The notes under the pieces are model-generated. The model ran no database searches, was not told the DNA's origin, and worked only from the letters and a program-made list of their open reading frames with translations. Shown piece after piece: positions 1-57,279 of a stretch of DNA of 57,279 bases (positions within the stretch are counted from its first letter, which is position 1; each line of letters begins with the position of its first letter). A program made the translations under genes and the position numbers. Source of the stretch: a virus; the IMG/VR virus record IMGVR_UViG_3300021963_006667, positions 1-57,279 of that record; one strand, given 5' to 3'.

Positions 1-1
1 G

Positions 2-2893
2 ACCATCAACGACGGTGCGGTGTATGTAAAGACGAGCGCATGGTTTACCGGTTCAACGACAGACATTCTCGGAACAACTGCGATCGTCACGTCAAACACG
101 ACCTTTACATCCAGCACGATGTTTGCTAACGTCGACTTGATCACGCTTGGCGCAAACGCATCCGATAGTCTTGTAGTCAACTCAATCGCCGACTTCAACT
201 CAAACACAAACGTTGATGGTATCCTTACCGTTACGGCCAACGCTGCATTCACGGGTACAAACACAACCTTTACCGCTATCGAAGCTACTGGTGAAATCAG
301 ACTCAAGGGTGCAGCAGCAAGAGTATTGAAGACTCAGAGCACTAGTGCAACTCTATACGACCTTCAAGTCGTACTTGCAAACACCGCAGGTTCGGTAACA
401 CCTCTTGTCGTTAACTCAACCGGTATTCTTCCAGGTGTTACTACGACGTTCGACATCGGTGGAACTTCATCACGTTGGAACAAAGGTTGGGTCAAAGATC
501 TTGACGTTGCGAACAGCGCAGTCATTACGAACCAACTATCAGTTTCCGGTAACGTTTCCTTCACGGGTGCTAACACGACCGTGACTGACCTTGAAGCTAC
601 CGGCGAGATCAGACTCAAGGGTTCTTCTGCTGAGACCATTAGAATTCAAAGTACTACCTCATCTCAACAGTCGCTTAACGTTGTGTTGACGAGTAACGCT
701 GCCGTAAGTATTACACCTCTTACGGTGAATTCGACTGGCATTATTCCAGGAGCCTCCGTAACGTTTGATCTTGGCGGAACATCCGCCCGTTGGAATAAAC
801 TTTGGGTAAAAGACATTGACGTTTCCTCCACAAGCGGTGTCGGTGTAAACCTGAGCGCTAACGTCGTTATTGGCAGAGACTTAAGCGTTTCTGGAAACCT
901 AGTTGTCTCTGGAACGACCACGCTTTCAAGCAACGTTGTACTTCAGGTCGCAGAATCAACATTTGCAAATAGCACCGTAACAAATCTATTCACTTTGGGT
1001 GCAGCGGCAAGGTTGAACTCTGATATTCTTCCGCAAACGACAACGACATACAACTTGGGTTCTACGACCCTGAGATATAGTAATGTATGGGCTTCAACGT
1101 TTACCGGCGCGCTTACAGGTAACGCGACTACTGCAACGACCCTTGAAACCGCAAGAACTATTAATGGCGTATCTTTCAATGGCTCGGCAAATATTACTGT
1201 AACAGCTAATACCACAAACACTCTTACACGCGGAACGTACCTAACCGGTTCAAACTTCAACGGCTCTGCTGCTACTACGTGGGCAGTCGATGCGACAGAT
1301 ACTAATACGGCTTCAAAGGTTGTTGTTCGCGATACAAACGGAAGTTTCTCGGCCAACGCGATCACGGCAACAACTATTACTGCGAACCTAACTGGTGCGG
1401 TAACCGGTAACGCAAGTACTGCGACGACACTTCAGACTGCAAGAACTATCAATGGTGTTTCTTTCAACGGTTCTGCGAACATCACGGTCACAGCAAACAC
1501 AAACGCTACCCTCACGAGAGGAACATATTTAACTGGTTCTGACTTCGATGGCAGTACCGCAAGAACTTGGTCAGTAGATGCTGATCCTGCGGCTACGGCT
1601 TCCAAGGTTGTTGCAAGAGATTCATCTTCTAACTTCGCTGCGAATACCATCACGGCTGCTCTATCTGGTAATGCAACCACTGCGACTACGCTCCAGACAG
1701 CAAGAACAATTAATGGTGTTTCTTTTAACGGTTCTGGTAACATCACCGTTACGGCAAATACTAACTCTACACTTACACGCGGAACGTATCTAACGGGTTC
1801 GAATTTTGACGGCTCTACTGCTACAACTTGGGCCGTTGATGCAACGACTACCGCAACCGCTTCGAAGATCGTGGCTAGAGATAGTCTTGGAAACTTTGCG
1901 GCTAATACTATCACGGCTGATTTGTCGGGTAATGCCTCAACAGCAACAACATTGGAAACTGCAAGAACTATTAATGGCGTCTCATTCAACGGTTCAGGTA
2001 ACATTACAATTGCTGCTAGTACCACAAACACTCTTACAAGAGGAGGGTATCTTACTGGTACTAACTTTAACGGATCCGCCGCCACAACATGGGCGGTCGA
2101 CGCCGATAGTGCTGCTACCGCTTCAAAGGTAGTTGCCCGTGACGCGTCTGCGAACTTTGCGGCAAACACCATCACGGCTACACTATTCTCAGGCTCTGGT
2201 GTATCGCTTACCTCTCTTAACGGCTCAAACATTTCTTCTGGTACCGTGGCTGACGCAAGAATTGCTACAACCCTAGTACGGACGTCTACCGCATTAACCG
2301 CTGGTGAAGGCATATCCGGCGGTGGCGACTTAAGCGCAAGTCGTCAGTTTGATGTTGATGCTACGGTTGTTCGTACCGCTAACACTCAGACGATTACCGG
2401 TGTAACCACGATGTCTAACCTTAGACTCAGCGGTGCCATGTTACCTACAGTAAACAATACCACTAACCTCGGTGCTGCAGGGAACGTATATCTTGCTGCT
2501 TACGCTACAACCTTCTACGGTACTGCAACATCTGCACAGTACGCCGACCTTGCAGAAAAATATCTTGCAGATGATGTGTACGACGTTGGCACTGTTATCG
2601 CAGTAGGCGGTGTGGCAGAAGTTACTGCGGCAAGTATCGACAACGCATCAGCGGTTCTTGGGGTAGTATCGGATAAACCTGCTTATCTCATGAACAGTGA
2701 ACTTGTTAGCGGTACCGCTATCGCACTGAAGGGACGTGTTCCAGTTAAGGTTACGGGCGAAGTGAAAAAGGGTGACAGACTTGCTCCTTCAACAACACCT
2801 GGTTATGCATGGGTAGACAACACAAGGGGTGCGTGGTCCTTTGCAATTGCGCTTGAAAATGGAAACAACATGGTAGAGGCTGTTATCCTCTAA
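2..2893 (+). CDS. Tail-fibre protein, 5' truncated by window edge
   Basis: The frame is open to the left edge, so the N-terminus is missing and the in-frame GTG at 20 is not a convincing start. The visible ~964 residues are Thr/Ala/Asn/Gly-rich beta-type sequence with four tandem copies of a unit containing TARTINGVSFNGS, LTRGTYLTGSNF and TTWAVDA, as in phage fibre shafts. The last ~120 residues change character: a YADLAEKYLADD motif followed by a compact beta domain (VYDVGTVIAV, ALKGRVPVKV, GDRLAPS). I recall this end on structural proteins of marine T4-like phages. The role is inferred to be host contact or fibre trimerisation. It is followed after 8 bases by the first radical SAM gene, with no terminator visible between. 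Confidence 0.85.
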   Translation, partial: TINDGAVYVKTSAWFTGSTTDILGTTAIVTSNTTFTSSTMFANVDLITLGANASDSLVVNSIADFNSNTNVDGILTVTANAAFTGTNTTFTAIEATGEIRLKGAAARVLKTQSTSATLYDLQVVLANTAGSVTPLVVNSTGILPGVTTTFDIGGTSSRWNKGWVKDLDVANSAVITNQLSVSGNVSFTGANTTVTDLEATGEIRLKGSSAETIRIQSTTSSQQSLNVVLTSNAAVSITPLTVNSTGIIPGASVTFDLGGTSARWNKLWVKDIDVSSTSGVGVNLSANVVIGRDLSVSGNLVVSGTTTLSSNVVLQVAESTFANSTVTNLFTLGAAARLNSDILPQTTTTYNLGSTTLRYSNVWASTFTGALTGNATTATTLETARTINGVSFNGSANITVTANTTNTLTRGTYLTGSNFNGSAATTWAVDATDTNTASKVVVRDTNGSFSANAITATTITANLTGAVTGNASTATTLQTARTINGVSFNGSANITVTANTNATLTRGTYLTGSDFDGSTARTWSVDADPAATASKVVARDSSSNFAANTITAALSGNATTATTLQTARTINGVSFNGSGNITVTANTNSTLTRGTYLTGSNFDGSTATTWAVDATTTATASKIVARDSLGNFAANTITADLSGNASTATTLETARTINGVSFNGSGNITIAASTTNTLTRGGYLTGTNFNGSAATTWAVDADSAATASKVVARDASANFAANTITATLFSGSGVSLTSLNGSNISSGTVADARIATTLVRTSTALTAGEGISGGGDLSASRQFDVDATVVRTANTQTITGVTTMSNLRLSGAMLPTVNNTTNLGAAGNVYLAAYATTFYGTATSAQYADLAEKYLADDVYDVGTVIAVGGVAEVTAASIDNASAVLGVVSDKPAYLMNSELVSGTAIALKGRVPVKVTGEVKKGDRLAPSTTPGYAWVDNTRGAWSFAIALENGNNMVEAVIL
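1118..2188 (+). repeat. Four tandem fibre-shaft repeats
   Basis: Units begin at the codons for Gly-Asn at 1118, 1406, 1667 and 1928, giving periods of 288, 261 and 261 bases (87-96 residues). Each has the order GNA(S)TATTL, ARTINGVSFNGS, LTRGxYLTG, TTWAVDA, ASKVVxRD, FxANxIT. The DNA copies differ by many synonymous changes, so they are not recent exact duplications. Confidence 0.9.
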
Positions 2894-2901
2894 GGAACAT
2901 T

Positions 2902-4920
2902 ATGAACGTTGTTTATGTGAACTACACTGTAAGAGACAGCGTATTTGATTATGCATGGCTCTCATTTAAAACCTACGTCGAAGATCACTATAAAGGCACG
3001 GCGAATTGGCATTGGCATTATCCAATCAGCGATTCCCGTGCCGATAGTCCAGAAGAACTAGCACAGAGAATATTACGACTTGACCCAAAGGTTGTGATGT
3101 TCTCTGTTTATGTTTGGAACGTCGGACTATCAAGAGAAGTTGCTCGAATCATCAAATCGCTTAGTCCCGAAATACACCTCGTATTTGGTGGCCCATACTG
3201 TGAGTACAAAGAAGATCCTGAGTACTTCACAAAATACCCATACATAGACTTCACTTGCCAGACGGACGGATACGGAGAACCTTTCATCAACGAGTTCCTC
3301 TATCAGGTAGAGACGGATCAAGACTGGAACAAGGTACCATACATGGTTCGAAAGGAAGGATACAGTCCTGTAACTTTCAACAAGCGTCAGTTTGAATGGC
3401 CGAAGAGAATCTTTGAGCGCAACTCTGACTACCTTCAAAAGGTAAAGGACGAACGCACCGGTTCCATCACCCTCATGACGATCTATGAGACGCAGCGCGG
3501 ATGCCCATACGGATGCACGTTCTGTGAATGGAGTGGCGGTATCAACTCAAAGGTTGCGTTTAAGCCAAGCGAAGATGTGATCGAAGACTTCACATGGCTC
3601 GCTAAAAACGGTTTCCTTGAGGACCTGCACATGGTAGAAGCAAACCTTGGCCAACTCGACAGGGACGTGATGCTCGTCGAGGAGTTGTGTAAGATCAAGG
3701 CAGAGTATGGAGTACCGAGAGACGTTATCCTTGCAGGACTCAGCAAGTCAAAGAAGTCAAACGTATATAAGATCGACAGACTTCTGGCTGCATCAGGACT
3801 TTCTAACGGATTCAAAATCTCGATGCAGGACATGGATCCACAGGTACTCAAGAACATCGAACGCGTGGACGAACCTTGGGAAAAGCAGTTCAAGGCATAC
3901 AACGAACTACGTGACGAGTTCGGAATCAAGCTAAGAGCCGAGATGATTCGTGGACTTCCTGGCACCACGCTCAATAGTTTCTATGAGCAGGCCGGAGAGA
4001 TGGCAAAGCACGGAGTTTTCTGGGATAAATACACGTGGCATCTTCTGCCTACGTCTCCTGCATCAAACCCTGAATACATGCAGAAGTTTAGCATCGAGGC
4101 GATAGACCTGATGACCGACTCAATGAAGGGTTCTGCATTCAACGCAAAGATGATCGACGAAGACAAGTTCACGGAGATCGGCGGACTCATCAACGATCAG
4201 AGATTCATTCAGCCGTCAAAGATAGTCGTATCCACCATGTCGTATACAAAAGAAGACTACGCCGAGATGGTCGTTTCGGACGGGATCATATTTGCCATGG
4301 AGACCGAGGGCTATCTGTCCAGGATAACAAAGTATCTCGACTCGAACGGGGTGCCACATTCGGTATTTTACAAAAGGTTCTATGATACCTTCATAGACCA
4401 GAAGTATCTTCAGCCTATCCAATTTACTGTGCTTAAAGCAATTATACAGCAGGCGTTGGACAAAGTACATCAAAAAAGCGCGGCTCCCTTCGAATACTAC
4501 AAACTCGAAGGGTTGCCATGGAACATCTACGCAAAGATCCCAACACTTATCAACATCATGATCAACGTCAACCGGGTTGAGTTCTACACCTCGATTCTTA
4601 GGTGGATCGTCGATGAGTTTGGAAGCGATCCTAAGTTGGATGACCTGATCGGTTGGTCCATGAATTCCGTGAAGTGGATAGACTACGACCCAACGAAACC
4701 GACCTCGTTCGTAACACAGTTTGACTGGACTGCGAATGAGTTGGTTGAAGGAACCTATATCAACACACCTTCAGACACACTCTACTCGAATGAAAACATG
4801 GACATCGATTGGCACCTATTGACGATGGAAAATCGAGTGAAGCAGTATTTTATTCGGCTATGCGCATTGCATGGTAGTAACAAGATGTTTGAGCATTTGA
4901 GGGTTACCCATGCTGAATAA
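2902..4920 (+). CDS. Radical SAM protein with B12-binding-type N-terminus
   Basis: 672 residues. The N-terminal ~140 residues look like a cobalamin-binding Rossmann domain of class B radical SAM proteins: VVMFSVYVWN, then HLVFGGPYCE, a predicted-site phrase ending DGYGEPF. No DxHxxG cobalt-ligand motif is evident. The radical SAM core has the [4Fe-4S] motif RGCPYGCTFCEW (C201, C205, C208) and a later MIRGLPGTT segment typical of the B12-radical SAM family. The C-terminal ~250 residues are not recognised. Known relatives do methylations, ring contractions or rearrangements; the substrate here is unknown. ATG start after AAGGA. It opens a tightly packed island of enzyme genes placed within the fibre genes. 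The radical SAM assignment is firm, the B12 assignment probable. Confidence 0.88.
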   Translation: MNVVYVNYTVRDSVFDYAWLSFKTYVEDHYKGTANWHWHYPISDSRADSPEELAQRILRLDPKVVMFSVYVWNVGLSREVARIIKSLSPEIHLVFGGPYCEYKEDPEYFTKYPYIDFTCQTDGYGEPFINEFLYQVETDQDWNKVPYMVRKEGYSPVTFNKRQFEWPKRIFERNSDYLQKVKDERTGSITLMTIYETQRGCPYGCTFCEWSGGINSKVAFKPSEDVIEDFTWLAKNGFLEDLHMVEANLGQLDRDVMLVEELCKIKAEYGVPRDVILAGLSKSKKSNVYKIDRLLAASGLSNGFKISMQDMDPQVLKNIERVDEPWEKQFKAYNELRDEFGIKLRAEMIRGLPGTTLNSFYEQAGEMAKHGVFWDKYTWHLLPTSPASNPEYMQKFSIEAIDLMTDSMKGSAFNAKMIDEDKFTEIGGLINDQRFIQPSKIVVSTMSYTKEDYAEMVVSDGIIFAMETEGYLSRITKYLDSNGVPHSVFYKRFYDTFIDQKYLQPIQFTVLKAIIQQALDKVHQKSAAPFEYYKLEGLPWNIYAKIPTLINIMINVNRVEFYTSILRWIVDEFGSDPKLDDLIGWSMNSVKWIDYDPTKPTSFVTQFDWTANELVEGTYINTPSDTLYSNENMDIDWHLLTMENRVKQYFIRLCALHGSNKMFEHLRVTHAE

Positions 4921-5479
4921 GATTGTATTAGCGATGAATATAGAGGTCAACGAGGTCTATGATATTAGAAAGCGAACCAACGGCAGATTAAGTAACGCTT
5001 TTGTCGAGTATTGCATCGAAGACTCGTATGTCCGAGAGCGTGCACTCAAGAATCTTGTCGCAAATAAAGTCGATCGTAAGGTTGTTGAAGCGTTCAAGGT
5101 TTTAGACCTACAAACAGTATTTTCTTCCGTTCCAGATGACGAGTTAGTTGACTTTTTTGAGAAGATGTGTTATAAGATAAACGATATGATCTATATTAAG
5201 TTTGAGGCTGACACGTTTAAGGGATTCGATCTTCACGGAAAGATTGTATTGCCAGTAGTCTATTCTGGTAATCGTCCGGTTACCAAACATAAGTACATTG
5301 GATGGGTGACTCCTCATAACATCGAACACCTGTTAGAGCATGAGAAGATCACGGAAGACGTTGCAACCAAGGTGCAACTAAAATACGCAGAGATGCTACG
5401 TAAACATAAAGACGAATTCGACGTATTTTTTGACGGCTCTCCTATAGAGGAAGTTTTGGAGTATATCAACAATGATTAA
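4910..5479 (+). CDS. Unknown protein in the radical SAM island
   Basis: 189 residues, no family recognised. It is charged and soluble-looking, with no signal peptide or membrane segment. A helical N-terminal half is followed by a segment with VLPVVYSGNRPVTKHKYIGW and a helical acidic C-terminus. Its ATG overlaps the end of the preceding radical SAM gene by 11 bases, and its own end overlaps the next gene by 8, so translation is probably coupled. Position suggests an accessory or substrate-recognition protein for the upstream enzyme; this is inference only. Confidence 0.75.
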   Translation: MLNKIVLAMNIEVNEVYDIRKRTNGRLSNAFVEYCIEDSYVRERALKNLVANKVDRKVVEAFKVLDLQTVFSSVPDDELVDFFEKMCYKINDMIYIKFEADTFKGFDLHGKIVLPVVYSGNRPVTKHKYIGWVTPHNIEHLLEHEKITEDVATKVQLKYAEMLRKHKDEFDVFFDGSPIEEVLEYINND

Positions 5480-6485
5480 TTGGGCATTCACTTGGTCTTC
5501 ACGTAGAGCACCTGCGTGGGAAAACTGCAACGACGCAATGAACCTTGCCGTTGGACCTGAGTGGGTCTTTGGTGACTACTACCTACCGGTAAACACTCGG
5601 TATTCCGGCTCTCCTCTGAAGGAGTTTAAGGACGATGAGCGCATAAAACTTCTTAACGCACCGGCAGTAGATCAGTTCGAGGCGGAAACGTTCAAGTACG
5701 TCATAGAAGAGAATAGGTCTGGATACAACCTAGAGGTAGCCGATCGTGTAGGACATTTGATCCTTAAGGAACACGCGACTCCAGACATTTTACTCACCGA
5801 ACAAAATAGTCGTGTCATAGACCTGGACGAGGTTTACAAATACCTTCAGGAATATGATTGGGTCGCACTCGGAATCAAATTCAACAACATCGAGATCAGC
5901 GACAAGACGATCATGGCGAAGTCGTTCTTCTATGCCCGCGATAAGGATCTGAAGTTGGTAAACCTGTCAGGTCAGAATCAACCTTACAACGACGTCTCAT
6001 CGATCCCTGCTATAACGTATTGTGTGTTTAAGAAGACGAAGAACGTGGGTCTGGTCAACTGCATTGTAAACCCACACCTTGTTTCCGTTCCGCATATGGA
6101 TTCTAGGGTGTATGGAGATAAGCATCACGTGTTCGCACTCGACGCGTTTGACTCGACGATCGAGGACTACTTTCTTAAACCTACCATCGTTGGAAGCGAC
6201 ACTAACATCATCAACAACAACGTGATATTCACGAACGTGCAGTTCCAAATGTTGGAATATGAGGCGTCATTTTACCACATCCGTAATAAGTCGTACATAC
6301 CCTTTCCGAGAACGATTAAAACAAATTTAGGTGTAACTACGATCGGAAACGTGATAAGTATAAACCCAACTCGCCATTACGGGTACATATCCATAGAATA
6401 CGACGTTGACTCTATGATAAATAGCTATGGAGTTGCCTCTCAGGTAGGCAAACACAAAATTGAATACACCGTAATTAGAGGATAA
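5472..6485 (+). CDS. Unknown protein in the radical SAM island
   Basis: 337 residues with no recognised domain. It starts MINWAFTWSSRRAPAWENC and is rich in aromatic and Asn residues, with alternating hydrophobic beta-like stretches and no CxxxCxxC, Walker or methyltransferase motif. There is no membrane segment or signal peptide. It overlaps the preceding gene by 8 bases and ends 5 bases before the 64-residue His/Cys protein gene. It could be a structural component, a carrier or a partner enzyme; sequence alone does not decide. Confidence 0.75.
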   Translation: MINWAFTWSSRRAPAWENCNDAMNLAVGPEWVFGDYYLPVNTRYSGSPLKEFKDDERIKLLNAPAVDQFEAETFKYVIEENRSGYNLEVADRVGHLILKEHATPDILLTEQNSRVIDLDEVYKYLQEYDWVALGIKFNNIEISDKTIMAKSFFYARDKDLKLVNLSGQNQPYNDVSSIPAITYCVFKKTKNVGLVNCIVNPHLVSVPHMDSRVYGDKHHVFALDAFDSTIEDYFLKPTIVGSDTNIINNNVIFTNVQFQMLEYEASFYHIRNKSYIPFPRTIKTNLGVTTIGNVISINPTRHYGYISIEYDVDSMINSYGVASQVGKHKIEYTVIRG

Positions 6486-6490
6486 CTATC

Positions 6491-6685
6491 ATGGTTGCCG
6501 ACGTAACAAGCACCTTTACAGCGAATAATACGGTCACCCCGACGAAGGCAGTAGGTTCAACCATCGATGCCGCTTCCTTTAGAACGATGGTGAACACGCT
6601 CGACGCGCTGATTCAACACAGTCATACGTTCACCGATGACTACACCTCAAACTGCCAGTGCAACTGTCAGCGAGGCAGCATCTAA
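6491..6685 (+). CDS. Small HxHT/Cys protein, candidate modified substrate
   Basis: 64 residues, ATG preceded by GAGG at good spacing. The Thr/Ala/Val-rich N-terminal part leads into a short helical-looking segment (FRTMVNTLDALIQ), then HSHTFTDDY with H43 and H45, and a C-terminal tail with three alternating cysteines, C55-Q-C57-N-C59, ending QRGSI. The same helix-HxHT-x-D module occurs twice in the 123-residue protein at 11359. The stop codon directly abuts the GTG start of a radical SAM/SPASM gene. Small size, a terminal CxCxC tail and the adjacent maturase-like gene resemble RiPP precursors. Against this, HxH motifs also occur in phage fibre tips, where in T4 gp37 they bind iron. It may be both a virion peptide and a modification target. 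Function unproven. Confidence 0.72.
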   Translation: MVADVTSTFTANNTVTPTKAVGSTIDAASFRTMVNTLDALIQHSHTFTDDYTSNCQCNCQRGSI

Positions 6686-8335
6686 GTGACCGACAATTAT
6701 GTGAACGTGAAAAGAGTTCTAAGCGAAGCTCAAAAGAAACGCTTAGAAAACCATACACCGTCTGTTGTCGAACAGGATGGTAAATTAGTCACAACCTTTG
6801 AGACGATAAACATCTCAGGTAAGGGACAAAAGACAAACAAACTCATCACGGTCCTTCCCGCAGCGCAGGAACAGGCTGTACCGTTTGCGGATGCAGAGTT
6901 TTTGTATCGTGACCTGATACAGGTTAACGCGATGTTAACGAACGCGTGTAACCTCAGTTGCTCCTACTGCTACGAACAACACAACAAAGACTTCGGTAGA
7001 TTTACAAAAGAATCCCTTAAGCAAGTCTATGATTGGATGAACTCCCGTAACAACGGTAAGAAGAAGGTGTTCCAATTTTTTGGAGGTGAACCTCTCATCC
7101 ACAAGCCTTTGATCAAAGAGTTTATCGAGACTTATGACGAAGAGTTGTCGGGCAACTACAAAGATTATCGTGGCACCTACATTTCGATGTGTACAAATGG
7201 ACTTCTATTAAATGACGAGTTCATCGAGTTCTATTTCGGTAAGCCATACACGCACATGATGTTGAGTCTCGATACGCTGAATTCAGCAATCGATCACAGA
7301 GAGATCACGCCGGCTCAGTTAAACAAGGTTCTCAAGAGTATAGACAAGATCGTGGAAGTTCTTGGAGATGACGCGAATCGACTCGTGATTCGTGCCACCC
7401 TGTCACAAGAGACCTCGCGTGACATGAAGAACTTCATCGAGACGCTGTATGAGCATGGTGTTAGAAACATGGTTGTTCATCCACTTGTACTCGACTCAAA
7501 GCATGGTTACATCTCATGGAAAGATGAGAACTGGCAGAACATGAGAAGTTCTATCTTCGGTGCCCTTGAGAAGTATGATGACCTTTACATCAGATTCTCT
7601 GAAGGCGTTGGCCTGAAGGAAGATAGTAACTGTATGGTCGGTTCACACATGGTTGCCATCGACGCATCCGGTGACTTCTCGGGTTGCTACTTCTTCACCA
7701 ACCAGAAGTCTAACGGTGCAGACATTGCCGTTCTCGGAAACGTATTCCAGGACCGAGTATACATAGATCGGTACAAGAAGTTCCAAAGCGCCTATCAGGA
7801 GATGTTCGATACCGAGGAGCAGTGCAGAACCTGTGACTATCAGGATGCCTGTTATCAGTGTCCTGCCGGTAACATGGATACCGGATCGAGAATCTTCCGG
7901 CCTGACGATATGTGTCAAAAGATCGTAAAGCTCTACGTCGACTTTCAACACGACGTCGCAAAGAAACTATTCATGCGTCACGTGAAGAAGAGATTCGACC
8001 GAGTTGAAAAGCACGGTGAAAAGGTATTTGCCGCCGAGTTGCAATACTTTTATGATAAATTTAATGGAGAAGGTGTCGATGATTTTGAACATTATTTGCG
8101 GATTGATTTGCCTCATTATTCTGATGTCATTCGTGCCTGGTCCGTGGACGGCAAAACCGAAGCCACCGATCTACATTCGCTCTACAACATCCTCGCAAAA
8201 AGATTCGACAAGCCAAGAATCGATATTGAAATCACATCTGACTTCGTAAAGTGTTATTACATCCAATGCATATCGACGATCATCTTCGACAAGAACAGAA
8301 TGAACGAAGTCAAACTTACGACTTTGCTGGAATAA
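6686..8335 (+). CDS. Radical SAM/SPASM-type enzyme
   Basis: 549 residues. The GTG start lies immediately after the preceding stop codon. The radical SAM motif is ACNLSCSYCYEQ (C88, C92, C95), followed by FFGGEPLIH, the SAM-binding GGEP motif, and MCTNGLLL. The C-terminal part carries a SPASM-like cysteine set: SNCMVG, then DFSGCYFF, then CRTCDYQDACYQCPAGN and a last DDMCQK. SPASM proteins bind auxiliary [4Fe-4S] clusters and commonly modify peptides or proteins (thioether, C-C or epimerisation reactions, or formylglycine formation). The ~150 residues after the SPASM region are extra and unrecognised. The abutting small His/Cys protein is the obvious candidate substrate, by inference. Confidence 0.9.
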   Translation: MTDNYVNVKRVLSEAQKKRLENHTPSVVEQDGKLVTTFETINISGKGQKTNKLITVLPAAQEQAVPFADAEFLYRDLIQVNAMLTNACNLSCSYCYEQHNKDFGRFTKESLKQVYDWMNSRNNGKKKVFQFFGGEPLIHKPLIKEFIETYDEELSGNYKDYRGTYISMCTNGLLLNDEFIEFYFGKPYTHMMLSLDTLNSAIDHREITPAQLNKVLKSIDKIVEVLGDDANRLVIRATLSQETSRDMKNFIETLYEHGVRNMVVHPLVLDSKHGYISWKDENWQNMRSSIFGALEKYDDLYIRFSEGVGLKEDSNCMVGSHMVAIDASGDFSGCYFFTNQKSNGADIAVLGNVFQDRVYIDRYKKFQSAYQEMFDTEEQCRTCDYQDACYQCPAGNMDTGSRIFRPDDMCQKIVKLYVDFQHDVAKKLFMRHVKKRFDRVEKHGEKVFAAELQYFYDKFNGEGVDDFEHYLRIDLPHYSDVIRAWSVDGKTEATDLHSLYNILAKRFDKPRIDIEITSDFVKCYYIQCISTIIFDKNRMNEVKLTTLLE

Positions 8336-9369
8336 GATCTGTTACGATCTATCTTGGCGATACCTGTAACTTTGATTGCGTCTATTGCGACCGTGCATAT
8401 ATTAAGCACGACATTGGTTCACAGAATCTAAACAAGGCAGACTTCGACGACATCATAGAGTTTATGAAGGTCGTAAAGGAACAGGCGAAAGACCTAAAGG
8501 CAATCTCGTTCCATGGCGGTGAACCGTTCTTGTATGTAAAAAGAATGGACGAACTACTTGACGCGCTTGATCCGATCTTCGGAAAAGACATGGAGTACTA
8601 CATCACATCGAACGGTTCGAAGATCGTCGAGAACGAATGGTTCTTTCAGAAGTGGCCAAAGATCCATATCACCCTGAGCTACGACTTTAATTATCAGCTT
8701 GTCAATAGGGAATATGTAGACCTAAAAGCAATCTCGGAAGTGATCTATCGTAACGACTGCTACATGATGTTTCAGTTCGTGATTCCACCAGATGGGTTCC
8801 ATGAGGATACTTTAGCCGAGGTGATCAGATCGTGTAAACTTGCTCGTTGTGATACGATTAACATCATTCCGCTTCGACACCATCGTGGTGCAAGAAAGTT
8901 CAAAGTCCTTATTGACGATTTTAACATGAAGTGGTATAGTGTTTATTTGATGCGGTTCATCCATACTTTGTATGTCCAGGGAATCACGCTCAACATAGAT
9001 GGCAACTATCACGGAATCGACAAGCAATATCTCAACAATCACAGCAAGATGATCCTGAGTCCGGATGGATACGTGTATCCAGAGTTTGACTACCTTGAAT
9101 ATAAGCGAAAGGAATTCAGGATCGGCAAGTGGAAGGGTGGAATCGAACTCGACCGAGTCAAGGACGAGAACCAATTCATTCTTCCAGGTTGCGTGACCTG
9201 CCACATGAGGGACGCGTGCGGGTTGAAGTACCTATACAAGATGTTTGATGAAGAACCGAAAGGAAACTGCGTCGACTTCTACACAACGATCAACCTGATG
9301 GTGAAACACCTTCACGCCTTGAAACAGAAGCCCACGTTGATGCATTGGATTGGAATCGGAGATGGATGA
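8266..9369 (+). CDS. Radical SAM enzyme with short twitch/SPASM-like C-terminus
   Basis: About 367 residues from the ATG at 8266; a GTG at 8251 would add five. Neither has a clear ribosome binding site, and both lie inside the preceding gene, giving an overlap of about 70-85 bases. The core motif is DTCNFDCVYCDRA (C34, C38, C41 from the ATG), followed by ISFHGGEPFLY and YITSNGSK. The C-terminus has GCVTCHMRDACGLKY and a later GNC, a shortened auxiliary-cluster region like the twitch domain. The substrate is unknown. The long overlap implies translational coupling with the SPASM enzyme upstream, suggesting the two act in one pathway. Confidence 0.88.
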   Translation: MHIDDHLRQEQNERSQTYDFAGIRSVTIYLGDTCNFDCVYCDRAYIKHDIGSQNLNKADFDDIIEFMKVVKEQAKDLKAISFHGGEPFLYVKRMDELLDALDPIFGKDMEYYITSNGSKIVENEWFFQKWPKIHITLSYDFNYQLVNREYVDLKAISEVIYRNDCYMMFQFVIPPDGFHEDTLAEVIRSCKLARCDTINIIPLRHHRGARKFKVLIDDFNMKWYSVYLMRFIHTLYVQGITLNIDGNYHGIDKQYLNNHSKMILSPDGYVYPEFDYLEYKRKEFRIGKWKGGIELDRVKDENQFILPGCVTCHMRDACGLKYLYKMFDEEPKGNCVDFYTTINLMVKHLHALKQKPTLMHWIGIGDG

Positions 9370-9871
9370 TCTGTACAAAGCTGCGTGCAGGGTGAAGACC
9401 ATCATGCCGATGAAGTATTACGACTGGAAGCAGTGGCACGAATGGCCGTATCGAACGATCGGTGACCATATCGTCCATGACGAAACCATCATCGATGTCG
9501 GTGCCGGCTGTGGGTTCTTGAGCATGCACCTTCTTATGACCGGTAAGTGTGACAAGGTTATTGCGTACGATACCCGCGAGAACATGTGCGAGTTTATGTC
9601 GTTGCTAAGTAATACGTTGGGTCTGGCCACACGCCTTGAAGTAAGGTGCGAACCGTTTCAAAGTAACCGACACGACAACTTGACCGTCTCGACCAGACTC
9701 GGGTTTTCAAACCTGCTACTCAATAACAAGGCTCAGACTATAACTATGGCTCGTACGAGAGAGTGCGAACCTATCATGAGATACGTCGAAACTCCAGATG
9801 ATTGGAACGAGAAGGTCGTTACGAGAGATGATGGATTTACTATGAGGTTGTTATGGAACTATCGAGAATAA
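9362..9871 (+). CDS. SAM-dependent methyltransferase-like protein
   Basis: 169 residues from the ATG at 9362; a TTG at 9350 would add four. It has a Rossmann-type motif I (IIDVGAGCGFLS), followed by a probable motif II ending in an acidic residue (KVIAYDTRENM). It is short for a class I methyltransferase, and the usual motif IV (D/N-P-P-Y-like) is not evident, so it may be a minimal, degenerate or non-catalytic member. It overlaps the upstream radical SAM gene by 8 bases and the next gene by 19. Context suggests methylation or SAM/SAH-related help to the radical SAM enzymes; that is inference. Confidence 0.65.
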   Translation: MDDLYKAACRVKTIMPMKYYDWKQWHEWPYRTIGDHIVHDETIIDVGAGCGFLSMHLLMTGKCDKVIAYDTRENMCEFMSLLSNTLGLATRLEVRCEPFQSNRHDNLTVSTRLGFSNLLLNNKAQTITMARTRECEPIMRYVETPDDWNEKVVTRDDGFTMRLLWNYRE

Positions 9872-10224
9872 TTCTACTCTATAACGATGAATTCGAGATC
9901 CCACTCGAAACCGTTTACGGAGTGGTGTACATGGTTCCAGGATTAACGAAGCAGTTTCCCTGGTGGATTCGTCGGTTCTGTATTGAAGGCTATGACTATA
10001 ATAGTCCAGACTTTGAAGTCGTAGGAACAGGAGTTTCATCCGTAGTCGGGACACCATTAACGGAGAAGGCACACGAGTATCGTAAATCGATCTTCGGCCA
10101 ACGATGGATCGAAGATCTTAACTATGAGATCGTCTCAACCTTTCCTCCGCTTAGAGGGGTTAGCGTTCAGGGAGACGACTACACTCTTGATTCGGATTTA
10201 ATGAGGATACTACAGAATGTCTGA
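9853..10224 (+). CDS. Unknown small protein in the radical SAM island
   Basis: 123 residues, ATG preceded by GAGG. Aromatic-rich, with FPWWIRRFC and an acidic C-terminus; no family recognised and no membrane segment. It overlaps both neighbours (19 bases upstream, 8 downstream), so it belongs to the same translationally coupled run. In size and position it could be a peptide-recognition or partner protein, but no RRE-like (PqqD-like) pattern could be identified by eye. Confidence 0.7.
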   Translation: MELSRIILLYNDEFEIPLETVYGVVYMVPGLTKQFPWWIRRFCIEGYDYNSPDFEVVGTGVSSVVGTPLTEKAHEYRKSIFGQRWIEDLNYEIVSTFPPLRGVSVQGDDYTLDSDLMRILQNV

Positions 10225-11353
10225 TGAGGGCGAAGAGTTCCGTAAGTTTAAAGACCACAATACGTACTTTGTGACAGAAGACGCGTTGATGCCACTGCAT
10301 CATGATATAACGTTTAGCCCGACTCGTAAATACTATTGTGGCGCAAATTGTCAAGTTTGTTACATCAAGAAGAAACTAAAGGCACATCTACCGTATTACG
10401 CCGAAGCCATACCCGAAAAGATCACGGTCGAAGACGAAAAGAGATGGTTCGAGATTTTTGAATACTTCTACGTGATTCGAGTAGTCGATGACCTGAAGTT
10501 TTTGAAGGAACACTATCCTCACATCTATGGATGGTACAAAGAACACGCCTCGATCTTTGAGTACGGTATGACTGACAACGCGATCGTTCAGCAGCATGAA
10601 ACTCTCATGGAGTTGGACATGAAGAGTTTGTCCGAGGTCGCTCTGAGCGAAGAGTTCATGAACAAGGTAAACTCGAAGAAGAACTACAACAGGGTGATGG
10701 AGATCCTTCAGAGTTACATCGACAAATACGACCTACACAAGATCAAGGTAATCAAGACTACAAACGAAGAGTTACCTTATCATGCGAGGGAGTTGGTCGA
10801 GTGGATCAACAATAAAGGAATCGTTACGTCTCTGCATAATGACTATCGTAAAACCAATGTAGATGACAACGAACTTGGTAACATTGACCATGACTTAGCC
10901 GGACTCTTCGACTATCAGAATAGTCACGTCCTATGTTACAACGACCGAACATATCAGGTCTATCGTGGATCGTTGCACTTATACGGAGATCGATTCTTCT
11001 ATAGTATCGATGATGCCACCGATATTAACTGGGAACCGTTTCATACTATGAATGGCGACTTTGACCATCAGAAGTTTATGGTCGATATGATCCAAGGCAA
11101 GTTCGATCTGTACTCAAAGTTTGCCGATGAGTTGAAAAATGCTGGAGGTGGTACCGCCGAAAAATTTCGAAGCTACTATATAAATACTACTGACAGCTTT
11201 ATGGTGAACGGCGACTTCAACTTCATACCCAAGATCATGTTAAGTGAAAACTCGAAATACTACAACAAACTGGTAGAGCTTGGGTATCGTCCAACTGAGG
11301 TTGGGTTGTACCTACCTGGAAGCTCACCCAAACCAATCATCGGATTTAGGTAA
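10217..11353 (+). CDS. Minimal or degenerate radical SAM-like protein
   Basis: 378 residues. An exact CxxxCxxC motif, YYCGANCQVCYIKKKL (C41, C45, C48), lies near the N-terminus as in radical SAM enzymes, including the aromatic residue often found after the third Cys. The normal GGEP and xNG motifs are not visible, and the ~300 residues after the motif do not look like a standard TIM-barrel series. It may be a highly diverged radical SAM enzyme or a partner protein with one Fe-S cluster. A GGGTAEKF stretch occurs near residue 312. It overlaps its upstream neighbour by 8 bases and ends 5 bases before the second HxHT protein gene. Confidence 0.6.
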   Translation: MSDEGEEFRKFKDHNTYFVTEDALMPLHHDITFSPTRKYYCGANCQVCYIKKKLKAHLPYYAEAIPEKITVEDEKRWFEIFEYFYVIRVVDDLKFLKEHYPHIYGWYKEHASIFEYGMTDNAIVQQHETLMELDMKSLSEVALSEEFMNKVNSKKNYNRVMEILQSYIDKYDLHKIKVIKTTNEELPYHARELVEWINNKGIVTSLHNDYRKTNVDDNELGNIDHDLAGLFDYQNSHVLCYNDRTYQVYRGSLHLYGDRFFYSIDDATDINWEPFHTMNGDFDHQKFMVDMIQGKFDLYSKFADELKNAGGGTAEKFRSYYINTTDSFMVNGDFNFIPKIMLSENSKYYNKLVELGYRPTEVGLYLPGSSPKPIIGFR

Positions 11354-11358
11354 AGACA

Positions 11359-11730
11359 ATGGCATCATATTCAAATACGACATCGGTTGCTGTCGCGACA
11401 TCGCTAAGAACAACATATACAACACCGTTGTTGGCGCAAATTGCAAGTGGTAATACCGTGCAAGCGGCGCATATGACCATGCTTAAAAACTTTGCAAATG
11501 CGATCTTGGTTCATACGCATACGTTAACGGATTACTCACAAATTAAAGAATTTGGTAATACTAATGCTAGTGCGTTTACGGTTGATACTGTTCCCCAAGT
11601 ACCAAGCGCTAACGTCGGTGCAACATACACTGCTGGAAACGTAATCGGCGCGAACGAATACACCGAAATTAGAGTAGCTGTTGAAGCTCTAAGAGTACAC
11701 AGCCATACATGGGATGATGCAATAGTATGA
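11359..11730 (+). CDS. HxHT-repeat small protein, second candidate substrate
   Basis: 123 residues, with two copies of the module seen in the 64-residue protein at 6491: a short helix-like stretch followed by HxHT and Asp. Copy one is FANAILVHTHTLTDY (H52, H54); copy two is VEALRVHSHTWDDAIV (H114, H116) at the extreme C-terminus. It has no cysteines, unlike the 64-residue protein. The Thr/Ala/Ser/Val-rich composition resembles the neighbouring fibre proteins. Its stop overlaps the ATG of a radical SAM/SPASM gene by 4 bases, repeating the small-protein/maturase order seen at 6491-8335. It is either a virion or fibre component with metal-binding histidines, a modification substrate, or both. 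Confidence 0.7.
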   Translation: MASYSNTTSVAVATSLRTTYTTPLLAQIASGNTVQAAHMTMLKNFANAILVHTHTLTDYSQIKEFGNTNASAFTVDTVPQVPSANVGATYTAGNVIGANEYTEIRVAVEALRVHSHTWDDAIV

Positions 11731-13001
11731 TGCAACTACCTTGTTATGAACTCAGTGATGGTAGTTCGTTTTATTATGACTCTCACTCAAATACTATTTA
11801 CAACACAGAAGGCGAGCAATTAAGTTTGCCGCCTTCAAAAGCTATTGAATACTACGAATTAGAAGCAGCAAACCATGGGGTGGATTATAAGGTCAACAAC
11901 CCGTTTGCGATTCGTATCCTTCTCGGACATGCGTGTAACTACAACTGCACCTATTGCATGCAGAAAGATATTGGTAATCCGTTAGAGAGACCACAATCGA
12001 TTTATACCGAATCGTTTATTGCTAACATCAAGAAGAATCTAAACCTTGATAGGTTGAACAGAATTGAACTTTGGGGTGGAGAACCTTTCCTATATTGGAA
12101 AGACATGGTCGAGATCATGAAGTTCTTTGATTCTCCCAATAGAGAGTTCTTCATATCAACAAATGGTTCGGCATTTGTACAAAAACACGTTGACTTTTTC
12201 CAAACGTTGAAATCTACAATCTTAATCAGCTGTAGTCATGACGCTGTAGGCCAAAAAGAACTTCGTGGTGACGACATCCTTGAGAACCCAAAGAAGGTCG
12301 ACATCATTAAGAAGATGTTGGCTCTTCCGAATGTACAACTAGGGTTCTCGTCGGTGGTTAGCAATCAGAACCACGACCTATATGCAATCAACGACTACTT
12401 CAAGGAATTCTGTGACCGTGAAGGAATCGAGAACATGAAGATCACCTTCATCCCGGCAAAAAACTATGACGTTCATGACACAGAGATGGCTTCGTCGAAC
12501 TACATTCTGCGTGGTGAAAAGTTGAAAGCGTTCGCTCAACACCTATACGACTTCACACAAGATTCGTTCAACGATCGTACAAGATTCCTACGCAACAACA
12601 TCCTGTACTCGCCCGAGGGTGTGGTGGACTACGCTAAATTCCTGAGACAACAGACTCCGATCACGACCAAGTCTGGCTGTGGTGCAGACTCAAACGACGT
12701 TTTATCGGTTGACATTCAAGGAAACGTTCGCTTATGCCCGCACACCGATAGTAGCTTCATTGCTGGTAAGCTGGAAGATGTAGGTTCGGTAAAGATCAAA
12801 GGCATGGATCTTGCTCGTAAGAAGACTCACTGCATGAAGTGTCCGGTGAAACGACTCTGCAGATCGTCATGCCCTATCAAGTTTCCAGACCACGTGTTCT
12901 ACTCTAACTGCGCACTCGAGAAGGTCTGGTGGGGAAACATCCAACTTCACGCATTTAAATTATTATTCGGACAAACCGTGTCCATGAAAGAGGCAGCATG
13001 A
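11727..13001 (+). CDS. Radical SAM/SPASM-type enzyme
   Basis: 424 residues; ATGATG start overlapping the preceding stop. The radical SAM motif is HACNYNCTYCMQKD (C70, C74, C77), followed by ELWGGEPFLYW and FISTNGSA. The C-terminus shows a good SPASM pattern: SGCGADS, VRLCPHT, then CMKCPVKRLCRSSCPI and a final SNC, enough cysteines for two auxiliary clusters. Family members mature peptides and proteins. The immediate upstream neighbour is the HxHT-repeat protein, and the downstream gene (4-base overlap) is a DUF3050 protein, suggesting that the three work together. Confidence 0.92.
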   Translation: MMQLPCYELSDGSSFYYDSHSNTIYNTEGEQLSLPPSKAIEYYELEAANHGVDYKVNNPFAIRILLGHACNYNCTYCMQKDIGNPLERPQSIYTESFIANIKKNLNLDRLNRIELWGGEPFLYWKDMVEIMKFFDSPNREFFISTNGSAFVQKHVDFFQTLKSTILISCSHDAVGQKELRGDDILENPKKVDIIKKMLALPNVQLGFSSVVSNQNHDLYAINDYFKEFCDREGIENMKITFIPAKNYDVHDTEMASSNYILRGEKLKAFAQHLYDFTQDSFNDRTRFLRNNILYSPEGVVDYAKFLRQQTPITTKSGCGADSNDVLSVDIQGNVRLCPHTDSSFIAGKLEDVGSVKIKGMDLARKKTHCMKCPVKRLCRSSCPIKFPDHVFYSNCALEKVWWGNIQLHAFKLLFGQTVSMKEAA

Positions 13002-13744
13002 AACTTAACAAATCACTCATCGAAGAGCATACGTCGATGCTACGCAACCACTCGTTGCTCGTGACCAACAACATCCAAAGCAAAGACGACCTTCGAATCT
13101 TTATGGAACATCACGTGTTCGCCGTCTGGGACTTCATGTCTTTGTTGAAGACTTTGCAAAACGAAGTCGTTCCAAGCAAGACCCCGTGGATGCCCACCCG
13201 TGGGACACGTTCCGACATTGCAAGGATGATTAACGAGATCGTGACCGGTGAAGAGTCTGACATCGCACCAGGCGGAGGATCGATCAGTCACTTCGACCTA
13301 TATCTTCAGGCGATGCTTGAGGTGAATGCAGACACAAGTTCTATTACATCATTTTTGAAGAACCTAGAATGGTCTGGCACCATTCCATACCAACTTGCAC
13401 CAAAACCGGCAGAGAAGTTTATGCGAAACACGTTTGGTACCATTAATCGTGGACCGCACTGTGTTGCTGCTTCGTTTGCATATGGCAGAGAAACCATCAT
13501 TCCTGATATGTTCACTCGACTATTAACCCAACTCAATATCAGTCAACTTGATGCGCCAAAGTTTCATTATTACCTGCAGAGACACATTGAGGTCGACGGT
13601 GATGAACACGGTCCAATGTCTGAGCATCTCGTTGAATATTTCTGTGACGACGATCCTATTAAGGTTCACGAAGCCGAACAATCAGCGATTGCAGCCATCA
13701 AAGCACGTATTGACTTCTTCAACGACATAGAAAAGCTCCTGTAG
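12998..13744 (+). CDS. DUF3050-family protein, heme-oxygenase-like fold
   Basis: 248 residues. The sequence FMEHHVFAVWDFMSLLKTLQ, followed by PWMPTRG, MINEIVTGEESD, GGGSISHFDLYLQAM, and later FAYGRETIIPDMFTRLL and RHIEVDGDEHGP, matches my recollection of DUF3050. I expect this family to have a heme-oxygenase-like helical fold; some proteins with that fold are diiron oxidases. Conserved His and Glu residues suited to metal binding are present (H38/H39, GEE, SHF, EHG). The activity is unproven. It overlaps the radical SAM/SPASM gene by 4 bases and is the last gene of the island, ending 8 bases before a late promoter. Confidence 0.75.
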   Translation: MKLNKSLIEEHTSMLRNHSLLVTNNIQSKDDLRIFMEHHVFAVWDFMSLLKTLQNEVVPSKTPWMPTRGTRSDIARMINEIVTGEESDIAPGGGSISHFDLYLQAMLEVNADTSSITSFLKNLEWSGTIPYQLAPKPAEKFMRNTFGTINRGPHCVAASFAYGRETIIPDMFTRLLTQLNISQLDAPKFHYYLQRHIEVDGDEHGPMSEHLVEYFCDDDPIKVHEAEQSAIAAIKARIDFFNDIEKLL

Positions 13745-13752
13745 ACGATTCT

Positions 13753-13760
13753 TATAAATA
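13753..13760 (+). promoter_or_regulatory. T4-type late promoter TATAAATA
   Basis: A perfect TATAAATA lies 26 bases before the ATG at 13786, with AAGGAGAT ribosome binding sequence between. In T4 this element is recognised by the gp55 late sigma factor, and a gp55 homologue is encoded in this window. It starts the second fibre/structural run. Confidence 0.9.
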
Positions 13761-13785
13761 GTCATAGAACTTAAGGAGATATTCT

Positions 13786-14118
13786 ATGGCTATTAAAGCG
13801 AATTTAGTTATCGATCAGGGCACTTCTTTTAGTGCTACAGTTGACGTAACAGATACTGGTGGTGCGGCTTATAACCTTACCGGATACACTACCGCTGCTC
13901 AAATGCGTAAGAATTATAACTCTTCAAGCGCCGTAACTTTCTCAACTTCACACAACGGTGCATATGGTCAAATCACGTTATCGCTCAACGCCGCTAATAC
14001 AGCGGTTCTTGAGCCTGGACGTTACCTATACGACGTTGAGATTACGTCTGGAAGTGCTATCGTTACTCGAGTCGTCGAAGGAATCGTAACTGTTACACCT
14101 GGAATGACGAGAATCTAA
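13786..14118 (+). CDS. Small virion protein, BppU N-domain-like
   Basis: 110 residues, all-beta in appearance: an opening strand region (VIDQGTSFSATVDVTD), YNLTGYTTAAQMRKNY and a C-terminal VEGIVTVTPGMTR. This pattern resembles the Ig-like N-terminal domain of phage baseplate upper proteins and small structural proteins I recall from marine T4-like phages. It is first in a late transcription unit of fibre genes with a strong AAGGAGAT site. It probably serves as a baseplate or fibre attachment protein; moderate confidence. Confidence 0.7.
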   Translation: MAIKANLVIDQGTSFSATVDVTDTGGAAYNLTGYTTAAQMRKNYNSSSAVTFSTSHNGAYGQITLSLNAANTAVLEPGRYLYDVEITSGSAIVTRVVEGIVTVTPGMTRI

Positions 14119-14119
14119 C

Positions 14120-14365
14120 ATGACTATAAAGGCCACAGTCACTCAAAATGGGAAAACAACTGCTAAGGTAACACCTCAGCAGAACATACTCGTAACTAAC
14201 TATCAGGTAAGTTCGAGTAATATCACCCTAAATGATCTAGTTGACGTTGAAGTAGGCAATCTTCAAGATGGCGCGCTATTATCATATAATCAAAATACTC
14301 AATCTTGGAAAGCTATTACCTCTATAGAGAATCCAAACACAGAAGTTAATGGAGGCTTCTTCTAA
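14120..14365 (+). CDS. Small fibre-associated protein
   Basis: 81 residues. The central LNDLVDVEVGNLQDGALLSY, followed by a Trp-containing turn (SWKA) and a GGFF C-terminus, resembles phage fibre connector segments of the kind DLVDVxxxxLxDGxLLxYN. It starts one base after the preceding stop, and its stop overlaps the next ATG (TAATG). It is likely a short fibre or hinge component; no enzymatic motif is seen. Confidence 0.68.
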   Translation: MTIKATVTQNGKTTAKVTPQQNILVTNYQVSSSNITLNDLVDVEVGNLQDGALLSYNQNTQSWKAITSIENPNTEVNGGFF

Positions 14366-17300
14366 TGTCACTCATTCGTATTAAAAGATCAGGCACTTCT
14401 GGATCGCCTTCAGCACTTGCACAAGGTGAAATGGGATATTCGTTCTTTGCTGGAACCCAATCAAACGGCGGCGACCGTCTTTATATTGGTACCGGCACTG
14501 AAACAGGTGGTGTAGCTGCAAACATTGAAACCATTGGAGGTAAGTATTTTACCGCTAAGTTGAATCATGTTCCGGGCGTATTAACTGCAAATGCGGCAAT
14601 CATCGTCGATGCAAGCTCTAAGATCGACACACTCAACATCTCTAACATCACGATTACCGGCAACACGATCAGTACGACCGCTACAAACGCGACCCTGATT
14701 CTGGCACCAAACGGTACCGGTGTTATCGACGTTTCTGGTAAGCGTGTTATCAACAGCGCTGCTCCTGTCGCAAATACCGACCTCGTAACTCTTGGACACT
14801 TGAATAACACCTATACCGGCGTTCTTAACATTGCTGGTGATGCTGGAACCGACGCAATCTCTCTAACTTCAGAGACGTTGTTGGTAACCGGTGGCGTGGG
14901 TCTTTCATCCGCAGTTACGGCCAACACGATTACGGTAAACCTTGACAATACCACAGTAACCGCTGGATCTTATGGTGCCGCTGGTTCCGTTGGTACATTC
15001 ACTGTTGATGCTCAGGGTCGACTTACCGCTGCTGGCGCAACTACAATCTCGATCACTTCGGCTCAGGTCAACGACGCGACTGCTCTTGCAACCGCTTCAA
15101 GAATCGTCCTTCGTGACGCTTCAGGAAACTTTGCAGCTAACACGATCACAGCCGCTCTGGCCGGTAATGCTACCACAGCGACCACATTGGCCACGACCCG
15201 TACTCTCTGGGGTCAAAACTTTAACGGCGGTGCAAACGTAACAGGTTCGCTCACATCAGTCGGCGACATTACTGGTACCGCTGGTGTAACACTTACCGCA
15301 ACTGCAGGAACCCTTGCTCTTGCAGCCACAAGTACAAACGTAATCACACTATCGACAAACGCGACTGAAACCCTTCGCATCTCTGCGAACAACAACGTTG
15401 GTATTGGTAACACCACACCAGCCGATAAACTAAGTGTCACTGGTACGTCAAACTTCACTGGTAACATGGCACTCGGTGCAAACGTTGCTATTACCGGAAC
15501 GGTTACTTCGGGAACTTGGCAGGGTTCTATCGTTCAACCTACTTATGGTGGAACTGGTAAGTCAACTCTTCCAGCCGCATTTGCTGCACTAAGTGGGTTT
15601 ACAACGACAGCAACAGCAGCTGGTACAACGGTATTATCAAACACTTCAACCTCTTACCAGATATTTACCGGTGCGACTACTCAAACCATTACGCTTCCTA
15701 ATACGAGCACTCTGGCTACCGGTTGGTTCTTTGAGATTCAAAATAACTCGACTGGCTCGCTTACTATCAACTCGTCTACGGCGGTTAACATCGTTCCTGC
15801 AACTGTGGCCATTGCTGGCACAAGCGTTAGAGTCACATGTATCTCTATCGCGGATAACACAGCAGCCGCGTGGGACGTTGAGGTTGTAGGATTCAGTTCG
15901 TTCACCGGTACTGGTGCGTTTGCACGATCTTTAAGCCCAACTATCACAACTCCTTCCATCACGTACTCCACGTCAGCTGCGATTACCGCTGGTACTAACG
16001 CTCAGGGTCAAGGTGCTCTTACCTCTGACTACAACGTTGTAACGACAACTACCGCTAACCCATCTGGCGTGACGCTTCCAACCGGCGCAACCGGGCGTGT
16101 TGTTACTGTCGTGAACAGGGGAACCAACCCCATCACGATCTATCCAGCAACCGGTGGAGTGATTGATGCTCTTACAACAAACGCTGCAATTACACTTCCT
16201 GTAGGAAGAGAACTTACTTTCAAAGCGTCATCCGCTACTCAATGGTATTCTACGTATAATCTATCAACCGGTCTTGCAGATACGGCAACGATCCTTGCTA
16301 CGACTCGTACGCTATGGGGTCAGAACTTCAACGGTTCTGCTAACGTCACAGGCGACCTAACCTCCGTGGGTAACATAACTGGAACTGGTGCCGTTATCAT
16401 GACGGCAACTGGTGCAAACCCAATAACTTTTGTCACAAATAGCGTTGAAACTCTCAGAGTATCGGCCAACAACAACGTAGGTATTGGCAACACCGCTCCT
16501 GCAGATAAACTAAGCGTCAACGGTACAGCGTACTTTGGTGCTCCAGTTAGAATGGCAGCAAACGTTCAGATCGATGGTACCCTTACAGTCGGCGGAAGTA
16601 CAACTGTTATTAACGCGACGAACCTCTCTGTATCTGATAACATGATTTATCTGAACAACGGTTCAACGGCTACGATCACTGGAGCAGTTTCAAACGGTAC
16701 GACGTTCGTTTATACCGCGCAGAATAACTATAACACAAGCATGGTTGTGACGGTAACTGGAGTTAACCCATCAGGGTTTAACGTTACCGGTGCAACCGTA
16801 ACAGCTGCGAACTCAACAAGCTTCACGATTGCGAACACTTCTTCTCCGGGTGCATACGTAAGCGGTGGTAGTGCAACGGCTAAAACTTCTGCGTATCCAG
16901 ACCTCGGTATTGCTGGTGCATATAACGACGGTACGTATGCTCACGCTGGTATCTTCAGAGATGCTACCGACGGACGTTGGAAGTTCTATCATGGCTACAC
17001 GCCGGAACCAGACGCATCGGTATTCATCGACACCGCAAACAACTCGTTTACACTTTCGGACGTTCAAGCTTCTACGTTTATCGGGGCACTTACCGGAAAC
17101 GCTACAACCGCAAGCTCTGTTAACAACTCAGTAACGTTCAACAACGGTGGATCCGGTGCTGCATCTGGTACCACATTTAATGGTTCCGCAGCTCAGACAA
17201 TCTCGTATAACACGGTTGGTGCGTCTCCACTTGCTGGTTCTACGTCACTTACCACCCTTGGTACAATTGCGACCGGTACATGGAACGGTTCTATTATTGG

Positions 17301-17979
17301 CGGACAGTGGGGTGGTACAGGAGTCAACAACGCCGGTAAGACGATCACGCTTGGAGGAAACGTCTCTACGGGTGGCGATCTTACCACGGCCAATACCTTC
17401 ACGACCTCTGGCAACTTTGCCCTAACGTTGACTCAGACAGCGGCTACAAACGTTACGTTGCCTACAACCGGAACTCTCGCTACGCTTGCGGGAACTGAAA
17501 CGTTTACGAACAAGACCCTGACCCTACCAACGATTGGTGGTACAGGTGCTACGTTCAACGGTTCGACCTCTGGTACAACCGTTCTGAAAGCCTCTGCTGC
17601 TGCAGGTACTACAACAATCACAATGCCAGCCACGACTGGTACTATGGTCACGACCGGTGATACTGGAACCGTTACTTCGACCATGATCGCAAACGACACG
17701 ATCGTTAACGCAGACATCAACTCTGCGGCGGCGATTGCTATCACAAAGCTTGCGGCTTCCACAATCTCTGGTATCTCCCTCGGTAACAACCTTGGTACGC
17801 TTACCTTCGGAACGGGCCTTACTGCAGGTGGTGCAAGCTATAACGGATCGACAGGGGTTACGATAACCGCAGTGACCGCAAACAATACAACTCTGGGTAT
17901 TGCAAGCTTCGACGCGACCAACTTCACGGTAGCGACCGGGGCAGTAAGCATAAATACGATAGATGGTGGTACATACTAA
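14365..17979 (+). CDS. Large tail-fibre protein
   Basis: 1204 residues. The N-terminus LIRIKRSGTSGSPSALAQGE followed by MGYSFF and a GGDRLYIGTG segment resembles the attachment domain at the start of many phage fibre proteins. The rest is low-complexity Thr/Ala/Gly/Asn beta repeats with fibre phrases such as NNVGIGNTTPADKLSVTG, TLTNKTL-type segments and FNGSA blocks. One insert (about residues 750-900) includes an apparently folded domain with YHGYTPEPDASVFIDT. No collar or chaperone domain is recognised at the C-terminus. It is translationally coupled to the gene before it. Probable receptor-contacting fibre or its proximal half. Confidence 0.85.
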   Translation: MSLIRIKRSGTSGSPSALAQGEMGYSFFAGTQSNGGDRLYIGTGTETGGVAANIETIGGKYFTAKLNHVPGVLTANAAIIVDASSKIDTLNISNITITGNTISTTATNATLILAPNGTGVIDVSGKRVINSAAPVANTDLVTLGHLNNTYTGVLNIAGDAGTDAISLTSETLLVTGGVGLSSAVTANTITVNLDNTTVTAGSYGAAGSVGTFTVDAQGRLTAAGATTISITSAQVNDATALATASRIVLRDASGNFAANTITAALAGNATTATTLATTRTLWGQNFNGGANVTGSLTSVGDITGTAGVTLTATAGTLALAATSTNVITLSTNATETLRISANNNVGIGNTTPADKLSVTGTSNFTGNMALGANVAITGTVTSGTWQGSIVQPTYGGTGKSTLPAAFAALSGFTTTATAAGTTVLSNTSTSYQIFTGATTQTITLPNTSTLATGWFFEIQNNSTGSLTINSSTAVNIVPATVAIAGTSVRVTCISIADNTAAAWDVEVVGFSSFTGTGAFARSLSPTITTPSITYSTSAAITAGTNAQGQGALTSDYNVVTTTTANPSGVTLPTGATGRVVTVVNRGTNPITIYPATGGVIDALTTNAAITLPVGRELTFKASSATQWYSTYNLSTGLADTATILATTRTLWGQNFNGSANVTGDLTSVGNITGTGAVIMTATGANPITFVTNSVETLRVSANNNVGIGNTAPADKLSVNGTAYFGAPVRMAANVQIDGTLTVGGSTTVINATNLSVSDNMIYLNNGSTATITGAVSNGTTFVYTAQNNYNTSMVVTVTGVNPSGFNVTGATVTAANSTSFTIANTSSPGAYVSGGSATAKTSAYPDLGIAGAYNDGTYAHAGIFRDATDGRWKFYHGYTPEPDASVFIDTANNSFTLSDVQASTFIGALTGNATTASSVNNSVTFNNGGSGAASGTTFNGSAAQTISYNTVGASPLAGSTSLTTLGTIATGTWNGSIIGGQWGGTGVNNAGKTITLGGNVSTGGDLTTANTFTTSGNFALTLTQTAATNVTLPTTGTLATLAGTETFTNKTLTLPTIGGTGATFNGSTSGTTVLKASAAAGTTTITMPATTGTMVTTGDTGTVTSTMIANDTIVNADINSAAAIAITKLAASTISGISLGNNLGTLTFGTGLTAGGASYNGSTGVTITAVTANNTTLGIASFDATNFTVATGAVSINTIDGGTY
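15184..16530 (+). repeat. Dispersed duplicate block inside the fibre gene
   Basis: Two copies of a block run from ATTRTLWGQNFNG through LTSVG-I-TGT to NNVGIGNTxPADKLSV. The first spans about 15184-15450 and the second about 16291-16530, separated by unrelated fibre sequence. Protein similarity is high while DNA shows many synonymous differences. Confidence 0.8.
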
Positions 17980-18030
17980 CCATTACTAATCTCATAGGCT
18001 ATATAGCCATTATACATACGTGAGGGACAT

Positions 18031-18825
18031 ATGTCAACCGTTCAGTTAAAACGGAGTGCTACAGCGTCTAAAGTTCCGCTAGTCGGTGACTTGCAACTAG
18101 GCGAGTTAGCACTCAACACATACGATGGCCGAATATTCTTTAAGAAGGATCCGGGCACTCCATCTATCGTCACAGTGGTTACCACCGCTGACAGTCAAAC
18201 ACTTACCAACAAGACTTTATCTGCCCCGATAATAACCGGAAACATCACAGCAAACGGAGCCGTTGGTGCTGCCGGTACAGTTTTGGCGTCTAACGGTACT
18301 AGTGTGTTTTGGAAGTCAGCGCTGTATTCGACAACAAACATCTCCGATACCGCCCCACTTTCCCCGTTAAACGGAGATCTTTGGTTTGACTCAACTGACG
18401 GTTCTCTCAACGTGTATTATAATGACGGCACCAGCTCGCAATGGGTAAGTGCTATCTCAAACCAAACGGATGCCGCATACATCGTAAAGACTGCGAACTA
18501 CACCGCTACAAATCGTGACCATATCCTTGCGGATACTACGTCTGGTTCGTTTACCATCACCCTTCCTGCAACTCCTGCCATCGGCCACAACGTTGTACTT
18601 TATGATAACAACAGTTGGGGAACAAATAACTTAACTGTTGCAAGAAACGGAAACACCATTGAATCTATCGCTGATGACTTCTTACTCGACGTCTCTTCAA
18701 TCAAGGTAGAGTTCATATATAATGGAAGCACGTGGCAGATCTACTCGTCGCTCGGCCAGTCGACCCAGGCTGCATCCGGTATTGGTAGCTCTACCGCCGC
18801 AGCACTTGCAATAGCACTAGGATAA
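18031..18825 (+). CDS. Tail-fibre protein
   Basis: 264 residues. It begins STVQLKRSATASKVPLVGDL followed by LGELALNTYDGRIFFKK, the typical N-terminal module of many phage tail and receptor proteins (similar to the Mtd/hyaluronidase-like N-terminal segment). Then come a LTNKTLSAPIITG repeat and a C-terminal beta domain with ILADTTSGSFTITLPATPA, common in fibre ends. ATG after GAGGG. The 51-base gap before it holds a 12-base palindrome but no clear promoter. Probably an independent fibre or spike subunit. Confidence 0.85.
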   Translation: MSTVQLKRSATASKVPLVGDLQLGELALNTYDGRIFFKKDPGTPSIVTVVTTADSQTLTNKTLSAPIITGNITANGAVGAAGTVLASNGTSVFWKSALYSTTNISDTAPLSPLNGDLWFDSTDGSLNVYYNDGTSSQWVSAISNQTDAAYIVKTANYTATNRDHILADTTSGSFTITLPATPAIGHNVVLYDNNSWGTNNLTVARNGNTIESIADDFLLDVSSIKVEFIYNGSTWQIYSSLGQSTQAASGIGSSTAAALAIALG

Positions 18826-18836
18826 ATGAGGATTCA

Positions 18837-21749
18837 ATGTCAAAGAAATTAGTAGCAGATTATGTTTACGCTCCTGCCGGTGCTGGTGCGGGTACGATCA
18901 AGATTCCGGGTCGTTATTCACTCGAAAAGATTTTGTTGATCACAAATGTCACCAAAAACCAAGTGGTCTATAACTTTGCAGATGCACAGTACAGCGGAAC
19001 CACTACAACCTTTACCGCGGCTGATGACACAACGTATTTCCCAACTCTCACTCAGCGTGAAGATGGTTATACGACCATCACCCTTGCAATTAGCACGGCG
19101 ACTCATAGTTCCGGCGATAGACTTCAGATCTTTGTTGAGGATACACAGAAGCATCAACGCACAAAGCCTTGGGACTTTGGTACCGATGCGATCGAAAGAA
19201 CCCGTGTATCGAACCCAGAATCACTCATCGACGCCGACTTTGAATATGGTCTTCAGCCAACAAAGTGGGCAGGTTACGGTACCGTTCGTGGTTATCCATC
19301 TTCATACGAACTTCCTGGTATCGACCTTACGGTTACGGCGATCACCACCGACTTTAACGTGACAAGTACGACCAATAGTTTGATCACCGTTACAACAAGT
19401 GCGGTACATGGTATTACTGTTGGTCAGGTAATTAACTTGTCTGGATTGAATTCTGGTATCGCAGGATTTAGTAGAGCCGACGGTACTTACATCGTTAACA
19501 GCGTTCCGACCACATCTACGCTTACATACTTTGCGCGTGGTATCGTTGGTGTGTCGAACGGACAGAGCTTGCTTACCGACACTACGTTGATCAAAAAGGG
19601 CGACATTTATAGCGGCGCGTCTATTACGGTTTCTTCGGCAACGAGTAACGGCGCAAACCCATCGGTTATCACGCTCAACTTTACAAATCCACATGGTCTC
19701 ATTCCCGGAACAGCCATCCACTCTATAGTTGCTTCTGGTACGAACGCTGCACTTGCCTCAGGCCCGTTTGTTATTACTAGCGTGCCTTCACTCACCTCCT
19801 TAACGTACCTTGCTAGGGCAGGCGGTATCGTAGCAACCCCTGCCACCGTTACCCTTTACGCTATGTCAAACGCTACGATTCTTCATAGACCCGCAGACGG
19901 CGGAGTTATCCTTTCGACGAAAACTCCAACGTATGGTTCTTCAGTTATTCGTCAAAGTAAGAAGTATTTCCGCTATCAGTCCGGTAAAGGATTCCTTTGG
20001 TCGACCGGTACCTTATTCAAACCAAACTATGACGTGCGTTCAGTGACGGCAAGCGGCACGACCGTCGGTTCGACCATAACTATTACGACCGATGACATAG
20101 ATCATGGCCTTCAAGCCGGGGCGGTTATTGAGTTGGCTGGTGTTACTACGAGTGGATATAACGGCACTTATACCGTTGCGTCTATCACAAGCGACTACGA
20201 ATTTACTGTTCTTGCAACAGCTACTTTAGGTGCTACAACTGCTGTTCTAGGCTTAACAGCAACCGCTTATGTTAAGTCGTGGGATGGCGCGGCCGTTCGT
20301 GCGGGCATGTTTGACGATCAGAATGGGTTGTTCTGGGAATTTGATGGCGGCACACTGAGTGTAGTAAAAAGAAACGCCACAACGCAGCTTTCTGGAACAC
20401 TTTCAGTTACACAGAACTCCAATGCTGTAACGGGTTCGAATACCAGATTCACGCAACAGTTAAAAGCTGGTGACAAAATCGTTATTCGCGGTATGACGCA
20501 CTTCATTTCTCAAGTTGTATCTGATACTTCAATTAACGTTACTCCGGACTATCGTGGTATCAACGCATCAGGTGTAAAGGGTAACATTATTCGCGAAGTT
20601 CGCGTTCCGCAATCTCGATTCAATTTGGATAAGATTGATGGTACCGGCGATAGCGGATTTAATATCGATCTAAACAAGATGCAGATGGTTGGCCTGCAGT
20701 ACTCATGGTACGGTGCTGGATTTGTGGACTTTATGGCTCGTGGTCCAGACGGTAACTGGGTCTTTGTCCATCGAATGAAGAACAATAACGTCAACAACGA
20801 AGCGTACATGCGCTCTGGTAACCTTCCAGTTCGGTACTCGATCGAAAATGATAGCCCAGTGACTTCATTGTCCGGTGCAATTACCAACGTGCAAACTACT
20901 ATTCCAGTGACGGACCTATCGTACTTCCCTAGCGCTGGGACGTTGTACATCGATAACGAGATGATCAGTTATACCGGAAAATCCGCAGCGACCGGTGCAG
21001 GAAACTTTACCGGATGTACTCGAGCGGCAACGTTAACGCAGTGGCAATCTGGAACGAGTCAGACTTTCAGCGCTGCCGCTGCAGCGGCACATACCGCTGG
21101 AACGGGCATCATTCTGATCAGTAACACATGTTCTCCTACATTGAGCCACTGGGGTTCTGCGTTGGTTATGGACGGCGGTTTCACGAAGGACCGCGGTTAC
21201 ATCTTCAACTATCAAAGAGTTGGGGTATCACTCACTACGGCGGCGCAAACGGTATTCGTCATTCGTCTGGCACCATCTGTCTCTAACAGCCAAGTTGGAG
21301 CACTCGGTGCAAAAGATCTTCTTAACAGATCACAGTTGTTGCTTCAAGCAGTTGGTGTTTCGGTTTCAGGTGGTACTACTCCGGGTGCGGTTATCGTTGA
21401 AGGAATTCTAAATCCAAAAAACTTTACCGGTGCAACATGGCTCCCACTTAATACTGAAGCTGTCGGTGGTCAACCGAGTTTAGCCCAGGTCGCAACAGCC
21501 GTCACGTATTCTGCTGGTACCGTTGCGATCCCGGGTGAACAGGTATTTGCTTTCGCCGGTCCGTCCACTACAACTGGCGCCGTAAACGACCGCTTAGATC
21601 TTGATGAGTTGAAAGAACTTACAGGTGCTCCACTCGGAGGTGACTTTAAGTACCCAGATGGTTCTGACATCTTGGCAATCAACGTTCGTCTTACCGCTGG
21701 CACTGGTTCAGGTCACATTCTTCTTCGCTGGTCAGAAGCTCAGGCATAA
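18837..21749 (+). CDS. Large virion structural protein, fibre or baseplate type
   Basis: 970 residues. An N-terminal ~110-residue beta domain is followed by several ~90-residue modules of the type ITVTTSAVHGITVGQVINLSG, a repeated Ig-like/adhesin pattern. Residues ~520-680 contain a more globular domain with LQYSWYGAGFVDFMARGPDG and FVHRMKNNNVNNEAYMRSGN, which I recall from structural proteins of T4-like cyanophages. The C-terminus is again beta-rich. There is no enzymatic motif. It sits between fibre genes with short gaps and an AGGA-type site. Exact location in the virion is unknown. Confidence 0.8.
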   Translation: MSKKLVADYVYAPAGAGAGTIKIPGRYSLEKILLITNVTKNQVVYNFADAQYSGTTTTFTAADDTTYFPTLTQREDGYTTITLAISTATHSSGDRLQIFVEDTQKHQRTKPWDFGTDAIERTRVSNPESLIDADFEYGLQPTKWAGYGTVRGYPSSYELPGIDLTVTAITTDFNVTSTTNSLITVTTSAVHGITVGQVINLSGLNSGIAGFSRADGTYIVNSVPTTSTLTYFARGIVGVSNGQSLLTDTTLIKKGDIYSGASITVSSATSNGANPSVITLNFTNPHGLIPGTAIHSIVASGTNAALASGPFVITSVPSLTSLTYLARAGGIVATPATVTLYAMSNATILHRPADGGVILSTKTPTYGSSVIRQSKKYFRYQSGKGFLWSTGTLFKPNYDVRSVTASGTTVGSTITITTDDIDHGLQAGAVIELAGVTTSGYNGTYTVASITSDYEFTVLATATLGATTAVLGLTATAYVKSWDGAAVRAGMFDDQNGLFWEFDGGTLSVVKRNATTQLSGTLSVTQNSNAVTGSNTRFTQQLKAGDKIVIRGMTHFISQVVSDTSINVTPDYRGINASGVKGNIIREVRVPQSRFNLDKIDGTGDSGFNIDLNKMQMVGLQYSWYGAGFVDFMARGPDGNWVFVHRMKNNNVNNEAYMRSGNLPVRYSIENDSPVTSLSGAITNVQTTIPVTDLSYFPSAGTLYIDNEMISYTGKSAATGAGNFTGCTRAATLTQWQSGTSQTFSAAAAAAHTAGTGIILISNTCSPTLSHWGSALVMDGGFTKDRGYIFNYQRVGVSLTTAAQTVFVIRLAPSVSNSQVGALGAKDLLNRSQLLLQAVGVSVSGGTTPGAVIVEGILNPKNFTGATWLPLNTEAVGGQPSLAQVATAVTYSAGTVAIPGEQVFAFAGPSTTTGAVNDRLDLDELKELTGAPLGGDFKYPDGSDILAINVRLTAGTGSGHILLRWSEAQA

Positions 21750-21758
21750 GGAAAGATC

Positions 21759-22769
21759 ATGGCAACCAAACTTACTACGTTTCTGGCAACGCCTGATACC
21801 GGTGATGCTGCTTCTCACTACTATGTGGAGACCGCCAGTGATAATTTTATTCGACCAAAGACTTTAGCGAACGTTCAAGCCGAAATAGTAACAACAGCGG
21901 TTCTTGGTACGGGTACGGCGAACACCTCGTATTTCCTACGAGGCGATAGAACGTGGAGCAACAATATAACAGGTCCGGTTAGTTTTGGAGGTGTAGCCCC
22001 TTATGCATGGGAAACCGGAAGCCTTGTCGGAGCAATCGACATATCAACTGCTGGTATCTACGGTTCCAGCACAGGTATGCAAATAGCTCAAAACGCTTAT
22101 TGGAACGGCACGAACTGGATTTATAAACGCAGTTTACCTGCAACAGTATACCAACACAATGGTGGAGCGCACATATGGTATACATCCCCAACCGGTACCA
22201 CCGGTGGAACTGCTACCTTTTCTGAAAAACTTCGGATTGATTCGTCTGGAAACGTATTACAGACTAACGTTACGTCTGGAGTCGGTGCTATCGTCGGTGA
22301 ACAGACGTTCCAACTTCCTGCTAACGGTTCAGCAATAGGCGCAATTGCTGACTTTTTTGGATCAACTTCTGCCATATCTTTAGAGGCTTCGTCGATCTAT
22401 CAAATTACGGCTTATTGTGTTTTCTTAAAAACTACTGCAGGCACCGCAACATTTACTATGACCGCATCATCGGCACCAACACGTATGGCTGGAATTTACC
22501 TAGCAACTCCGCTTGGTGGTATTGGTAGCGGATCCCCACAGTGGGGATCAGCGGGTTCACAAGCCGCCACAACCGCAGCGTTTACTACGACTGGTTCACT
22601 TACGACAGCCGTCAACCACGTATTCCAACTTACGATGCAAGTTCAAACCAACCTTGCAACAAACTGGAGACTACAGATAGCATCTGGTACAGGTACTTCA
22701 ACTCCATTAGCTGGTTCATACTACACGGTCAAGAAGATAAGCACCACAACCGGTACATTTGTAGCATAA
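21759..22769 (+). CDS. Tail-fibre-like structural protein
   Basis: 336 residues. N-terminal TKLTTFLATPDTGDAASHYY is an attachment-like segment, followed by fibre shaft sequence with SGNVLQTN. The C-terminal ~130 residues (FQLPANGSAI onwards) look like a C1q/TNF-like jelly-roll head of the type common in phage fibres: GEQTFQLPANG, YQITAYCVFLK, HVFQLTMQVQ, GSYYTVKKI. It may form a receptor-binding head. ATG after AAGGAAAG. Confidence 0.78.
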   Translation: MATKLTTFLATPDTGDAASHYYVETASDNFIRPKTLANVQAEIVTTAVLGTGTANTSYFLRGDRTWSNNITGPVSFGGVAPYAWETGSLVGAIDISTAGIYGSSTGMQIAQNAYWNGTNWIYKRSLPATVYQHNGGAHIWYTSPTGTTGGTATFSEKLRIDSSGNVLQTNVTSGVGAIVGEQTFQLPANGSAIGAIADFFGSTSAISLEASSIYQITAYCVFLKTTAGTATFTMTASSAPTRMAGIYLATPLGGIGSGSPQWGSAGSQAATTAAFTTTGSLTTAVNHVFQLTMQVQTNLATNWRLQIASGTGTSTPLAGSYYTVKKISTTTGTFVA

Positions 22770-22779
22770 GGAATAACAG

Positions 22780-24429
22780 ATGGCAATTAACTTTCCAAAC
22801 TCACCAGCAACAAATGATACGTTCACCGGGCCAACTGGACTTGAATACATCTTTGATGGTACTAAATGGAGATCGTTTAAACCTACCGAACCGGTCGTAG
22901 GTACATTCAACGCAAACAGTGCGATCAGCCTTTCGGCTGGTGGTACAAACCAAAATATCGTTCTCACTCCGAGCGGAACGGGTGTCCTAACTACTCCAGC
23001 TAGTGTCGGTATTGGGACGACTACTACTGCTTCTGGCAGGGCCATAACTCTTAATAGCGCGTCGAACTATTTCGGTTTAGCGTTACAAGTTTCTGGAAGT
23101 ACTCAGGCACAACTCATACAAGAAGCTACCGGCAGTCTATATATTGATGCCGGCATCACGAATACTTCCGGTGTCATAGCGTTTAGAAATGCTGCAGGTA
23201 CAGAACGTATGCGTATCGCTAACACCGGAAACGTCGGCATTGGAACCACCGCTCCATCTGCATTACTAACTGTTGATGGCGGGATTATCTCAACGATACA
23301 CTACGCTGCTACCCCGCAAATAAGATTTAACTACGCTGCAGGCACTAAAGCGTCACCTACAGCAATTGCATCACAAGTCCCAGTCGGTGCGGTTTACGGT
23401 TTTGGATATGATGGAACTACATTCCGAAACACTTCTGGAATGCTTATGTATTCTGATGGTGCTGTCAGTTCAGTGTCTAGTCCTGGGCTTATACTTTTTG
23501 CAACTACACCATCTGGAGCAACTTCTACTACAGAACGTATGCGTATCACTTCTGCAGGCAACGTAGGCATTGGCACGGGTTCTCCACAAGAAAAACTGGA
23601 TGTGATTGGCAGCGTAAGAATACAAGCTGCAAGCGGAAGCGGTATCCTTAATATACTTCCAGCTTCAGGAACATTCACTTCTGAAATAAGATTACACTCG
23701 GCTTCTAACGGTTTGACGTTTCAGAGGTTGATAAATGATAATGGTCTTTTGACTATGGGTACTTCTGATGCTAACTCAATATCGTTTTTTACAAACAGCG
23801 CTGAACGTGTACGTATTCTCGCTACTGGTCAATTACTTATTGGAGGAAATGCGACAGCATTAACTGCCATTCCTGGTTCATTAGGAAATTCTACCGTATA
23901 TTCCCGTATTGGTATGACTGTGGTAAACGATACCACCACGTTAGGTTACTTCCAAACATACGACTCAAATGCTACAACCGACTTAAAGACTTGGAGACAT
24001 GGTGGTCAGGATAATGGTAGCTATATATTCCAAACCGTTAACGATGCGTATAACTCATCTGCCACACGATTAACTATTAGTGCGACTGGCATTTTATCAG
24101 ACGGTAAAGGCGATGTTCGTGCTGCTCCGATTCAAACTAAAGCTGGTGCATATGTCGTTGTTGCTTCAGACGCTGGGCAAACCATCTACATATCTACCGG
24201 TGGTGTTACCATCAACGCTTCGATTCTTTCAGCCGGCGATATGATCACAATTGTTAATAACTCTGCATCTCCTCAGACTATCACCGCCGGTGCATCTGTA
24301 ACATTCAGATTGGCTGGAACCGCCACAACAGGTAACAGAACTCTTGCACAGTACGGTATGGCAACATTCTTATGTGTGGTTGGTGGTGCAACTCCAACCT
24401 TCCATTGTTCAGGCGCAGGATTAACCTAA
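22780..24429 (+). CDS. Tail-fibre protein
   Basis: 549 residues. The N-terminus INFPNSPATNDTFTGPTGLE and YIFDGTKWRS is a widespread phage fibre attachment motif. The shaft carries two copies of an ERMRI(T/A)xxGNVGIGTxxP block, typical of long-tail-fibre and intramolecular-chaperone-type fibres. The C-terminal ~100 residues (GAYVVVASDAGQTIYISTGG onwards) form the beta end domain seen in many fibres. No chaperone-type catalytic residues were identified. It stands directly before the glycine-rich protein, suggesting that the two form a fibre-plus-adhesin pair. Confidence 0.85.
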   Translation: MAINFPNSPATNDTFTGPTGLEYIFDGTKWRSFKPTEPVVGTFNANSAISLSAGGTNQNIVLTPSGTGVLTTPASVGIGTTTTASGRAITLNSASNYFGLALQVSGSTQAQLIQEATGSLYIDAGITNTSGVIAFRNAAGTERMRIANTGNVGIGTTAPSALLTVDGGIISTIHYAATPQIRFNYAAGTKASPTAIASQVPVGAVYGFGYDGTTFRNTSGMLMYSDGAVSSVSSPGLILFATTPSGATSTTERMRITSAGNVGIGTGSPQEKLDVIGSVRIQAASGSGILNILPASGTFTSEIRLHSASNGLTFQRLINDNGLLTMGTSDANSISFFTNSAERVRILATGQLLIGGNATALTAIPGSLGNSTVYSRIGMTVVNDTTTLGYFQTYDSNATTDLKTWRHGGQDNGSYIFQTVNDAYNSSATRLTISATGILSDGKGDVRAAPIQTKAGAYVVVASDAGQTIYISTGGVTINASILSAGDMITIVNNSASPQTITAGASVTFRLAGTATTGNRTLAQYGMATFLCVVGGATPTFHCSGAGLT

Positions 24430-24430
24430 T

Positions 24431-25273
24431 ATGACATTAATGCAAGCATTATTGGGCGGTGGTTCTAGAACCACCGCGACAGGTGGTGTAATCACATCCG
24501 CCACGATCAGTGGTACGGTCTATACCGTACATACCTTCACGACCAACGGAAACTTTGTTGTCACATCAGGCGGCAATGATATTGAATACCTTATGGTCGG
24601 TGGAGGTGGATCTGGTGGCGTCATCAGTACTGCTGGAGGTGGTGGTGGTGCTGGCGGTGTTCTCAACAACACGGGAAGCCCAATCACATTAATACCAGCA
24701 ACGTACCCAGTTGTTGTTGGTGTCGGCGGCGCGGCAAAGGCTGTGGCGGGGGTTGGCAATGATGGTGCAGCATCGACATTTAATGGTCTAAGTGCAACTG
24801 GTGGCGGTGGTGGTGGTGGCGCATCTACCGCTGGTCCAAATCCGGGGCGTGCTGGTGGTTCTGGTGGTGGTGTTGGTAGTTCTACATCTGCTATTGGTGC
24901 TGTTGGTGCTGGTACTGCTGGTCAGGGAAATAATGGTGGTAGCGCACAATCGTCCACACTCGCAGCAAACAGGGGTGGCGGTGGTGGTGGAGGTAAATCA
25001 GCCGTTGGCGTTGCTGGAAACGGCAGTGGTGTTGGCGGTGCTGGTGGTGCTGGTCAGGCTTATACGTTCCAAACAGCTTCTGCTATAACTTATGGCGGTG
25101 GCGGTGGCGGTTCTGGTAACACACAAGGTGCTGGCGGTGCTGGTGGTGGTAGTGCTGGTTCAGCGACAGTCTCTTTGGCTGGAACGGATGGTCTTGGTGG
25201 AGGCTCAGGCGGCGGCAAAACAGGTTGTGGTAAGGGTGGTGATGGCGTTGTCATTATCAGATACCCAACATAA
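24431..25273 (+). CDS. Glycine-rich adhesin-like protein
   Basis: 280 residues. After a ~55-residue leader, residues ~57-265 are dominated by runs of glycine (VGGGGSGG, GGGGGAGG, GGGGGGGA, GGGGGGGK, GGGGGGSG) separated by short beta or Asn/Ser-rich spacers, ending GGDGVVIIRYPT. This resembles polyglycine-II tip proteins such as the gp38 adhesins of T2/S16-type phages, and glycine-rich fibre tips in other phages, in which spacer loops contact the receptor. It begins one base after the preceding fibre gene. Receptor-binding tip is the likely role. Confidence 0.75.
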   Translation: MTLMQALLGGGSRTTATGGVITSATISGTVYTVHTFTTNGNFVVTSGGNDIEYLMVGGGGSGGVISTAGGGGGAGGVLNNTGSPITLIPATYPVVVGVGGAAKAVAGVGNDGAASTFNGLSATGGGGGGGASTAGPNPGRAGGSGGGVGSSTSAIGAVGAGTAGQGNNGGSAQSSTLAANRGGGGGGGKSAVGVAGNGSGVGGAGGAGQAYTFQTASAITYGGGGGGSGNTQGAGGAGGGSAGSATVSLAGTDGLGGGSGGGKTGCGKGGDGVVIIRYPT

Positions 25274-25294
25274 CAGTTAGCATATTTCCAGAGA

Positions 25295-25302
25295 CATAAA
25301 TA
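25295..25302 (+). promoter_or_regulatory. Probable late promoter, variant CATAAATA
   Basis: CATAAATA, one mismatch to the TATAAATA found before other late genes, stands 17 bases before the gp13 ATG and is followed by AAGGAG. Spacing agrees with the other late promoters here, but the first-base change lowers confidence. Confidence 0.55.
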
Positions 25303-25319
25303 CTCTAAAGGAGAATAAC

Positions 25320-26060
25320 ATGGCCCAACCAACAACACGAGCAGAATTTAAAGAATGGTGCCTACGCAAGTTAGGTAAGCCTGTTATTGAGATCAACGTA
25401 GATCAAGATCAGGTTGAGGATCGTATCGACGAGGCGCTTGCATACTATTGGGACTATCACTTTGATGGCACCGAGAAGATGTACGTGAAGAAGCAGATGA
25501 CCCAACAAGATCTTGACAACGGATACATCACAGTTCCAGAGAACGTTATCGGCGTGGTAAACCTGTTCCCTATCGCCGGTAACCTCACCGGTTCTGGCAT
25601 CTTTAGCGCGACCTATCAATTCGTGTTAAACAACCTACACGACTTCGTTAACTACGACATGATCAACTACTATATGTCGTTCCAGCACCTTGCATTCATG
25701 CAGGAGATCTTGAGCGGACGTCAGCCGATTCGTTACAACCGTAACCAAAACAAGTTGTACATCGACATGACCAAGGACAAGATTAACGCCGGAGAGTACA
25801 TCGTCTACGAGTGCTATCAGGTGGTTGACCCTGCAACATACGCCGATGTATGGAAAGATCGTTGGCTTCAGAACTATGCAACCGCAAAGATCAAGTATCA
25901 GTGGGGCGCAAACCTTACGAAGTTTACCGGCATGAACCTTCCAGGTGGAGTGCAGTTCAACGGTGAAAAGATTCTGAACGACGCAGACGAAGAGATTAAG
26001 AAGATGGAACAGGAGATGCTTTCGAGCTACTCCCTACCAATTACTGACATGATCGGATAA
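25320..26060 (+). CDS. 13: Neck protein gp13
   Basis: 246 residues. T4 gp13-like: REFKEWCLRKLGKPVIEINV followed by DQVEDRIDEALAYYWDYHFD and a C-terminal WKDRWLQNYATAKIKYQWGA. In T4, gp13 forms the head-to-tail connector under the portal with gp14 and completes filled heads. Length is close to family size. It has an AAGGAG site and is first of a 13-14-15-16-17 run in the T4 order. Confidence 0.92.
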   Translation: MAQPTTRAEFKEWCLRKLGKPVIEINVDQDQVEDRIDEALAYYWDYHFDGTEKMYVKKQMTQQDLDNGYITVPENVIGVVNLFPIAGNLTGSGIFSATYQFVLNNLHDFVNYDMINYYMSFQHLAFMQEILSGRQPIRYNRNQNKLYIDMTKDKINAGEYIVYECYQVVDPATYADVWKDRWLQNYATAKIKYQWGANLTKFTGMNLPGGVQFNGEKILNDADEEIKKMEQEMLSSYSLPITDMIG

Positions 26061-26065
26061 GTGAA

Positions 26066-26725
26066 TTGGCCACTAACTTTTACTTCAGCAACTTTTCAAA
26101 CTCGATGGAGCAAACTCTCATCGAGGATTTGATCATTGAGAGCATCCGTATCCACGGTCTCGACATGTGGTACATTCCACGCGTGCTTGGTGCCAAGGAT
26201 GACTTGCTGAACGAAGACGACCTTCCCATCTTTAACCACGCCTACCAACTTGAGATGTATGTTAAGAACGTTGAAGGCTTTGGTGGTGACGGCGAGTTCC
26301 TATCCAAGTTTGGTCTACAGATTCGTGACTCAGTTACGTTCTCGGTTGCTATGAGAAGGTTCTCCGAAGACGTTGGAACTTATAGTGAGGAAGTCAGACC
26401 AAACGAAGGTGACCTCATCTATCTCCCACTCAATCGTAAGATCTACGAGGTGATGTTCGTCGATAACAAGCCGATCTTCTATCAACTCGGTGCGCTTCAG
26501 ATGTACGACCTTCGTTGCGAACTGTTTGAGTTCTCGAACGAACGTTTCAACACCGGAGTCGAAGAGATCGATTCTATCACGGCGAAGATCATCACGACAG
26601 CAAACAACACCATGGCTGGAGTTGAATCGCTTGATTTTCTTGCAGACAACCTAACGATTGAAACCGCGGCTGCCGGAATCCTTGACTTCACCGAGGAAAA
26701 CCCATTTGGTGAGGATACCTACTAA
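26066..26725 (+). CDS. 14: Neck protein gp14
   Basis: 219 residues, TTG start five bases after gp13. T4 gp14-like features are NFYFSNFSNSMEQTLIEDLI, IHGLDMWYIPRVL, FLSKFGLQIRDSVTFSV and RPNEGDLIYLPLNRKIYEV. gp14 joins gp13 in the neck ring and helps attach the tail. The TTG is supported by conserved sequence beginning at residue 2 and by the next gene's overlap, although the ribosome binding site is weak. Slightly shorter than T4 gp14. Confidence 0.9.
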   Translation: MATNFYFSNFSNSMEQTLIEDLIIESIRIHGLDMWYIPRVLGAKDDLLNEDDLPIFNHAYQLEMYVKNVEGFGGDGEFLSKFGLQIRDSVTFSVAMRRFSEDVGTYSEEVRPNEGDLIYLPLNRKIYEVMFVDNKPIFYQLGALQMYDLRCELFEFSNERFNTGVEEIDSITAKIITTANNTMAGVESLDFLADNLTIETAAAGILDFTEENPFGEDTY

Positions 26726-27522
26726 TGTTCGGATATTCATTCTACAACCAAACGACAAGAAGATACATAGCTCTTTTTGGCACGCTGTTTAATAACATCT
26801 CAATCGGTCGTTCTAATAATGCCGGTACAGAGCAACAGCGTTTCAAGGTTCCCGTCAACTATGGACCGATGCAGAAGTTCCTATCGAAGATCGAGCAGGA
26901 TCCAGAACTTCAGGCTCAGGCGATTACGCTTCCACGTATCTCGTTCGAGCTTACCGCAATGAACTATGCAGGGGACAGAAAGCTTACCAACCGTACCATG
27001 ACGTCACAGGGAATCCCTGGGACAAACGACTCCGTTCGTACACACTTTACCGCGACCCCTTACGACCTTGAGTTTAACCTTAACATCATGGCGAAGTATG
27101 CAGAAGACGCGACAAAGATCGTCGAGCAAATCCTTCCGTTCTTCAAGCCAGAGTTTACCGTCACCGCAAAGATGATCGACTCAATGAACGAAACCGTTGA
27201 CCTTCCTATCATCTTGAACTCGGTAAGCAGCGAGGACACGTATGAAGGATCGTATGACGAAAGACGAGCGATCATCTGGACGCTTCAGTTCACGCTAAAA
27301 GGTTACTACTATGGACCAACGTCTACGAAGAAGATCATCAAGTTTGTTGATGCAAACCTGTACACCGACACGACCGCCACACGTGCAGTTACCCAAATCA
27401 ACGTTCAACCCGGTTTGACTGCAAACGGCCAACCTACAACCATACTCGCAAACAGTATCCCGTACGCTAACGTTAACATAGACGACGATTGGGCTTATAT
27501 TGTGACCATAGAGGACCTATAA
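26725..27522 (+). CDS. 15: Tail sheath stabiliser/terminator gp15
   Basis: 265 residues. The N-terminus FGYSFYNQTTRRYIALFGTL plus LFNNISIGR and the middle LPRISFELTAMNYAGDRKLT are characteristic of gp15, which caps the contractile tail and joins it to the neck. The final IDDDWAYIVTIEDL is also seen in homologues. It overlaps gp14 by one base. Confidence 0.92.
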   Translation: MFGYSFYNQTTRRYIALFGTLFNNISIGRSNNAGTEQQRFKVPVNYGPMQKFLSKIEQDPELQAQAITLPRISFELTAMNYAGDRKLTNRTMTSQGIPGTNDSVRTHFTATPYDLEFNLNIMAKYAEDATKIVEQILPFFKPEFTVTAKMIDSMNETVDLPIILNSVSSEDTYEGSYDERRAIIWTLQFTLKGYYYGPTSTKKIIKFVDANLYTDTTATRAVTQINVQPGLTANGQPTTILANSIPYANVNIDDDWAYIVTIEDL

Positions 27523-27523
27523 C

Positions 27524-28009
27524 ATGAGTAATGATCAAATAAGCAGATACCTTGGTTTACCGCCAATGGGAGTAATCCCTGATGCTGAAGTAGTTGAAGA
27601 GAAGAAGTCGGTTTCAGTCACGTCCCAGCACATCTCTAAAAACTTAGCGAAACAGTTGCCTAAAGAGCCTGAGACCAGGGTCGAGCAGGCAGAAAACGAT
27701 TACGACTACGCTCGAAAGAACATGTACGACGTGATCGAGAAGGGAACGCAGGCCCTTGAAGAGTTGCTCGGTGTGGCGACTCAATCACAGCACCCACGAG
27801 CTTATGAAGTACTCGCGACTACAATGAAGACCCTCGTCGATGCAAACAAAGAACTCGTCGGCCTTTCGAAGAAGAAGGTCGAAGAAGAAAAGCTTAATGA
27901 TGAACCTCAGACGAGATCTGGCGGTGTGACAAATAACAACCTATTCGTAGGCACAACGCATGATCTGCTGAAGGTTTTAGCAGACATGAGGAAAAATGCA
28001 AACTCCTAA
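27524..28009 (+). CDS. 16: Small terminase subunit gp16
   Basis: 161 residues. N-terminal ISRYLGLPPM and a long helical central region (YARKNMYDVIEKGTQALEEL) match T4-like gp16. The C-terminal NNNLFVGTTHDLLKVL is a typical conserved end in marine T4-like phages. It regulates DNA recognition and the packaging ATPase. Its 3' end overlaps the gp17 start by 14 bases, the usual arrangement. Confidence 0.9.
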   Translation: MSNDQISRYLGLPPMGVIPDAEVVEEKKSVSVTSQHISKNLAKQLPKEPETRVEQAENDYDYARKNMYDVIEKGTQALEELLGVATQSQHPRAYEVLATTMKTLVDANKELVGLSKKKVEEEKLNDEPQTRSGGVTNNNLFVGTTHDLLKVLADMRKNANS

Positions 28010-29639
28010 TAACGAACCCGAAAAGCAGAAGGGTTACCTAGGTAACAACCTTCTCAAACGTATCGGACAAGAACAAAATTGGACCACGGAACAGTTGTCA
28101 GAGATGGCAAAGTGTATGATGGATCCGATCTACTTCGCAGAGACGTACATCAAGATCGTTCACGTTGACCGTGGACTCATCAAGATGGAGATGTATGACT
28201 ACCAAAAAGACATCGCCACAAAGATTTTCAACAACCGCCGTGTTGCTGTCCTGACCGCTCGTCAGGCAGGTAAAACCACGACCGCGGTTGCGATCATCTT
28301 ACACTACGTTATCTTCAATGAACATAAAAACGTTGGCATCCTTTCAAACAAAGGTGAAGGCTCAAAGGAAGTTCTTGAGCGTATCAAACTTGCATACGAA
28401 AATCTACCAAAGTGGATGCAACACGGCATCCTAGAGTGGAACAAGAACTCCATCGAACTTGAGAACGGCTGTAAGATCTATGCAGGAACGACCACGTCTA
28501 GCTCGATCCGTGGTAAGTCTATCGCATTCCTTTACATCGACGAGTGTGCGTTTGTTGAAGGATACGACGACTTCTTCGCCTCCGTGTATCCTACCCTTTC
28601 GTCTGGTGAAGAGACCAAGCTACTCATGACTTCCACGCCAAACGGTCTTAACCACTTCTTTAAGATATGTGAAGGGGCAAAGCAAGGAACGAACGGATAC
28701 CAATATGTCGAGGTGACATGGGACAAGGTTCCTGGTCGTGGACCATCTTGGAAACAGGAAACCCTCGAGGCACTCAACTTCGATACCGAGAAGTTTGCCC
28801 AGGAATACGAGGCACAGTTCCTCGGATCGTCTGGTACTCTTATCGACGGTGCGACCCTGAAGATGTTGCAGTCTTCGTTCAAAACTCCTCTTCATGAAGG
28901 TCAAGGCTTGAGTGTCTATGAGACACCGCAGAAGGGAAGAACCTACGTGGCCGTGGCCGACGTGTCCAGGGGAAAGGGTCTTGACTATTCGGCATTCCAT
29001 ATCTTTGACGTGAGTCAGATGCCTTACAAGCAGGTCGCGACTTACCGAAACAACTTGGTTACTCCGGTCGACTATGCCGACATCATCTATAGGACTACGA
29101 AGTCTTACAACGACGCGTACATCCTTGTAGAGATCAACGATATTGGTGGACAGGTTTCAGACACCTTGCACTTTGAGTTTGAGGTCGAGACCTTGTTATA
29201 TACCGAGTCCGCGGGTAGGTCCGGTAAACGAATCTCCGGTGGTTTTGGTTCAAACGCAGACAAAGGGATCCGAACCACGAAGCAGGTAAAGGCTGTTGGT
29301 TGTTCAATCCTTAAACTACTTCTTGAACAGAAACAGTTGGTGCTTTCCGACTTCAACACTATTAACGAGTTGTCCACTTTCTCTAAAAGAGGCGTATCTT
29401 ATGAGGCTGAATCTGGATGCCACGACGACCTTGTGATGTGTCTTGTGTTGTTCGCGTGGTTAAGCACACAGACGTTCTTCAAAGACATCACCGATATTAA
29501 CACGATGATGAGGTTAAGGGAGAAGACCGACTCGGAGATTATGGAAGATTTGCTTCCGTTTGGATTAACGTACGACGACATTGAGACTTTTGAGCCCGCG
29601 TATATTCCGAGGCAAGACGGTTGGTTAAACGATTGGTAA
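27996..29639 (+). CDS. 17: Large terminase subunit gp17
   Basis: 547 residues. ATPase motifs: Walker A TARQAGKTT (K93), Walker B AFLYIDECAF (D182, E183), coupling motif MTSTPNG. The RNase-H-like nuclease domain begins around AVADVSRGKGLDYSAFHIFD (D322, D330 likely metal ligands) and ends with HDDLVMCLVLFAW. It powers DNA packaging through the portal and cuts concatemers. Length is slightly shorter than T4 gp17. No intron or intein interrupts it. Confidence 0.96.
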   Translation: MQTPNNEPEKQKGYLGNNLLKRIGQEQNWTTEQLSEMAKCMMDPIYFAETYIKIVHVDRGLIKMEMYDYQKDIATKIFNNRRVAVLTARQAGKTTTAVAIILHYVIFNEHKNVGILSNKGEGSKEVLERIKLAYENLPKWMQHGILEWNKNSIELENGCKIYAGTTTSSSIRGKSIAFLYIDECAFVEGYDDFFASVYPTLSSGEETKLLMTSTPNGLNHFFKICEGAKQGTNGYQYVEVTWDKVPGRGPSWKQETLEALNFDTEKFAQEYEAQFLGSSGTLIDGATLKMLQSSFKTPLHEGQGLSVYETPQKGRTYVAVADVSRGKGLDYSAFHIFDVSQMPYKQVATYRNNLVTPVDYADIIYRTTKSYNDAYILVEINDIGGQVSDTLHFEFEVETLLYTESAGRSGKRISGGFGSNADKGIRTTKQVKAVGCSILKLLLEQKQLVLSDFNTINELSTFSKRGVSYEAESGCHDDLVMCLVLFAWLSTQTFFKDITDINTMMRLREKTDSEIMEDLLPFGLTYDDIETFEPAYIPRQDGWLNDW

Positions 29640-29649
29640 TTGTCTTTCT

Positions 29650-29657
29650 TATAAATA
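29650..29657 (+). promoter_or_regulatory. T4-type late promoter TATAAATA before gp18
   Basis: Perfect TATAAATA ten bases after the gp17 stop and 49 bases before the sheath ATG, with AAGGAGAT adjoining the start. Confidence 0.92.
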
Positions 29658-29706
29658 AAAGGAAGAAGTTACACGAAATAATGCTCATAAAAGGAGATAA
29701 CCAACC

Positions 29707-31287
29707 ATGGCATATCAATTAAGCCCAGGAATTAACGTATCTGAGATCGACCTTACTTCTGTCGTCCCAGCCGTGGCAACCACGACTGGTGCTATCGCAG
29801 GCGTTTTTGCATGGGGTCCAACCAATACACCAGTTTTAGTATCGTCTGAAACCGATCTTGTTAACAGATTTGGTGAACCAGTCACAGGCGTGAATACCGA
29901 GACGTTCTTCACCGCAGCAGACTTCCTTGCATACGGAAACTCGCTGTATGTAGTTCGTGTAAGCGATGGCGTAGCAGCAACGCCAAACACAGGTTCGACG
30001 TATGACACCTCAATCAGCGCAAAGTACCCAGGAACTTATGGTAACAGCCTCAGCGTTGCTATCATCGGTCCTACCGGTAACACGTCGCTACTTAGTGCCG
30101 GTTCTAAGTTTTACGCCGATAAACTCAGAACCCCAGCTACCGGAACAGTTAACGTCGTCGTCATGGATAAGACCGCTAACGTGGCTCTTGAAGTTTACGA
30201 ATCGCTTTCAACTTCATCAACTGCATTCACCGAAGATGGCACCACGAACTATCTCGAAGAAGTGATTGCACAGAAGTCAAGATACGTCACCATTTCAGCA
30301 GCAGCAGTTACCTCAATCATTAGTGCTGGTTCGACCATCGCTGTCGACGAAGGTCTTGTTGGTGGTACGAACGGTGCTACAGAAACTTCGGTTACGGCAT
30401 CTAACCTTATCGCTGGATACAACTACTTTGCAAGCCCTGAAGACATCGACGTTTCGTTGATCCTTGCCGGTAAGCCGATGGGTACCAACGCTGTCCAGGT
30501 CGCAAACCACATCATCGACAACATCTGCTCGGTCAGAAAGGATTGCATGGTATTCATCACGCCTTCTTCAAGCACCGGTGCAATGTCAACTGTTGGTAGC
30601 GAACTTACAGACATCACAACGTTTGCTAACAGAATAACTAACTCATCGTACGCCGTTATCGACTCAGGTTATAAGTACCGTTACGACCGTTACAACGACA
30701 GATATATTTACACTCCTCTCAACGGGGACATCGCTGGTCTGTGCGTAAGAACCGACGAGACTCGTGATCCATGGTTCTCACCTGCAGGTTACAACAGAGG
30801 TTTAATCAAAAACGTCATCAAACTTGCTTACAACCCTAAAAAGGCTGACCGTGACGCGCTTTACAAGCTTGGTGTAAACCCTGTTATCACACAACCTGGA
30901 CAAGGAACACTTCTGTTCGGTGACAAGACTCACTTGACCACCAACTCTGCGTTTGATAGAATCAACGTTCGCCGCCTATTCATCGTTCTTGAGAAAGCAA
31001 TCTCAAGAGCTTCTAAGTCTACACTCTTCGAATTCAACGATGCCTTCACTCGTGCACAATTCAAGAATATGGTTGAACCTTTCCTTAGAGACGTCCAGGG
31101 TCGTCGTGGTATCTATGACTTTAAGGTTGTATGTGACGAAACAAACAACACGGCACAAGTCATTGATAGCAACTCTTTTGTCGGTGACATCTACGTTAAA
31201 CCAGCGCGCGCAATCAACTTCATTCAACTCAACTTCGTCGCAGTTAGAACTGGCGTAGAGTTTAATGAAATCATTGGTCAACGCTAA
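29707..31287 (+). CDS. 18: Tail sheath protein gp18
   Basis: 526 residues. N-terminal LSPGINVSEIDLTSVVPAVA followed by TTTGAIAGVFAWGP is the conserved gp18 start. The C-terminal part carries FIVLEKAISRASKSTLFEFN and IYVKPARAINFIQLNFVAVR typical of contractile sheaths. Shorter than T4 gp18 (659), as in many marine relatives, implying fewer surface insertion domains. The contractile tube is assembled around gp19. Confidence 0.95.
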   Translation: MAYQLSPGINVSEIDLTSVVPAVATTTGAIAGVFAWGPTNTPVLVSSETDLVNRFGEPVTGVNTETFFTAADFLAYGNSLYVVRVSDGVAATPNTGSTYDTSISAKYPGTYGNSLSVAIIGPTGNTSLLSAGSKFYADKLRTPATGTVNVVVMDKTANVALEVYESLSTSSTAFTEDGTTNYLEEVIAQKSRYVTISAAAVTSIISAGSTIAVDEGLVGGTNGATETSVTASNLIAGYNYFASPEDIDVSLILAGKPMGTNAVQVANHIIDNICSVRKDCMVFITPSSSTGAMSTVGSELTDITTFANRITNSSYAVIDSGYKYRYDRYNDRYIYTPLNGDIAGLCVRTDETRDPWFSPAGYNRGLIKNVIKLAYNPKKADRDALYKLGVNPVITQPGQGTLLFGDKTHLTTNSAFDRINVRRLFIVLEKAISRASKSTLFEFNDAFTRAQFKNMVEPFLRDVQGRRGIYDFKVVCDETNNTAQVIDSNSFVGDIYVKPARAINFIQLNFVAVRTGVEFNEIIGQR

Positions 31288-31289
31288 GG

Positions 31290-31297
31290 TATAAATA
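31290..31297 (+). promoter_or_regulatory. T4-type late promoter TATAAATA before gp19
   Basis: Perfect TATAAATA three bases after the gp18 stop and 23 bases before the gp19 ATG; AAGGAGAA between. Confidence 0.92.
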
Positions 31298-31320
31298 TAG
31301 AAAGATAAGGAGAATCTAAA

Positions 31321-31872
31321 ATGGCTTTCAATATTAACGACCTTAGATCACAACTAACATTTGGAGGAGCGAAAGCCTCGCTCTTCCAGGTACAAATCAC
31401 CAACCCGGTTAACGGTCTTGCGGACATCAAAGTTCCTTTCATGGTAAAGGCTTCCTCTATCCCTGCAAGCACGTTGAGCACAATCGAGGTTCCATACTTT
31501 GGTCGTAAGATCAAACTTGCTGGAAACAGAACGTTTGCTGAATGGTCCGTCACCGTCATCAACGACGAAGACTTCTTGATTCGTAACGCTATGGAAAACT
31601 GGATGGCTTCAATCAACAGTCACCGCGGAAACATTACGAACTTGGCTTCGGCATCACCTCTTCAATATAAAGCTCAGGCGCAAATCACTCAGTTCTCTAA
31701 GACTGGTGCTGCTCTTCGTACATATGAATTTAACGGACTGTTCCCTGTAGATGTTGCAGCGATGGAAACTAACTGGGAATCTGACGGTATTCAGGACTTT
31801 AACGTGACTTTCCAGTACGACTGGTGGAGCGTAAACGGTGGCATCACCGGCGATGCTGGTACACAGGCCTAA
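31321..31872 (+). CDS. 19: Tail tube protein gp19
   Basis: 183 residues. FNINDLRSQLTFGGAKASLF, FMVKASSIPASTLSTIEVPY and FGRKIKLAGNRTFAEWSVTV match gp19 of T4-like phages, the inner tube monomer with the Hcp-like fold. Length close to T4 gp19. It has its own late promoter, as expected for a high-copy tail component. Confidence 0.95.
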   Translation: MAFNINDLRSQLTFGGAKASLFQVQITNPVNGLADIKVPFMVKASSIPASTLSTIEVPYFGRKIKLAGNRTFAEWSVTVINDEDFLIRNAMENWMASINSHRGNITNLASASPLQYKAQAQITQFSKTGAALRTYEFNGLFPVDVAAMETNWESDGIQDFNVTFQYDWWSVNGGITGDAGTQA

Positions 31873-31926
31873 GTGAAACGAGAGCAATAGCTTTCAATAT
31901 AGAAATGATCTAAGGATAACAAACTA

Positions 31927-33489
31927 ATGCAGCTATTTGGCTTCGAAATAAAGCGAAAAGAGGAAGCGAAGGATCAAGTTAGATCCTTCGCCGAACCTAC
32001 TAATGATGACGGAGCCATTTCAGTCGCGACTGGTGGCGCACAGAGTTCATTCGTGGACTTGGACGGTACAGCAAAGACCGAAGCCGAACTTGTAAACCGT
32101 TATCGCGGAATGCTTCAGCAACCTGAAGTTCAATCCGCGGTAGACGACATTGTGAACGAAGCAATCACTATTTCTGATGAAGAAAGTGTGGTTGAGTGTG
32201 TTACCGACGACATCGAAATGCCTGATACTATCCGTAAAAAGATCCGTGAAGAGTTTGAAAACGTTCTTATGCTTCTCGACTTTTCTAACCAAGGTTATGA
32301 TATTTTTCAACGTTGGTATGTCGATGGTCGTATAAACTATCACATCGTTATTGATGAGTCTGCCCCTAAAAAGGGCATAGTCGAACTTCGTTACATCGAC
32401 CCGCGTAAGATTAGAAAGATCCGTGAGTTTGAACGTCAAAGGGTTGATGGAACAAACTTCGCCGTTAAGAAGGTGAAGGCCGAGTACTACATGTATTCGG
32501 AAAGAGGATACGACGGTCAGTCTGCAAACGTTCTTGGAGCCACCGATTCGATTCAGGGCTTGAAGATCGCCAAGGACTCGATCATTCACTGTAATTCTGG
32601 TGTGCTGAATGAGAGAAACACAGTTGTTCTCTCTTATTTGCATAAGGCATACAAGCCTTTGAACCAACTTCGTATGATGGAAGACGCCGCAGTTATCTAC
32701 AGAATCTCACGTGCCCCAGAACGTAGAATCTTCTATATCGACGTCGGTAACCTTCCAAAACTGAAGGCTGAACAGTATCTTCGTGATATGATGGTCAACC
32801 ACAAGAACAAACTCGTCTATGACGCTGCGACAGGCGAGATGAGAGACGATCGCAAGTTCATGACGATCACGGACGACTTCTGGCTTCCTCGCCGTGAAGG
32901 TGGACGTGGTACAGAAATTACCACCCTTCCTGGTGGTCAGAACCTAGGTGAACTCGACGACATTATGTACTTCCAAAAGAAGTTGTACAAGTCATTGAAC
33001 GTTCCAATCTCGCGTATGGAACCAGAGACAGGTTTCTCACTTGGTAGAGCCTCTGAAATCTCCCGCGATGAAGTCAAGTTTGCAAAGTTTATTCGTCGTC
33101 TTCGTGCTCGCTTCACTATCCTTTTCGATAAGGCACTTGAAAAGCAACTGATCCTCAAGGGTATCATTAAGCCTGAAGAGTGGGATCTTATCAAGGACAA
33201 GATCCGTTACAACTTCATGAATGATAACCATTTTGAAGAGTTGAAGGAAGCTGAAATCCTTCGTGACAGATTGAGTATTCTAGCCGATATAAGTAATTAC
33301 ACCGGTGATTACTTCTCTAAAGAGTGGGTTCGTAAGAATGTACTCCATATGAGCGAAGACGACATTGAAGAAATTAAGAAACAAATTGATCAAGAAGTTA
33401 AGGATGAGCCTCCGGCAGAAGAACCCGTGACACCGCCTGGACCTCTCGATTCAAACCCACCACAACCAAATAATGTACCATCCAAATAA
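31927..33489 (+). CDS. 20: Portal vertex protein gp20
   Basis: 520 residues. Features of gp20: YRGMLQQPEVQSAVDDIVNE, IVELRYIDPRKIRKIREFE, MRMMEDAAVIYRISRAPERR-like segment, PGGQNLGELDDIMYFQKKLY and RASEISRDEVKFAKFIRRLR. Forms the dodecameric portal that nucleates the head and docks terminase. The C-terminal tail is Pro/Asp/Glu-rich and variable. There is a short 54-base gap upstream with no clear promoter. Confidence 0.95.
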   Translation: MQLFGFEIKRKEEAKDQVRSFAEPTNDDGAISVATGGAQSSFVDLDGTAKTEAELVNRYRGMLQQPEVQSAVDDIVNEAITISDEESVVECVTDDIEMPDTIRKKIREEFENVLMLLDFSNQGYDIFQRWYVDGRINYHIVIDESAPKKGIVELRYIDPRKIRKIREFERQRVDGTNFAVKKVKAEYYMYSERGYDGQSANVLGATDSIQGLKIAKDSIIHCNSGVLNERNTVVLSYLHKAYKPLNQLRMMEDAAVIYRISRAPERRIFYIDVGNLPKLKAEQYLRDMMVNHKNKLVYDAATGEMRDDRKFMTITDDFWLPRREGGRGTEITTLPGGQNLGELDDIMYFQKKLYKSLNVPISRMEPETGFSLGRASEISRDEVKFAKFIRRLRARFTILFDKALEKQLILKGIIKPEEWDLIKDKIRYNFMNDNHFEELKEAEILRDRLSILADISNYTGDYFSKEWVRKNVLHMSEDDIEEIKKQIDQEVKDEPPAEEPVTPPGPLDSNPPQPNNVPSK

Positions 33490-33499
33490 GGAGACTAAC

Positions 33500-34141
33500 A
33501 TGTCAATTAAAGATCTAATTGCAGCGGCATATAACAAAGACGCTACTGCGTTTGAATCAGCATTTCAGTCAGTCATGCAAGACAAGGTCTCTGCTGCTGT
33601 TCAAACTGCGTTTACCGCTGAGGAAGCTGAAGAAGACCTTGACGAAGAAGTCGAACAGATCGACGAACTTTCAGATGACAAGCTTAAGGACTATCATGCT
33701 AAAGCCGGAGCAGATCGCCAAAAAGCGAAGGCTGAAGCTGAAAAAGGATTTACCGCAAAGAAGTTTACTCCTGCAAGCGTTCAGAAAACAACTGACGCAT
33801 ATAAGCGTTTTGTTAAGCGCGGTAAGGGTATGACTGCTGCAGCCAATAAAATGTCTGAAGAAGTCGAAGAACTTGACGAGCTTTCGAACAAAACTCTCGC
33901 ATCCTATACAAATAAAGCCGCTGATTCTATGGCTAATGCTGCACATAGTCTTGGCAAAAAGTCAGAGCGTTCCGATGAAGTAGATCGCATGACAAACCGT
34001 CATATGCCAGACAAGTATACTGTACGCGACAACATGAAAAAGGTTCTTGACGCTGATGAGAAATCACAGAGAAAAGATCGTAAAGTAATTGGTAAGCGCA
34101 TTACTGGTATTGCGCAAGCTACAAAAAGACTTTCAAAGTAA
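33500..34141 (+). CDS. Prohead core/internal protein with IDE/LDE repeats
   Basis: 213 residues from the ATG at 33500, which has AAGGAG in front. It occupies the place of T4 genes 67/68 between portal and protease. Acidic N-terminal half (EEAEEDLDEEVEQIDELSD), then Lys-rich segments and a second EEVEELDELSNKTLASYTN module. The hydrophobic-x-E sites (IDE, LDE) fit the T4 gp21 protease preference for cleavage after Glu in I/L-x-E. Likely a cleaved core protein packaged with or processed before DNA. It shares an exact 30-base repeat with the next gene. Confidence 0.78.
   Translation: MSIKDLIAAAYNKDATAFESAFQSVMQDKVSAAVQTAFTAEEAEEDLDEEVEQIDELSDDKLKDYHAKAGADRQKAKAEAEKGFTAKKFTPASVQKTTDAYKRFVKRGKGMTAAANKMSEEVEELDELSNKTLASYTNKAADSMANAAHSLGKKSERSDEVDRMTNRHMPDKYTVRDNMKKVLDADEKSQRKDRKVIGKRITGIAQATKRLSK
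33644..33673 (+). repeat. 30-base exact repeat, copy 1
   Basis: Identical to 34483-34512; codes EEVEQIDELS in the first head-core protein. Exact identity at DNA level over 30 bases in two adjacent genes suggests recent duplication or recombination of the linker module. Confidence 0.9.
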
Positions 34142-34152
34142 TAGGTAGTCAA

Positions 34153-36642
34153 ATGAAAACCATTAAGCAAATTTTAGAAACTACATACATGCCTAAGGGC
34201 GGTGACGAGAAGAAATTCTGGGACAAGCATGTACGTAAGTTGCTTGACCATCCTGTTGCCGAACCGACACAGTTCAAGGCAAGTACAAAGAAGTCAAAAA
34301 CAAATCCTGCTAATCGTGACGAAGCATCAAGTGAAGGTGTTTATGAAGCAGCGTTCAACGATACTTCGGTACACACTAAGCGTGCGGACAAAGAGCCTGT
34401 AATCTCGAGAGGCATTGATCCTGTCACTCGCAAGGGGATTAACGTTGTTAAGAAAGCCGCTACCGGGGAAATTAAGATTGGTGAAGAAGTCGAACAGATC
34501 GACGAACTTTCAAAGAAGACTATTGGCTCTTATGCTAAGAAAGCATCATTTGATGCAGCTAAACATGCTCTAAAATATGGCACACAAGGCGAGCCCGAAA
34601 GCTTTAGAAAAGCTGCCCAAAGATTAAAGGGTGTCGAAAAAGCTACTGATAAACTTACCAAGGAAGAAGTTGACCTTGATGAAGCGCTCAGTACTAATGA
34701 CTACTCGACTCATGGTGTTAAGTCTCAGTTCGGTGGTTACCGCGCAGAGATCAAGCATAAGACTAAAGGCCATACTATGTATTCTGGCGGCCATTCATAT
34801 GACACTGCTGAAAAGGCAAAGGGTGAAGCTGACGCGTATCTGAAAGGTTACTCTGGTGTAATGGGTAACGATATACATGCAGGGACTCTTGCGCGTAATC
34901 ACGCAATGGCGCACGCCGTCGCAGGACCTTTCGCTAAGAAACCTGTGAAAGAAGATCTTGACGAGAAGGTTGATAACCCATACGCAGTTGGAATGGCAGC
35001 AGCCATGAAAGCGACCGGTGACCATCCTCCTCTGAAGAAGTCGACCATCATGAAGGGTCACGAGATCGCAAAGAGCATCAAGGCTGAAGCAATGGATCCT
35101 GTTGGTAAGGAAGACTCCGACATCAACAACGATGGAAGCGTTAACAAAACCGACAAGTACCTACACAACCGCCGTAAGGCGATTGGCAAGGCTCTTGCTG
35201 GCGCTACCGCTAAGCCAAAGAGTCAAGTCTCTTTACCAAAAGCTCCTTGGAAAGAGGAAGTTGATCTTGACGAAGCAAAATCTGAAGATGATTGGGTACA
35301 TATCAATCACGCTGGATCGTTCCATAATCCTAAAAAAGATACAATCGTAGGATATAGTAAAGCGACAAAAGACGCGCCTAAACTTAAAACAGGCGCAAAC
35401 GGTGCAATGCGAGTTGGGACGGCAAAGAAAAAAGGTTATGTGATCGAAGAAGTCGATCTTGACGAAGCAAAGGCTGTAGGCAAATCTTCAAAAGAATCTT
35501 CAGAAGCTAACCATGACGCGTACAAGGCAACAACTAAGAACAAAGAAGAATTCAAGGAAACTGCTGATCAACTCGACGAACTTTCACCAAACACGCTTCA
35601 CTCCTACACCAAAAAGGCAGCGCTATCACTCGCTGGTAATGCTTCCGGTATTGGCATGGCGGTTGGTTCTGGTAAGAATCCGCACAAGGACCTAACTCGT
35701 TGGACGACTAATCGTGTTAGAGGTATCACTTCTGCTTCTGGTCGTCTTTCGGATAAGGCAAACGCCGTACACGAGGAAACAGAACAACTCGATGAGATTG
35801 GTGATACTCCAGCTGGTAGAAAAGCTCTTAAGGCTGTAATTGCAAGAGCACCTGAAAAAGCAGCAAATGCTCGTCTAAAATCAGATCTTCTTGGTCGTCG
35901 TCAATTTGATGCTGACGTGAGTCATCAAAATTCAGAACTATACGGCAAGGCATCTGACAAAGCTTACAAGAAGTATCAACACACTGTAAAAAGTGCTGCA
36001 CGCGCTGTCGACCGTTTGACCAAAGAAGAAACTGAGCAGGTTGACGAAGTTTCAAAGGCTTTGCTTGGAAGATATATCAAAAAGGCAAAAACCGATGTTG
36101 CTGGCAAGGCGTATCAACTAGGCGCTAGAGATCCACTTAAACCACAAGCAAGTTGGTCAAAGACTTTAGGCAGAGAAAAACAAATCGATAAAGCCGTAGA
36201 TCGTCTTACAAAAGAAGAAGTTGACCAGCTTGATGAGCTTTCACCAAAGACTCTTGGATCTTATATCAAGAAGGCAAGTATGAGAGTTGCGAGTAAATCA
36301 AACCACGCGGGTGAGATTGAAGGCAGAGGTGATAGCAATATTACACCGGCAGCTAGATCAACTTTGACAAAGCTTAACAGAAAGACCGTGAACAGTTTGA
36401 CCGGTATTAGTAGAGCAACAAACCGTCTTACTAAGGAAGATCTTGACGAGGCTTTCAAAGCTGGTGCAATGACTCTCAAGGACGGATCATCGGTAACTCT
36501 TACAAAAGAGTCTGCTGAGTCGCTTAATTCTCTATTCACCCAGTTGAATCCAACAAACAAGTCAAAGATGGAAGAGCGTCTCATGTCAAGTCCAAAGGGT
36601 TATAACGAGATCCTTAGCTTTGCGGAGAATATTAATGGCTGA
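34153..36642 (+). CDS. Giant repetitive head-core/internal polyprotein
   Basis: 829 residues, far larger than T4 gp67/gp68, in the same portal-protease interval. It is a mosaic of Lys/Ala-rich helical modules punctuated by about ten acidic linkers of the form E-E/T-V/E-x-(I/L/V)-D-E (for example EEVEQIDELS, EEVDLDEA, ADQLDELS, ETEQLDEIG, EETEQVDEVS, EEVDQLDELS, KEDLDEA). Modules recur: (K/N)TLxSYxKKA, AxDRLTKEE, and a middle region with an EF-hand-like loop. Each linker fits gp21-type cleavage (hydrophobic-Asp-Glu). I infer a polyprotein precursor of internal head peptides. The C-terminal ~50 residues (LNSLFTQLNPTNKSKMEERL) are less repetitive. ATG after a weak AGGTAG site. Confidence 0.75.
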   Translation: MKTIKQILETTYMPKGGDEKKFWDKHVRKLLDHPVAEPTQFKASTKKSKTNPANRDEASSEGVYEAAFNDTSVHTKRADKEPVISRGIDPVTRKGINVVKKAATGEIKIGEEVEQIDELSKKTIGSYAKKASFDAAKHALKYGTQGEPESFRKAAQRLKGVEKATDKLTKEEVDLDEALSTNDYSTHGVKSQFGGYRAEIKHKTKGHTMYSGGHSYDTAEKAKGEADAYLKGYSGVMGNDIHAGTLARNHAMAHAVAGPFAKKPVKEDLDEKVDNPYAVGMAAAMKATGDHPPLKKSTIMKGHEIAKSIKAEAMDPVGKEDSDINNDGSVNKTDKYLHNRRKAIGKALAGATAKPKSQVSLPKAPWKEEVDLDEAKSEDDWVHINHAGSFHNPKKDTIVGYSKATKDAPKLKTGANGAMRVGTAKKKGYVIEEVDLDEAKAVGKSSKESSEANHDAYKATTKNKEEFKETADQLDELSPNTLHSYTKKAALSLAGNASGIGMAVGSGKNPHKDLTRWTTNRVRGITSASGRLSDKANAVHEETEQLDEIGDTPAGRKALKAVIARAPEKAANARLKSDLLGRRQFDADVSHQNSELYGKASDKAYKKYQHTVKSAARAVDRLTKEETEQVDEVSKALLGRYIKKAKTDVAGKAYQLGARDPLKPQASWSKTLGREKQIDKAVDRLTKEEVDQLDELSPKTLGSYIKKASMRVASKSNHAGEIEGRGDSNITPAARSTLTKLNRKTVNSLTGISRATNRLTKEDLDEAFKAGAMTLKDGSSVTLTKESAESLNSLFTQLNPTNKSKMEERLMSSPKGYNEILSFAENING
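34483..34512 (+). repeat. 30-base exact repeat, copy 2
   Basis: Identical to 33644-33673; codes EEVEQIDELS in the large repetitive protein. Further related but diverged linkers follow near 34664, 34951, 35256, 35446, 35562, 35776, 36028, 36217 and 36433. Confidence 0.9.
35119..35154 (+). other. EF-hand-like calcium loop in head-core protein
   Basis: The codons spell D-I-N-N-D-G-S-V-N-K-T-D (residues 323-334 of the large protein): acidic/Asn at positions 1, 3, 5, Gly at 6, Val at 8 and Asp at 12, the canonical EF-hand or dockerin-type loop. The segment around it (KEDS before, KYLHNRRKAIGKAL after) looks helical. Calcium binding is inferred from the motif only. Confidence 0.6.
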
Positions 36643-36877
36643 TTACATTAAGGTCAAATCTACCGAGATTAGTTTTACTGCAGCTAATACCGTAAACAGT
36701 GCCAACGTCGTTAGGGTTTATGCCCCATCGGCGTCGGTGCTTACGTTTGCAAATACCGGTGGAACAATCGGCACCTACACTATGGGTGCCGGTACAGAAC
36801 AGTTCTTTGTTAAAGAGCGTACCGACACCATTGCGGCTACAGTAGCGGTTAATGCCGTAGCTGTCTCTTATAAATAA
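36635..36877 (+). CDS. Small beta-rich virion-associated protein
   Basis: 80 residues from the ATG at 36635, which overlaps the end of the large core gene by 8 bases. The beta-type sequence (YIKVKSTEISFTAANTVNSA, VVRVYAPSASVLTF, TMGAGTEQFFVKERTDTIAA) resembles small proteins found beside the protease gene in marine T4-like phages. Function unknown; possibly a head decoration or core component. Its stop codon lies within the late promoter of the next gene. Confidence 0.7.
   Translation: MADYIKVKSTEISFTAANTVNSANVVRVYAPSASVLTFANTGGTIGTYTMGAGTEQFFVKERTDTIAATVAVNAVAVSYK
36869..36876 (+). promoter_or_regulatory. T4-type late promoter TATAAATA before gp21
   Basis: Perfect TATAAATA overlapping the last codons and stop of the small gene upstream, 22 bases before the gp21 ATG, followed by AAAGGAG. 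Confidence 0.9.
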
Positions 36878-36898
36878 TAAGCAAAAGGAGCAGCTAAA

Positions 36899-37561
36899 AT
36901 GGCACTATTAATCAAAGACATAGTTGAAGATGTTCAATATATTACCGAAGCAAATGAAAAAGGTGAGAAGAATACTTTCATCGAAGGTATCATCATGCAG
37001 GGTGACATTAAGAACCGCAACGGTAGAATCTATCCATCAAGCGTTTTGATGAGAGAGATGGGACGTTATAACGAAAACTATGTGTCTAAAAACCGGGCGT
37101 TTGGTGAACTTGGTCACCCACAGGGTCCGACCATCAACCTCGATCGTGTTTCGCACATGTTCACTGAACTTAAGTCAGACGGATCTAACGTAGTTGGCCG
37201 TGCTAAAATCGTTGATACTCCAATGGGTGATACGGTAAAGGGTCTGATTAAGTCAGGCGCTCAACTCGGTATCTCTTCTCGTGGTATGGGTTCTGTGAAA
37301 CCTAACAAACAAGGTATCATGGAAGTTCAAGACGACTTCATGCTTGCGACTGCCGGCGACATCGTAGCTGATCCTTCAGCCCCCGATGCTTTCATCAAAG
37401 GCATCATGGAAGGTGTTGAGTGGATCTATGACGTTGCTTCTTCTTCATGGAGAGCAGCTAACGAGTTCGATCGCATCGAAGAGCATGTGAAGAATAACTA
37501 TAAGCAGATCGATGAAGCAGCTGCTGCGGACATCTTCAAGAAGTTCTTGAATAGCTTATAA
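36899..37561 (+). CDS. 21: Prohead core protease gp21
   Basis: 220 residues. Serine-type prohead protease: GDIKNRNGRIYPSSVLMREM, catalytic His region AFGELGHPQG and catalytic Ser region LGISSRGMGS, with MLATAGDIVADPSAPDAF as in T4 gp21. It cleaves scaffold, core and capsid proteins after I/L-x-E during head maturation. The C-terminal YKQIDEAAAAD holds an IDE site suggesting self-cleavage. Confidence 0.95.
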   Translation: MALLIKDIVEDVQYITEANEKGEKNTFIEGIIMQGDIKNRNGRIYPSSVLMREMGRYNENYVSKNRAFGELGHPQGPTINLDRVSHMFTELKSDGSNVVGRAKIVDTPMGDTVKGLIKSGAQLGISSRGMGSVKPNKQGIMEVQDDFMLATAGDIVADPSAPDAFIKGIMEGVEWIYDVASSSWRAANEFDRIEEHVKNNYKQIDEAAAADIFKKFLNSL

Positions 37562-37576
37562 CAAAAACCGTATTCT

Positions 37577-37584
37577 TATAAATA
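37577..37584 (+). promoter_or_regulatory. T4-type late promoter TATAAATA before gp22
   Basis: Perfect TATAAATA in the 51-base gap, 28 bases before the gp22 ATG; AAAGGAG follows. Confidence 0.92.
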
Positions 37585-37612
37585 CTATTAATTACCATAA
37601 AGGAGAACCAAA

Positions 37613-38512
37613 ATGGATGACCTAAATGAAAAAAAGGCTACTGGTGAAGAGTCATACTCTGCTGATCCAGTGGTAGGCGCTGGCGGTCCTGTAAAGAATC
37701 GTAACGGCGACGTAAAGAAGAAAGTTGACCCAGTTGCTGACGACATCGAAAAGAACGTCAAGACTCCTATGGGCACAAACAACGCTGGACTTCATGAAGC
37801 GATCGCTGCGCTCTTTGGCGACACTGATCTTTCAGAAGACTTCAAGGCAAAGACAGTAACCATTTTCGAAGCAGCAGTGCACGAAAAGGTTGAGGCAGCT
37901 CGTGCAGAAATCGCAGAAGAATTTGAAGCGGTTCTTGAAGAGCAGACAGAAGCCATCGTTGAAGACCTTACCACCAAGCTTGACGCGTACCTAGACTACG
38001 TTGTTGAAAACTGGATGGCTGAAAACGAAGTTGCTCTTGAAACCGGTTTCAAGGTTCAAGTTGCTGAATCACTATTTGATGGACTTAAATCGCTTATGTC
38101 CGAGCACAACATGGCAGTCGACGAAGAAACCGTTGACGTCGTTGCTGCTATGGAAGAGCAAGTCGCAGAATCAAACGCTAAGTACAACGACCTCTTTGAA
38201 GAGATGATTGCACTTCGCGAAGAAAAAGAAATGCTTCAAAAGAATGCCGCACTTGCAGCACTCTCAGAAGGTATGGTCGCAACCGACGCTGAAAGATTCA
38301 GAGTCCTTGCTGAAGGTGTAAACCACGAATCAGTAGAAGACTTTGTAGCTAAGCTTGAAACAATCAAGGAAGGCTATTTCGCTGAATCAGTAGCTCGCGC
38401 TGAAGATCAATCAGATCTTCTTGAGGAAGAAGTTGAAGATACTAAAGCACCGGTTCTTTCAGAATCAGTCGCTGCGTACGTCGCTTCGCTAAATAAGTTC
38501 GGCAAAAACTAA
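37613..38512 (+). CDS. 22: Prohead scaffold protein gp22
   Basis: 299 residues, strongly acidic and helical: long Glu/Ala coiled segments such as VEAARAEIAEEFEAVLEEQT. The central DLTTKLDAYLDYVVENWMAE is the recognisable gp22 motif. The C-terminus SESVAAYVASLNKFGK is typical of the family. It forms the inner scaffold of the prohead and is degraded by gp21. Located between protease and major capsid genes as in T4. Confidence 0.93.
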   Translation: MDDLNEKKATGEESYSADPVVGAGGPVKNRNGDVKKKVDPVADDIEKNVKTPMGTNNAGLHEAIAALFGDTDLSEDFKAKTVTIFEAAVHEKVEAARAEIAEEFEAVLEEQTEAIVEDLTTKLDAYLDYVVENWMAENEVALETGFKVQVAESLFDGLKSLMSEHNMAVDEETVDVVAAMEEQVAESNAKYNDLFEEMIALREEKEMLQKNAALAALSEGMVATDAERFRVLAEGVNHESVEDFVAKLETIKEGYFAESVARAEDQSDLLEEEVEDTKAPVLSESVAAYVASLNKFGKN

Positions 38513-38516
38513 TTCT

Positions 38517-38524
38517 TATAAATA
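38517..38524 (+). promoter_or_regulatory. T4-type late promoter TATAAATA before gp23
   Basis: Perfect TATAAATA four bases after the gp22 stop, 32 bases before the capsid ATG; AAAGGAG follows. Confidence 0.93.
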
Positions 38525-38556
38525 ACTATATCTAATCCATCAAAGGAGAAACTAAA

Positions 38557-39825
38557 ATGAGAAATGAAGACTTGATGAAAAAGTGGGGCCCTGTGCTTGA
38601 GCACAACGCTCTGCCAGGAATTAAAGACTCACACAGAAAGTCGGTCACGGCACAGCTTCTCGAGAATACCGAGATTGCTCTTAAGGAAGGCTCAAGCTAT
38701 TCGCCTAGCTCGTTCCTTACTGAAGCTCCAGTGAACGCAACCGGTGTGGCACAGAACTACGACCCAGTGCTTATCAGCCTCGTTCGTCGTGCAATGCCTA
38801 ACCTCATCGCTTACGACATCGCTGGCGTTCAGCCAATGACTGGTCCAACCGGACTTATCTTTGCGATGCGTTCGAACTACGCTAACACCACCGCAGCAAC
38901 CGGCGAAACCTTCTACAACGAAGTTAACACCGCGTTCTCCGGTACGGGTACGATGGCTGGTACAACCGGTACGTTCTCAACCGCAAACACCGGTACGGGT
39001 ATGTCAACAGCAGCTGCTGAAGCTCTTGGTGACGGCGCTGGTACTGACTTCGCACAGATGTCGTTCAGCATTGAAAAAGTGTCCGTAACTGCAAAGTCAC
39101 GTGCTCTCAAGGCAGAATACACAACTGAACTCGCACAGGACCTTAAGGCTATCCACGGTCTTGACGCTGAGTCAGAGCTTGCAAACATGCTTCAGGCTGA
39201 ACTCCTTGCAGAAATCAACCGTGAAGTTGTTCGTACTGTGTACAACACCGCTGTGACTGGTGCTCAGACCGGTACTGCTACTGCAGGTATCTTCGACCTT
39301 GACGTCGACGCAAACGGCCGTTGGTCAGTTGAAAAGTTCAAGGGACTTATGTTCCAAATTGAACGCGAAGCTAACCAAGTCGCAAAAGACACCCGTCGTG
39401 GTAAGGCTAACATCCTCATCTGCTCTTCTGACGTAGCTTCTGCTCTTCAGATGGCTGGTGTTCTGGATTACACCCCAGCTCTTAACAGCAACTCACTCAA
39501 CGTTGACGACACCGGCAACACCTTCGCTGGTGTGCTTAACGGTCGCTTCCGCGTGTACATCGACCCATATGCTGGTGCAAACTACATGGTCGTTGGCTAC
39601 AAAGGTTCTTCAACGTTCGACGCTGGTCTCTTCTACTGCCCATACGTTCCGCTACAAATGGTTCGCGCAGTTGGCGAAAACAGCTTCCAGTCAAAGCTTG
39701 GCTTCAAGACTCGCTACGGCATGGTTGCTAACCCATTCGCACAGGGCCTTACCGCTGGTGCTGGTGCTATCACCGCAAACAGCAACCTCTACTACCGTAG
39801 AGTGCGTGTTACCAACATTCTCTAA
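38557..39825 (+). CDS. 23: Major capsid protein gp23
   Basis: 422 residues, HK97-fold capsid of the T4 type: N-terminal MKKWGPVLEH, ARR-like LVRRAMPNLIAYDIAGVQPM, TGPTGLIFAMRS, LAQDLKAIHGLDAESELANM and the C-terminal SKLGFKTRYGMVANPF. A probable gp21 cleavage site lies after E56 in SFLTE/APVN. Shorter than T4 gp23 (521), as in many marine relatives, with the Thr/Gly-rich insertion at about residues 120-155. No gp24 vertex homologue follows. Confidence 0.96.
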   Translation: MRNEDLMKKWGPVLEHNALPGIKDSHRKSVTAQLLENTEIALKEGSSYSPSSFLTEAPVNATGVAQNYDPVLISLVRRAMPNLIAYDIAGVQPMTGPTGLIFAMRSNYANTTAATGETFYNEVNTAFSGTGTMAGTTGTFSTANTGTGMSTAAAEALGDGAGTDFAQMSFSIEKVSVTAKSRALKAEYTTELAQDLKAIHGLDAESELANMLQAELLAEINREVVRTVYNTAVTGAQTGTATAGIFDLDVDANGRWSVEKFKGLMFQIEREANQVAKDTRRGKANILICSSDVASALQMAGVLDYTPALNSNSLNVDDTGNTFAGVLNGRFRVYIDPYAGANYMVVGYKGSSTFDAGLFYCPYVPLQMVRAVGENSFQSKLGFKTRYGMVANPFAQGLTAGAGAITANSNLYYRRVRVTNIL

Positions 39826-39861
39826 TAAAGAGAATCGGGTTAACCGATCAAATCTCAAACT

Positions 39862-39888
39862 GGGACTCCTTCGGGAGTCCCTTTTTTT
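39862..39888 (+). terminator. Rho-independent terminator after gp23
   Basis: GGGACTCC, loop TTCG, GGAGTCCC, then seven T residues: a perfect 8-bp stem with the very stable UUCG tetraloop. It lies 36 bases past the capsid stop, ending the abundant capsid transcript before the next late promoter. Confidence 0.95.
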
Positions 39889-39902
39889 ATTCTGTGATTC
39901 CT

Positions 39903-39910
39903 TATAAATA
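39903..39910 (+). promoter_or_regulatory. T4-type late promoter TATAAATA
   Basis: Perfect TATAAATA 15 bases after the T-run of the terminator and 35 bases before the ATG at 39946; restarts late transcription for the tail-tube-like gene. Confidence 0.92.
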
Positions 39911-39945
39911 TACACAGTACTGTACCAAATGTCAATAGGGATAAT

Positions 39946-40437
39946 ATGCAACAGAACTTTCTTTCACCGGCAGGGTTTAGATTCTCCATCAAGAGACTGC
40001 CAAACGTTTCGTTCTTCATTCAGGCAGCAACCATTCCTGGAATCACGATGAATGCCATCGAGTATCCTACCCCATTTAAGACCCTAGAGTTTGCATCAAG
40101 CAAACTTAACTTTGAGCAGTTCACCGTTAATATCCGTGTGGACGAATACATGGACAGTTACAACGAGATCTTTAACTGGATGGTAGGTTTGGCTCCAACT
40201 AAGTCTTTCGATCAATACACTACTTTGAAGAACAGCGATGCGGGTCTATATTCGGACGCTTCATTGATCGTACTCAATAGCAAACAGAACCCTGCACTCG
40301 AGGTAGTGTTCAACGACATTTTCCCGGTTGCACTCGGTAGTATTGCCCTAGATACCACACAGTCGACCATAAACTACGTCTCGTGTGACGTCACCTTTGG
40401 ACACAACGGATACAAGATTAATCGCATAAACGGTTGA
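39946..40437 (+). CDS. Tail-tube-like structural protein (gp3/gp19-related)
   Basis: 163 residues. NFLSPAGFRFSIKRLPNVSF followed by FIQAATIPGITMNAIEYPTP, and later RVDEYMDSYNEIFNWMVGL, resemble the Hcp/gp19-like tube fold used by tail tube and tube-completion proteins. In marine T4-like phages the gene after gp23 is, as I recall, often called gp3 (tail completion). I cannot decide between a gp3 equivalent and a gp19 paralogue by eye. It is expressed from its own late promoter, and its stop overlaps the -35 of the uvsY promoter. Confidence 0.78.
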   Translation: MQQNFLSPAGFRFSIKRLPNVSFFIQAATIPGITMNAIEYPTPFKTLEFASSKLNFEQFTVNIRVDEYMDSYNEIFNWMVGLAPTKSFDQYTTLKNSDAGLYSDASLIVLNSKQNPALEVVFNDIFPVALGSIALDTTQSTINYVSCDVTFGHNGYKINRING

Positions 40438-40462
40438 CATTTTCCGCGAGTTGTAGTACTGT
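40434..40462 (+). promoter_or_regulatory. Sigma70-type promoter before uvsY
   Basis: TTGACA (40434-40439), 17-base spacer, TACTGT. It begins in the stop codon of the preceding late gene. The -35 context (GGTTGACATT) recurs before gp55, at 48752 and at 55368. The -10 is weak. Confidence 0.55.
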
Positions 40463-40488
40463 AGTATGTCAACCATCGGAGAGTGATT

Positions 40489-40923
40489 ATGGATATTGAA
40501 GCGATCTACAGTGAATGGGCCAAAGATGGCGAGATCGACCAGACAAATGTGTCTCGAGCAGTCACAGACATCCCAAAACTGCACAATAAATACTTCAAGT
40601 TGTACGTAGATGAAGGCCTCAAGTTGAAGAAGCTTAAGGCAGAGTACAAGATTCTTTGGAAACTCAAGGGCGAATACTATCGCGGTGAGTTAGACGAAGA
40701 GGAACTCAAGCAAAACGGATGGAAGCCTCAGGCCCTACGTATCCTTAAGGCAGACGTTCCATCATACCTAGAGGCAGATCCAGAGGTGGTTAAGAAGTCT
40801 CTGTTGATCGGTCTTCAAGAAGAAAAAGTCGCATATTTAGAATCAATCGTTAAACATATTAGTAATAGGAATTTCCTCCTGAAAACGATCGTTGATTGGG
40901 AGAAATTTAGAACAGGCGCATAA
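40489..40923 (+). CDS. uvsY: Recombination mediator UvsY
   Basis: 144 residues from the ATG at 40489, with GGAG seven bases upstream. DIPKLHNKYFKLYVDEGLKL and KAEYKILWKLKGEYYRGEL are UvsY hallmarks; the C-terminal half is the helical multimerisation region. UvsY loads UvsX recombinase on gp32-coated single-stranded DNA. It overlaps uvsW by one base, as in marine T4-like phages. Confidence 0.93.
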   Translation: MDIEAIYSEWAKDGEIDQTNVSRAVTDIPKLHNKYFKLYVDEGLKLKKLKAEYKILWKLKGEYYRGELDEEELKQNGWKPQALRILKADVPSYLEADPEVVKKSLLIGLQEEKVAYLESIVKHISNRNFLLKTIVDWEKFRTGA

Positions 40924-42380
40924 TGGATTTAGTACACGTTGAGAAAGTCAATGAAGTATTTGTGAGAGTCGTGGCTGAACCATCGATCAAGATGGAAATG
41001 TCAGAATACTTCACGTTTGAAGTTCCAGGGGCAAAGTTCATGCCCGCAGTCAGAAATAAAGTTTGGGACGGCAAAGTAAGACTTCTCAACACGATGACCG
41101 GTTATATCTACCACGGTCTAGTTGCTCATATCCAAAGGTTTTGTGAGAAAAACGGCTACGAGTGTACACTTGATAAGTCGATAGTGAACACCGAGATCGT
41201 TCCAGATAACTATGCAGAAGAGATCGCTAAAGAGGTTGAGGCAGCCTTCGAAGTTCGCGACTATCAGGGAGAGGCGGTAAACCACGCTATACGCAACAAC
41301 CGCGCGTTGTTCCTTTCACCTACCGCATCTGGCAAGTCCTTCATCATATTCCTGATCATGTGCCATTACCTGATGCTCGATAAGAACATCTTGATCGTGG
41401 TTCCTACCACGTCTCTTGTCGACCAGATGGCTTCCGACTTTGTTGAATACAACAAGGGGCGCAAGATGGACATCCATAAGATCCGCGGTGGCATGGAAAA
41501 AATATCCGAAGCCAGAATCACGATCACGACTTGGCAGTCCATCTACAAGATGAAGAAAGAGTTCTTCGAGAAGTTTGATGTAGTCTTCGGTGATGAAGCA
41601 CACAACTTCAAAGCTAAGTCTCTCACATCTATCCTCGAGAAGATGCCGCATGTCAAGTATCGATTCGGTCTTACAGGTACGCTCGACGGAACTCTGACCA
41701 ACAAGCTGGTACTCGAAGGACTTTTCGGACCCGTTTATCAGGTTATCAAGACGAAGAAACTGATCGATGATAAGGTCCTTGCCGCGTTCGACATCAAGGC
41801 CATTGTTCTGAAGTACTCTGACGAGACCAGAAAGGCGAACAAGGGTAAGACCTATCAGGAGGAGATCGACTGGATCGTTCGTAACCAAGCTCGTAACACA
41901 TATATCAGGAACCTTGCGTGGAACCTGAAAGGCAACACCCTCATACTCTTCCAATACGTCGATAAGCACGGTCAGGTTCTTTACGACATGCTGAACAAGT
42001 CTGAGGAACATGCTGTACATTTCGTCCACGGGGGCGTGGGTACGGACGAGCGTGAGGCCATACGCCTGGACGTACGTAAGACGAGAGGCAACATCATTTG
42101 CGCCTCATACGGTACGTTTAGTACAGGTATAAATATTCCAGAGTTGGACAACCTAATATTTGCTTCTCCCTCAAAGGGTCGCATCAGAAACCTACAGTCC
42201 ATCGGACGCGTCTTACGCAAGGGTAACGACAAAACTTCTGCAACTCTATATGACATAGCCGATGACCTTCAATGGAAAAATACTCAGAACTTTGCTGTAA
42301 GGCACTTCGTGGAAAGAGTGAAGATCTACACTGATGAAGGATTCGACTTTAAGATTTACAACGTAGATGTAAAGGGATGA
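40923..42380 (+). CDS. uvsW: UvsW helicase
   Basis: 485 residues, superfamily 2 helicase: N-terminal MPAVRNKVWDGKVRLL domain, Walker A LSPTASGKS (K138), DEAH box FGDEAHNF (D224), motif III RFGLTGT, motif VI QSIGRVLRKG. In T4, UvsW unwinds R-loops and branched intermediates and shifts replication to the recombination-dependent mode. Length close to T4 UvsW. It contains an internal TATAAATA that is within the conserved GINIPE coding region. Confidence 0.95.
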   Translation: MDLVHVEKVNEVFVRVVAEPSIKMEMSEYFTFEVPGAKFMPAVRNKVWDGKVRLLNTMTGYIYHGLVAHIQRFCEKNGYECTLDKSIVNTEIVPDNYAEEIAKEVEAAFEVRDYQGEAVNHAIRNNRALFLSPTASGKSFIIFLIMCHYLMLDKNILIVVPTTSLVDQMASDFVEYNKGRKMDIHKIRGGMEKISEARITITTWQSIYKMKKEFFEKFDVVFGDEAHNFKAKSLTSILEKMPHVKYRFGLTGTLDGTLTNKLVLEGLFGPVYQVIKTKKLIDDKVLAAFDIKAIVLKYSDETRKANKGKTYQEEIDWIVRNQARNTYIRNLAWNLKGNTLILFQYVDKHGQVLYDMLNKSEEHAVHFVHGGVGTDEREAIRLDVRKTRGNIICASYGTFSTGINIPELDNLIFASPSKGRIRNLQSIGRVLRKGNDKTSATLYDIADDLQWKNTQNFAVRHFVERVKIYTDEGFDFKIYNVDVKG

Positions 42381-42383
42381 CGA

Positions 42384-42734
42384 ATGCAACTGATCCATAT
42401 CAAGATGAAGAACGGTGAAGATCTGTTAGGCTACTTGGTATCTTCTACAGACCATCATATTGAGATAAACACTCCTATAGCTGTCGACATCGAACCGTCA
42501 CTCGGGTTCTTCGCAAAGTCATGGTTGATGCTGTCAGAGGACAACTCCGTAAGACTTTCAAAGGAAGACTACATGTTCTGGTCTAAAGCCAACAAGAGGG
42601 CTACAGAGTACTATGACGAGTTCATGCACCGTCTGGCCGACAAACCTGACGACCGCACAGAGTCAGAGTATACGAACGACCTTGAAGAGGTTTTTTCGGC
42701 ACTGATGGAATCGAAAGCATCTATCAAACACTAA
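42384..42734 (+). CDS. Unknown protein, Sm-like N-terminus
   Basis: 116 residues. The first ~60 residues (IHIKMKNGEDLLGYLVSSTD, then HHIEINTPIAVDIEP) look like an Sm/LSm-type small beta barrel. The remainder is helical and acidic. Small proteins of this form are common between uvsW and gp55 in marine T4-like phages. Function unknown; RNA binding would be speculation. Confidence 0.7.
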   Translation: MQLIHIKMKNGEDLLGYLVSSTDHHIEINTPIAVDIEPSLGFFAKSWLMLSEDNSVRLSKEDYMFWSKANKRATEYYDEFMHRLADKPDDRTESEYTNDLEEVFSALMESKASIKH

Positions 42735-42764
42735 CCATATTCAAAGACCATATATGGATTATAC

Positions 42765-42810
42765 CTACTTAAGTTCAAGTGTCAACAGAAAAGTGCGCTT
42801 GAATAAGTAG
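42765..42810. repeat. Inverted repeat directly before the gp55 promoter
   Basis: CTACTTA-AG-TTCAAGTG (42765-42781) pairs with CGCTTGAA-TAAGTAG (42796-42810), allowing one G-U pair and a 2-base bulge, with a 14-base loop. The right arm ends exactly at the TTGACA of the gp55 promoter. There is no T-run, so it is either a processing or anti-readthrough hairpin or an operator-like site. The rest of the 131-base gap before gp55 holds the promoter and ribosome binding site. Confidence 0.75.
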
Positions 42811-42839
42811 TTGACATTATTGCATTATAGTGTTATACT
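42811..42839 (+). promoter_or_regulatory. Strong sigma70-type promoter before gp55
   Basis: TTGACA, 17-base spacer, TATACT: six of six and five of six consensus matches. 26 bases further is the gp55 ATG with AAAGGAGG. This would be read by host RNA polymerase before late transcription starts. Confidence 0.88.
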
Positions 42840-42865
42840 AACAGAAACACATAAAAGGAGGGAGC

Positions 42866-43450
42866 ATGGCCCTTACGAAAAAGAAGCCACGGAACTACGT
42901 GAACAACGCAGAGTTCCTTGCAGCGATGGTTGTATACAAGAAGGCGGTCCGAGAGGCCGAGGACTGTGGAGAACCACCACCACGAATTCCTAACTACATC
43001 GGCGTCTGTCTCTATGATATAGCTAACCGTTTGGCGTACAAACCAAACTTCATCAACTACACGTACAGAGATGATATGGTAGCGGATGGGTTGGAGAACG
43101 CCATCATGTGCATCAACAACTTTGATCCGGCTAAGTCCAGCAACCCGTTTGCGTACTTCACGCAGGTGGTATGGTTCGCTTTCATCCGTCGCATCCAGAA
43201 GGAGAAGAAGCAGACATATATCCGTCACAAGGTGCTCGAAAACGCCATGTTGACTGACACCGCCTTTCAACATGATGATAATAGTGACTTCGGTAGTTCT
43301 TCGATGAAAGAACTTACGAACGACTACATCAACGACTTCGTCGAAAAGTACGAGGCGAAGATGGAGACGAAGAAGAAGGTCGTGAAGAAGAAAAAGGGAC
43401 TCGAGGAGTTCTACGTCGAGGTTCCGGAAGATCTGGAGAACGATGATTGA
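42866..43450 (+). CDS. 55: Late-transcription sigma factor gp55
   Basis: 194 residues. N-terminal NNAEFLAAMVVYKKA, then PRIPNYIGVCLYDIANRLAY, DDMVADGLENAIMCINNFDP and FAYFTQVVWFAFIRRIQKEK: the sigma region 2-like part of T4 gp55 that recognises TATAAATA. The Lys/Glu-rich C-terminus would bear the clamp-binding end in T4. Length near T4 gp55 (185). The promoter is a sigma70 type, consistent with expression before the late phase. Confidence 0.93.
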   Translation: MALTKKKPRNYVNNAEFLAAMVVYKKAVREAEDCGEPPPRIPNYIGVCLYDIANRLAYKPNFINYTYRDDMVADGLENAIMCINNFDPAKSSNPFAYFTQVVWFAFIRRIQKEKKQTYIRHKVLENAMLTDTAFQHDDNSDFGSSSMKELTNDYINDFVEKYEAKMETKKKVVKKKKGLEEFYVEVPEDLENDD

Positions 43451-44508
43451 AAGTAGCAGTGATTACAGACCAACACTTCGGTGTCAGAGGCGACAGTAAC
43501 CTGTTCCTTGACTACTATGAGAAGTTCTATCGTGACGTGTTCTTTCCTACCCTTGACGCCAAGGACATCAAGGTCGTTCTCGACCTAGGCGATACGTTTG
43601 ACCGCAGGAAGTACATCAACTATCTGACCCTGCGTCGTGCTAAAGAGATGTACTTCGACGAGTTGCAGCGAAGAGGGATCACGGTCTACTCCATCGTTGG
43701 TAACCACACAACATATTTCAAAAACACAAACGAGACCAACTCGATGGAACTCCTCTTGAAGGAGTATCCAAACTATAAGGTGTACATCGACGAACCCGTC
43801 ACCATCACACTCGGTAGTTGTGACGTCATGCTTTCGCCTTGGTTATGTCCGAGTAACTTTGAAGCCTCATTCAAAGCTTTCAAGGAAACGTCGGCTAAGA
43901 TCGTGATGGGACACTTTGAGTTTGCAGGGTTTGAGGTGATGAAGGGTCAACTTCAAGATCACGGCCTTGAGACGACTGACTTCAAGAAGTTTTCGGCCGT
44001 GTATTCTGGCCATTACCACCACCCGTCGTCTCACGAGAACATCACCTATCTCGGTGCACCTTACGAGATGACTTGGACCGATTATGACGGAAAGCGGGGG
44101 TTTCACCTGTTCGACACCGAGACGTTGGACATGGAGTTTATCAAGAACCCGTACAGCATCTTCCATAAGATCACGTACGACGACGTCGACATGACGCTCG
44201 AAGACATCAATGAACTCGACGTTTCGATGTTGACATCCACGTACGTTAAGGTTATAGTGAAGAACAAAAATAATCCTTACACATTTGACATGTTTATTGA
44301 CAAGCTTCAGTCTTCCGGCTGTGCGGACATTAAGGTCGTTGAAGACCACCTGAACTTCGAGTCCCTGAATAGTGATGAGTTGATCGATGAGGCACAGGAC
44401 ACCATGTCCCTGCTAAGTAACTATGTCGATAGCATGGAAATCAAAGCAAACAAAGAAAAGGTTACGGGTTTCCTCAGGGACCTGTACCAGGAGGCTATGA
44501 GTCTATGA
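43447..44508 (+). CDS. 47: Recombination nuclease subunit gp47
   Basis: 353 residues. Mre11/SbcD-like phosphoesterase: KVAVITDQHFG (D8, H10), VVLDLGDTFDRRK, YSIVGNHTTY, MGHFEF and YSGHYHHPS metal-binding motifs. TTG start: the codon before it is a stop in frame and the first conserved residue is position 2, so it cannot start elsewhere; GGAG lies upstream. It works with gp46 in processing double-strand ends. It overlaps gp55 by 4 bases. Confidence 0.94.
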   Translation: MKVAVITDQHFGVRGDSNLFLDYYEKFYRDVFFPTLDAKDIKVVLDLGDTFDRRKYINYLTLRRAKEMYFDELQRRGITVYSIVGNHTTYFKNTNETNSMELLLKEYPNYKVYIDEPVTITLGSCDVMLSPWLCPSNFEASFKAFKETSAKIVMGHFEFAGFEVMKGQLQDHGLETTDFKKFSAVYSGHYHHPSSHENITYLGAPYEMTWTDYDGKRGFHLFDTETLDMEFIKNPYSIFHKITYDDVDMTLEDINELDVSMLTSTYVKVIVKNKNNPYTFDMFIDKLQSSGCADIKVVEDHLNFESLNSDELIDEAQDTMSLLSNYVDSMEIKANKEKVTGFLRDLYQEAMSL

Positions 44509-44663
44509 AGACAAAGATCGTTGAGCGAAAGCTTGAGGATGGGTCGACAGAATACGGCGTACAATACCACGACGGTCACATCAAGTGGTTCGCTTCACTG
44601 CCACATGCTCAATACGCGTATGGAAAGAATCTTTACAAGAAAAAGCATAAGGTTACTGCATGA
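44505..44663 (+). CDS. Small unknown protein between gp47 and gp46
   Basis: 52 residues, ATG overlapping the gp47 stop (ATGA). Translation begins MKTKIVERKLEDGSTEYGVQ and has a WFASLPHAQYAYG stretch and a Lys-rich end (KNLYKKKHKVTA). It is supported by overlaps at both ends; its stop overlaps the ATG of the truncated gp46 start copy. T4 also has small genes in the 46-47 interval. Function unknown. Confidence 0.7.
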   Translation: MKTKIVERKLEDGSTEYGVQYHDGHIKWFASLPHAQYAYGKNLYKKKHKVTA

Positions 44664-44704
44664 TATTTTTTACTGAAGTTCGTTACAAATCTCCAAGTGT
44701 ATAA
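44660..44704 (+). pseudogene. Duplicated, truncated first codons of gene 46
   Basis: ATG at 44660 opens M-I-F-F-T-E-V-R-Y-K-S-P-S-V then stops at TAA 44702. The first nine residues match gp46 (MLFFTEVRY) at 45356 except I for L; at DNA level the first 20 bases differ at one position. The ATG overlaps the preceding stop, as the native gene-46 start would. The copy breaks off exactly where the endonuclease insert begins. Confidence 0.8.
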
Positions 44705-44707
44705 ATA
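44700..44707 (+). promoter_or_regulatory. Late promoter TATAAATA before homing endonuclease
   Basis: Perfect TATAAATA 20 bases before the endonuclease ATG, followed by AGGAGG. It lies in an otherwise early/middle-type region and belongs to the inserted segment. T4 homing endonuclease genes such as I-TevI likewise have late promoters. Confidence 0.85.
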
Positions 44708-44726
44708 CTTCTAACAGGAGGTATTT

Positions 44727-45353
44727 ATGGTATTACTAGATGAAGACGTTGTTAGAACTATGCATTTGCGCGTAAAAGATGTAGCTGATCAATACAAGGT
44801 AAGTGTTGCTACCGTTAATAGGGCAAGGAAGAGGCTGAACTTAAAACCTACAGCGTTCGGTAGAGGTAGACCTAAAACTAACTTTATGGTGGAAAAACCA
44901 TGTCCAAGTTGTAATACTCTATTTACAGCTTGGTCCAAATACTGTAGTGTTTCATGCTATATAAAAGACAGGCCCAAACCTTCTGAAAGTGCATCAAAGA
45001 AAATTTCAGAAAAGGCAAAATTAAGATGGCAGTCTCCAACGGATGATATGTTGCGTGGCATCGAAAAGAGAAAACTTGAAGATCTATCTGAATATAAACA
45101 TTACAGAAATAGACTAAAGACCTTAACTGAAAAAACATATTTGGAGAACGTGGATACTATTAATCCAAATAACTATAAACGAGGAATTGCTGGAATAGAT
45201 GGCCACTACCATTTGGATCATATAATACCAGCTAGGTTTGGGTTTGAGAATAACATTCCGGTAGAGGATCTTTCACGAAAAGAAAACCTACAGATGTTAC
45301 CATGGAGAGAGAATATTGTTAAAGGTAGGACGCACAATAGTGAAGTGGAATAA
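44727..45353 (+). CDS. HNH homing endonuclease, free-standing
   Basis: 208 residues. N-terminal helix-turn-helix-like VKDVADQYKVSVATVNRARK, then a zinc-ribbon-like CPSC...CSVSC pair, a NUMOD3-like KKISEKAKLRWQS, and a C-terminal HNH nuclease core HYHLDHIIPARFGF followed by LSRKENLQMLPWRENIVKG. It is visibly more A+T-rich than its neighbours. It stands between the duplicate gene-46 start and the real gene 46, with its own late promoter and strong AGGAGG site. Its stop is two bases before the gp46 ATG. A recently inserted mobile gene is the best reading. Confidence 0.9.
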   Translation: MVLLDEDVVRTMHLRVKDVADQYKVSVATVNRARKRLNLKPTAFGRGRPKTNFMVEKPCPSCNTLFTAWSKYCSVSCYIKDRPKPSESASKKISEKAKLRWQSPTDDMLRGIEKRKLEDLSEYKHYRNRLKTLTEKTYLENVDTINPNNYKRGIAGIDGHYHLDHIIPARFGFENNIPVEDLSRKENLQMLPWRENIVKGRTHNSEVE

Positions 45354-45355
45354 TA

Positions 45356-47065
45356 ATGCTATTTTTTACTGAAGTGAGATACCGTAATATCCTTTCGACG
45401 GGTAACACTTGGAACGTAATCAACTTGAGTCGCAATAAATCTACGTTGATTGTTGGCGAGAATGGTGCTGGAAAGTCGACCATTCTCGACGCAATCTCTT
45501 TTGCTTTGTACGGTAAAGCTTTTCGTAAGATCAACAAGCCTCAGTTGATGAACTCCATCAACCAACGTGACATGATGGTCGAGGTCTCATTCACCTCGAA
45601 CGGTTCTGACTACGTTATCAAACGTGGAATGAAGCCGAACATCTTTGAGATTTGGAAAGGCAGTGAGTTACTCAACCAAGATGCCTCGTCTAGAGACTAT
45701 CAGGCGTATCTCGAAGAGAACATCTTGAAGATGAACTACAAGTCCTTCGGTCAGGTAGTCGTACTCGGAAGCTCAACGTTTGTTCCGTTCATGCAACTTC
45801 CGGCTCAACATCGTCGTGAGGTGATTGAAGACCTACTCGACATCCAGATCTTTAGTACGATGAACAACCTCTTGAAGGAGAAGGTGTCGACAAACAAGAC
45901 AGACACGGTCGAGATTAAGTACCAGATCGAGATGATCAAGAACAAGATCCAGGCCGCAGAGGAACACAACGAGTCTATCCGAAAACTTAAGGAGGATGAG
46001 GTCCTTCGCGTTAAGGAAAAGATGCGTGAGAAGATCGCCCTCATCGAGAGTGAGGAGAAGTTTGCCGATGCTCTTGACGAACAGATCGCTGAGACGATAG
46101 GTACCATCTCCGACAAGCAGGGATGTAAGACCAAGATCGAAAAGTTTAAGTCCATCAAGAGTGAACTCGATACGAAACTGGCCACACTGTATAAGGAAGT
46201 GAAGTTCTATGATGCGCATGACAATTGTCCAACGTGTAAACAGGGTATTGAGCATGACTTTAAGCAATCAACAGTCGGCGAAAAGTCTAACAAAATTTCT
46301 GAGATTGAAAACGCCTTACATGCGCTTGGTGAAAAGATCGGGACTGTCGAGTCACGGCTCGAAGAAATTTCCACCGTTGAGTCAACTCTACATTCACTCA
46401 GTCTTTCTCGCAATGATCATTCCGCCAACATACGAATCGCCAAGTCGGCGCTTGTTGGACTTAAAAAGGAACTTGACGACGCTGAAAAATTTGCATCTGA
46501 AATCGACACCGCAAAGATCGACTCCTATCAAGAAGAACACAGAGCACACATCGAGCGTCAAAAGAAACTCCACGAGGATAAGGAAACCCTCGCGATAGTC
46601 GGATCCATGCTGAAGGATGGTGGGATCAAAACCCGCATCATCAAACAGTACGTTCCGATCATGAATAAATTGATAAATAAATATCTCGCGGCTATGGACT
46701 TCTTCGTTGACTTCCAACTCGACGAAAGCTTCAACGAAAAGATCCTGAGTCGTTTCCGTGACGAGTTCTCTTACTCGTCCTTCTCTGAAGGCGAGAAGCT
46801 TCGTATCGACTTGGCCCTTATGTTCACATGGAGAGCGGTGTCAAAGCTTCGCAACTCCGTAACGACAAACCTTCTGATCATGGACGAGGTTCTTGACGGA
46901 TCGCTCGATCAGGCCGGTACAGACGAGTTCTTGAAGATCATCAACGAGTTAACCGGAGACTCAAACGTGTTCATCATCAGCCATAAGGGTGACTCGTTAC
47001 ATGATAAGTTTGACCATGTGATTAAATTTGAGAAGGTGAAAAACTTTAGTCGAATGGCAGCATAA
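45356..47065 (+). CDS. 46: Recombination nuclease subunit gp46
   Basis: 569 residues, Rad50/SbcC-like ATPase. Walker A VGENGAGKST (K40), Q-loop region, long coiled coil with zinc hook CPTC (C291, C294), signature SFSEGEKLRIDLAL (from about residue 476), Walker B LLIMDEVLDGSLD (D510, E511) and the H-loop VFIISHKGDS. It works with gp47. ATG follows the endonuclease stop by two bases with only a weak GGAA site inside the endonuclease gene, so translation may depend partly on the insert. Confidence 0.95.
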   Translation: MLFFTEVRYRNILSTGNTWNVINLSRNKSTLIVGENGAGKSTILDAISFALYGKAFRKINKPQLMNSINQRDMMVEVSFTSNGSDYVIKRGMKPNIFEIWKGSELLNQDASSRDYQAYLEENILKMNYKSFGQVVVLGSSTFVPFMQLPAQHRREVIEDLLDIQIFSTMNNLLKEKVSTNKTDTVEIKYQIEMIKNKIQAAEEHNESIRKLKEDEVLRVKEKMREKIALIESEEKFADALDEQIAETIGTISDKQGCKTKIEKFKSIKSELDTKLATLYKEVKFYDAHDNCPTCKQGIEHDFKQSTVGEKSNKISEIENALHALGEKIGTVESRLEEISTVESTLHSLSLSRNDHSANIRIAKSALVGLKKELDDAEKFASEIDTAKIDSYQEEHRAHIERQKKLHEDKETLAIVGSMLKDGGIKTRIIKQYVPIMNKLINKYLAAMDFFVDFQLDESFNEKILSRFRDEFSYSSFSEGEKLRIDLALMFTWRAVSKLRNSVTTNLLIMDEVLDGSLDQAGTDEFLKIINELTGDSNVFIISHKGDSLHDKFDHVIKFEKVKNFSRMAA

Positions 47066-47074
47066 GGAGAAACT

Positions 47075-47290
47075 ATGAGCAAATGGAACATTGACGCATC
47101 TGACGATACTTTCATGAGACCGCAGATGTACAAACACAAGAAGACTGGAGGTCTTTACACGATCCTTCATGAAGGACTTGAAGTGACCGGAGACGAAGGG
47201 GTTCCTTCGATAGTATACTGTAACGGTAGCGGTAAAGTTTTCATTCAGGCTAAGTCAAGATTCGAAGACGGGAGATTTGAAAAACTATGA
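47075..47290 (+). CDS. Small unknown protein
   Basis: 71 residues after AAGGAGAA. The sequence YKHKKTGGLYTILHEGLEVT followed by IVYCNGSGKVFIQAKSRFED resembles the small beta-barrel DUF1653-like pattern (Y-x-H-x-x-x-G-x-Y-x-V/I), found in phage and bacterial small proteins. No catalytic motif. It overlaps the next ORF by 4 bases. Confidence 0.7.
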   Translation: MSKWNIDASDDTFMRPQMYKHKKTGGLYTILHEGLEVTGDEGVPSIVYCNGSGKVFIQAKSRFEDGRFEKL

Positions 47291-47442
47291 CACTAGATGC
47301 AATCCAAGATATGATCAAAAACATAAGCGACCGAATCCACGTCTTAGAGTCTGAGCGTGTCGCTGAAAAATACATTCAGCCGCTGTACCAGGAACGATCG
47401 AAACTATTGAAGATGGTTACCTCTGCGGAAGGCGCACGATGA
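47287..47442 (+). CDS. Very small helical protein
   Basis: 51 residues; starts MTLDAIQDMIKNISDRIHVL and ends TSAEGAR. Predicted as one long amphipathic helix pair. Both ends overlap neighbours by 4 bases (ATGA type), which supports it as a real coupled gene. Function unknown. Confidence 0.65.
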   Translation: MTLDAIQDMIKNISDRIHVLESERVAEKYIQPLYQERSKLLKMVTSAEGAR

Positions 47443-47876
47443 GGGTCGGGTTTACCTGTTCTACATTTGATCTACTTCACGCTGGCCACATAGCCATGCT
47501 TCGTGAAGCAAAGGATCAATGTGACTATCTTATCTGTGGCTTGCAGGTAGACCCGTCGATAGATCGTAAGGAAAAGAACAAACCAGTACAGACGTTGGTG
47601 GAAAGATTCGTTCAACTTTCAGCAGTCAAGTATGTCGATGAGATCGTTCCTTACGTCACAGAAGAAGATTTGGTTGACATTCTTGGAATGTATGATATAA
47701 CGGTAAGGATACTCGGTGATGAATACAAGGATCGTGACTTCACCGGTAAAGACATATGTCAAAAACGTGGCATAGACCTATACTTCAACAAGCGAGACCA
47801 TCGCTTCAGTAGCTCAGGTCTACGCAAACGTGTATATGAACTCGAGAACAAATTCAAAGGTATTGAAGGGGATTAA
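47439..47876 (+). CDS. Cytidylyltransferase-family nucleotidyltransferase
   Basis: 145 residues, TagD/glycerol-3-phosphate cytidylyltransferase-like. GFTCSTFDLLHAGHIAML contains the HxGH motif (H14, H17), and DHRFSSSGLRKRV matches the family's ISTT-R-like nucleotide-binding end. VDEIVPYVTEEDL and VRILGDEYKDRDF are typical core segments. Substrate not deducible; it could activate a sugar or polyol phosphate, possibly for DNA or surface modification. It overlaps the upstream gene by 4 bases. Confidence 0.85.
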   Translation: MRVGFTCSTFDLLHAGHIAMLREAKDQCDYLICGLQVDPSIDRKEKNKPVQTLVERFVQLSAVKYVDEIVPYVTEEDLVDILGMYDITVRILGDEYKDRDFTGKDICQKRGIDLYFNKRDHRFSSSGLRKRVYELENKFKGIEGD

Positions 47877-47878
47877 TC

Positions 47879-48295
47879 ATGAGCACTAACTGGGTACAAG
47901 ACATCAGTGATATGCATGCTAAGTTCGGTGTCCACAAGTGGGTGGCCGAAAAGATCGCTAAGAACGACTATGAGTCGTTGCGTACGTTCATGCAGTTTCG
48001 TATCGACTTCCTGAAGGAAGAGTTGACTGAAACTACCAACGCGTTTGAGGCTTCAGACGCCGAAGAGATCATCGATGGTTTGATCGACCTGTGCGTCGTT
48101 GCAATCGGTACGTTGGACGCTTTCGGTGTAGATGCACATAAGGCGTGGGACGCGGTTCATGAGGCAAACATGTCGAAGGAACCAGGCGTAAAGCCTTCTC
48201 GTCCGAACCCGCTCGGTCTTCCCGATCTGATCAAGCCTGAAGGTTGGACCGCTCCTTCGCACAAAGGTAATCACGCAATCGTGGAAATTATTTGA
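47879..48295 (+). CDS. MazG/PRA-PH-like nucleotide pyrophosphohydrolase
   Basis: 138 residues. The helical core FRIDFLKEELTETTNAFEAS, then DAEEIIDGLIDLCVVAIGTL and DAHKAWDAVHEANMSK, fits the all-alpha NTP pyrophosphohydrolase superfamily (EExxE and ExxD metal-binding pattern). It would hydrolyse (d)NTPs or related nucleotides. Pro-rich end SRPNPLGLPDLIKPEGW is typical of phage members. ATG two bases after the preceding stop. Confidence 0.85.
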   Translation: MSTNWVQDISDMHAKFGVHKWVAEKIAKNDYESLRTFMQFRIDFLKEELTETTNAFEASDAEEIIDGLIDLCVVAIGTLDAFGVDAHKAWDAVHEANMSKEPGVKPSRPNPLGLPDLIKPEGWTAPSHKGNHAIVEII

Positions 48296-48314
48296 AAAAA
48301 GTGCACTTTTGCTG

Positions 48315-48343
48315 TGTACAACACCTATGCGTCTGTGTATAAC
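48315..48343 (+). promoter_or_regulatory. Probable sigma70-type promoter
   Basis: TGTACA, 17-base spacer, TATAAC in the 82-base gap before the gene at 48378. Four of six and five of six consensus matches; spacing ideal. Confidence 0.5.
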
Positions 48344-48377
48344 AGAATAGTAAGACAAAACAAAGCAAGGTGTGAAG

Positions 48378-48737
48378 ATGAACAAGATCGCAAAATTCGA
48401 CCGTGACTCTCTGAAGATGCTTCGTGCAGAAATGCAGTCTCTGCTGACCAAATACGGTGTCGACATGAACCTCGAGTTCAACGTCGGTAACATGAAGTTC
48501 AGCGAAGCAGAAGTTGAGATCAAAGTCTCTGCGAAAATCGCCGGTGCAAAGACCTTCAGCAACGTGATCCTTGAGTCGCGTGTCGCTGCTCTCGGTCTGA
48601 AGATGAAGAACGCTCTCGGTGACGAACTTGTCGACTACAACTCGAAAGCCTACAAGATGCCGTTCGTCTACATCAACGCTCGTGACGGTAAGCGTTACAA
48701 GTGTGACGAGCGCACCGCGAAGCTGCGGTTTGCATAA
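48378..48737 (+). CDS. Unknown conserved-type phage protein
   Basis: 119 residues from the ATG at 48378 with AAGG seven bases upstream (a GTG at 48372 is less likely). NKIAKFDRDSLKMLRAEMQS, a central beta-rich segment and the C-terminal YINARDGKRYKCDERTAKLR. No catalytic motif recognised. It is transcribed from its own predicted promoter and followed by a hairpin terminator, making a single-gene unit. Codon use looks strongly biased, consistent with high expression. Function unknown. Confidence 0.75.
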   Translation: MNKIAKFDRDSLKMLRAEMQSLLTKYGVDMNLEFNVGNMKFSEAEVEIKVSAKIAGAKTFSNVILESRVAALGLKMKNALGDELVDYNSKAYKMPFVYINARDGKRYKCDERTAKLRFA

Positions 48738-48741
48738 TCGA

Positions 48742-48772
48742 AAGAGAGGGGTTGACATTCAGCCCCTCTTTT
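48742..48772 (+). terminator. Rho-independent terminator, loop carries a -35 box
   Basis: AGAGGGG (48745-48751) pairs with CCCCTCT (48763-48769), extendable by a G-U and two A-U pairs, followed by TTTTA overlap. The 11-base loop begins with TTGACA, the -35 of the next promoter. Confidence 0.85.
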
Positions 48773-48780
48773 ACTATATG
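48752..48780 (+). promoter_or_regulatory. Sigma70-type promoter inside terminator
   Basis: TTGACA (48752-48757), 17-base spacer, TATATG (48775-48780). The -35 is in the loop of the preceding hairpin. Transcription would start just upstream of the ATG at 48792, giving a very short or nearly leaderless mRNA unless another start is used. Confidence 0.6.
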
Positions 48781-48791
48781 TGAGGTATATC

Positions 48792-49037
48792 ATGGCACGC
48801 ACCCCTAACTATCGTTACACCGTTAAGATGCGATACGGTGAACCCATCGGTCCAGATCTATCGATGGTCAACGCACTTCGTAGGTACATCTCGTACCTCA
48901 ATCAACGAAACGGTACTTCTTTGTACGTAAAGCTTCAAGGTCGTGGACCTCGTAAGGTCAACGGTCGAAAGTATTTTCAATCTCTTCCTCTAGAATTTGC
49001 AACAACCGCTGATGTTTATGTGTACGAACGGCATTAA
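48792..49037 (+). CDS. Small unknown protein
   Basis: 81 residues; ATG at 48792 with GAGG six bases upstream. Basic, with ARTPNYRYTVKMRYGEPIGP and VKLQGRGPRKVNGRKYFQSL; probably a small beta/helix protein. No family recognised. Possibly nucleic-acid binding from its charge, but this is speculative. Confidence 0.7.
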   Translation: MARTPNYRYTVKMRYGEPIGPDLSMVNALRRYISYLNQRNGTSLYVKLQGRGPRKVNGRKYFQSLPLEFATTADVYVYERH

Positions 49038-49045
49038 GGAGAATT

Positions 49046-49621
49046 ATGGCACTATGTAAAATTCCAAAAACAATCACCTTTTCACTATCTGACGAACAAA
49101 AGTCGCACATTCAGTCTATGACTGAAGACATCTATGCATGCCCCGTAAGATCGCGCGGAAGAAGTTTCGACGCGGTCTATAAGTCTGTTAAAAACGGCGC
49201 GATCATGGAGTACGCGTTGGTTGCACAAGGAGCGGTAAAGAACGACGCGACCTTCGATCATACCGATCCGCTCACGTACTGTTGGGATGTATTTTGGGAT
49301 GGACTCAGGGCTGAAGTGAAGTGTTTTTACTTTGACGACACGATGTCGTGGGTAACTTTCCCAATGAAGTTTGTGCAGACCTTCATCAATACCACGAAGC
49401 GAGGAAAGAATCTCGTTGACATTATCATATTTGGGTATTATGATGAAACTCCAGAAGGAGTGATCACTGCGAAGTGGCGACTCATTGCCCCGAGCGATAC
49501 GTTTGCGAGTAAACTCAAGAAGTGTAACCCTACATTCAAAAGCAGCTTTGACCCTTACACCGGTGAACCGAAGTACTTCTATTCACATCCGTCAGAGTCA
49601 AGAGCAATATTCATTAAGTGA
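49046..49621 (+). CDS. Unknown protein
   Basis: 191 residues after AAGGAGAA. ALCKIPKTITFSLSDEQKSH start, conserved-looking CWDVFWDGLRAEVKCFYFDD core and KFVQTFINTTKRGKNLVDII. Mixed alpha/beta; the D...E-x-K-type arrangement (DGLRAEVK) is weakly reminiscent of PD-(D/E)xK nucleases, but evidence is thin. It lies between unknown and nucleotide-metabolism genes. Confidence 0.7.
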   Translation: MALCKIPKTITFSLSDEQKSHIQSMTEDIYACPVRSRGRSFDAVYKSVKNGAIMEYALVAQGAVKNDATFDHTDPLTYCWDVFWDGLRAEVKCFYFDDTMSWVTFPMKFVQTFINTTKRGKNLVDIIIFGYYDETPEGVITAKWRLIAPSDTFASKLKKCNPTFKSSFDPYTGEPKYFYSHPSESRAIFIK

Positions 49622-49627
49622 GGTAAT

Positions 49628-49957
49628 ATGAAATACGACAAGGGTAAACCAAAGATCCATCTAGTTCCACCGGACGCAATCAATGCGATCGCAACCGTGT
49701 ATGGTTTTGGTGCAGAGAAGTATGGTGAGAATAACTGGCGTAAGGACATCCACAAGTATCCTTACTCTCGACACTACTCTTCGATCATGCGTCACCTTCT
49801 CGCGTTTCATTCTGGTGAGGATCTTGACCCGGAGTCTGGTCTTCCGCACCTTGCTCACGCGATGACTCAGATGATGATCCTTTATATGACGACTCTGGAA
49901 GCTCCAGAGATGGATGACCGTTTCAAACCGGAGGTTAAAGATGCAGAAGGTAAGTGA
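49628..49957 (+). CDS. dATP/dGTP diphosphohydrolase N-domain-like protein
   Basis: 109 residues. The arrangement KYDKGKPKIHLVPPDAINAI, FGAEKYGENNWRK, RHLLAFHSGEDLDPESGLPH and LAHAMTQMMIL matches the phage family usually named dATP/dGTP diphosphohydrolase N-terminal (DUF5664-like), an all-alpha nucleotide-hydrolase-like domain. It has a probable nucleotide-pool role. The 3' end overlaps the gp42 start by 17 bases. A paralogue occurs at 55437. Confidence 0.82.
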   Translation: MKYDKGKPKIHLVPPDAINAIATVYGFGAEKYGENNWRKDIHKYPYSRHYSSIMRHLLAFHSGEDLDPESGLPHLAHAMTQMMILYMTTLEAPEMDDRFKPEVKDAEGK

Positions 49958-50606
49958 TGTTCGTGCAAAACTCATCCAGAGTTACAAGGATCAAGACTTC
50001 GTAATCGATAAGACCGGAGTCAAAACGATCGAACTGATCGGCGAGTCGTTCATCGCAGATGAAGACTGGATCATCCGCAAGCCGAACTACGAGTACATCG
50101 AGCGTGAACTCGAGTGGTACAAGTCTCAATCTTTGTATGTCAAAGATATTCCTGGTGAGACTCCGACTATCTGGAATCAAGTCGCATCGAAGAGTGGAAA
50201 GATCAACTCGAACTATGGACAACTTATCTGGTCGAGTGACAACTTCAACCAGTATCAAAACGTCCTTAACGAGTTGAAGAAGAACCAGAACAGTCGTCGA
50301 GCCGTGATGATCTACAACCGTCCCTCGATGCACTATGAGTATAACGTGAACGGTATGTCGGACTTCATCTGCACGTACGCAAACACGTTCATAATCCGTG
50401 ACGACAAACTCATCAGTCACTATCTCATGCGTTCGAACGATGCGGTGTTTGGTTACGACAATGACGTTCATTGGGCAATGCATGTCCAGAAGAAGTTGGC
50501 TGCTGAGTTGGGTATCGAGTGCGGTAATATCATCTGGACAGCTACGAACCTTCACGTCTACGAACGTCACTTCAAGTTTATCGAGGAATTGATGGATGAG
50601 CATTAA
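49941..50606 (+). CDS. 42: dCMP hydroxymethylase gp42
   Basis: 221 residues from the ATG at 49941 (GGAGG six bases upstream). Closely resembles T4 gp42: FVIDKTGVKTIELIGESFIA, YVKDIPGETPTIWNQVASKS, IYNRPSMHYEYN, MSDFICTYANTF and HYLMRSNDAVFGYDNDVHW. The catalytic Cys is C144. The position that is Asn in thymidylate synthase is Asp (D175), as in T4 (D179), which selects dCMP. It makes 5-hydroxymethyl-dCMP with methylene-tetrahydrofolate. Presence implies hydroxymethylcytosine-containing phage DNA. It overlaps the dCMP deaminase gene by 11 bases. Confidence 0.94.
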   Translation: MQKVSDVRAKLIQSYKDQDFVIDKTGVKTIELIGESFIADEDWIIRKPNYEYIERELEWYKSQSLYVKDIPGETPTIWNQVASKSGKINSNYGQLIWSSDNFNQYQNVLNELKKNQNSRRAVMIYNRPSMHYEYNVNGMSDFICTYANTFIIRDDKLISHYLMRSNDAVFGYDNDVHWAMHVQKKLAAELGIECGNIIWTATNLHVYERHFKFIEELMDEH

Positions 50607-51048
50607 GTGGGATCAGCGTTATCTCAAACTTGCACACGGTGTGGCTCAATGGTCGAAAGACCCATCAAGTAAGATCGGTGCAATAGCCGTTGGATCTAAG
50701 GGGCAAGTCCTGTCCCAAGGGTTCAACGGTTTTCCTCGTGGCCTAAATGATTACTCGCACAGGTTGGATGACCGCGAGACCAAATATAAGTACATTGTAC
50801 ATGCTGAAATGAATGTGATATATAATGCTACGTATAACGGTGTATCGTTAGATGGTGCAACTCTATACGTGTATGGCCTTCCAACGTGTTCAGAATGTGC
50901 AAAGGGTGTTATACAAGTCGGTATCGAACGAGTAGTTATGCCTAATATGGACATTCCGGATAAATGGAAAGAGTCGTGGCTATTAACTAAAAGCATGTTT
51001 GATGAGGCAGGCATTCGGTACGAGTTTATGGAATACAAACATGATTGA
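50596..51048 (+). CDS. cd: dCMP deaminase
   Basis: 150 residues. Zinc deaminase motifs: IVHAEMNVI (H69, E71) and GLPTCSECAKG (C98, C101). N-terminal KWSKDPS-like AQWSKDPSSKIGAIAV and GFNGFPRGL are dCMP deaminase hallmarks. It converts dCMP to dUMP for thymidylate synthesis, balancing use of dCMP by gp42. GAGGAA site lies inside gp42. Confidence 0.93.
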   Translation: MSIKWDQRYLKLAHGVAQWSKDPSSKIGAIAVGSKGQVLSQGFNGFPRGLNDYSHRLDDRETKYKYIVHAEMNVIYNATYNGVSLDGATLYVYGLPTCSECAKGVIQVGIERVVMPNMDIPDKWKESWLLTKSMFDEAGIRYEFMEYKHD

Positions 51049-52222
51049 GATGACTAAATACTATGACGAGTATCTTCGCTATTATGAGATGGCATTAGAT
51101 CAACAAATCAAGTGTAACACTGCTACTGAAGCTCCTTTCGGAATGATCGAACACGCCGACTCAGGCATGAACGATGACCTCATGGAAAAGGTTACACTCT
51201 ACGACGTCGTTGAACGTAAACTTGCAGGCTTTTCGCAGATCGTTAACGATTGTTTCTATGGATGGACTCCTGATCATCCTTACTGGCCGAAGATGCAGGC
51301 CGGAAAACACACGTACCAACGAGAGGTCGTGGCAAAGGCTTGGACAGGCAAACACTCTGACTTCAGCCTTCCAGAATGGCTTTACATCTTTATCCTCCAT
51401 CGTGTTTGTGGGTCTGCGATCAACTACGCGACTCAACCTTCCGGTTATCACAATACCATTCTGTTTAACCTACATCAGTCGAGAACCATCGAAGAGATGG
51501 CGGAGATGGTTACCACGTATCCATTCCCATTCTACACCTCGGTAGGTTATCAGTTCCCGGCGTTTCCAAAACCTCCGGCAGGTTCTCGGTACAAACGTGG
51601 TGGAGACTACTTCCTTGCAGAGTTTGCCCCTCGTCTTGCTCGAGAGTTGGCTGAATGGCTATGCATGACAGGAGAGAAGAAAGACCTTCGGGAGATCGGC
51701 GAGTGGATGTTTGAGTGGAACCGTAAGAACGGTCTTCGCGTCTATCAGTTCCAATACGCTGCGGTTCTTGCAGACATCGCTGACTGGTATCCACAATACG
51801 TAAACCTCGACAGCATGTTCTACTACGGAACAAACGCACGAGAGTGTATCTCCTACCTTGCGGTTCCTACGCAAAAGATGAGTCAGGACCAGTTCCTAGA
51901 CAAAGTCATGGAACGGATCTATCTCGATACAAAGTCTGTTCCGTACAACGCAGAAGACGTCTGCTGTGACTTCATTCGTTGGGTTGAGAACTACATTCGA
52001 CCGGGCGCGCACTACGATAGTCTAGACTTTGACTCTGTGTTCTCGAGTTGTAAGATTAAGGACCATCCGTTCGGCAGACAGAAAGCTATGTTGGATCTTG
52101 GGATCGTCAAGACCTTCAATGGAATGAAGGCACACCCGTCTGACGACAAGATCATCAAAGAGGCCGGTTTGACAATCGAAGAATACAAGAAATTAGTAGG
52201 AGCGCATTATGCCTCACAATAA
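51041..52222 (+). CDS. Helical protein of probable DNA-modification family
   Basis: 393 residues from the ATG at 51041 (overlap of 8 with dCMP deaminase). Alpha-helical throughout, with LPEWLYIFILHRVCGSAINY, GYHNTILF, FPFYTSVGYQFPAF and WFEWNRK-like motifs. The pattern resembles the helical phage families linked to thymine hypermodification (alpha-glutamyl/putrescinyl-thymine pyrophosphorylase or HMUDK helical domains), but I cannot confirm this. The neighbours are gp42, a PLP-type protein and a cytosine methyltransferase-like protein, which supports a base-modification role. Otherwise unknown. Confidence 0.6.
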   Translation: MIEMTKYYDEYLRYYEMALDQQIKCNTATEAPFGMIEHADSGMNDDLMEKVTLYDVVERKLAGFSQIVNDCFYGWTPDHPYWPKMQAGKHTYQREVVAKAWTGKHSDFSLPEWLYIFILHRVCGSAINYATQPSGYHNTILFNLHQSRTIEEMAEMVTTYPFPFYTSVGYQFPAFPKPPAGSRYKRGGDYFLAEFAPRLARELAEWLCMTGEKKDLREIGEWMFEWNRKNGLRVYQFQYAAVLADIADWYPQYVNLDSMFYYGTNARECISYLAVPTQKMSQDQFLDKVMERIYLDTKSVPYNAEDVCCDFIRWVENYIRPGAHYDSLDFDSVFSSCKIKDHPFGRQKAMLDLGIVKTFNGMKAHPSDDKIIKEAGLTIEEYKKLVGAHYASQ

Positions 52223-53096
52223 TCACGTTATGGATGGTATCAACAAAGACGCACAACTTTGGCCAGGATGCACCTACGAAGATGCAAAGGAATATTATCT
52301 TGACCTTGCGGCTGGATGGATTCCATACAACCCTGATCCGGTAGTAACCGTTCATGAGGGTGTTCGAGTTGTCCGTGATGACCTAATCGTTGGAACCAAG
52401 ACTCGAGCCGGTGACCTGATCGCATCCAAAACCAACCACAAAACGTTTGTTTACTCTCAACCGAGAACCGGTCTTGCAGGTGTATCTATCCTAGACGTCG
52501 CAAGACATCATGACCGAGAAGTTGTTTTGTTTATGCCTGCATGTAAGGAAATCTCTCACCATCAGGCATGTTGCATCGAACAAGGCGCAAAGGTACACTT
52601 CAAACGAATCGCAGCGATGCCTAACCTGAACAAATACGCGAAGGAGTGGGCAGAGGAAAATGGTGCGTACTTCATTCCTTTGGGGCTGAGACACGAACTT
52701 TCAACGGCAGCAATCGTTCATGCAGCCAACACCATCGATCCTCCAGACGAGGTCTACGTTGCAATCTCGACCGGGGTTCTTTCTCGGGCTCTTCAGATCG
52801 CGTGGCCTAACGCAAAGTTTACCTGTGTGGCAGTTGCAAGAAACCTTAAGGAAGGCGAACTCGGTAGAGCAAGCGTAATATCCGAACCTTTGCCGTTTAC
52901 GTCTCCTGAGCTTGAAAAGAACCTGCCCCCATTCCCATGCATCTCGACATACGACTCGAAGGTTTGGAAGTACATCCCAAAGAATAGCGGCAAAAATGTT
53001 CTCATGTGGAACGTCGGAAACGAACCGGTGTTGACAAATCCCGGTATATATAGTACAGTGAATTCTTACCGAGACTGGGAGAAAAATATAAAATGA
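52209..53096 (+). CDS. PLP fold type II-like enzyme
   Basis: 295 residues, ATG with AGGAG. VRVVRDDLIVGTKTRAGDLI (K64 a possible PLP Schiff-base lysine), VYSQPRTGLAGVSILDVARH, EVVLFMPACKE, EVYVAISTGVLSRALQIAWP and FPCISTYDSKVWKYI resemble the tryptophan-synthase-beta/ACC-deaminase superfamily. The usual SGN/SNH phosphate-loop residues are altered, so activity is uncertain. In the modification block it could supply or attach an amine or amino-acid group. Alternative: a catalytically silent paralogue. Confidence 0.68.
   Translation: MPHNNHVMDGINKDAQLWPGCTYEDAKEYYLDLAAGWIPYNPDPVVTVHEGVRVVRDDLIVGTKTRAGDLIASKTNHKTFVYSQPRTGLAGVSILDVARHHDREVVLFMPACKEISHHQACCIEQGAKVHFKRIAAMPNLNKYAKEWAEENGAYFIPLGLRHELSTAAIVHAANTIDPPDEVYVAISTGVLSRALQIAWPNAKFTCVAVARNLKEGELGRASVISEPLPFTSPELEKNLPPFPCISTYDSKVWKYIPKNSGKNVLMWNVGNEPVLTNPGIYSTVNSYRDWEKNIK
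53031..53059 (+). promoter_or_regulatory. Possible internal sigma70-type promoter
   Basis: TTGACA, 17-base spacer, TACAGT near the 3' end of the PLP-type gene, 34 bases before the next ATG. It overlaps coding sequence, so it is a candidate only. Confidence 0.45.
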
Positions 53097-54169
53097 GAGT
53101 TATCGTCCATTCGCCAATTGGACCCATGTCGAAAAACCTTGCGTCACATCGAGCTGCACAAGGCGTAATCTATGCAGACATGCTTCGTCAGACCGGCCTT
53201 GACGTTACGGTCAACATGTCTCTTGACTGCTATTACGCCGACATGAATGAGTTCGACGCGCTGTATGTGTATCACGGTAACGATTGGAACGGAAGCCTTA
53301 ACCTGTTCGGCGGACTTCGTGAGTTTCAACACGTTCAAAACATCATCGACTTCTCGAAGTTCAAGGGTCCCGTGTATTCCTTGGTGATCCCGTCACCGGA
53401 CTACGTCAGCCTTATCGAGTCGAAGATGAAGTCGATGATCGACAAAGGCGTTCAAAACGAGATCGATCCTCGTTGGTATCAGGTGGACTATAATAACTGG
53501 AAACGGATCCAAGCCGCCCCAGTGATTGATCCGAATACTCTGTACAAGTCGACGAAGGCCGCGATGGGCGATAGTCACGCTATTAGCATGTATCGTCCTG
53601 GTTGGTTGATCAACTCCGTTCCGTTTAAGACTTTGCATGGTGCTTTGTCCATGGGACTTGAGTCGTTTCTACCGATTCAGGGCCAAGAGTACACCGAGTT
53701 GGAATACTACTTCGGTAACATCGACATCCGACATCACCTGATGCGTCAGGAAAATCCTGAAGATGCGACTCGTCGGTTGGTCAAACAGTACTTTGACGCT
53801 GCCGGTGAAGTAGGCAAGAAGTACAACGCAAAGGTAAAGTTGTACGCACCACTTCCGATCGAAAACATCCGCCGTGCGGTTCCAAAGACCGGACACTACA
53901 AGGGAACCGCGTACTTCGGTTCGTGGTCAGAACGGAACAACATCCGTGACGTGTTCATCGATGAGGCTTTGAAGCAACAGACTTCAGACGTTTCGCTGTA
54001 TCGTTGGAACGACCATATGCTCAACACTGAAGGCGAGATGGACTTCAAGTACATGGAACAACCCAAGTCTGTTCACCTGTCGCGCGAGCATTACCCCCAC
54101 TGGCAGGGTAAGGAATACAACAAGTCTCTGACGAAGCAACTCAGTTTGTTGGACTTCATCGATGACTAA
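53093..54169 (+). CDS. SGNH-hydrolase-like protein
   Basis: 358 residues. AAMGDSHAISMYRPGW gives a GDS motif (S161) typical of block I of SGNH/GDSL hydrolases, followed later by YYFGNIDIRHHLMRQ, resembling the GxIDxR segment of a family of carbohydrate-linked SGNH proteins. C-terminal NIRDVFIDEAL and SREHYPHWQGKEYN. The N-terminal ~150 residues form a separate Rossmann-like region (FDALYVYHGNDWNG). Role may be esterase/transferase chemistry on a modified base or sugar; inference from context only. Confidence 0.65.
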   Translation: MRVIVHSPIGPMSKNLASHRAAQGVIYADMLRQTGLDVTVNMSLDCYYADMNEFDALYVYHGNDWNGSLNLFGGLREFQHVQNIIDFSKFKGPVYSLVIPSPDYVSLIESKMKSMIDKGVQNEIDPRWYQVDYNNWKRIQAAPVIDPNTLYKSTKAAMGDSHAISMYRPGWLINSVPFKTLHGALSMGLESFLPIQGQEYTELEYYFGNIDIRHHLMRQENPEDATRRLVKQYFDAAGEVGKKYNAKVKLYAPLPIENIRRAVPKTGHYKGTAYFGSWSERNNIRDVFIDEALKQQTSDVSLYRWNDHMLNTEGEMDFKYMEQPKSVHLSREHYPHWQGKEYNKSLTKQLSLLDFIDD

Positions 54170-55364
54170 AATCACACATGCGACCATCATTCCTCTGATC
54201 GGTGGAGAGGCGATTGCTTCTCAGCAGGTGTTTCATTCAAGACCGGAATACATCCTTTCTTACAGCGTGTTCAAAGACAACGAAAAGCATCTTCTGAACT
54301 ATTGGAACCACGAAGTCCCATACATCGTGCTAGACGAAGGTGGAAAGGCTCCTCATACTGTGGACGTCATGTCTTCCGTGTGCCCGTGCGGGGGACTCTC
54401 CATGCTTTCCGGAGATTACGGTGACGATAACGCCAACAACCAATGGATGATCAAAACCGCAGAGTACACCTTAGGCGTCGTTCGCCCTAAAGTCTTTTGG
54501 GGTGAAAACGCACCAGACTTCTCTGGACAAATCGGTAAGAACATCAGAGAAAGACTACGAAAGATCGGTAAAGACAACGGTTATACGATGAGCGTGTATC
54601 GTACCAAGTCGTTGTTTCATGGAGTTGCACAAGTCCGGGAAAGAACGTTCTACTTCTTTTGGAAGGGCGAAAAGACTCCGTTGTTGCACTACTTCAACAG
54701 GTCCTACCTCCCGATCGAAGACGTGATCCGTAACGTGTCGACGAACTTCCAACAGGATCCGATCAACAAGAACATCCCGTCAAAAAATCCATACTATCGA
54801 TACATCTTGGAGGTGATCCACGGTGGCATTAGCCATGCCGAGTTTTCACGTCAGGTAGAGTCTGCATCTGTACGCACCGCAGATAGCTATGGTTACATCG
54901 AAAGATCCGGATGCGACTATAAAGACGTTGCAGTATGGATGAAAGAGAACGGGTTCGATGACGAGGTGGAAAAATGCATATATAGAGCCGACAAACTCGA
55001 AAGAGGTTTAGAGGTGATGCATAGAGGCGTTACGGTTCCAAAGGACAGGATCGGCGCATTCGTTGGACACTATCCGATGATGTTGACCCATCCTGACTTG
55101 GATCGGTTCATAACCTATCGTGAAGCCATGACCATCATGGGACTCCCGTCAGACTTTGAGTTGCTGAACCCGAACACGACCACGAGAAACCATATCTGCC
55201 AAAACGTGCCGGTACAAACCGCATTCGATATGGCGTCAGAGGTGCTCGCGGTGTTAACCAACAAACGTACCATGTTAGACGTAGACTATCTATTGCAACA
55301 TAACGCGACCCAGTCTGAAGAGTACGAGACAACCGTTAGCACGTTGGACCAGTTCTTCACGTAA
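54162..55364 (+). CDS. C5-cytosine-methyltransferase-like protein
   Basis: 400 residues. Motifs in order: motif I-like PLIGGEAIASQQVF with SYSVFKDNEKHLL, motif IV SSVCPCGGLS (P75-C76 catalytic dipeptide), motif VI VFWGENAPDF (E115-N116), motif VIII GVAQVRERTFYF (Q157-R161), then YREAMTIMGLPSDFEL and ICQNVPVQTAFDMAS for motifs IX-X. This is a C5-MTase fold with apparent catalytic residues retained. In a gp42 phage, C5 of cytosine should already carry hydroxymethyl, so the target may be unusual. It overlaps the preceding gene by 8 bases. Confidence 0.82.
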   Translation: MTKITHATIIPLIGGEAIASQQVFHSRPEYILSYSVFKDNEKHLLNYWNHEVPYIVLDEGGKAPHTVDVMSSVCPCGGLSMLSGDYGDDNANNQWMIKTAEYTLGVVRPKVFWGENAPDFSGQIGKNIRERLRKIGKDNGYTMSVYRTKSLFHGVAQVRERTFYFFWKGEKTPLLHYFNRSYLPIEDVIRNVSTNFQQDPINKNIPSKNPYYRYILEVIHGGISHAEFSRQVESASVRTADSYGYIERSGCDYKDVAVWMKENGFDDEVEKCIYRADKLERGLEVMHRGVTVPKDRIGAFVGHYPMMLTHPDLDRFITYREAMTIMGLPSDFELLNPNTTTRNHICQNVPVQTAFDMASEVLAVLTNKRTMLDVDYLLQHNATQSEEYETTVSTLDQFFT

Positions 55365-55367
55365 AGG

Positions 55368-55396
55368 TTGACATTTCTAACCATACGGTGTATAGT
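55368..55396 (+). promoter_or_regulatory. Strong sigma70-type promoter
   Basis: TTGACA, 17-base spacer, TATAGT, directly after the stop of the methyltransferase-like gene. It drives the genes at 55437 and 55871 and probably gp45. It shares GGTTGACATT with the uvsY and 48752 promoters. Confidence 0.85.
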
Positions 55397-55436
55397 TACC
55401 ATTCATAGCTCGAATAAAGTGATTGAAAGTTTTAAA

Positions 55437-55871
55437 ATGAACAATGAGCAGTATAAATATAATGCAACCGAGACCGGTGCAGTTCGTGAAGGTCTCGGTA
55501 TTCCCTACACTCGGCATATTCCACTTGAGGCGGTTGCTGCCGCTGCGGCATCATTCGAATACGGTGCCATGAAATATGCCGATCGTAACTGGGAAAAGGG
55601 CCTTCCTTGGCAGCAGATGATCGACAGTCTTAAGCGTCACATCGAAGACTTCGAGAGAGGTAGCGACTATGATGACGGTGAAGACGGTTCTGATCTACAT
55701 CAGGTGTGTATGATCATGGCCTCGGCGATGATGTTGACCGCCTCAGTCGTACGTGGAATCGGTACCGACGATCGATTGCCTGCCGTTGATGAAAAGGCCT
55801 ACACTGCAAAACAATGTGCGAAATTCATTCGAGGCCAACTCGATAATGCAAGACCAGTGAAAGGCAAATAA
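55437..55871 (+). CDS. dATP/dGTP diphosphohydrolase N-domain-like paralogue
   Basis: 144 residues from the ATG at 55437, which lies 40 bases past the -10; a TTG at 55368 is inside the promoter and is not used. GIPYTRHIPLEAVAAAAASF, EYGAMKYADRNWEKGLPWQQ, LKRHIEDFERGSDYDDGEDG and LHQVCMIMASAMML match the same family as the gene at 49628. Its function is probably nucleotide-pool hydrolysis. Paralogy is by motif order, with low residue identity. Confidence 0.82.
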   Translation: MNNEQYKYNATETGAVREGLGIPYTRHIPLEAVAAAAASFEYGAMKYADRNWEKGLPWQQMIDSLKRHIEDFERGSDYDDGEDGSDLHQVCMIMASAMMLTASVVRGIGTDDRLPAVDEKAYTAKQCAKFIRGQLDNARPVKGK

Positions 55872-56800
55872 TGGAAATCAAGATCAACGTAGAAGATCTT
55901 CAAAAGAAAAAGCTGTTCATCGCAACGCCGATGTACGGCGGGCAATGTGCCGGCATGTTCACCAAGTCTACCAACGACTTGGCTATGGCATGTACGAAGT
56001 ATGGAATCGAGGTCCGATTCTATTACCTGTTTAACGAATCCCTTATCACAAGAGCACGTAACTATTGCGTGGATGAATTCCTGCGTAGCGACTGCACGCA
56101 CATGTTGTTCATCGACTCTGACATAGGGTTCAACTTTAAAGACGTCTTCACGCTTCTTCATCTATGTGAACCGTCGACAGGATTTGACATCGTAACTGGT
56201 CCGTATCCGAAGAAGACCATCTCATGGGAAAAGGTCAAGTCCGCAGTTGACCAAGGCTTTGGTGCACAGAACCCGTTTGAGCTTGAGAACTTCGTTGGAG
56301 ACTACGTGTTCAACGCTGCCGAAGGCATCACCGAGTTCCGTATCGACGAACCGGTAGAGATCCGTGAAGGTGGAACCGGGTTCATGATGATCCATCGGAA
56401 CACCTTCGAAAAGTATGCAGAGGCATACCCAGAACTCAAGTATCTCCCTGACCACGTTCGTACCGAACACTTCGACGGTACTCGTGAGATCACTGCGTTC
56501 TTCGACACGATCATTGATCCCAAGTCAAAGAGATACCTATCTGAAGACTACATGTTTAGTCAGTATGCACGCGAAGCGGGTCTGAAGATCTGGATGTGCC
56601 CGTGGATGCAACTGAAACACGTCGGAAGTTACACGTTTGGCGGTTCTATGTCTGCTATGGCAGCAATTGCAGCTTCTCCCACCGCAAGCGCTGCATCGAA
56701 TCAAAAAAACTATTTTACACCACCGCAAGATGATGTTAATATGAACAACACGCAACTCAACCGGCAGCAACGTCGCGCTGCCATGAAAAAAGGTAAATGA
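55871..56800 (+). CDS. GT-A glycosyltransferase-like protein
   Basis: 309 residues. KKLFIATPMYGGQCAGMFTK start, LITRARNYCVDEFLRSDCTH and MLFIDSDIGFNF with a DxD motif (D82, D84), then FDIVTGPYPKKTISW, FMMIHRNTFEKY and YLSEDYMFSQYAREAGLKIW. This is a GT-A fold of the type common in marine phages. With gp42 nearby it may glycosylate hydroxymethylcytosine, but protein or lipid targets are possible. The C-terminal ~40 residues are low complexity with a basic RQQRRAAMKKGK tail. ATG overlaps the preceding stop (TAATG). Confidence 0.88.
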   Translation: MEIKINVEDLQKKKLFIATPMYGGQCAGMFTKSTNDLAMACTKYGIEVRFYYLFNESLITRARNYCVDEFLRSDCTHMLFIDSDIGFNFKDVFTLLHLCEPSTGFDIVTGPYPKKTISWEKVKSAVDQGFGAQNPFELENFVGDYVFNAAEGITEFRIDEPVEIREGGTGFMMIHRNTFEKYAEAYPELKYLPDHVRTEHFDGTREITAFFDTIIDPKSKRYLSEDYMFSQYAREAGLKIWMCPWMQLKHVGSYTFGGSMSAMAAIAASPTASAASNQKNYFTPPQDDVNMNNTQLNRQQRRAAMKKGK

Positions 56801-56802
56801 TT

Positions 56803-57279
56803 ATGAAATTTAGTGCTGAAACCCTTAGTGTTTTGAAGAACTTCTCCCAGGTAAATCCTGGAATCGTGTTTAAACCGGGATCGGTCGTTAAGACCATCCA
56901 TCCGCAAAAGACCATCATGGCCTCTGCAACCGTCGCAGAGAACTTCCAGGCCGTGGCTCGCATCTACGACCTTTCGCGCTTCCTGGCAACCCTGTCGCTG
57001 TTTGATGATCCGGAAGTTGAGTTCACCGAAGATCGTTTCATTATCTCTTCTGGTAAGAACAAGGTGTCGTATACGTATGCAGCAGAAAGCATGGTCGTGT
57101 CCCCTCCGGATAAAGACATCAAGTTCCCTGACGCTGAAGCTACGGTCAACGTTAAGTGGAAAGAACTTGATACGGTTGCAAAGGCGGCAGGGGTTCTGAA
57201 ACTTTCTGAGATCGCCTTCATCGGAAACGACGGAACAATCTCTCTGTCTGCCGTCGACTCAAAGAACCCCACCGCTGAC
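56803..57279 (+). CDS. 45: Sliding clamp gp45, 3' truncated by window edge
   Basis: ATG at 56803; the frame stays open to the last base (159 codons). Translation starts MKFSAETLSVLKNFSQVNPG, and ARIYDLSRFLATLSLFDD is the conserved gp45 core, followed by PEVEFTEDRFIISSG and the second-domain start EATVNVKWKELDTV. gp45 is the DNA polymerase processivity clamp and, in T4, the activator of late transcription with gp33 and gp55. Position after gp46 fits the T4-like replication block. Confidence 0.92.
   Translation, partial: MKFSAETLSVLKNFSQVNPGIVFKPGSVVKTIHPQKTIMASATVAENFQAVARIYDLSRFLATLSLFDDPEVEFTEDRFIISSGKNKVSYTYAAESMVVSPPDKDIKFPDAEATVNVKWKELDTVAKAAGVLKLSEIAFIGNDGTISLSAVDSKNPTAD

Follow-up and report, generated by a model that had tools for sequence, protein, structure and literature searches.

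A conserved radical SAM gene cassette in the tail-fibre region of phages as a putative RiPP-like modification system

Why would a virus keep a tightly packed set of radical SAM (rSAM) genes among its tail-fibre genes, and on what would the encoded enzymes act? The question arises from positions 2902-13744 of IMGVR_UViG_3300021963_006667, a stretch of virus DNA of 57,279 nt, all of which is here called the window. A preliminary description of this island, which lies in the tail-fibre region, had proposed that its genes form a dedicated system for modifying proteins. The patterns detected here support that proposal and narrow its target to the Cys tail of one small protein, not fibres generally: the island is probably a RiPP-like cassette, of ranthipeptide type, modifying the Cys tail of a tail-associated phage protein.

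The 12 island genes (A-L, all on the + strand) overlap or abut as described, with intergenic gaps of -85 to +5 bases, and fibre genes lie on either side. Upstream, a 957 aa ORF (20..2893, +) encodes a tail-fibre-like protein matching PHROG tail-fibre and minor-tail families (phrog_356, 4.3e-29; phrog_1833, 2.1e-22). The other flank holds gene M (13786..14118, +), which is tail-fibre-assembly-like (phrog_3304, 2.6e-26), followed downstream by a large repetitive fibre-region protein of 1204 aa (14365..17979, +; phrog_15769, 1.2e-28, a family of unknown function). Relatives carry similar repeats that are matched by both the 20..2893 fibre and the 14365..17979 protein, and in divergent phages the cassette is again flanked by fibre or virion genes. 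The motif scan found the T4-late-promoter-like TATAAATA 11 times on the + strand of the window and not on the - strand, with 1.2 expected; one copy stands directly after the island (13753..13760, +). None was found between island genes, as had been claimed, and a copy at 11179 is inside a gene. Scans for sigma-70 promoters and terminators gave chance-level results only.

The island itself proved real, with ORFs where they had been placed, and the four proteins first recognized as rSAM enzymes (starts 2902, 6686, 8266 and 11727; A, E, F and K) all match Pfam Radical_SAM above its cut-off. The start given as 8266 corresponds to an ATG further into the ORF at 8251-9369. Gene E (6686..8335, +) appears to encode an rSAM-SPASM maturase resembling PapB and CteB: in Pfam and NCBIfam it matched Radical_SAM (1.2e-18), SPASM and the PapB ranthipeptide maturase (5.6e-33), and in the PDB its family profile matched CteB (5wgg, 4.3e-23). 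Its score against the PapB family NF047865 was 114.6 bits, under the curated cut-off of 340 bits, and E is therefore called PapB-like and not PapB; likewise no maturase-family match in the island exceeded its own NCBIfam curated cut-off. The auxiliary-cluster Cys pattern of SPASM or twitch domains follows the barrel in E, K and F. In E, three rSAM and seven SPASM cysteines are present in 34/34 sequences; K (11727..13001, +; Radical_SAM 7.3e-12, with a SPASM-domain match) has three rSAM cysteines in 33/33 and six SPASM cysteines in 32/33; F (8251..9369, +; Radical_SAM 3.1e-10) has seven invariant cysteines in 32/32, four of them in a C-terminal twitch-like cluster motif. Gene A (2902..4920, +) is an optional B12-binding rSAM protein that looks like a C-methyltransferase, with matches to Pfam B12-binding (4.7e-9) and Radical_SAM (3.1e-8), to the NCBIfam KedN5 C-methyltransferase family (2.7e-38) and, in the PDB, to TokK (5.1e-40) and CysS (1.5e-31); against the KedN5 B12-rSAM methyltransferase family NF033712 it scored 131.6 bits, below the curated cut-off of 700 bits.

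Gene I (10217..11353, +) had been credited with a bare CxxxCxxC. The motif is there, in 31/32 sequences, and more can now be said of it. There was no match to Pfam and no auxiliary-cluster Cys in the family alignment; all three cysteines are invariant across 21 homologues, and the AlphaFold2 model (pLDDT 89.6) aligned best with MoaA (Z 11.1), SuiB (10.7), DesII (10.4), ChlB (10.4) and SkfB (9.9). Gene I thus most likely encodes a real, divergent rSAM enzyme with a predicted rSAM fold, and on the invariant cysteines and these structural matches the island is counted as holding five rSAM enzymes. Among INPHARED phages, I had no match and E matched distant rSAM genes (about 22-28% identity) in unannotated faecal contigs, with Thermus phage phiLo as the sole exception. 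Sulfatase maturation was considered as a function and dismissed, there being no sulfatase among the island genes, as was modification of host tRNA or queuosine, for which the QueE-like matches were weaker.

Two small HxHT proteins had been noted, at 6491-6685 (D) and 11359-11730 (J), both on the + strand, and it is the former that suggests what the enzymes act upon. D is a putative precursor of 64 aa, whose stop codon is followed directly by the start of E, and it combines an HxH domain with an alternating-Cys C-terminal tail that the first reading had not mentioned. The predicted core, NCQCNCQRGSI (6650..6682, +), is drawn from alignment and codon changes: Cys, N and RG were invariant there in the first D alignment, and synonymous changes exceeded non-synonymous ones over the last 19 codons. 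All 31 non-redundant D copies have the HxH, D[DN][YF], the C-x-C run and the terminal RG, with a variable repeat number giving 3-6 cysteines and spacers drawn solely from N, Q, A, E and D. The HxH part and the C-terminal half of J are homologues (hhalign E 8e-8), and J carries two HxH...D motifs in which H52, H54, D58, H114, H116 and D120 are invariant in 12 sequences. Relatives of J include fibre-like variants, one holding a Gly-rich domain and another ending in a Hint domain. Pfam, PHROG and NCBIfam gave no meaningful family for D, the J profile found nothing in the PDB, and neither protein matched INPHARED phages even at loose E-values. In its anatomy, as read from the sequence, D looks like a RiPP precursor.

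The breadth of the cassette's conservation, also absent from the first reading, carries much of the argument. The locus survey, built from one rSAM alignment, covered 56 IMG/VR loci and three genome-assembly loci, and conservation was counted over 34 non-redundant phages, in most of which the core set of J, D, C, E, F, I and K is present. Co-occurrence in related phages had been set beforehand as the test of the proposal, and the genes do co-occur, with the order of D, C, J and the enzymes largely kept over strongly diverged phages. Searching with the D motif found six stretches, each with E, and searching with E found 56 loci, 51 of them with D; a small precursor-like protein with a variable Cys core beside a maturase, as in RiPP systems, was thus seen in 51/56 loci and 31/34 non-redundant phages. 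D is lacking from some E-type loci (L054/L055, L066). The I bait gave 34 loci, including five contigs outside the E set, which end upstream of I yet have K. The distance matrices of the genes are correlated with one another (r 0.60-0.87, 0/500 permutations), partly reflecting shared vertical descent, and in four rSAM families the cluster cysteines are kept almost throughout. Genome contigs yielded 80 relatives, of which only L124-L126 clearly represent the cassette; the remainder had at most 37% identity, mostly across the rSAM core. A wider motif scan returned mostly unrelated stretches, with any cassette-family match in new loci confined to L090 (M-type) and L104 (K-type).

The B12-rSAM gene A (12/56 loci), the methyltransferase-like G and the DUF3050 gene L (29/56) are optional, and such tailoring genes differ between phages, some cassettes including fatty-acid genes. 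The DUF3050 protein L (12998..13744, +) had been correctly recognized (Pfam 5e-81; 272 bits against a cut-off of 22.2 for PF11251); it is haem-oxygenase-like, a putative di-iron oxidase, and matched PDB 9vwb at 1.6e-51. For G (9350..9871, +) the likeness to a SAM methyltransferase held, at a Methyltransf_18 match of 3.1e-5 that is under the Pfam cut-off. G and H (9853..10224, +; 123 aa, no Pfam match) were absent from the 56 loci and present in the window alone, and B (4910..5479, +) accompanies A solely in close relatives (6/56). C (5472..6485, +), by comparison, is a fast-evolving partner protein found in 51/56 loci, adjoining D in most, and its relatives align at 12-20% identity to the window copy. 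A C-terminal Ig-like domain is predicted from its AlphaFold2 model (pLDDT 77.5), with no confident fold: all Ig-like matches had Z of 7.2 or less, and that to phage lambda gpV (Z 7.2) is weak and inside the noise band.

Taken together, these patterns suggest a mechanism in which D would be the substrate: the HxH domain that it has in common with J would be both leader and anchor, and the C-x-C run at its C-terminus would be the core. E would most likely cross-link the core cysteines through thioethers; F, I and K may perform further rSAM steps on D or J or serve as partner proteins, and A, G and L may contribute optional tailoring by C- or S-methylation and di-iron oxidation. The finished D would join J, and perhaps the Ig-like C, at the periphery of the fibre or baseplate, and its Cys tail, rigid and redox-stable, could there help in contacting the host. 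More tentatively, it is possible that several tailed-phage lineages use four or five cooperating rSAM enzymes to build a C-terminal tail with multiple post-translational thioether cross-links on a tail-fibre or baseplate protein. Virion proteins would then have a maturation pathway of a new class, and a RiPP would have a finished product that belongs to the virus particle. Peptide cross-links made by rSAM enzymes are familiar from bacterial RiPPs; for virus particles no example is known to us. The D core lacks the acceptor spacing of the ranthipeptides known to us, and we know of no characterised rSAM system with an alternating CxC core.

The C-x-C runs could simply bind metal, and D could then be a metal- or Fe-S-binding virion tip protein, its CxC tail and HxH holding a cluster that the rSAM enzymes build or insert. 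HxH and CxC are typical ligands and J shows no variation in either of its HxH...D motifs, but E resembles peptide thioether maturases in sequence, characterised SPASM enzymes act mainly on peptides, and a variable repeat number is more readily expected of a modified core than of a fixed site for a cluster, leaving this explanation unlikely. We also consider it doubtful that D is a free RiPP effector during infection, whether a toxin, a superinfection-exclusion peptide or a lysis-released bacteriocin, lying beside fibre genes incidentally. Its precursor-maturase architecture is that of bacterial RiPPs and lysis would free the product without a transporter; against this, the leader is an HxH domain common to D and J, the cassette lies next to fibre genes in different lineages, and the CxC run belongs to a fibre protein in the cultured phages JWF and 2-1. 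Moreover, Pfam scans of the island genes and of extra cassette genes detected neither a transporter nor a leader peptidase, for which host enzymes could conceivably substitute in leader removal and export.

Single rSAM genes, QueE-like ones for example, do occur in phage genomes, and this together with the fatty-acid genes of some cassettes would fit auxiliary metabolic enzymes acting on host surface, tRNA or small metabolites, with D an unrelated small virion protein. That is quite improbable given the co-occurrence and largely kept order of D, C, J and the enzymes, and best matches that are peptide maturases. Chance accumulation of cargo is very improbable. The pelagimyophage host-recognition cluster is described in PMC7029224 as hypervariable and gaining gene cassettes, but most of the 34 non-redundant phages share one core gene set, and the predicted core of D shows purifying selection; the co-conservation already contradicts a chance origin.

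If modification of the Cys tail of D is correct, phages would harden or functionalise a tail part by rSAM chemistry and virion assembly would gain a new kind of post-translational maturation. The cassettes would then also provide up to five rSAM enzymes cooperating in a natural setting, a defined candidate for their substrate, and about 30 diverged natural variants. The cultured Achromobacter phages JWF and 2-1 (KP202971, OQ974181) are of interest here: each has a tail-fibre protein (gp36-like by its annotation in JWF) that contains an NCNCDC(NC)NCS run ahead of a Hint domain, and a K-type rSAM-SPASM gene follows two genes beyond. Unlike the cassette, they have one rSAM gene only and no separate D, and in the JWF deposit the K-type enzyme is labelled as an anaerobic sulfatase-maturating enzyme. 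The cassette seems to exist in JWF in a minimal version, a link made through the Cys motif and the K-type enzyme because the D profile did not detect the JWF fibre.

The view that no such system had been described needs some amendment. For the pelagimyophages MAGV3 and MAGV16, an unexplained remark places radical SAM gene cassettes in the host recognition cluster (PMC7029224); these, by their description, are likewise rSAM genes in a T4-like tail-fibre island, and the passages found in that article give no precursor, mechanism or wider conservation. No notice of the cassette beyond that remark was found, nor anything relevant in the literature searched on phage-encoded RiPPs, PMC11118758 being concerned with host-encoded ones. 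Among characterised systems, the His-Xaa-Ser system (HxsA-D) also has multiple rSAM maturases, and HxsB and HxsC are among the weak matches, but the cassette repeats Cys-x and not His-x-Ser and the scores are far under cut-offs. KedN5, TokK and CysS share the B12-binding and rSAM domains of A, but they act on natural-product intermediates whereas A is an optional member of a phage cassette. The closest likeness in arrangement is to PapB-freyrasin and CteB-thermocellin, where a small protein with a Cys-rich C-terminal core is likewise encoded beside an rSAM-SPASM maturase. In contrast to these, the present cassette lacks a detected transporter or peptidase and stands in a fibre-gene context; it is phage-encoded, with four or five rSAM enzymes to their one, and its alternating CxC core ends in RG behind an HxH-domain leader.

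The window, an IMG/VR virus record of 57,279 bases, encodes a portal protein whose nearest relatives, at 63% identity, are those of phiM12-group Sinorhizobium phages. Between an upstream tail-fibre-like gene (20-2893) and, on the other side, a tail-fibre-assembly-like gene (13786-14118), the island comprises twelve genes, A to L, all on the plus strand and spaced by -85 to +5 bases. Radical SAM domains were found by Pfam and NCBIfam in A (with a B12-binding domain), E (with SPASM), F and K; L is a DUF3050 protein (Pfam, 5e-81), and G is methyltransferase-like at a score under the Pfam cut-off. No Pfam domain was found in I (10217-11353), for which the preliminary description had noted a bare CxxxCxxC. 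This motif is unchanged across 21 aligned homologues, an AlphaFold2 model is confident (pLDDT 89.6), and its top structural matches are radical SAM enzymes, many of them peptide maturases (Z-scores: MoaA 11.1, SuiB 10.7, ChlB 10.4, SkfB 9.9, EpeE 9.3, CteB 8.9), with a weaker result from plain Foldseek (DesII, E 2.3e-3, probability 0.97). The radical SAM island is thus confirmed, with five enzymes. The absence of a promoter motif between island genes also held, in that TATAAATA is absent there and one copy follows the island at 13753. Across the window this motif occurs 11 times on the plus strand and never on the minus strand (1.2 expected), a bias that fits T4-type late promoters and reads as a clear late-promoter signature; late co-expression of the island with the fibres is plausible.

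Protein D (6491-6685, 64 amino acids, C-terminus HSHTFTDDYTSNCQCNCQRGSI) looks like a RiPP precursor, with a C-terminal, repeat-variable cysteine tail adjoining its putative maturase: the start codon of E comes straight after the stop codon of D. With an alignment of E homologues as query, 56 loci gave strong matches (L002, L020-L074). When these were surveyed with HMMs, 51 had a D-type protein whose end is rich in cysteine; C was likewise present in 51, I in 47, DUF3050 in 29, A in 12 and B in 6, and neither G nor H was present in any. Once loci whose E exceeded 95% identity had been dropped, 34 phages were left, the window among them, and D is present in 31 of these; it is absent from two loci (L054 and L066) and cannot be judged in L027, since that contig starts at E. 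Each of the 31 proteins shows HxH, D[DN][YF], a C-x-C run without interruption, and RG among its final six residues. The run holds three cysteines in four proteins, four in three, five in 22 and six in two, and the 115 spacer residues of all the runs together are N, Q, A, E and D only. Within the final 19 codons synonymous changes predominate (14, with 3 non-synonymous, between the window and L124, an Alteromonadales MAG contig). A DNA motif for DDYxxNCxCNC, as the sole query against IMG/VR, gave six stretches, of which two sit on contigs already known as close relatives; the remaining four each have an E homologue downstream of D, and in them the protein that carries the motif is 66-68 amino acids long.

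Two gene orders were most frequent in the non-redundant set of phages, J-D-C-E-F-I-K and J-C-D-E-F-I-K-L; in the window clade J sits between I and K. For the seven core proteins, pairwise distances are correlated (r 0.60 to 0.87) and none of 500 permutations reached any of these values, which shows, at the level of protein distances, that the core is inherited jointly, shared phage ancestry contributing to the correlation. With I as bait 34 loci were recovered; five contigs outside the E set have under 2 kb of sequence before I, which leaves most or all of E beyond their ends, and K is next to I in all five. The cassette also occurs on three genome-assembly contigs: L124, which holds A-F and I-N; L125, from a Bdellovibrio MAG; and L126, a scaffold of 253 kb from Ewingella americana E4 that looks like a jumbo phage because it has genes for a baseplate wedge protein and for an SbcD-like nuclease. 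Of 14 records tested, 5 gave a T4-type portal, and two of 190 and 280 kb were among those that gave none; the cassette is therefore probably in more than one phage lineage. Optional enzymes include a rubrerythrin-like protein in L033. Ketoacyl synthase genes lie between J and C at L040:5221-7240 (with a fatty-acid desaturase in that locus) and L032:5898-7121, a hint that some cassettes involve lipid chemistry. A 160-residue protein inserted between F and I (L033:12794-13276, L035:12794-13282) has an HxD-like motif (YKWHQD) and may be an oxygenase; its L033 copy matched no Pfam family.

In L030, L040, L052, L057, L060, L064, L067, L069, L073 and L126 the genes beside the cassette have PHROG matches to families of tail-fibre, tail, baseplate or virion structural proteins. 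By hhalign (E 8e-8), residues 16-51 of D share homology with the C-terminal half of J. J itself has two HxH...D motifs, and none of their six residues varies across 12 sequences. Relatives of J take in extra domains, Gly-rich in L073 and Hint in L057; the latter, at L057:7488-8846, is a 452-residue homologue with the Hint-like autoprocessing domain at its C-terminal side. The most direct tail link comes from the cultured Achromobacter phages JWF and 2-1. The JWF fibre protein (L244:9685-13206), annotated as T4 gp36-like, has NCNCDCNCNCSC immediately before a Hint domain, and that of 2-1 (L245:6811-10317) has a like arrangement with one C-x unit fewer. In both phages a radical SAM-SPASM protein lies two genes past the fibre, the JWF copy matching the K profile at 2e-55. 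From general Hint biochemistry, cleavage before the first cysteine of the Hint domain would put the cysteine run at the fibre C-terminus, as in D.

We propose that the HxH domain of D docks with its maturases and that E would make thioether cross-links in the C-x-C tail, while F, I and K might contribute additional radical steps or have J as their target. The product, perhaps decorated by optional enzymes (A, G, L or others), would be built into fibre or baseplate. Neither a transporter nor a peptidase turned up in the cassette genes that were scanned. A free effector peptide is a possible alternative product, a metal-cluster tip is possible too, and host-directed modification is a less likely rival. 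The flanking structural genes and the two Achromobacter fibres are among the observations behind our preference for maturation of a tail protein.

The island enzymes are similar to maturases of peptides and natural products. All 34 sequences of the E family retain the three radical SAM cysteines plus seven more with SPASM spacing; K retains the three in 33 of 33 and six SPASM cysteines in 32 of 33, F the three plus four twitch-like cysteines in 32 of 32, and I the three only, in 31 of 32. Second E-like copies lie at L053:8420-9694 and L210:1456-2616, the latter adjoining the SbcD-like nuclease of the Ewingella scaffold, whose E homologue (L126:9620-11710) has a long N-terminal extension with a Cys-/Gly-rich stretch (CGSCGSS...GGGCGTS). 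Radical SAM genes about 24% identical to E occur in unannotated human-gut phage contigs from INPHARED (MT835472, MT836133, MT836984 and other faecal contigs) and are possible further phage RiPP-like systems.

A literature search found no description of a phage-encoded precursor, the CxC tail or a function of the cassette. The best PDB match of the E family profile is the thermocellin maturase CteB (4.3e-23). Among protein families the window E best matches the ranthipeptide family PapB (5.6e-33), with 114.6 bits where the cut-off is 340, and so falls well short of it; A matches TokK and CysS, and L matches the solved DUF3050 protein 9vwb and, weakly, CT610. E and A are not members of the named subfamilies that match them best. 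The kind of system, RiPP-type radical SAM maturation, is known, and its setting is, to our knowledge, new.

Follow-up and report, generated by a model that had tools for sequence, protein, structure and literature searches.

The window, a stretch of 57,279 nucleotides of viral DNA (IMG/VR record IMGVR_UViG_3300021963_006667), carries at 11359–13744 three plus-strand ORFs encoding HxHT_B (11359–11730, 123 aa), the radical SAM/SPASM enzyme rSAM_B (phrog_1802; 11727–13001, 424 aa), and a DUF3050 protein with a haem-oxygenase-like di-iron oxidase fold (12998–13744, 248 aa). The four-base overlaps between successive genes described in an earlier, sequence-only reading of this DNA were found as reported. 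Both are ATGA, located at 11727–11730, where it forms the start-stop overlap of HxHT_B and rSAM_B, and at 12998–13001.

These genes are the end of a conserved phage cassette with the order HxHT_A, rSAM_A, rSAM_C, rSAM_D, HxHT_B, rSAM_B, DUF3050. The conserved set consists of four radical SAM genes and two small proteins with an HxHx3D module, and is joined by DUF3050 in about half of the cases. All genes of the cassette in the window are on the plus strand. HxHT_A (6491–6685, 64 aa) comprises a helix, an HxHx3D module and a C-terminal tail, NCQCNCQRGSI, with a CxCxC core (C55, C57 and C59; 6653–6667). It is followed by rSAM_A (6686–8335), a radical SAM/SPASM protein for which the nearest NCBIfam model, below cut-off, is the PapB ranthipeptide maturase, and by rSAM_C (8251–9369), a radical SAM protein with a partial C-terminal Cys set (C314, C317, C323 and C340). 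Two ORFs separate rSAM_C from rSAM_D, one resembling SAM methyltransferases below the Pfam cut-off (9350–9871), which is missing from the relative L001, and one of 123 aa with no assigned family (9853–10224). rSAM_D (phrog_36229; 10217–11353) gave no match in a Pfam search and has an invariant CX3CX2C motif (C41, C45 and C48).

Directly 5' of HxHT_A lies an ORF of no assigned family (5472–6485), homologues of which occupy the same position in L001 and L005 (blastp) and, as seen by eye only, in L073. A B12-binding radical SAM gene further upstream (2902–4920) is possibly another member of the cassette. The whole cassette is present in L174 (a record of 279,845 bases). In L073, a minimal unit has HxHT_A, HxHT_B and rSAM_B side by side, and rSAM_A is absent from its 39.9 kb record. 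A B12-binding radical SAM gene likewise lies upstream of this unit.

Gene order was counted in a set of 52 rows (40 HxHT_A loci, 11 other cassette loci, and the window), from which three duplicates were removed; the remaining cassette loci were omitted as belonging to the same contigs or being truncated. HxHT_A is accompanied by a radical SAM gene in 47 of 48 distinct stretches. Where loci were found via HxHT_A alone, the stretch includes such a gene in 39 of 40, and the fortieth ends 84 bases past HxHT_A. Thus, HxHT proteins do travel with radical SAM enzymes, as had been proposed. The sequence-only reading had further seen the unit at 11359–13744 as a repeat of the order at 6491–8335. The latter order is real, and the repetition holds for an HxHT gene followed by a radical SAM gene but for nothing beyond that. 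Chance placement, which the same reading thought less likely, does not explain the arrangement, since conservation extends over dozens of viral contigs.

The HxHT proteins and the cassette enzymes

In alignment A1 of 20 HxHT_A sequences, residues H43, H45, D49, D50, C55, C57, C59, R61 and G62 are invariant; the second Asp or the Arg differs in more distant members, e.g. L073 and L174. The last 25 residues of 43 distinct HxHT_A proteins hold three to six Cys. The residues between them vary (N, D, A, Q or E), and hence no single acceptor residue fits. A conserved Cys core close to a radical SAM gene is what is expected of a RiPP precursor, and HxHT_A, for which this role is predicted, is most likely the substrate of the cassette.

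HxHT_B was correctly described as Cys-free. Its two copies of a proposed helix-HxHT-x-D module also stand, as H52-x-H54-x3-D58 (11512–11532) and H114-x-H116-x3-D120 (11698–11718), but the Thr is not conserved and the module is therefore HxHx3D. An alignment of 35 relatives shows no variation at either His pair, at G66 or at D120, and hardly any at D58. The predicted structure of the HxHT_B monomer (pLDDT 79.2) matched nothing above Z 3.3 among solved structures, and in a viral structure library only a protein of phage RP12 scored below E 0.001. HTHIQTD-type matches in the loci L189–L200 were not counted as HxHT relatives, since the L195 protein is a 2OG-Fe(II) oxygenase (PF13759, 29.0 bits).

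The HxH pair is thus invariant in both small proteins. The same motif forms the iron site of trimeric phage fibres, as described for T4 gp37, P2 gpV and R-pyocins in PMC6116203 and PMC11705849; hence radical chemistry is not needed to account for it. As in those proteins, HxH occurs here in small proteins of a phage tail region; unlike in them, it is coupled to radical SAM genes, and HxHT_A combines it with a CxC tail. From position and motif we infer a virion location for HxHT_A and HxHT_B, which probably belong to the minor proteins of the tail or fibre tip and trimerise around a metal via HxH. Neither protein is called a tail protein by PHROGs.

rSAM_B matches the radical SAM family PF04055 with 46.2 bits (cut-off 29.5). 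The CX3CX2C site of the SAM-binding cluster (C70, C74 and C77; 11934–11957) is invariant in 21 sequences. The SPASM consensus is CX9-15GX4C...CX2CX5CX3C...C, and rSAM_B contains C318-X13-G332-X4-C337 followed by C369-X2-C372-X5-C378-X3-C382 (C318 to C395; 12678–12911); these six Cys residues and G332 are invariant in the same 21 sequences and C395 is nearly so. The TIGR04085 score is 27.2 bits (cut-off 27), and the PapB model NF047865 (cut-off 340 bits) gave 114.6 bits for rSAM_A and 44.8 bits for rSAM_B. The closest structure to rSAM_B is 5wgg, which we take to be CteB and which is titled 'Thioether Bond Formation' (Z 22.2, 342 residues, 4.0 A). The anaerobic sulfatase-maturating enzyme anSMEcpe (4k36) is also close (Z 20.9). 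5wgg is the only PDB sequence match of rSAM_A. The N-terminus of rSAM_B has three strands and a helix and its alignment to 5wgg begins at residue 1, observations that bear on the question of a leader-binding RRE domain.

The DUF3050 protein (PF11251, 272.2 bits, E 5e-81) has candidate metal ligands E85, E86, H98, E165, H196, D200 and H204, invariant in all 45 aligned sequences, with a spacing that matches the CADD-based model in PMC4520260. It is best read as an optional di-iron oxidase. DUF3050 occurs in only 27 of 49 cassette stretches, and 28 of 61 phage DUF3050 loci have no cassette (26 without a radical SAM gene and two with a weak one), which rules it out as an obligatory partner.

Association of CxC tails with radical SAM genes

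Viral sequences were searched for CxC repeats alone, independently of radical SAM genes; many of the rows obtained were near-duplicates. Among the matches listed, 81 proteins have a C-terminal CxC tail, and a radical SAM gene is present in the stretch for 68 of them, always on the same strand and in 67 cases downstream. Also among the matches listed, the link recurs in 17 of 19 sequence-unrelated clusters, and the 13 C-terminal CxC loci without a radical SAM gene have 43 to 3804 bases of downstream sequence in the stretch. One of these, L307, looks like a non-coding ORF. In-frame CxC loci have a radical SAM gene in 71 of 101 cases, versus 0 of 63 in a Ser-codon control, among the matches listed; the control gives 4 of 120 when all stretches are counted, and no in-frame ORF was present in 19 of 120 CxC and 57 of 120 control stretches. 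Tail-fibre PHROGs were matched by seven of ten CxC-tail proteins tested. A simple pair is seen in L223, where a CxC protein of 104 aa is followed by its enzyme gene, which begins 16 bases further downstream.

The association was also seen from the side of the enzyme. In bacterial genomes, a same-strand protein with a C-terminal CxC lies near 54 of 80 rSAM_B relatives and an opposite-strand one near 6 of 80; the count rises to 59 if proteins in which a Hint domain immediately follows CxC are included, leaving 21 with neither. The best 80 viral loci include 31 rSAM_B relatives outside the cassette, 14 of which, as judged by eye, have a same-strand CxCxC protein; the other 17 have none (13), a single CxC before poly-Gly (three) or one on the opposite strand (one). 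Viral rSAM_B relatives often have, upstream on their own strand, a CxC-tailed protein, and apart from the tail these proteins are structurally unrelated to one another. No CxC tail protein was recognised beside the rSAM_A-like genes of human-gut 'Bacteriophage sp.' records or beside the rSAM_A-like matches of Erwinia, Thermus and Phass-1 phages; hence the rule misses some phage radical SAM genes.

Candidate substrate and chemistry

The cassette is reasonably likely, to judge from these sequence patterns, to be a RiPP-like system for maturation of a phage protein, in which rSAM_B, together with rSAM_A, rSAM_C and rSAM_D, would act on the CxC tail of HxHT_A. The product may contain Cys-based links, such as thioethers as made by the nearest structural neighbour, or oxidised Cys, and DUF3050, where present, could contribute an O2-dependent oxidation. 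HxHT_B would be a partner or docking protein and not a substrate. If the HxH trimer sits in the tail or fibre tip, the modified segment would be displayed on the outside of the virion, at the point of contact with the host.

A role of HxHT_B as the dedicated substrate of rSAM_B, with a change to a His, Asp, Trp or Tyr residue and completion of the product by DUF3050, had been suggested by the translational coupling in the window. Cys-free substrates of radical SAM/SPASM enzymes exist, and HxHT_B is present with HxHT_A in 46 of 48 stretches, so that a co-substrate role is possible. However, HxHT_B lies directly 5' of rSAM_B in just 6 of 40 stretches, versus 17 of 46 in which it directly precedes HxHT_A. 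No private pairing emerged from distance correlations (0.76 with rSAM_B, 0.75 with rSAM_A and 0.77 with rSAM_C); as all cassette families intercorrelate (0.61 to 0.77; partial values 0.22 to 0.42), correlation of this mirror-tree style is uninformative for pairing. Relatives of rSAM_B outside the cassette, including distant ones, often adjoin CxC-tailed proteins and not HxHT_B, and the cassette's own CxC tail is on HxHT_A. Trp forms no conserved column in HxHT_B, and metal binding by HxH accounts for the conserved His and Asp. This assignment, set aside on gene order and CxC association, is thus quite improbable, and HxHT_B is a probable virion partner of HxHT_A.

Conversion of the tail Cys to formylglycine-like aldehydes by sulfatase-maturase chemistry, giving a reactive adhesive tip, is unlikely. 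The similarity to anSMEcpe in structure and profile matches, the annotation of the enzyme of Achromobacter phage JWF, which has a CxC-Hint fibre, as an anaerobic sulfatase-maturating enzyme and the C-x-C-x-R-G end of the A1 HxHT_A tails, reminiscent of the sulfatase motif C-x-P/A-x-R, are in its favour; yet the Arg is missing from most other CxC tails, 5wgg ranks equal to or above anSMEcpe, and the alternating Cys spacing suggests cross-links. Even less probable is that the CxC tails are virion ligands for metal or Fe-S while the enzymes act elsewhere, e.g. on host metabolites or RNA, the genes being linked as shared cargo of host-recognition regions. HxH binds metal, as CxC can, radical SAM genes are already known among phage auxiliary genes, and neither rSAM_C nor rSAM_D has an assigned target. 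Against this, the shared strand, the gene order and the recurrence across families form a closer link than shared cargo would be expected to produce, and a Hint domain directly after CxC would put CxC at a free C-terminus.

Modification of the CxC tail may extend beyond the cassette. A widespread class of virion RiPPs, with a chance put slightly above even, would comprise unrelated fibre or fibre-tip proteins with a convergent C-terminal CxC tail and a dedicated radical SAM/SPASM enzyme that makes a cross-linked or reactive host-recognition tip. Some fibres would expose the tail by Hint self-cleavage, and di-iron or 2OG oxidases, B12-dependent radical SAM enzymes or methyltransferases would be extras. 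The pairing of enzyme and CxC tail in many unrelated bacterial viruses suggests an unrecognised way of finishing fibre tips. If radical SAM enzymes finish the phage's own particle, the several such genes in host-recognition regions of marine phages are accounted for, receptor binding gains a chemical layer that sequence-based host prediction overlooks, and a large natural pool of enzymes that modify Cys becomes available, with CxC substrates that are short and transplantable. DUF3050 would gain a candidate role, and the idea is testable in phages already in culture.

In the parts of the open-licence PMC literature consulted, phage radical SAM genes are counted among Fe-S or auxiliary genes or described as flexible cassettes, and no link to fibre proteins or to CxC tails of phages was seen. 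In Ralstonia jumbo phage RP12, a radical SAM protein (ORF76), an Fe-S oxidoreductase (ORF77), a MoaA-like (ORF79) and an MgoB-like protein (ORF80) are filed under other genes, without a substrate link in the relevant text of the RP12/RP31 paper (PMC5468394).

The cassette resembles ranthipeptide and sactipeptide systems (PapB; 5wgg) in having a radical SAM/SPASM enzyme beside a small protein whose C-terminal core is rich in Cys. It differs in its location within a phage tail region, in the HxH fibre module of the candidate substrate, and in NCBIfam scores of the enzymes that are all far under cut-off. Unlike PapB systems, it has CxC spacing, lacks in the window tail the CX3D/E motif that PapB uses, and includes up to five radical SAM genes. 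anSMEcpe (4k36–4k39) is likewise a Cys-modifying peptide enzyme with a SPASM domain and a close structure, but no sulfatase gene was seen in the cassette and the tails have CxC repeats, not CxPxR. The PQQ-type pathway (PqqA/PqqE/PqqC) unites a small precursor, a radical SAM/SPASM enzyme and an oxidase resembling haem oxygenase, a combination also present in the cassette with its putative precursor; however, DUF3050 is of the di-iron type with conserved ligands, and the precursor resembles a structural protein.

Organisation and conservation of the cassette

The HxHT_B gene (11359-11730, + strand), which encodes a small protein with HxHx3D modules, is followed immediately by rSAM_B (11727-13001, + strand), whose product is a radical SAM enzyme containing the complete SPASM set, and then by the gene for a DUF3050 protein (12998-13744, + strand). 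ATGA overlaps at the HxHT_B/rSAM_B and rSAM_B/DUF3050 junctions confirm the three-gene coupled unit proposed in the sequence-only reading, and HxHT_B does include two HxHx3D modules and no Cys, as described there. These genes are the closing part of a cassette that starts at 6491 and has the order HxHT_A (6491-6685), rSAM_A (6686-8335), rSAM_C (8251-9369), a methyltransferase-like ORF (9350-9871), an unknown ORF, rSAM_D (10217-11353), HxHT_B, rSAM_B and DUF3050. HxHT_A is a further small HxHx3D protein ending in an alternating Cys repeat (CxC tail), and rSAM_A, rSAM_C and rSAM_D are radical SAM genes. Upstream of the cassette the window holds one more radical SAM gene, its fifth, of the B12-binding type (2902-4920). 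The window belongs to a T4-like myovirus, with terminase, sheath, portal, head protease and major head protein genes. In L001, one of the related stretches, the methyltransferase-like ORF is missing and rSAM_C and rSAM_D overlap.

Using DUF3050 as the query, 61 loci were matched in 2.9 million viral contigs; cassette genes with rSAM_B were found in 33 and were absent in 28. The HxHT_A alignment recovered 40 loci, 39 of which include at least one cassette radical SAM gene in the stretch; in the remaining locus (L069), the sequence stops 84 bases past HxHT_A. For the comparison of stretches, 52 were given and 49 were distinct after removal of 3 duplicates. HxHT_A is present in 48 of the 49, 46 of these 48 carry HxHT_B, and DUF3050 occurs in 27/49. 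The expectation that HxHT proteins are followed by radical SAM genes across many phages held at the level of the whole cassette, with rSAM_A or rSAM_B in 47 of the 48 stretches, and coupling is supported at that level. Gene order varies. L174 has HxHT_B, HxHT_A, rSAM_A, C, D, B and DUF3050, and in L105 and L106 DUF3050 is located between rSAM_A and rSAM_C, not after rSAM_B. A 543 kb contig (L193:5779-13496) has five radical SAM genes next to relatives of HxHT_A (with 12 Cys) and of HxHT_B.

Relationship between HxHT_B and rSAM_B

It had been proposed that Cys-free HxHT_B is rSAM_B's own substrate. This was not supported, as rSAM_B lies directly after HxHT_B in only 6/40 stretches (the window, L068, L070, L072, L020 and L073), and in distance matrices every family correlates with every other and no B-B pair stands out; HxHT_B and rSAM_B are not a private pair. 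HxHT_A directly follows HxHT_B in 17/46 stretches, and in the remainder HxHT_B is up to several kilobases upstream. L073 has the order HxHT_A, HxHT_B, rSAM_B, and rSAM_A was not found in the 39.9 kb record. The order in the window may be the outcome of insertion of an rSAM_A-C-D block between HxHT_A and HxHT_B of an L073-type arrangement. The B12-binding radical SAM gene in L073 is at the same relative position as in the window.

CxC tails and radical SAM genes

The CxC tail of HxHT_A is the likely substrate of the cassette. In the first 20 aligned HxHT_A sequences, the two His, two Asp, three Cys and an Arg-Gly close to the end are among the invariant columns. Across 43 distinct sequences, the final 25 residues include 3 to 6 Cys separated by Q, N, A, E or D. 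Cys is absent from 39 of the 43 distinct HxHT_B sequences among those listed.

In a test independent of radical SAM genes, viral contigs were scanned for DNA encoding C[DN]C[DN]C[DN]C[DN]C, giving at least 120 stretches, with the motif within an ORF in at least 101. Among the matches listed, a radical SAM gene was found in 71/101 in-ORF loci, and a Ser-codon control pattern gave 0/63 in-frame loci and 4/120 over all control stretches. When CxC was C-terminal, 68/81 of the listed loci had a radical SAM gene, on the same strand in 68/68 and downstream in 67; when it was internal, the figure was 3/20. Fisher's test gave p = 1.4e-22 for the listed matches, which overstates certainty because the rows are not independent. 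The safer figure is the cluster count: the 81 listed C-terminal CxC proteins form 19 mutually dissimilar clusters, and in 17 of them, HxHT_A being one, a radical SAM gene accompanies at least one member. Among ten CxC-tail proteins drawn from various clusters and loci, 7 matched one or more tail-fibre PHROGs. These counts argue strongly, at the genomic level, for a pattern in which unrelated phage proteins carry CxC C-terminal tails and a radical SAM/SPASM enzyme is encoded downstream.

Bacterial genomes agree with the viral result. For 80 bacterial relatives of the CxC-associated rSAM_B-type enzymes, a protein ending in CxCxC (final 25 residues) is encoded on the same strand in 54 and on the opposite strand in 6. 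CxC directly ahead of a Hint site occurs in 6/80; a CxC tail or CxC-Hint protein is present in 59/80 and absent from 21/80. Among the best 80 viral rSAM_B relatives, 31 lie outside the cassette. Tallied by eye, a same-strand CxCxC protein accompanies 14, a single CxC before poly-Gly 3, an other-strand CxC protein 1, and no CxC protein 13. For phage radical SAM genes at a greater distance from rSAM_B (human-gut records, Erwinia, Thermus, Phass-1), no CxC tail protein was recognisable nearby. The CxC tail therefore predicts a radical SAM gene much better than the reverse.

The fibre protein of Achromobacter phage JWF has NCNCDCNCNCSC immediately N-terminal to a Hint domain (Hom_end_hint, 47.5 bits). 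Two genes downstream lies a radical SAM gene with 27% identity to rSAM_B; the arrangement in phage 2-1 is similar. In fibre-like proteins of L109:6655-8106, L120:7664-9106, L476, L508-L511 and L517, a CxC repeat runs straight into a Hint site (CFPAGT), where self-cleavage would leave CxC as a free C-terminus, and a 452-aa HxHT_B relative (L100:6620-7978) has its own Hint-like CFPAGS segment. Near rSAM_B relatives in L145, L148, L153, L154, L166, L171 and L173, CxC or CACAC directly precedes long poly-Gly runs, in proteins resembling poly-Gly adhesins. Tandem small proteins with a common N-terminal DW module and differing Cys-rich tails lie directly before rSAM_B in L190:6209-6990. In Campylobacter phage CP220, gp140 (L108:5140-6744) has CxC arrays in its interior, as tandem CDCNYCTC, and is encoded a few genes ahead of the radical SAM gene.

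Predicted chemistry and place of action

The AlphaFold2 model of rSAM_B (pLDDT 90.9) is closest to the solved structures 5wgg/5why (Z 22.2, 21.5) and anSMEcpe (Z 20.9). anSMEcpe acts on peptide cysteine, and the same is read for 5wgg from its title, 'Thioether Bond Formation in the Biosynthesis of Sactipeptides'. 5wgg is also the sole PDB match of rSAM_A by sequence, and the best NCBIfam model for rSAM_A is the PapB ranthipeptide maturase, with a score far under the cut-off. PapB is described as joining Cys to Asp or Glu within CX3D/E motifs (PMC9413430), whereas the HxHT_A tail in the window includes none. Given these neighbours and the lack of CX3D/E, Cys-based cross-linking would rank first for the tail and formylglycine-type oxidation second.

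HxH is a known octahedral iron site in trimeric phage fibres and spikes (PMC6116203, PMC11705849). The cassette is flanked by a tail-fibre-like gene (20-2893) and by tail-fibre-assembly and virion structural genes (13786-14118, 18837-21749). Given this site and the position among tail genes, the most likely role of HxHT_A and HxHT_B is as small trimeric components of a tip or fibre, and a modified HxHT_A tail would then be exposed on the virion.

No published report of radical SAM enzymes modifying phage fibre or virion proteins was found in the open-licence literature. In earlier papers, 12 radical SAM genes of a marine T4-like genome are filed under Fe-S metabolism (PMC5332604), radical SAM gene cassettes are placed in the host-recognition cluster of pelagimyophages (PMC7029224), and radical SAM is termed unusual in describing Campylobacter phages (PMC3322345). 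When HxHT_B was compared by structure with the viral library, the top match was a 125-aa protein of Ralstonia phage RP12, the same length as HxHT_B of L174. For RP12, a radical SAM protein (ORF76), an Fe-S oxidoreductase (ORF77), MoaA (ORF79) and MgoB (ORF80) are listed in PMC5468394, which also describes mass spectrometry of RP31 virions; MgoB is given as a DUF3050 protein in PMC3298696.

DUF3050 has the haem-oxygenase-like fold and probably a di-iron site (PMC4520260), and none of the seven candidate ligand positions varies among 45 sequences. An oxidase as an extra may be a recurring theme, because a 2OG-Fe(II) oxygenase gene adjoins a CxC protein in L195. The two ORFs concerned, at 5307-6047 and 6339-6980 (a PF13759 2OG-Fe(II) oxygenase and a second ORF judged oxygenase-like by eye, with no Pfam match), flank the CxC-tailed protein ahead of rSAM_B.
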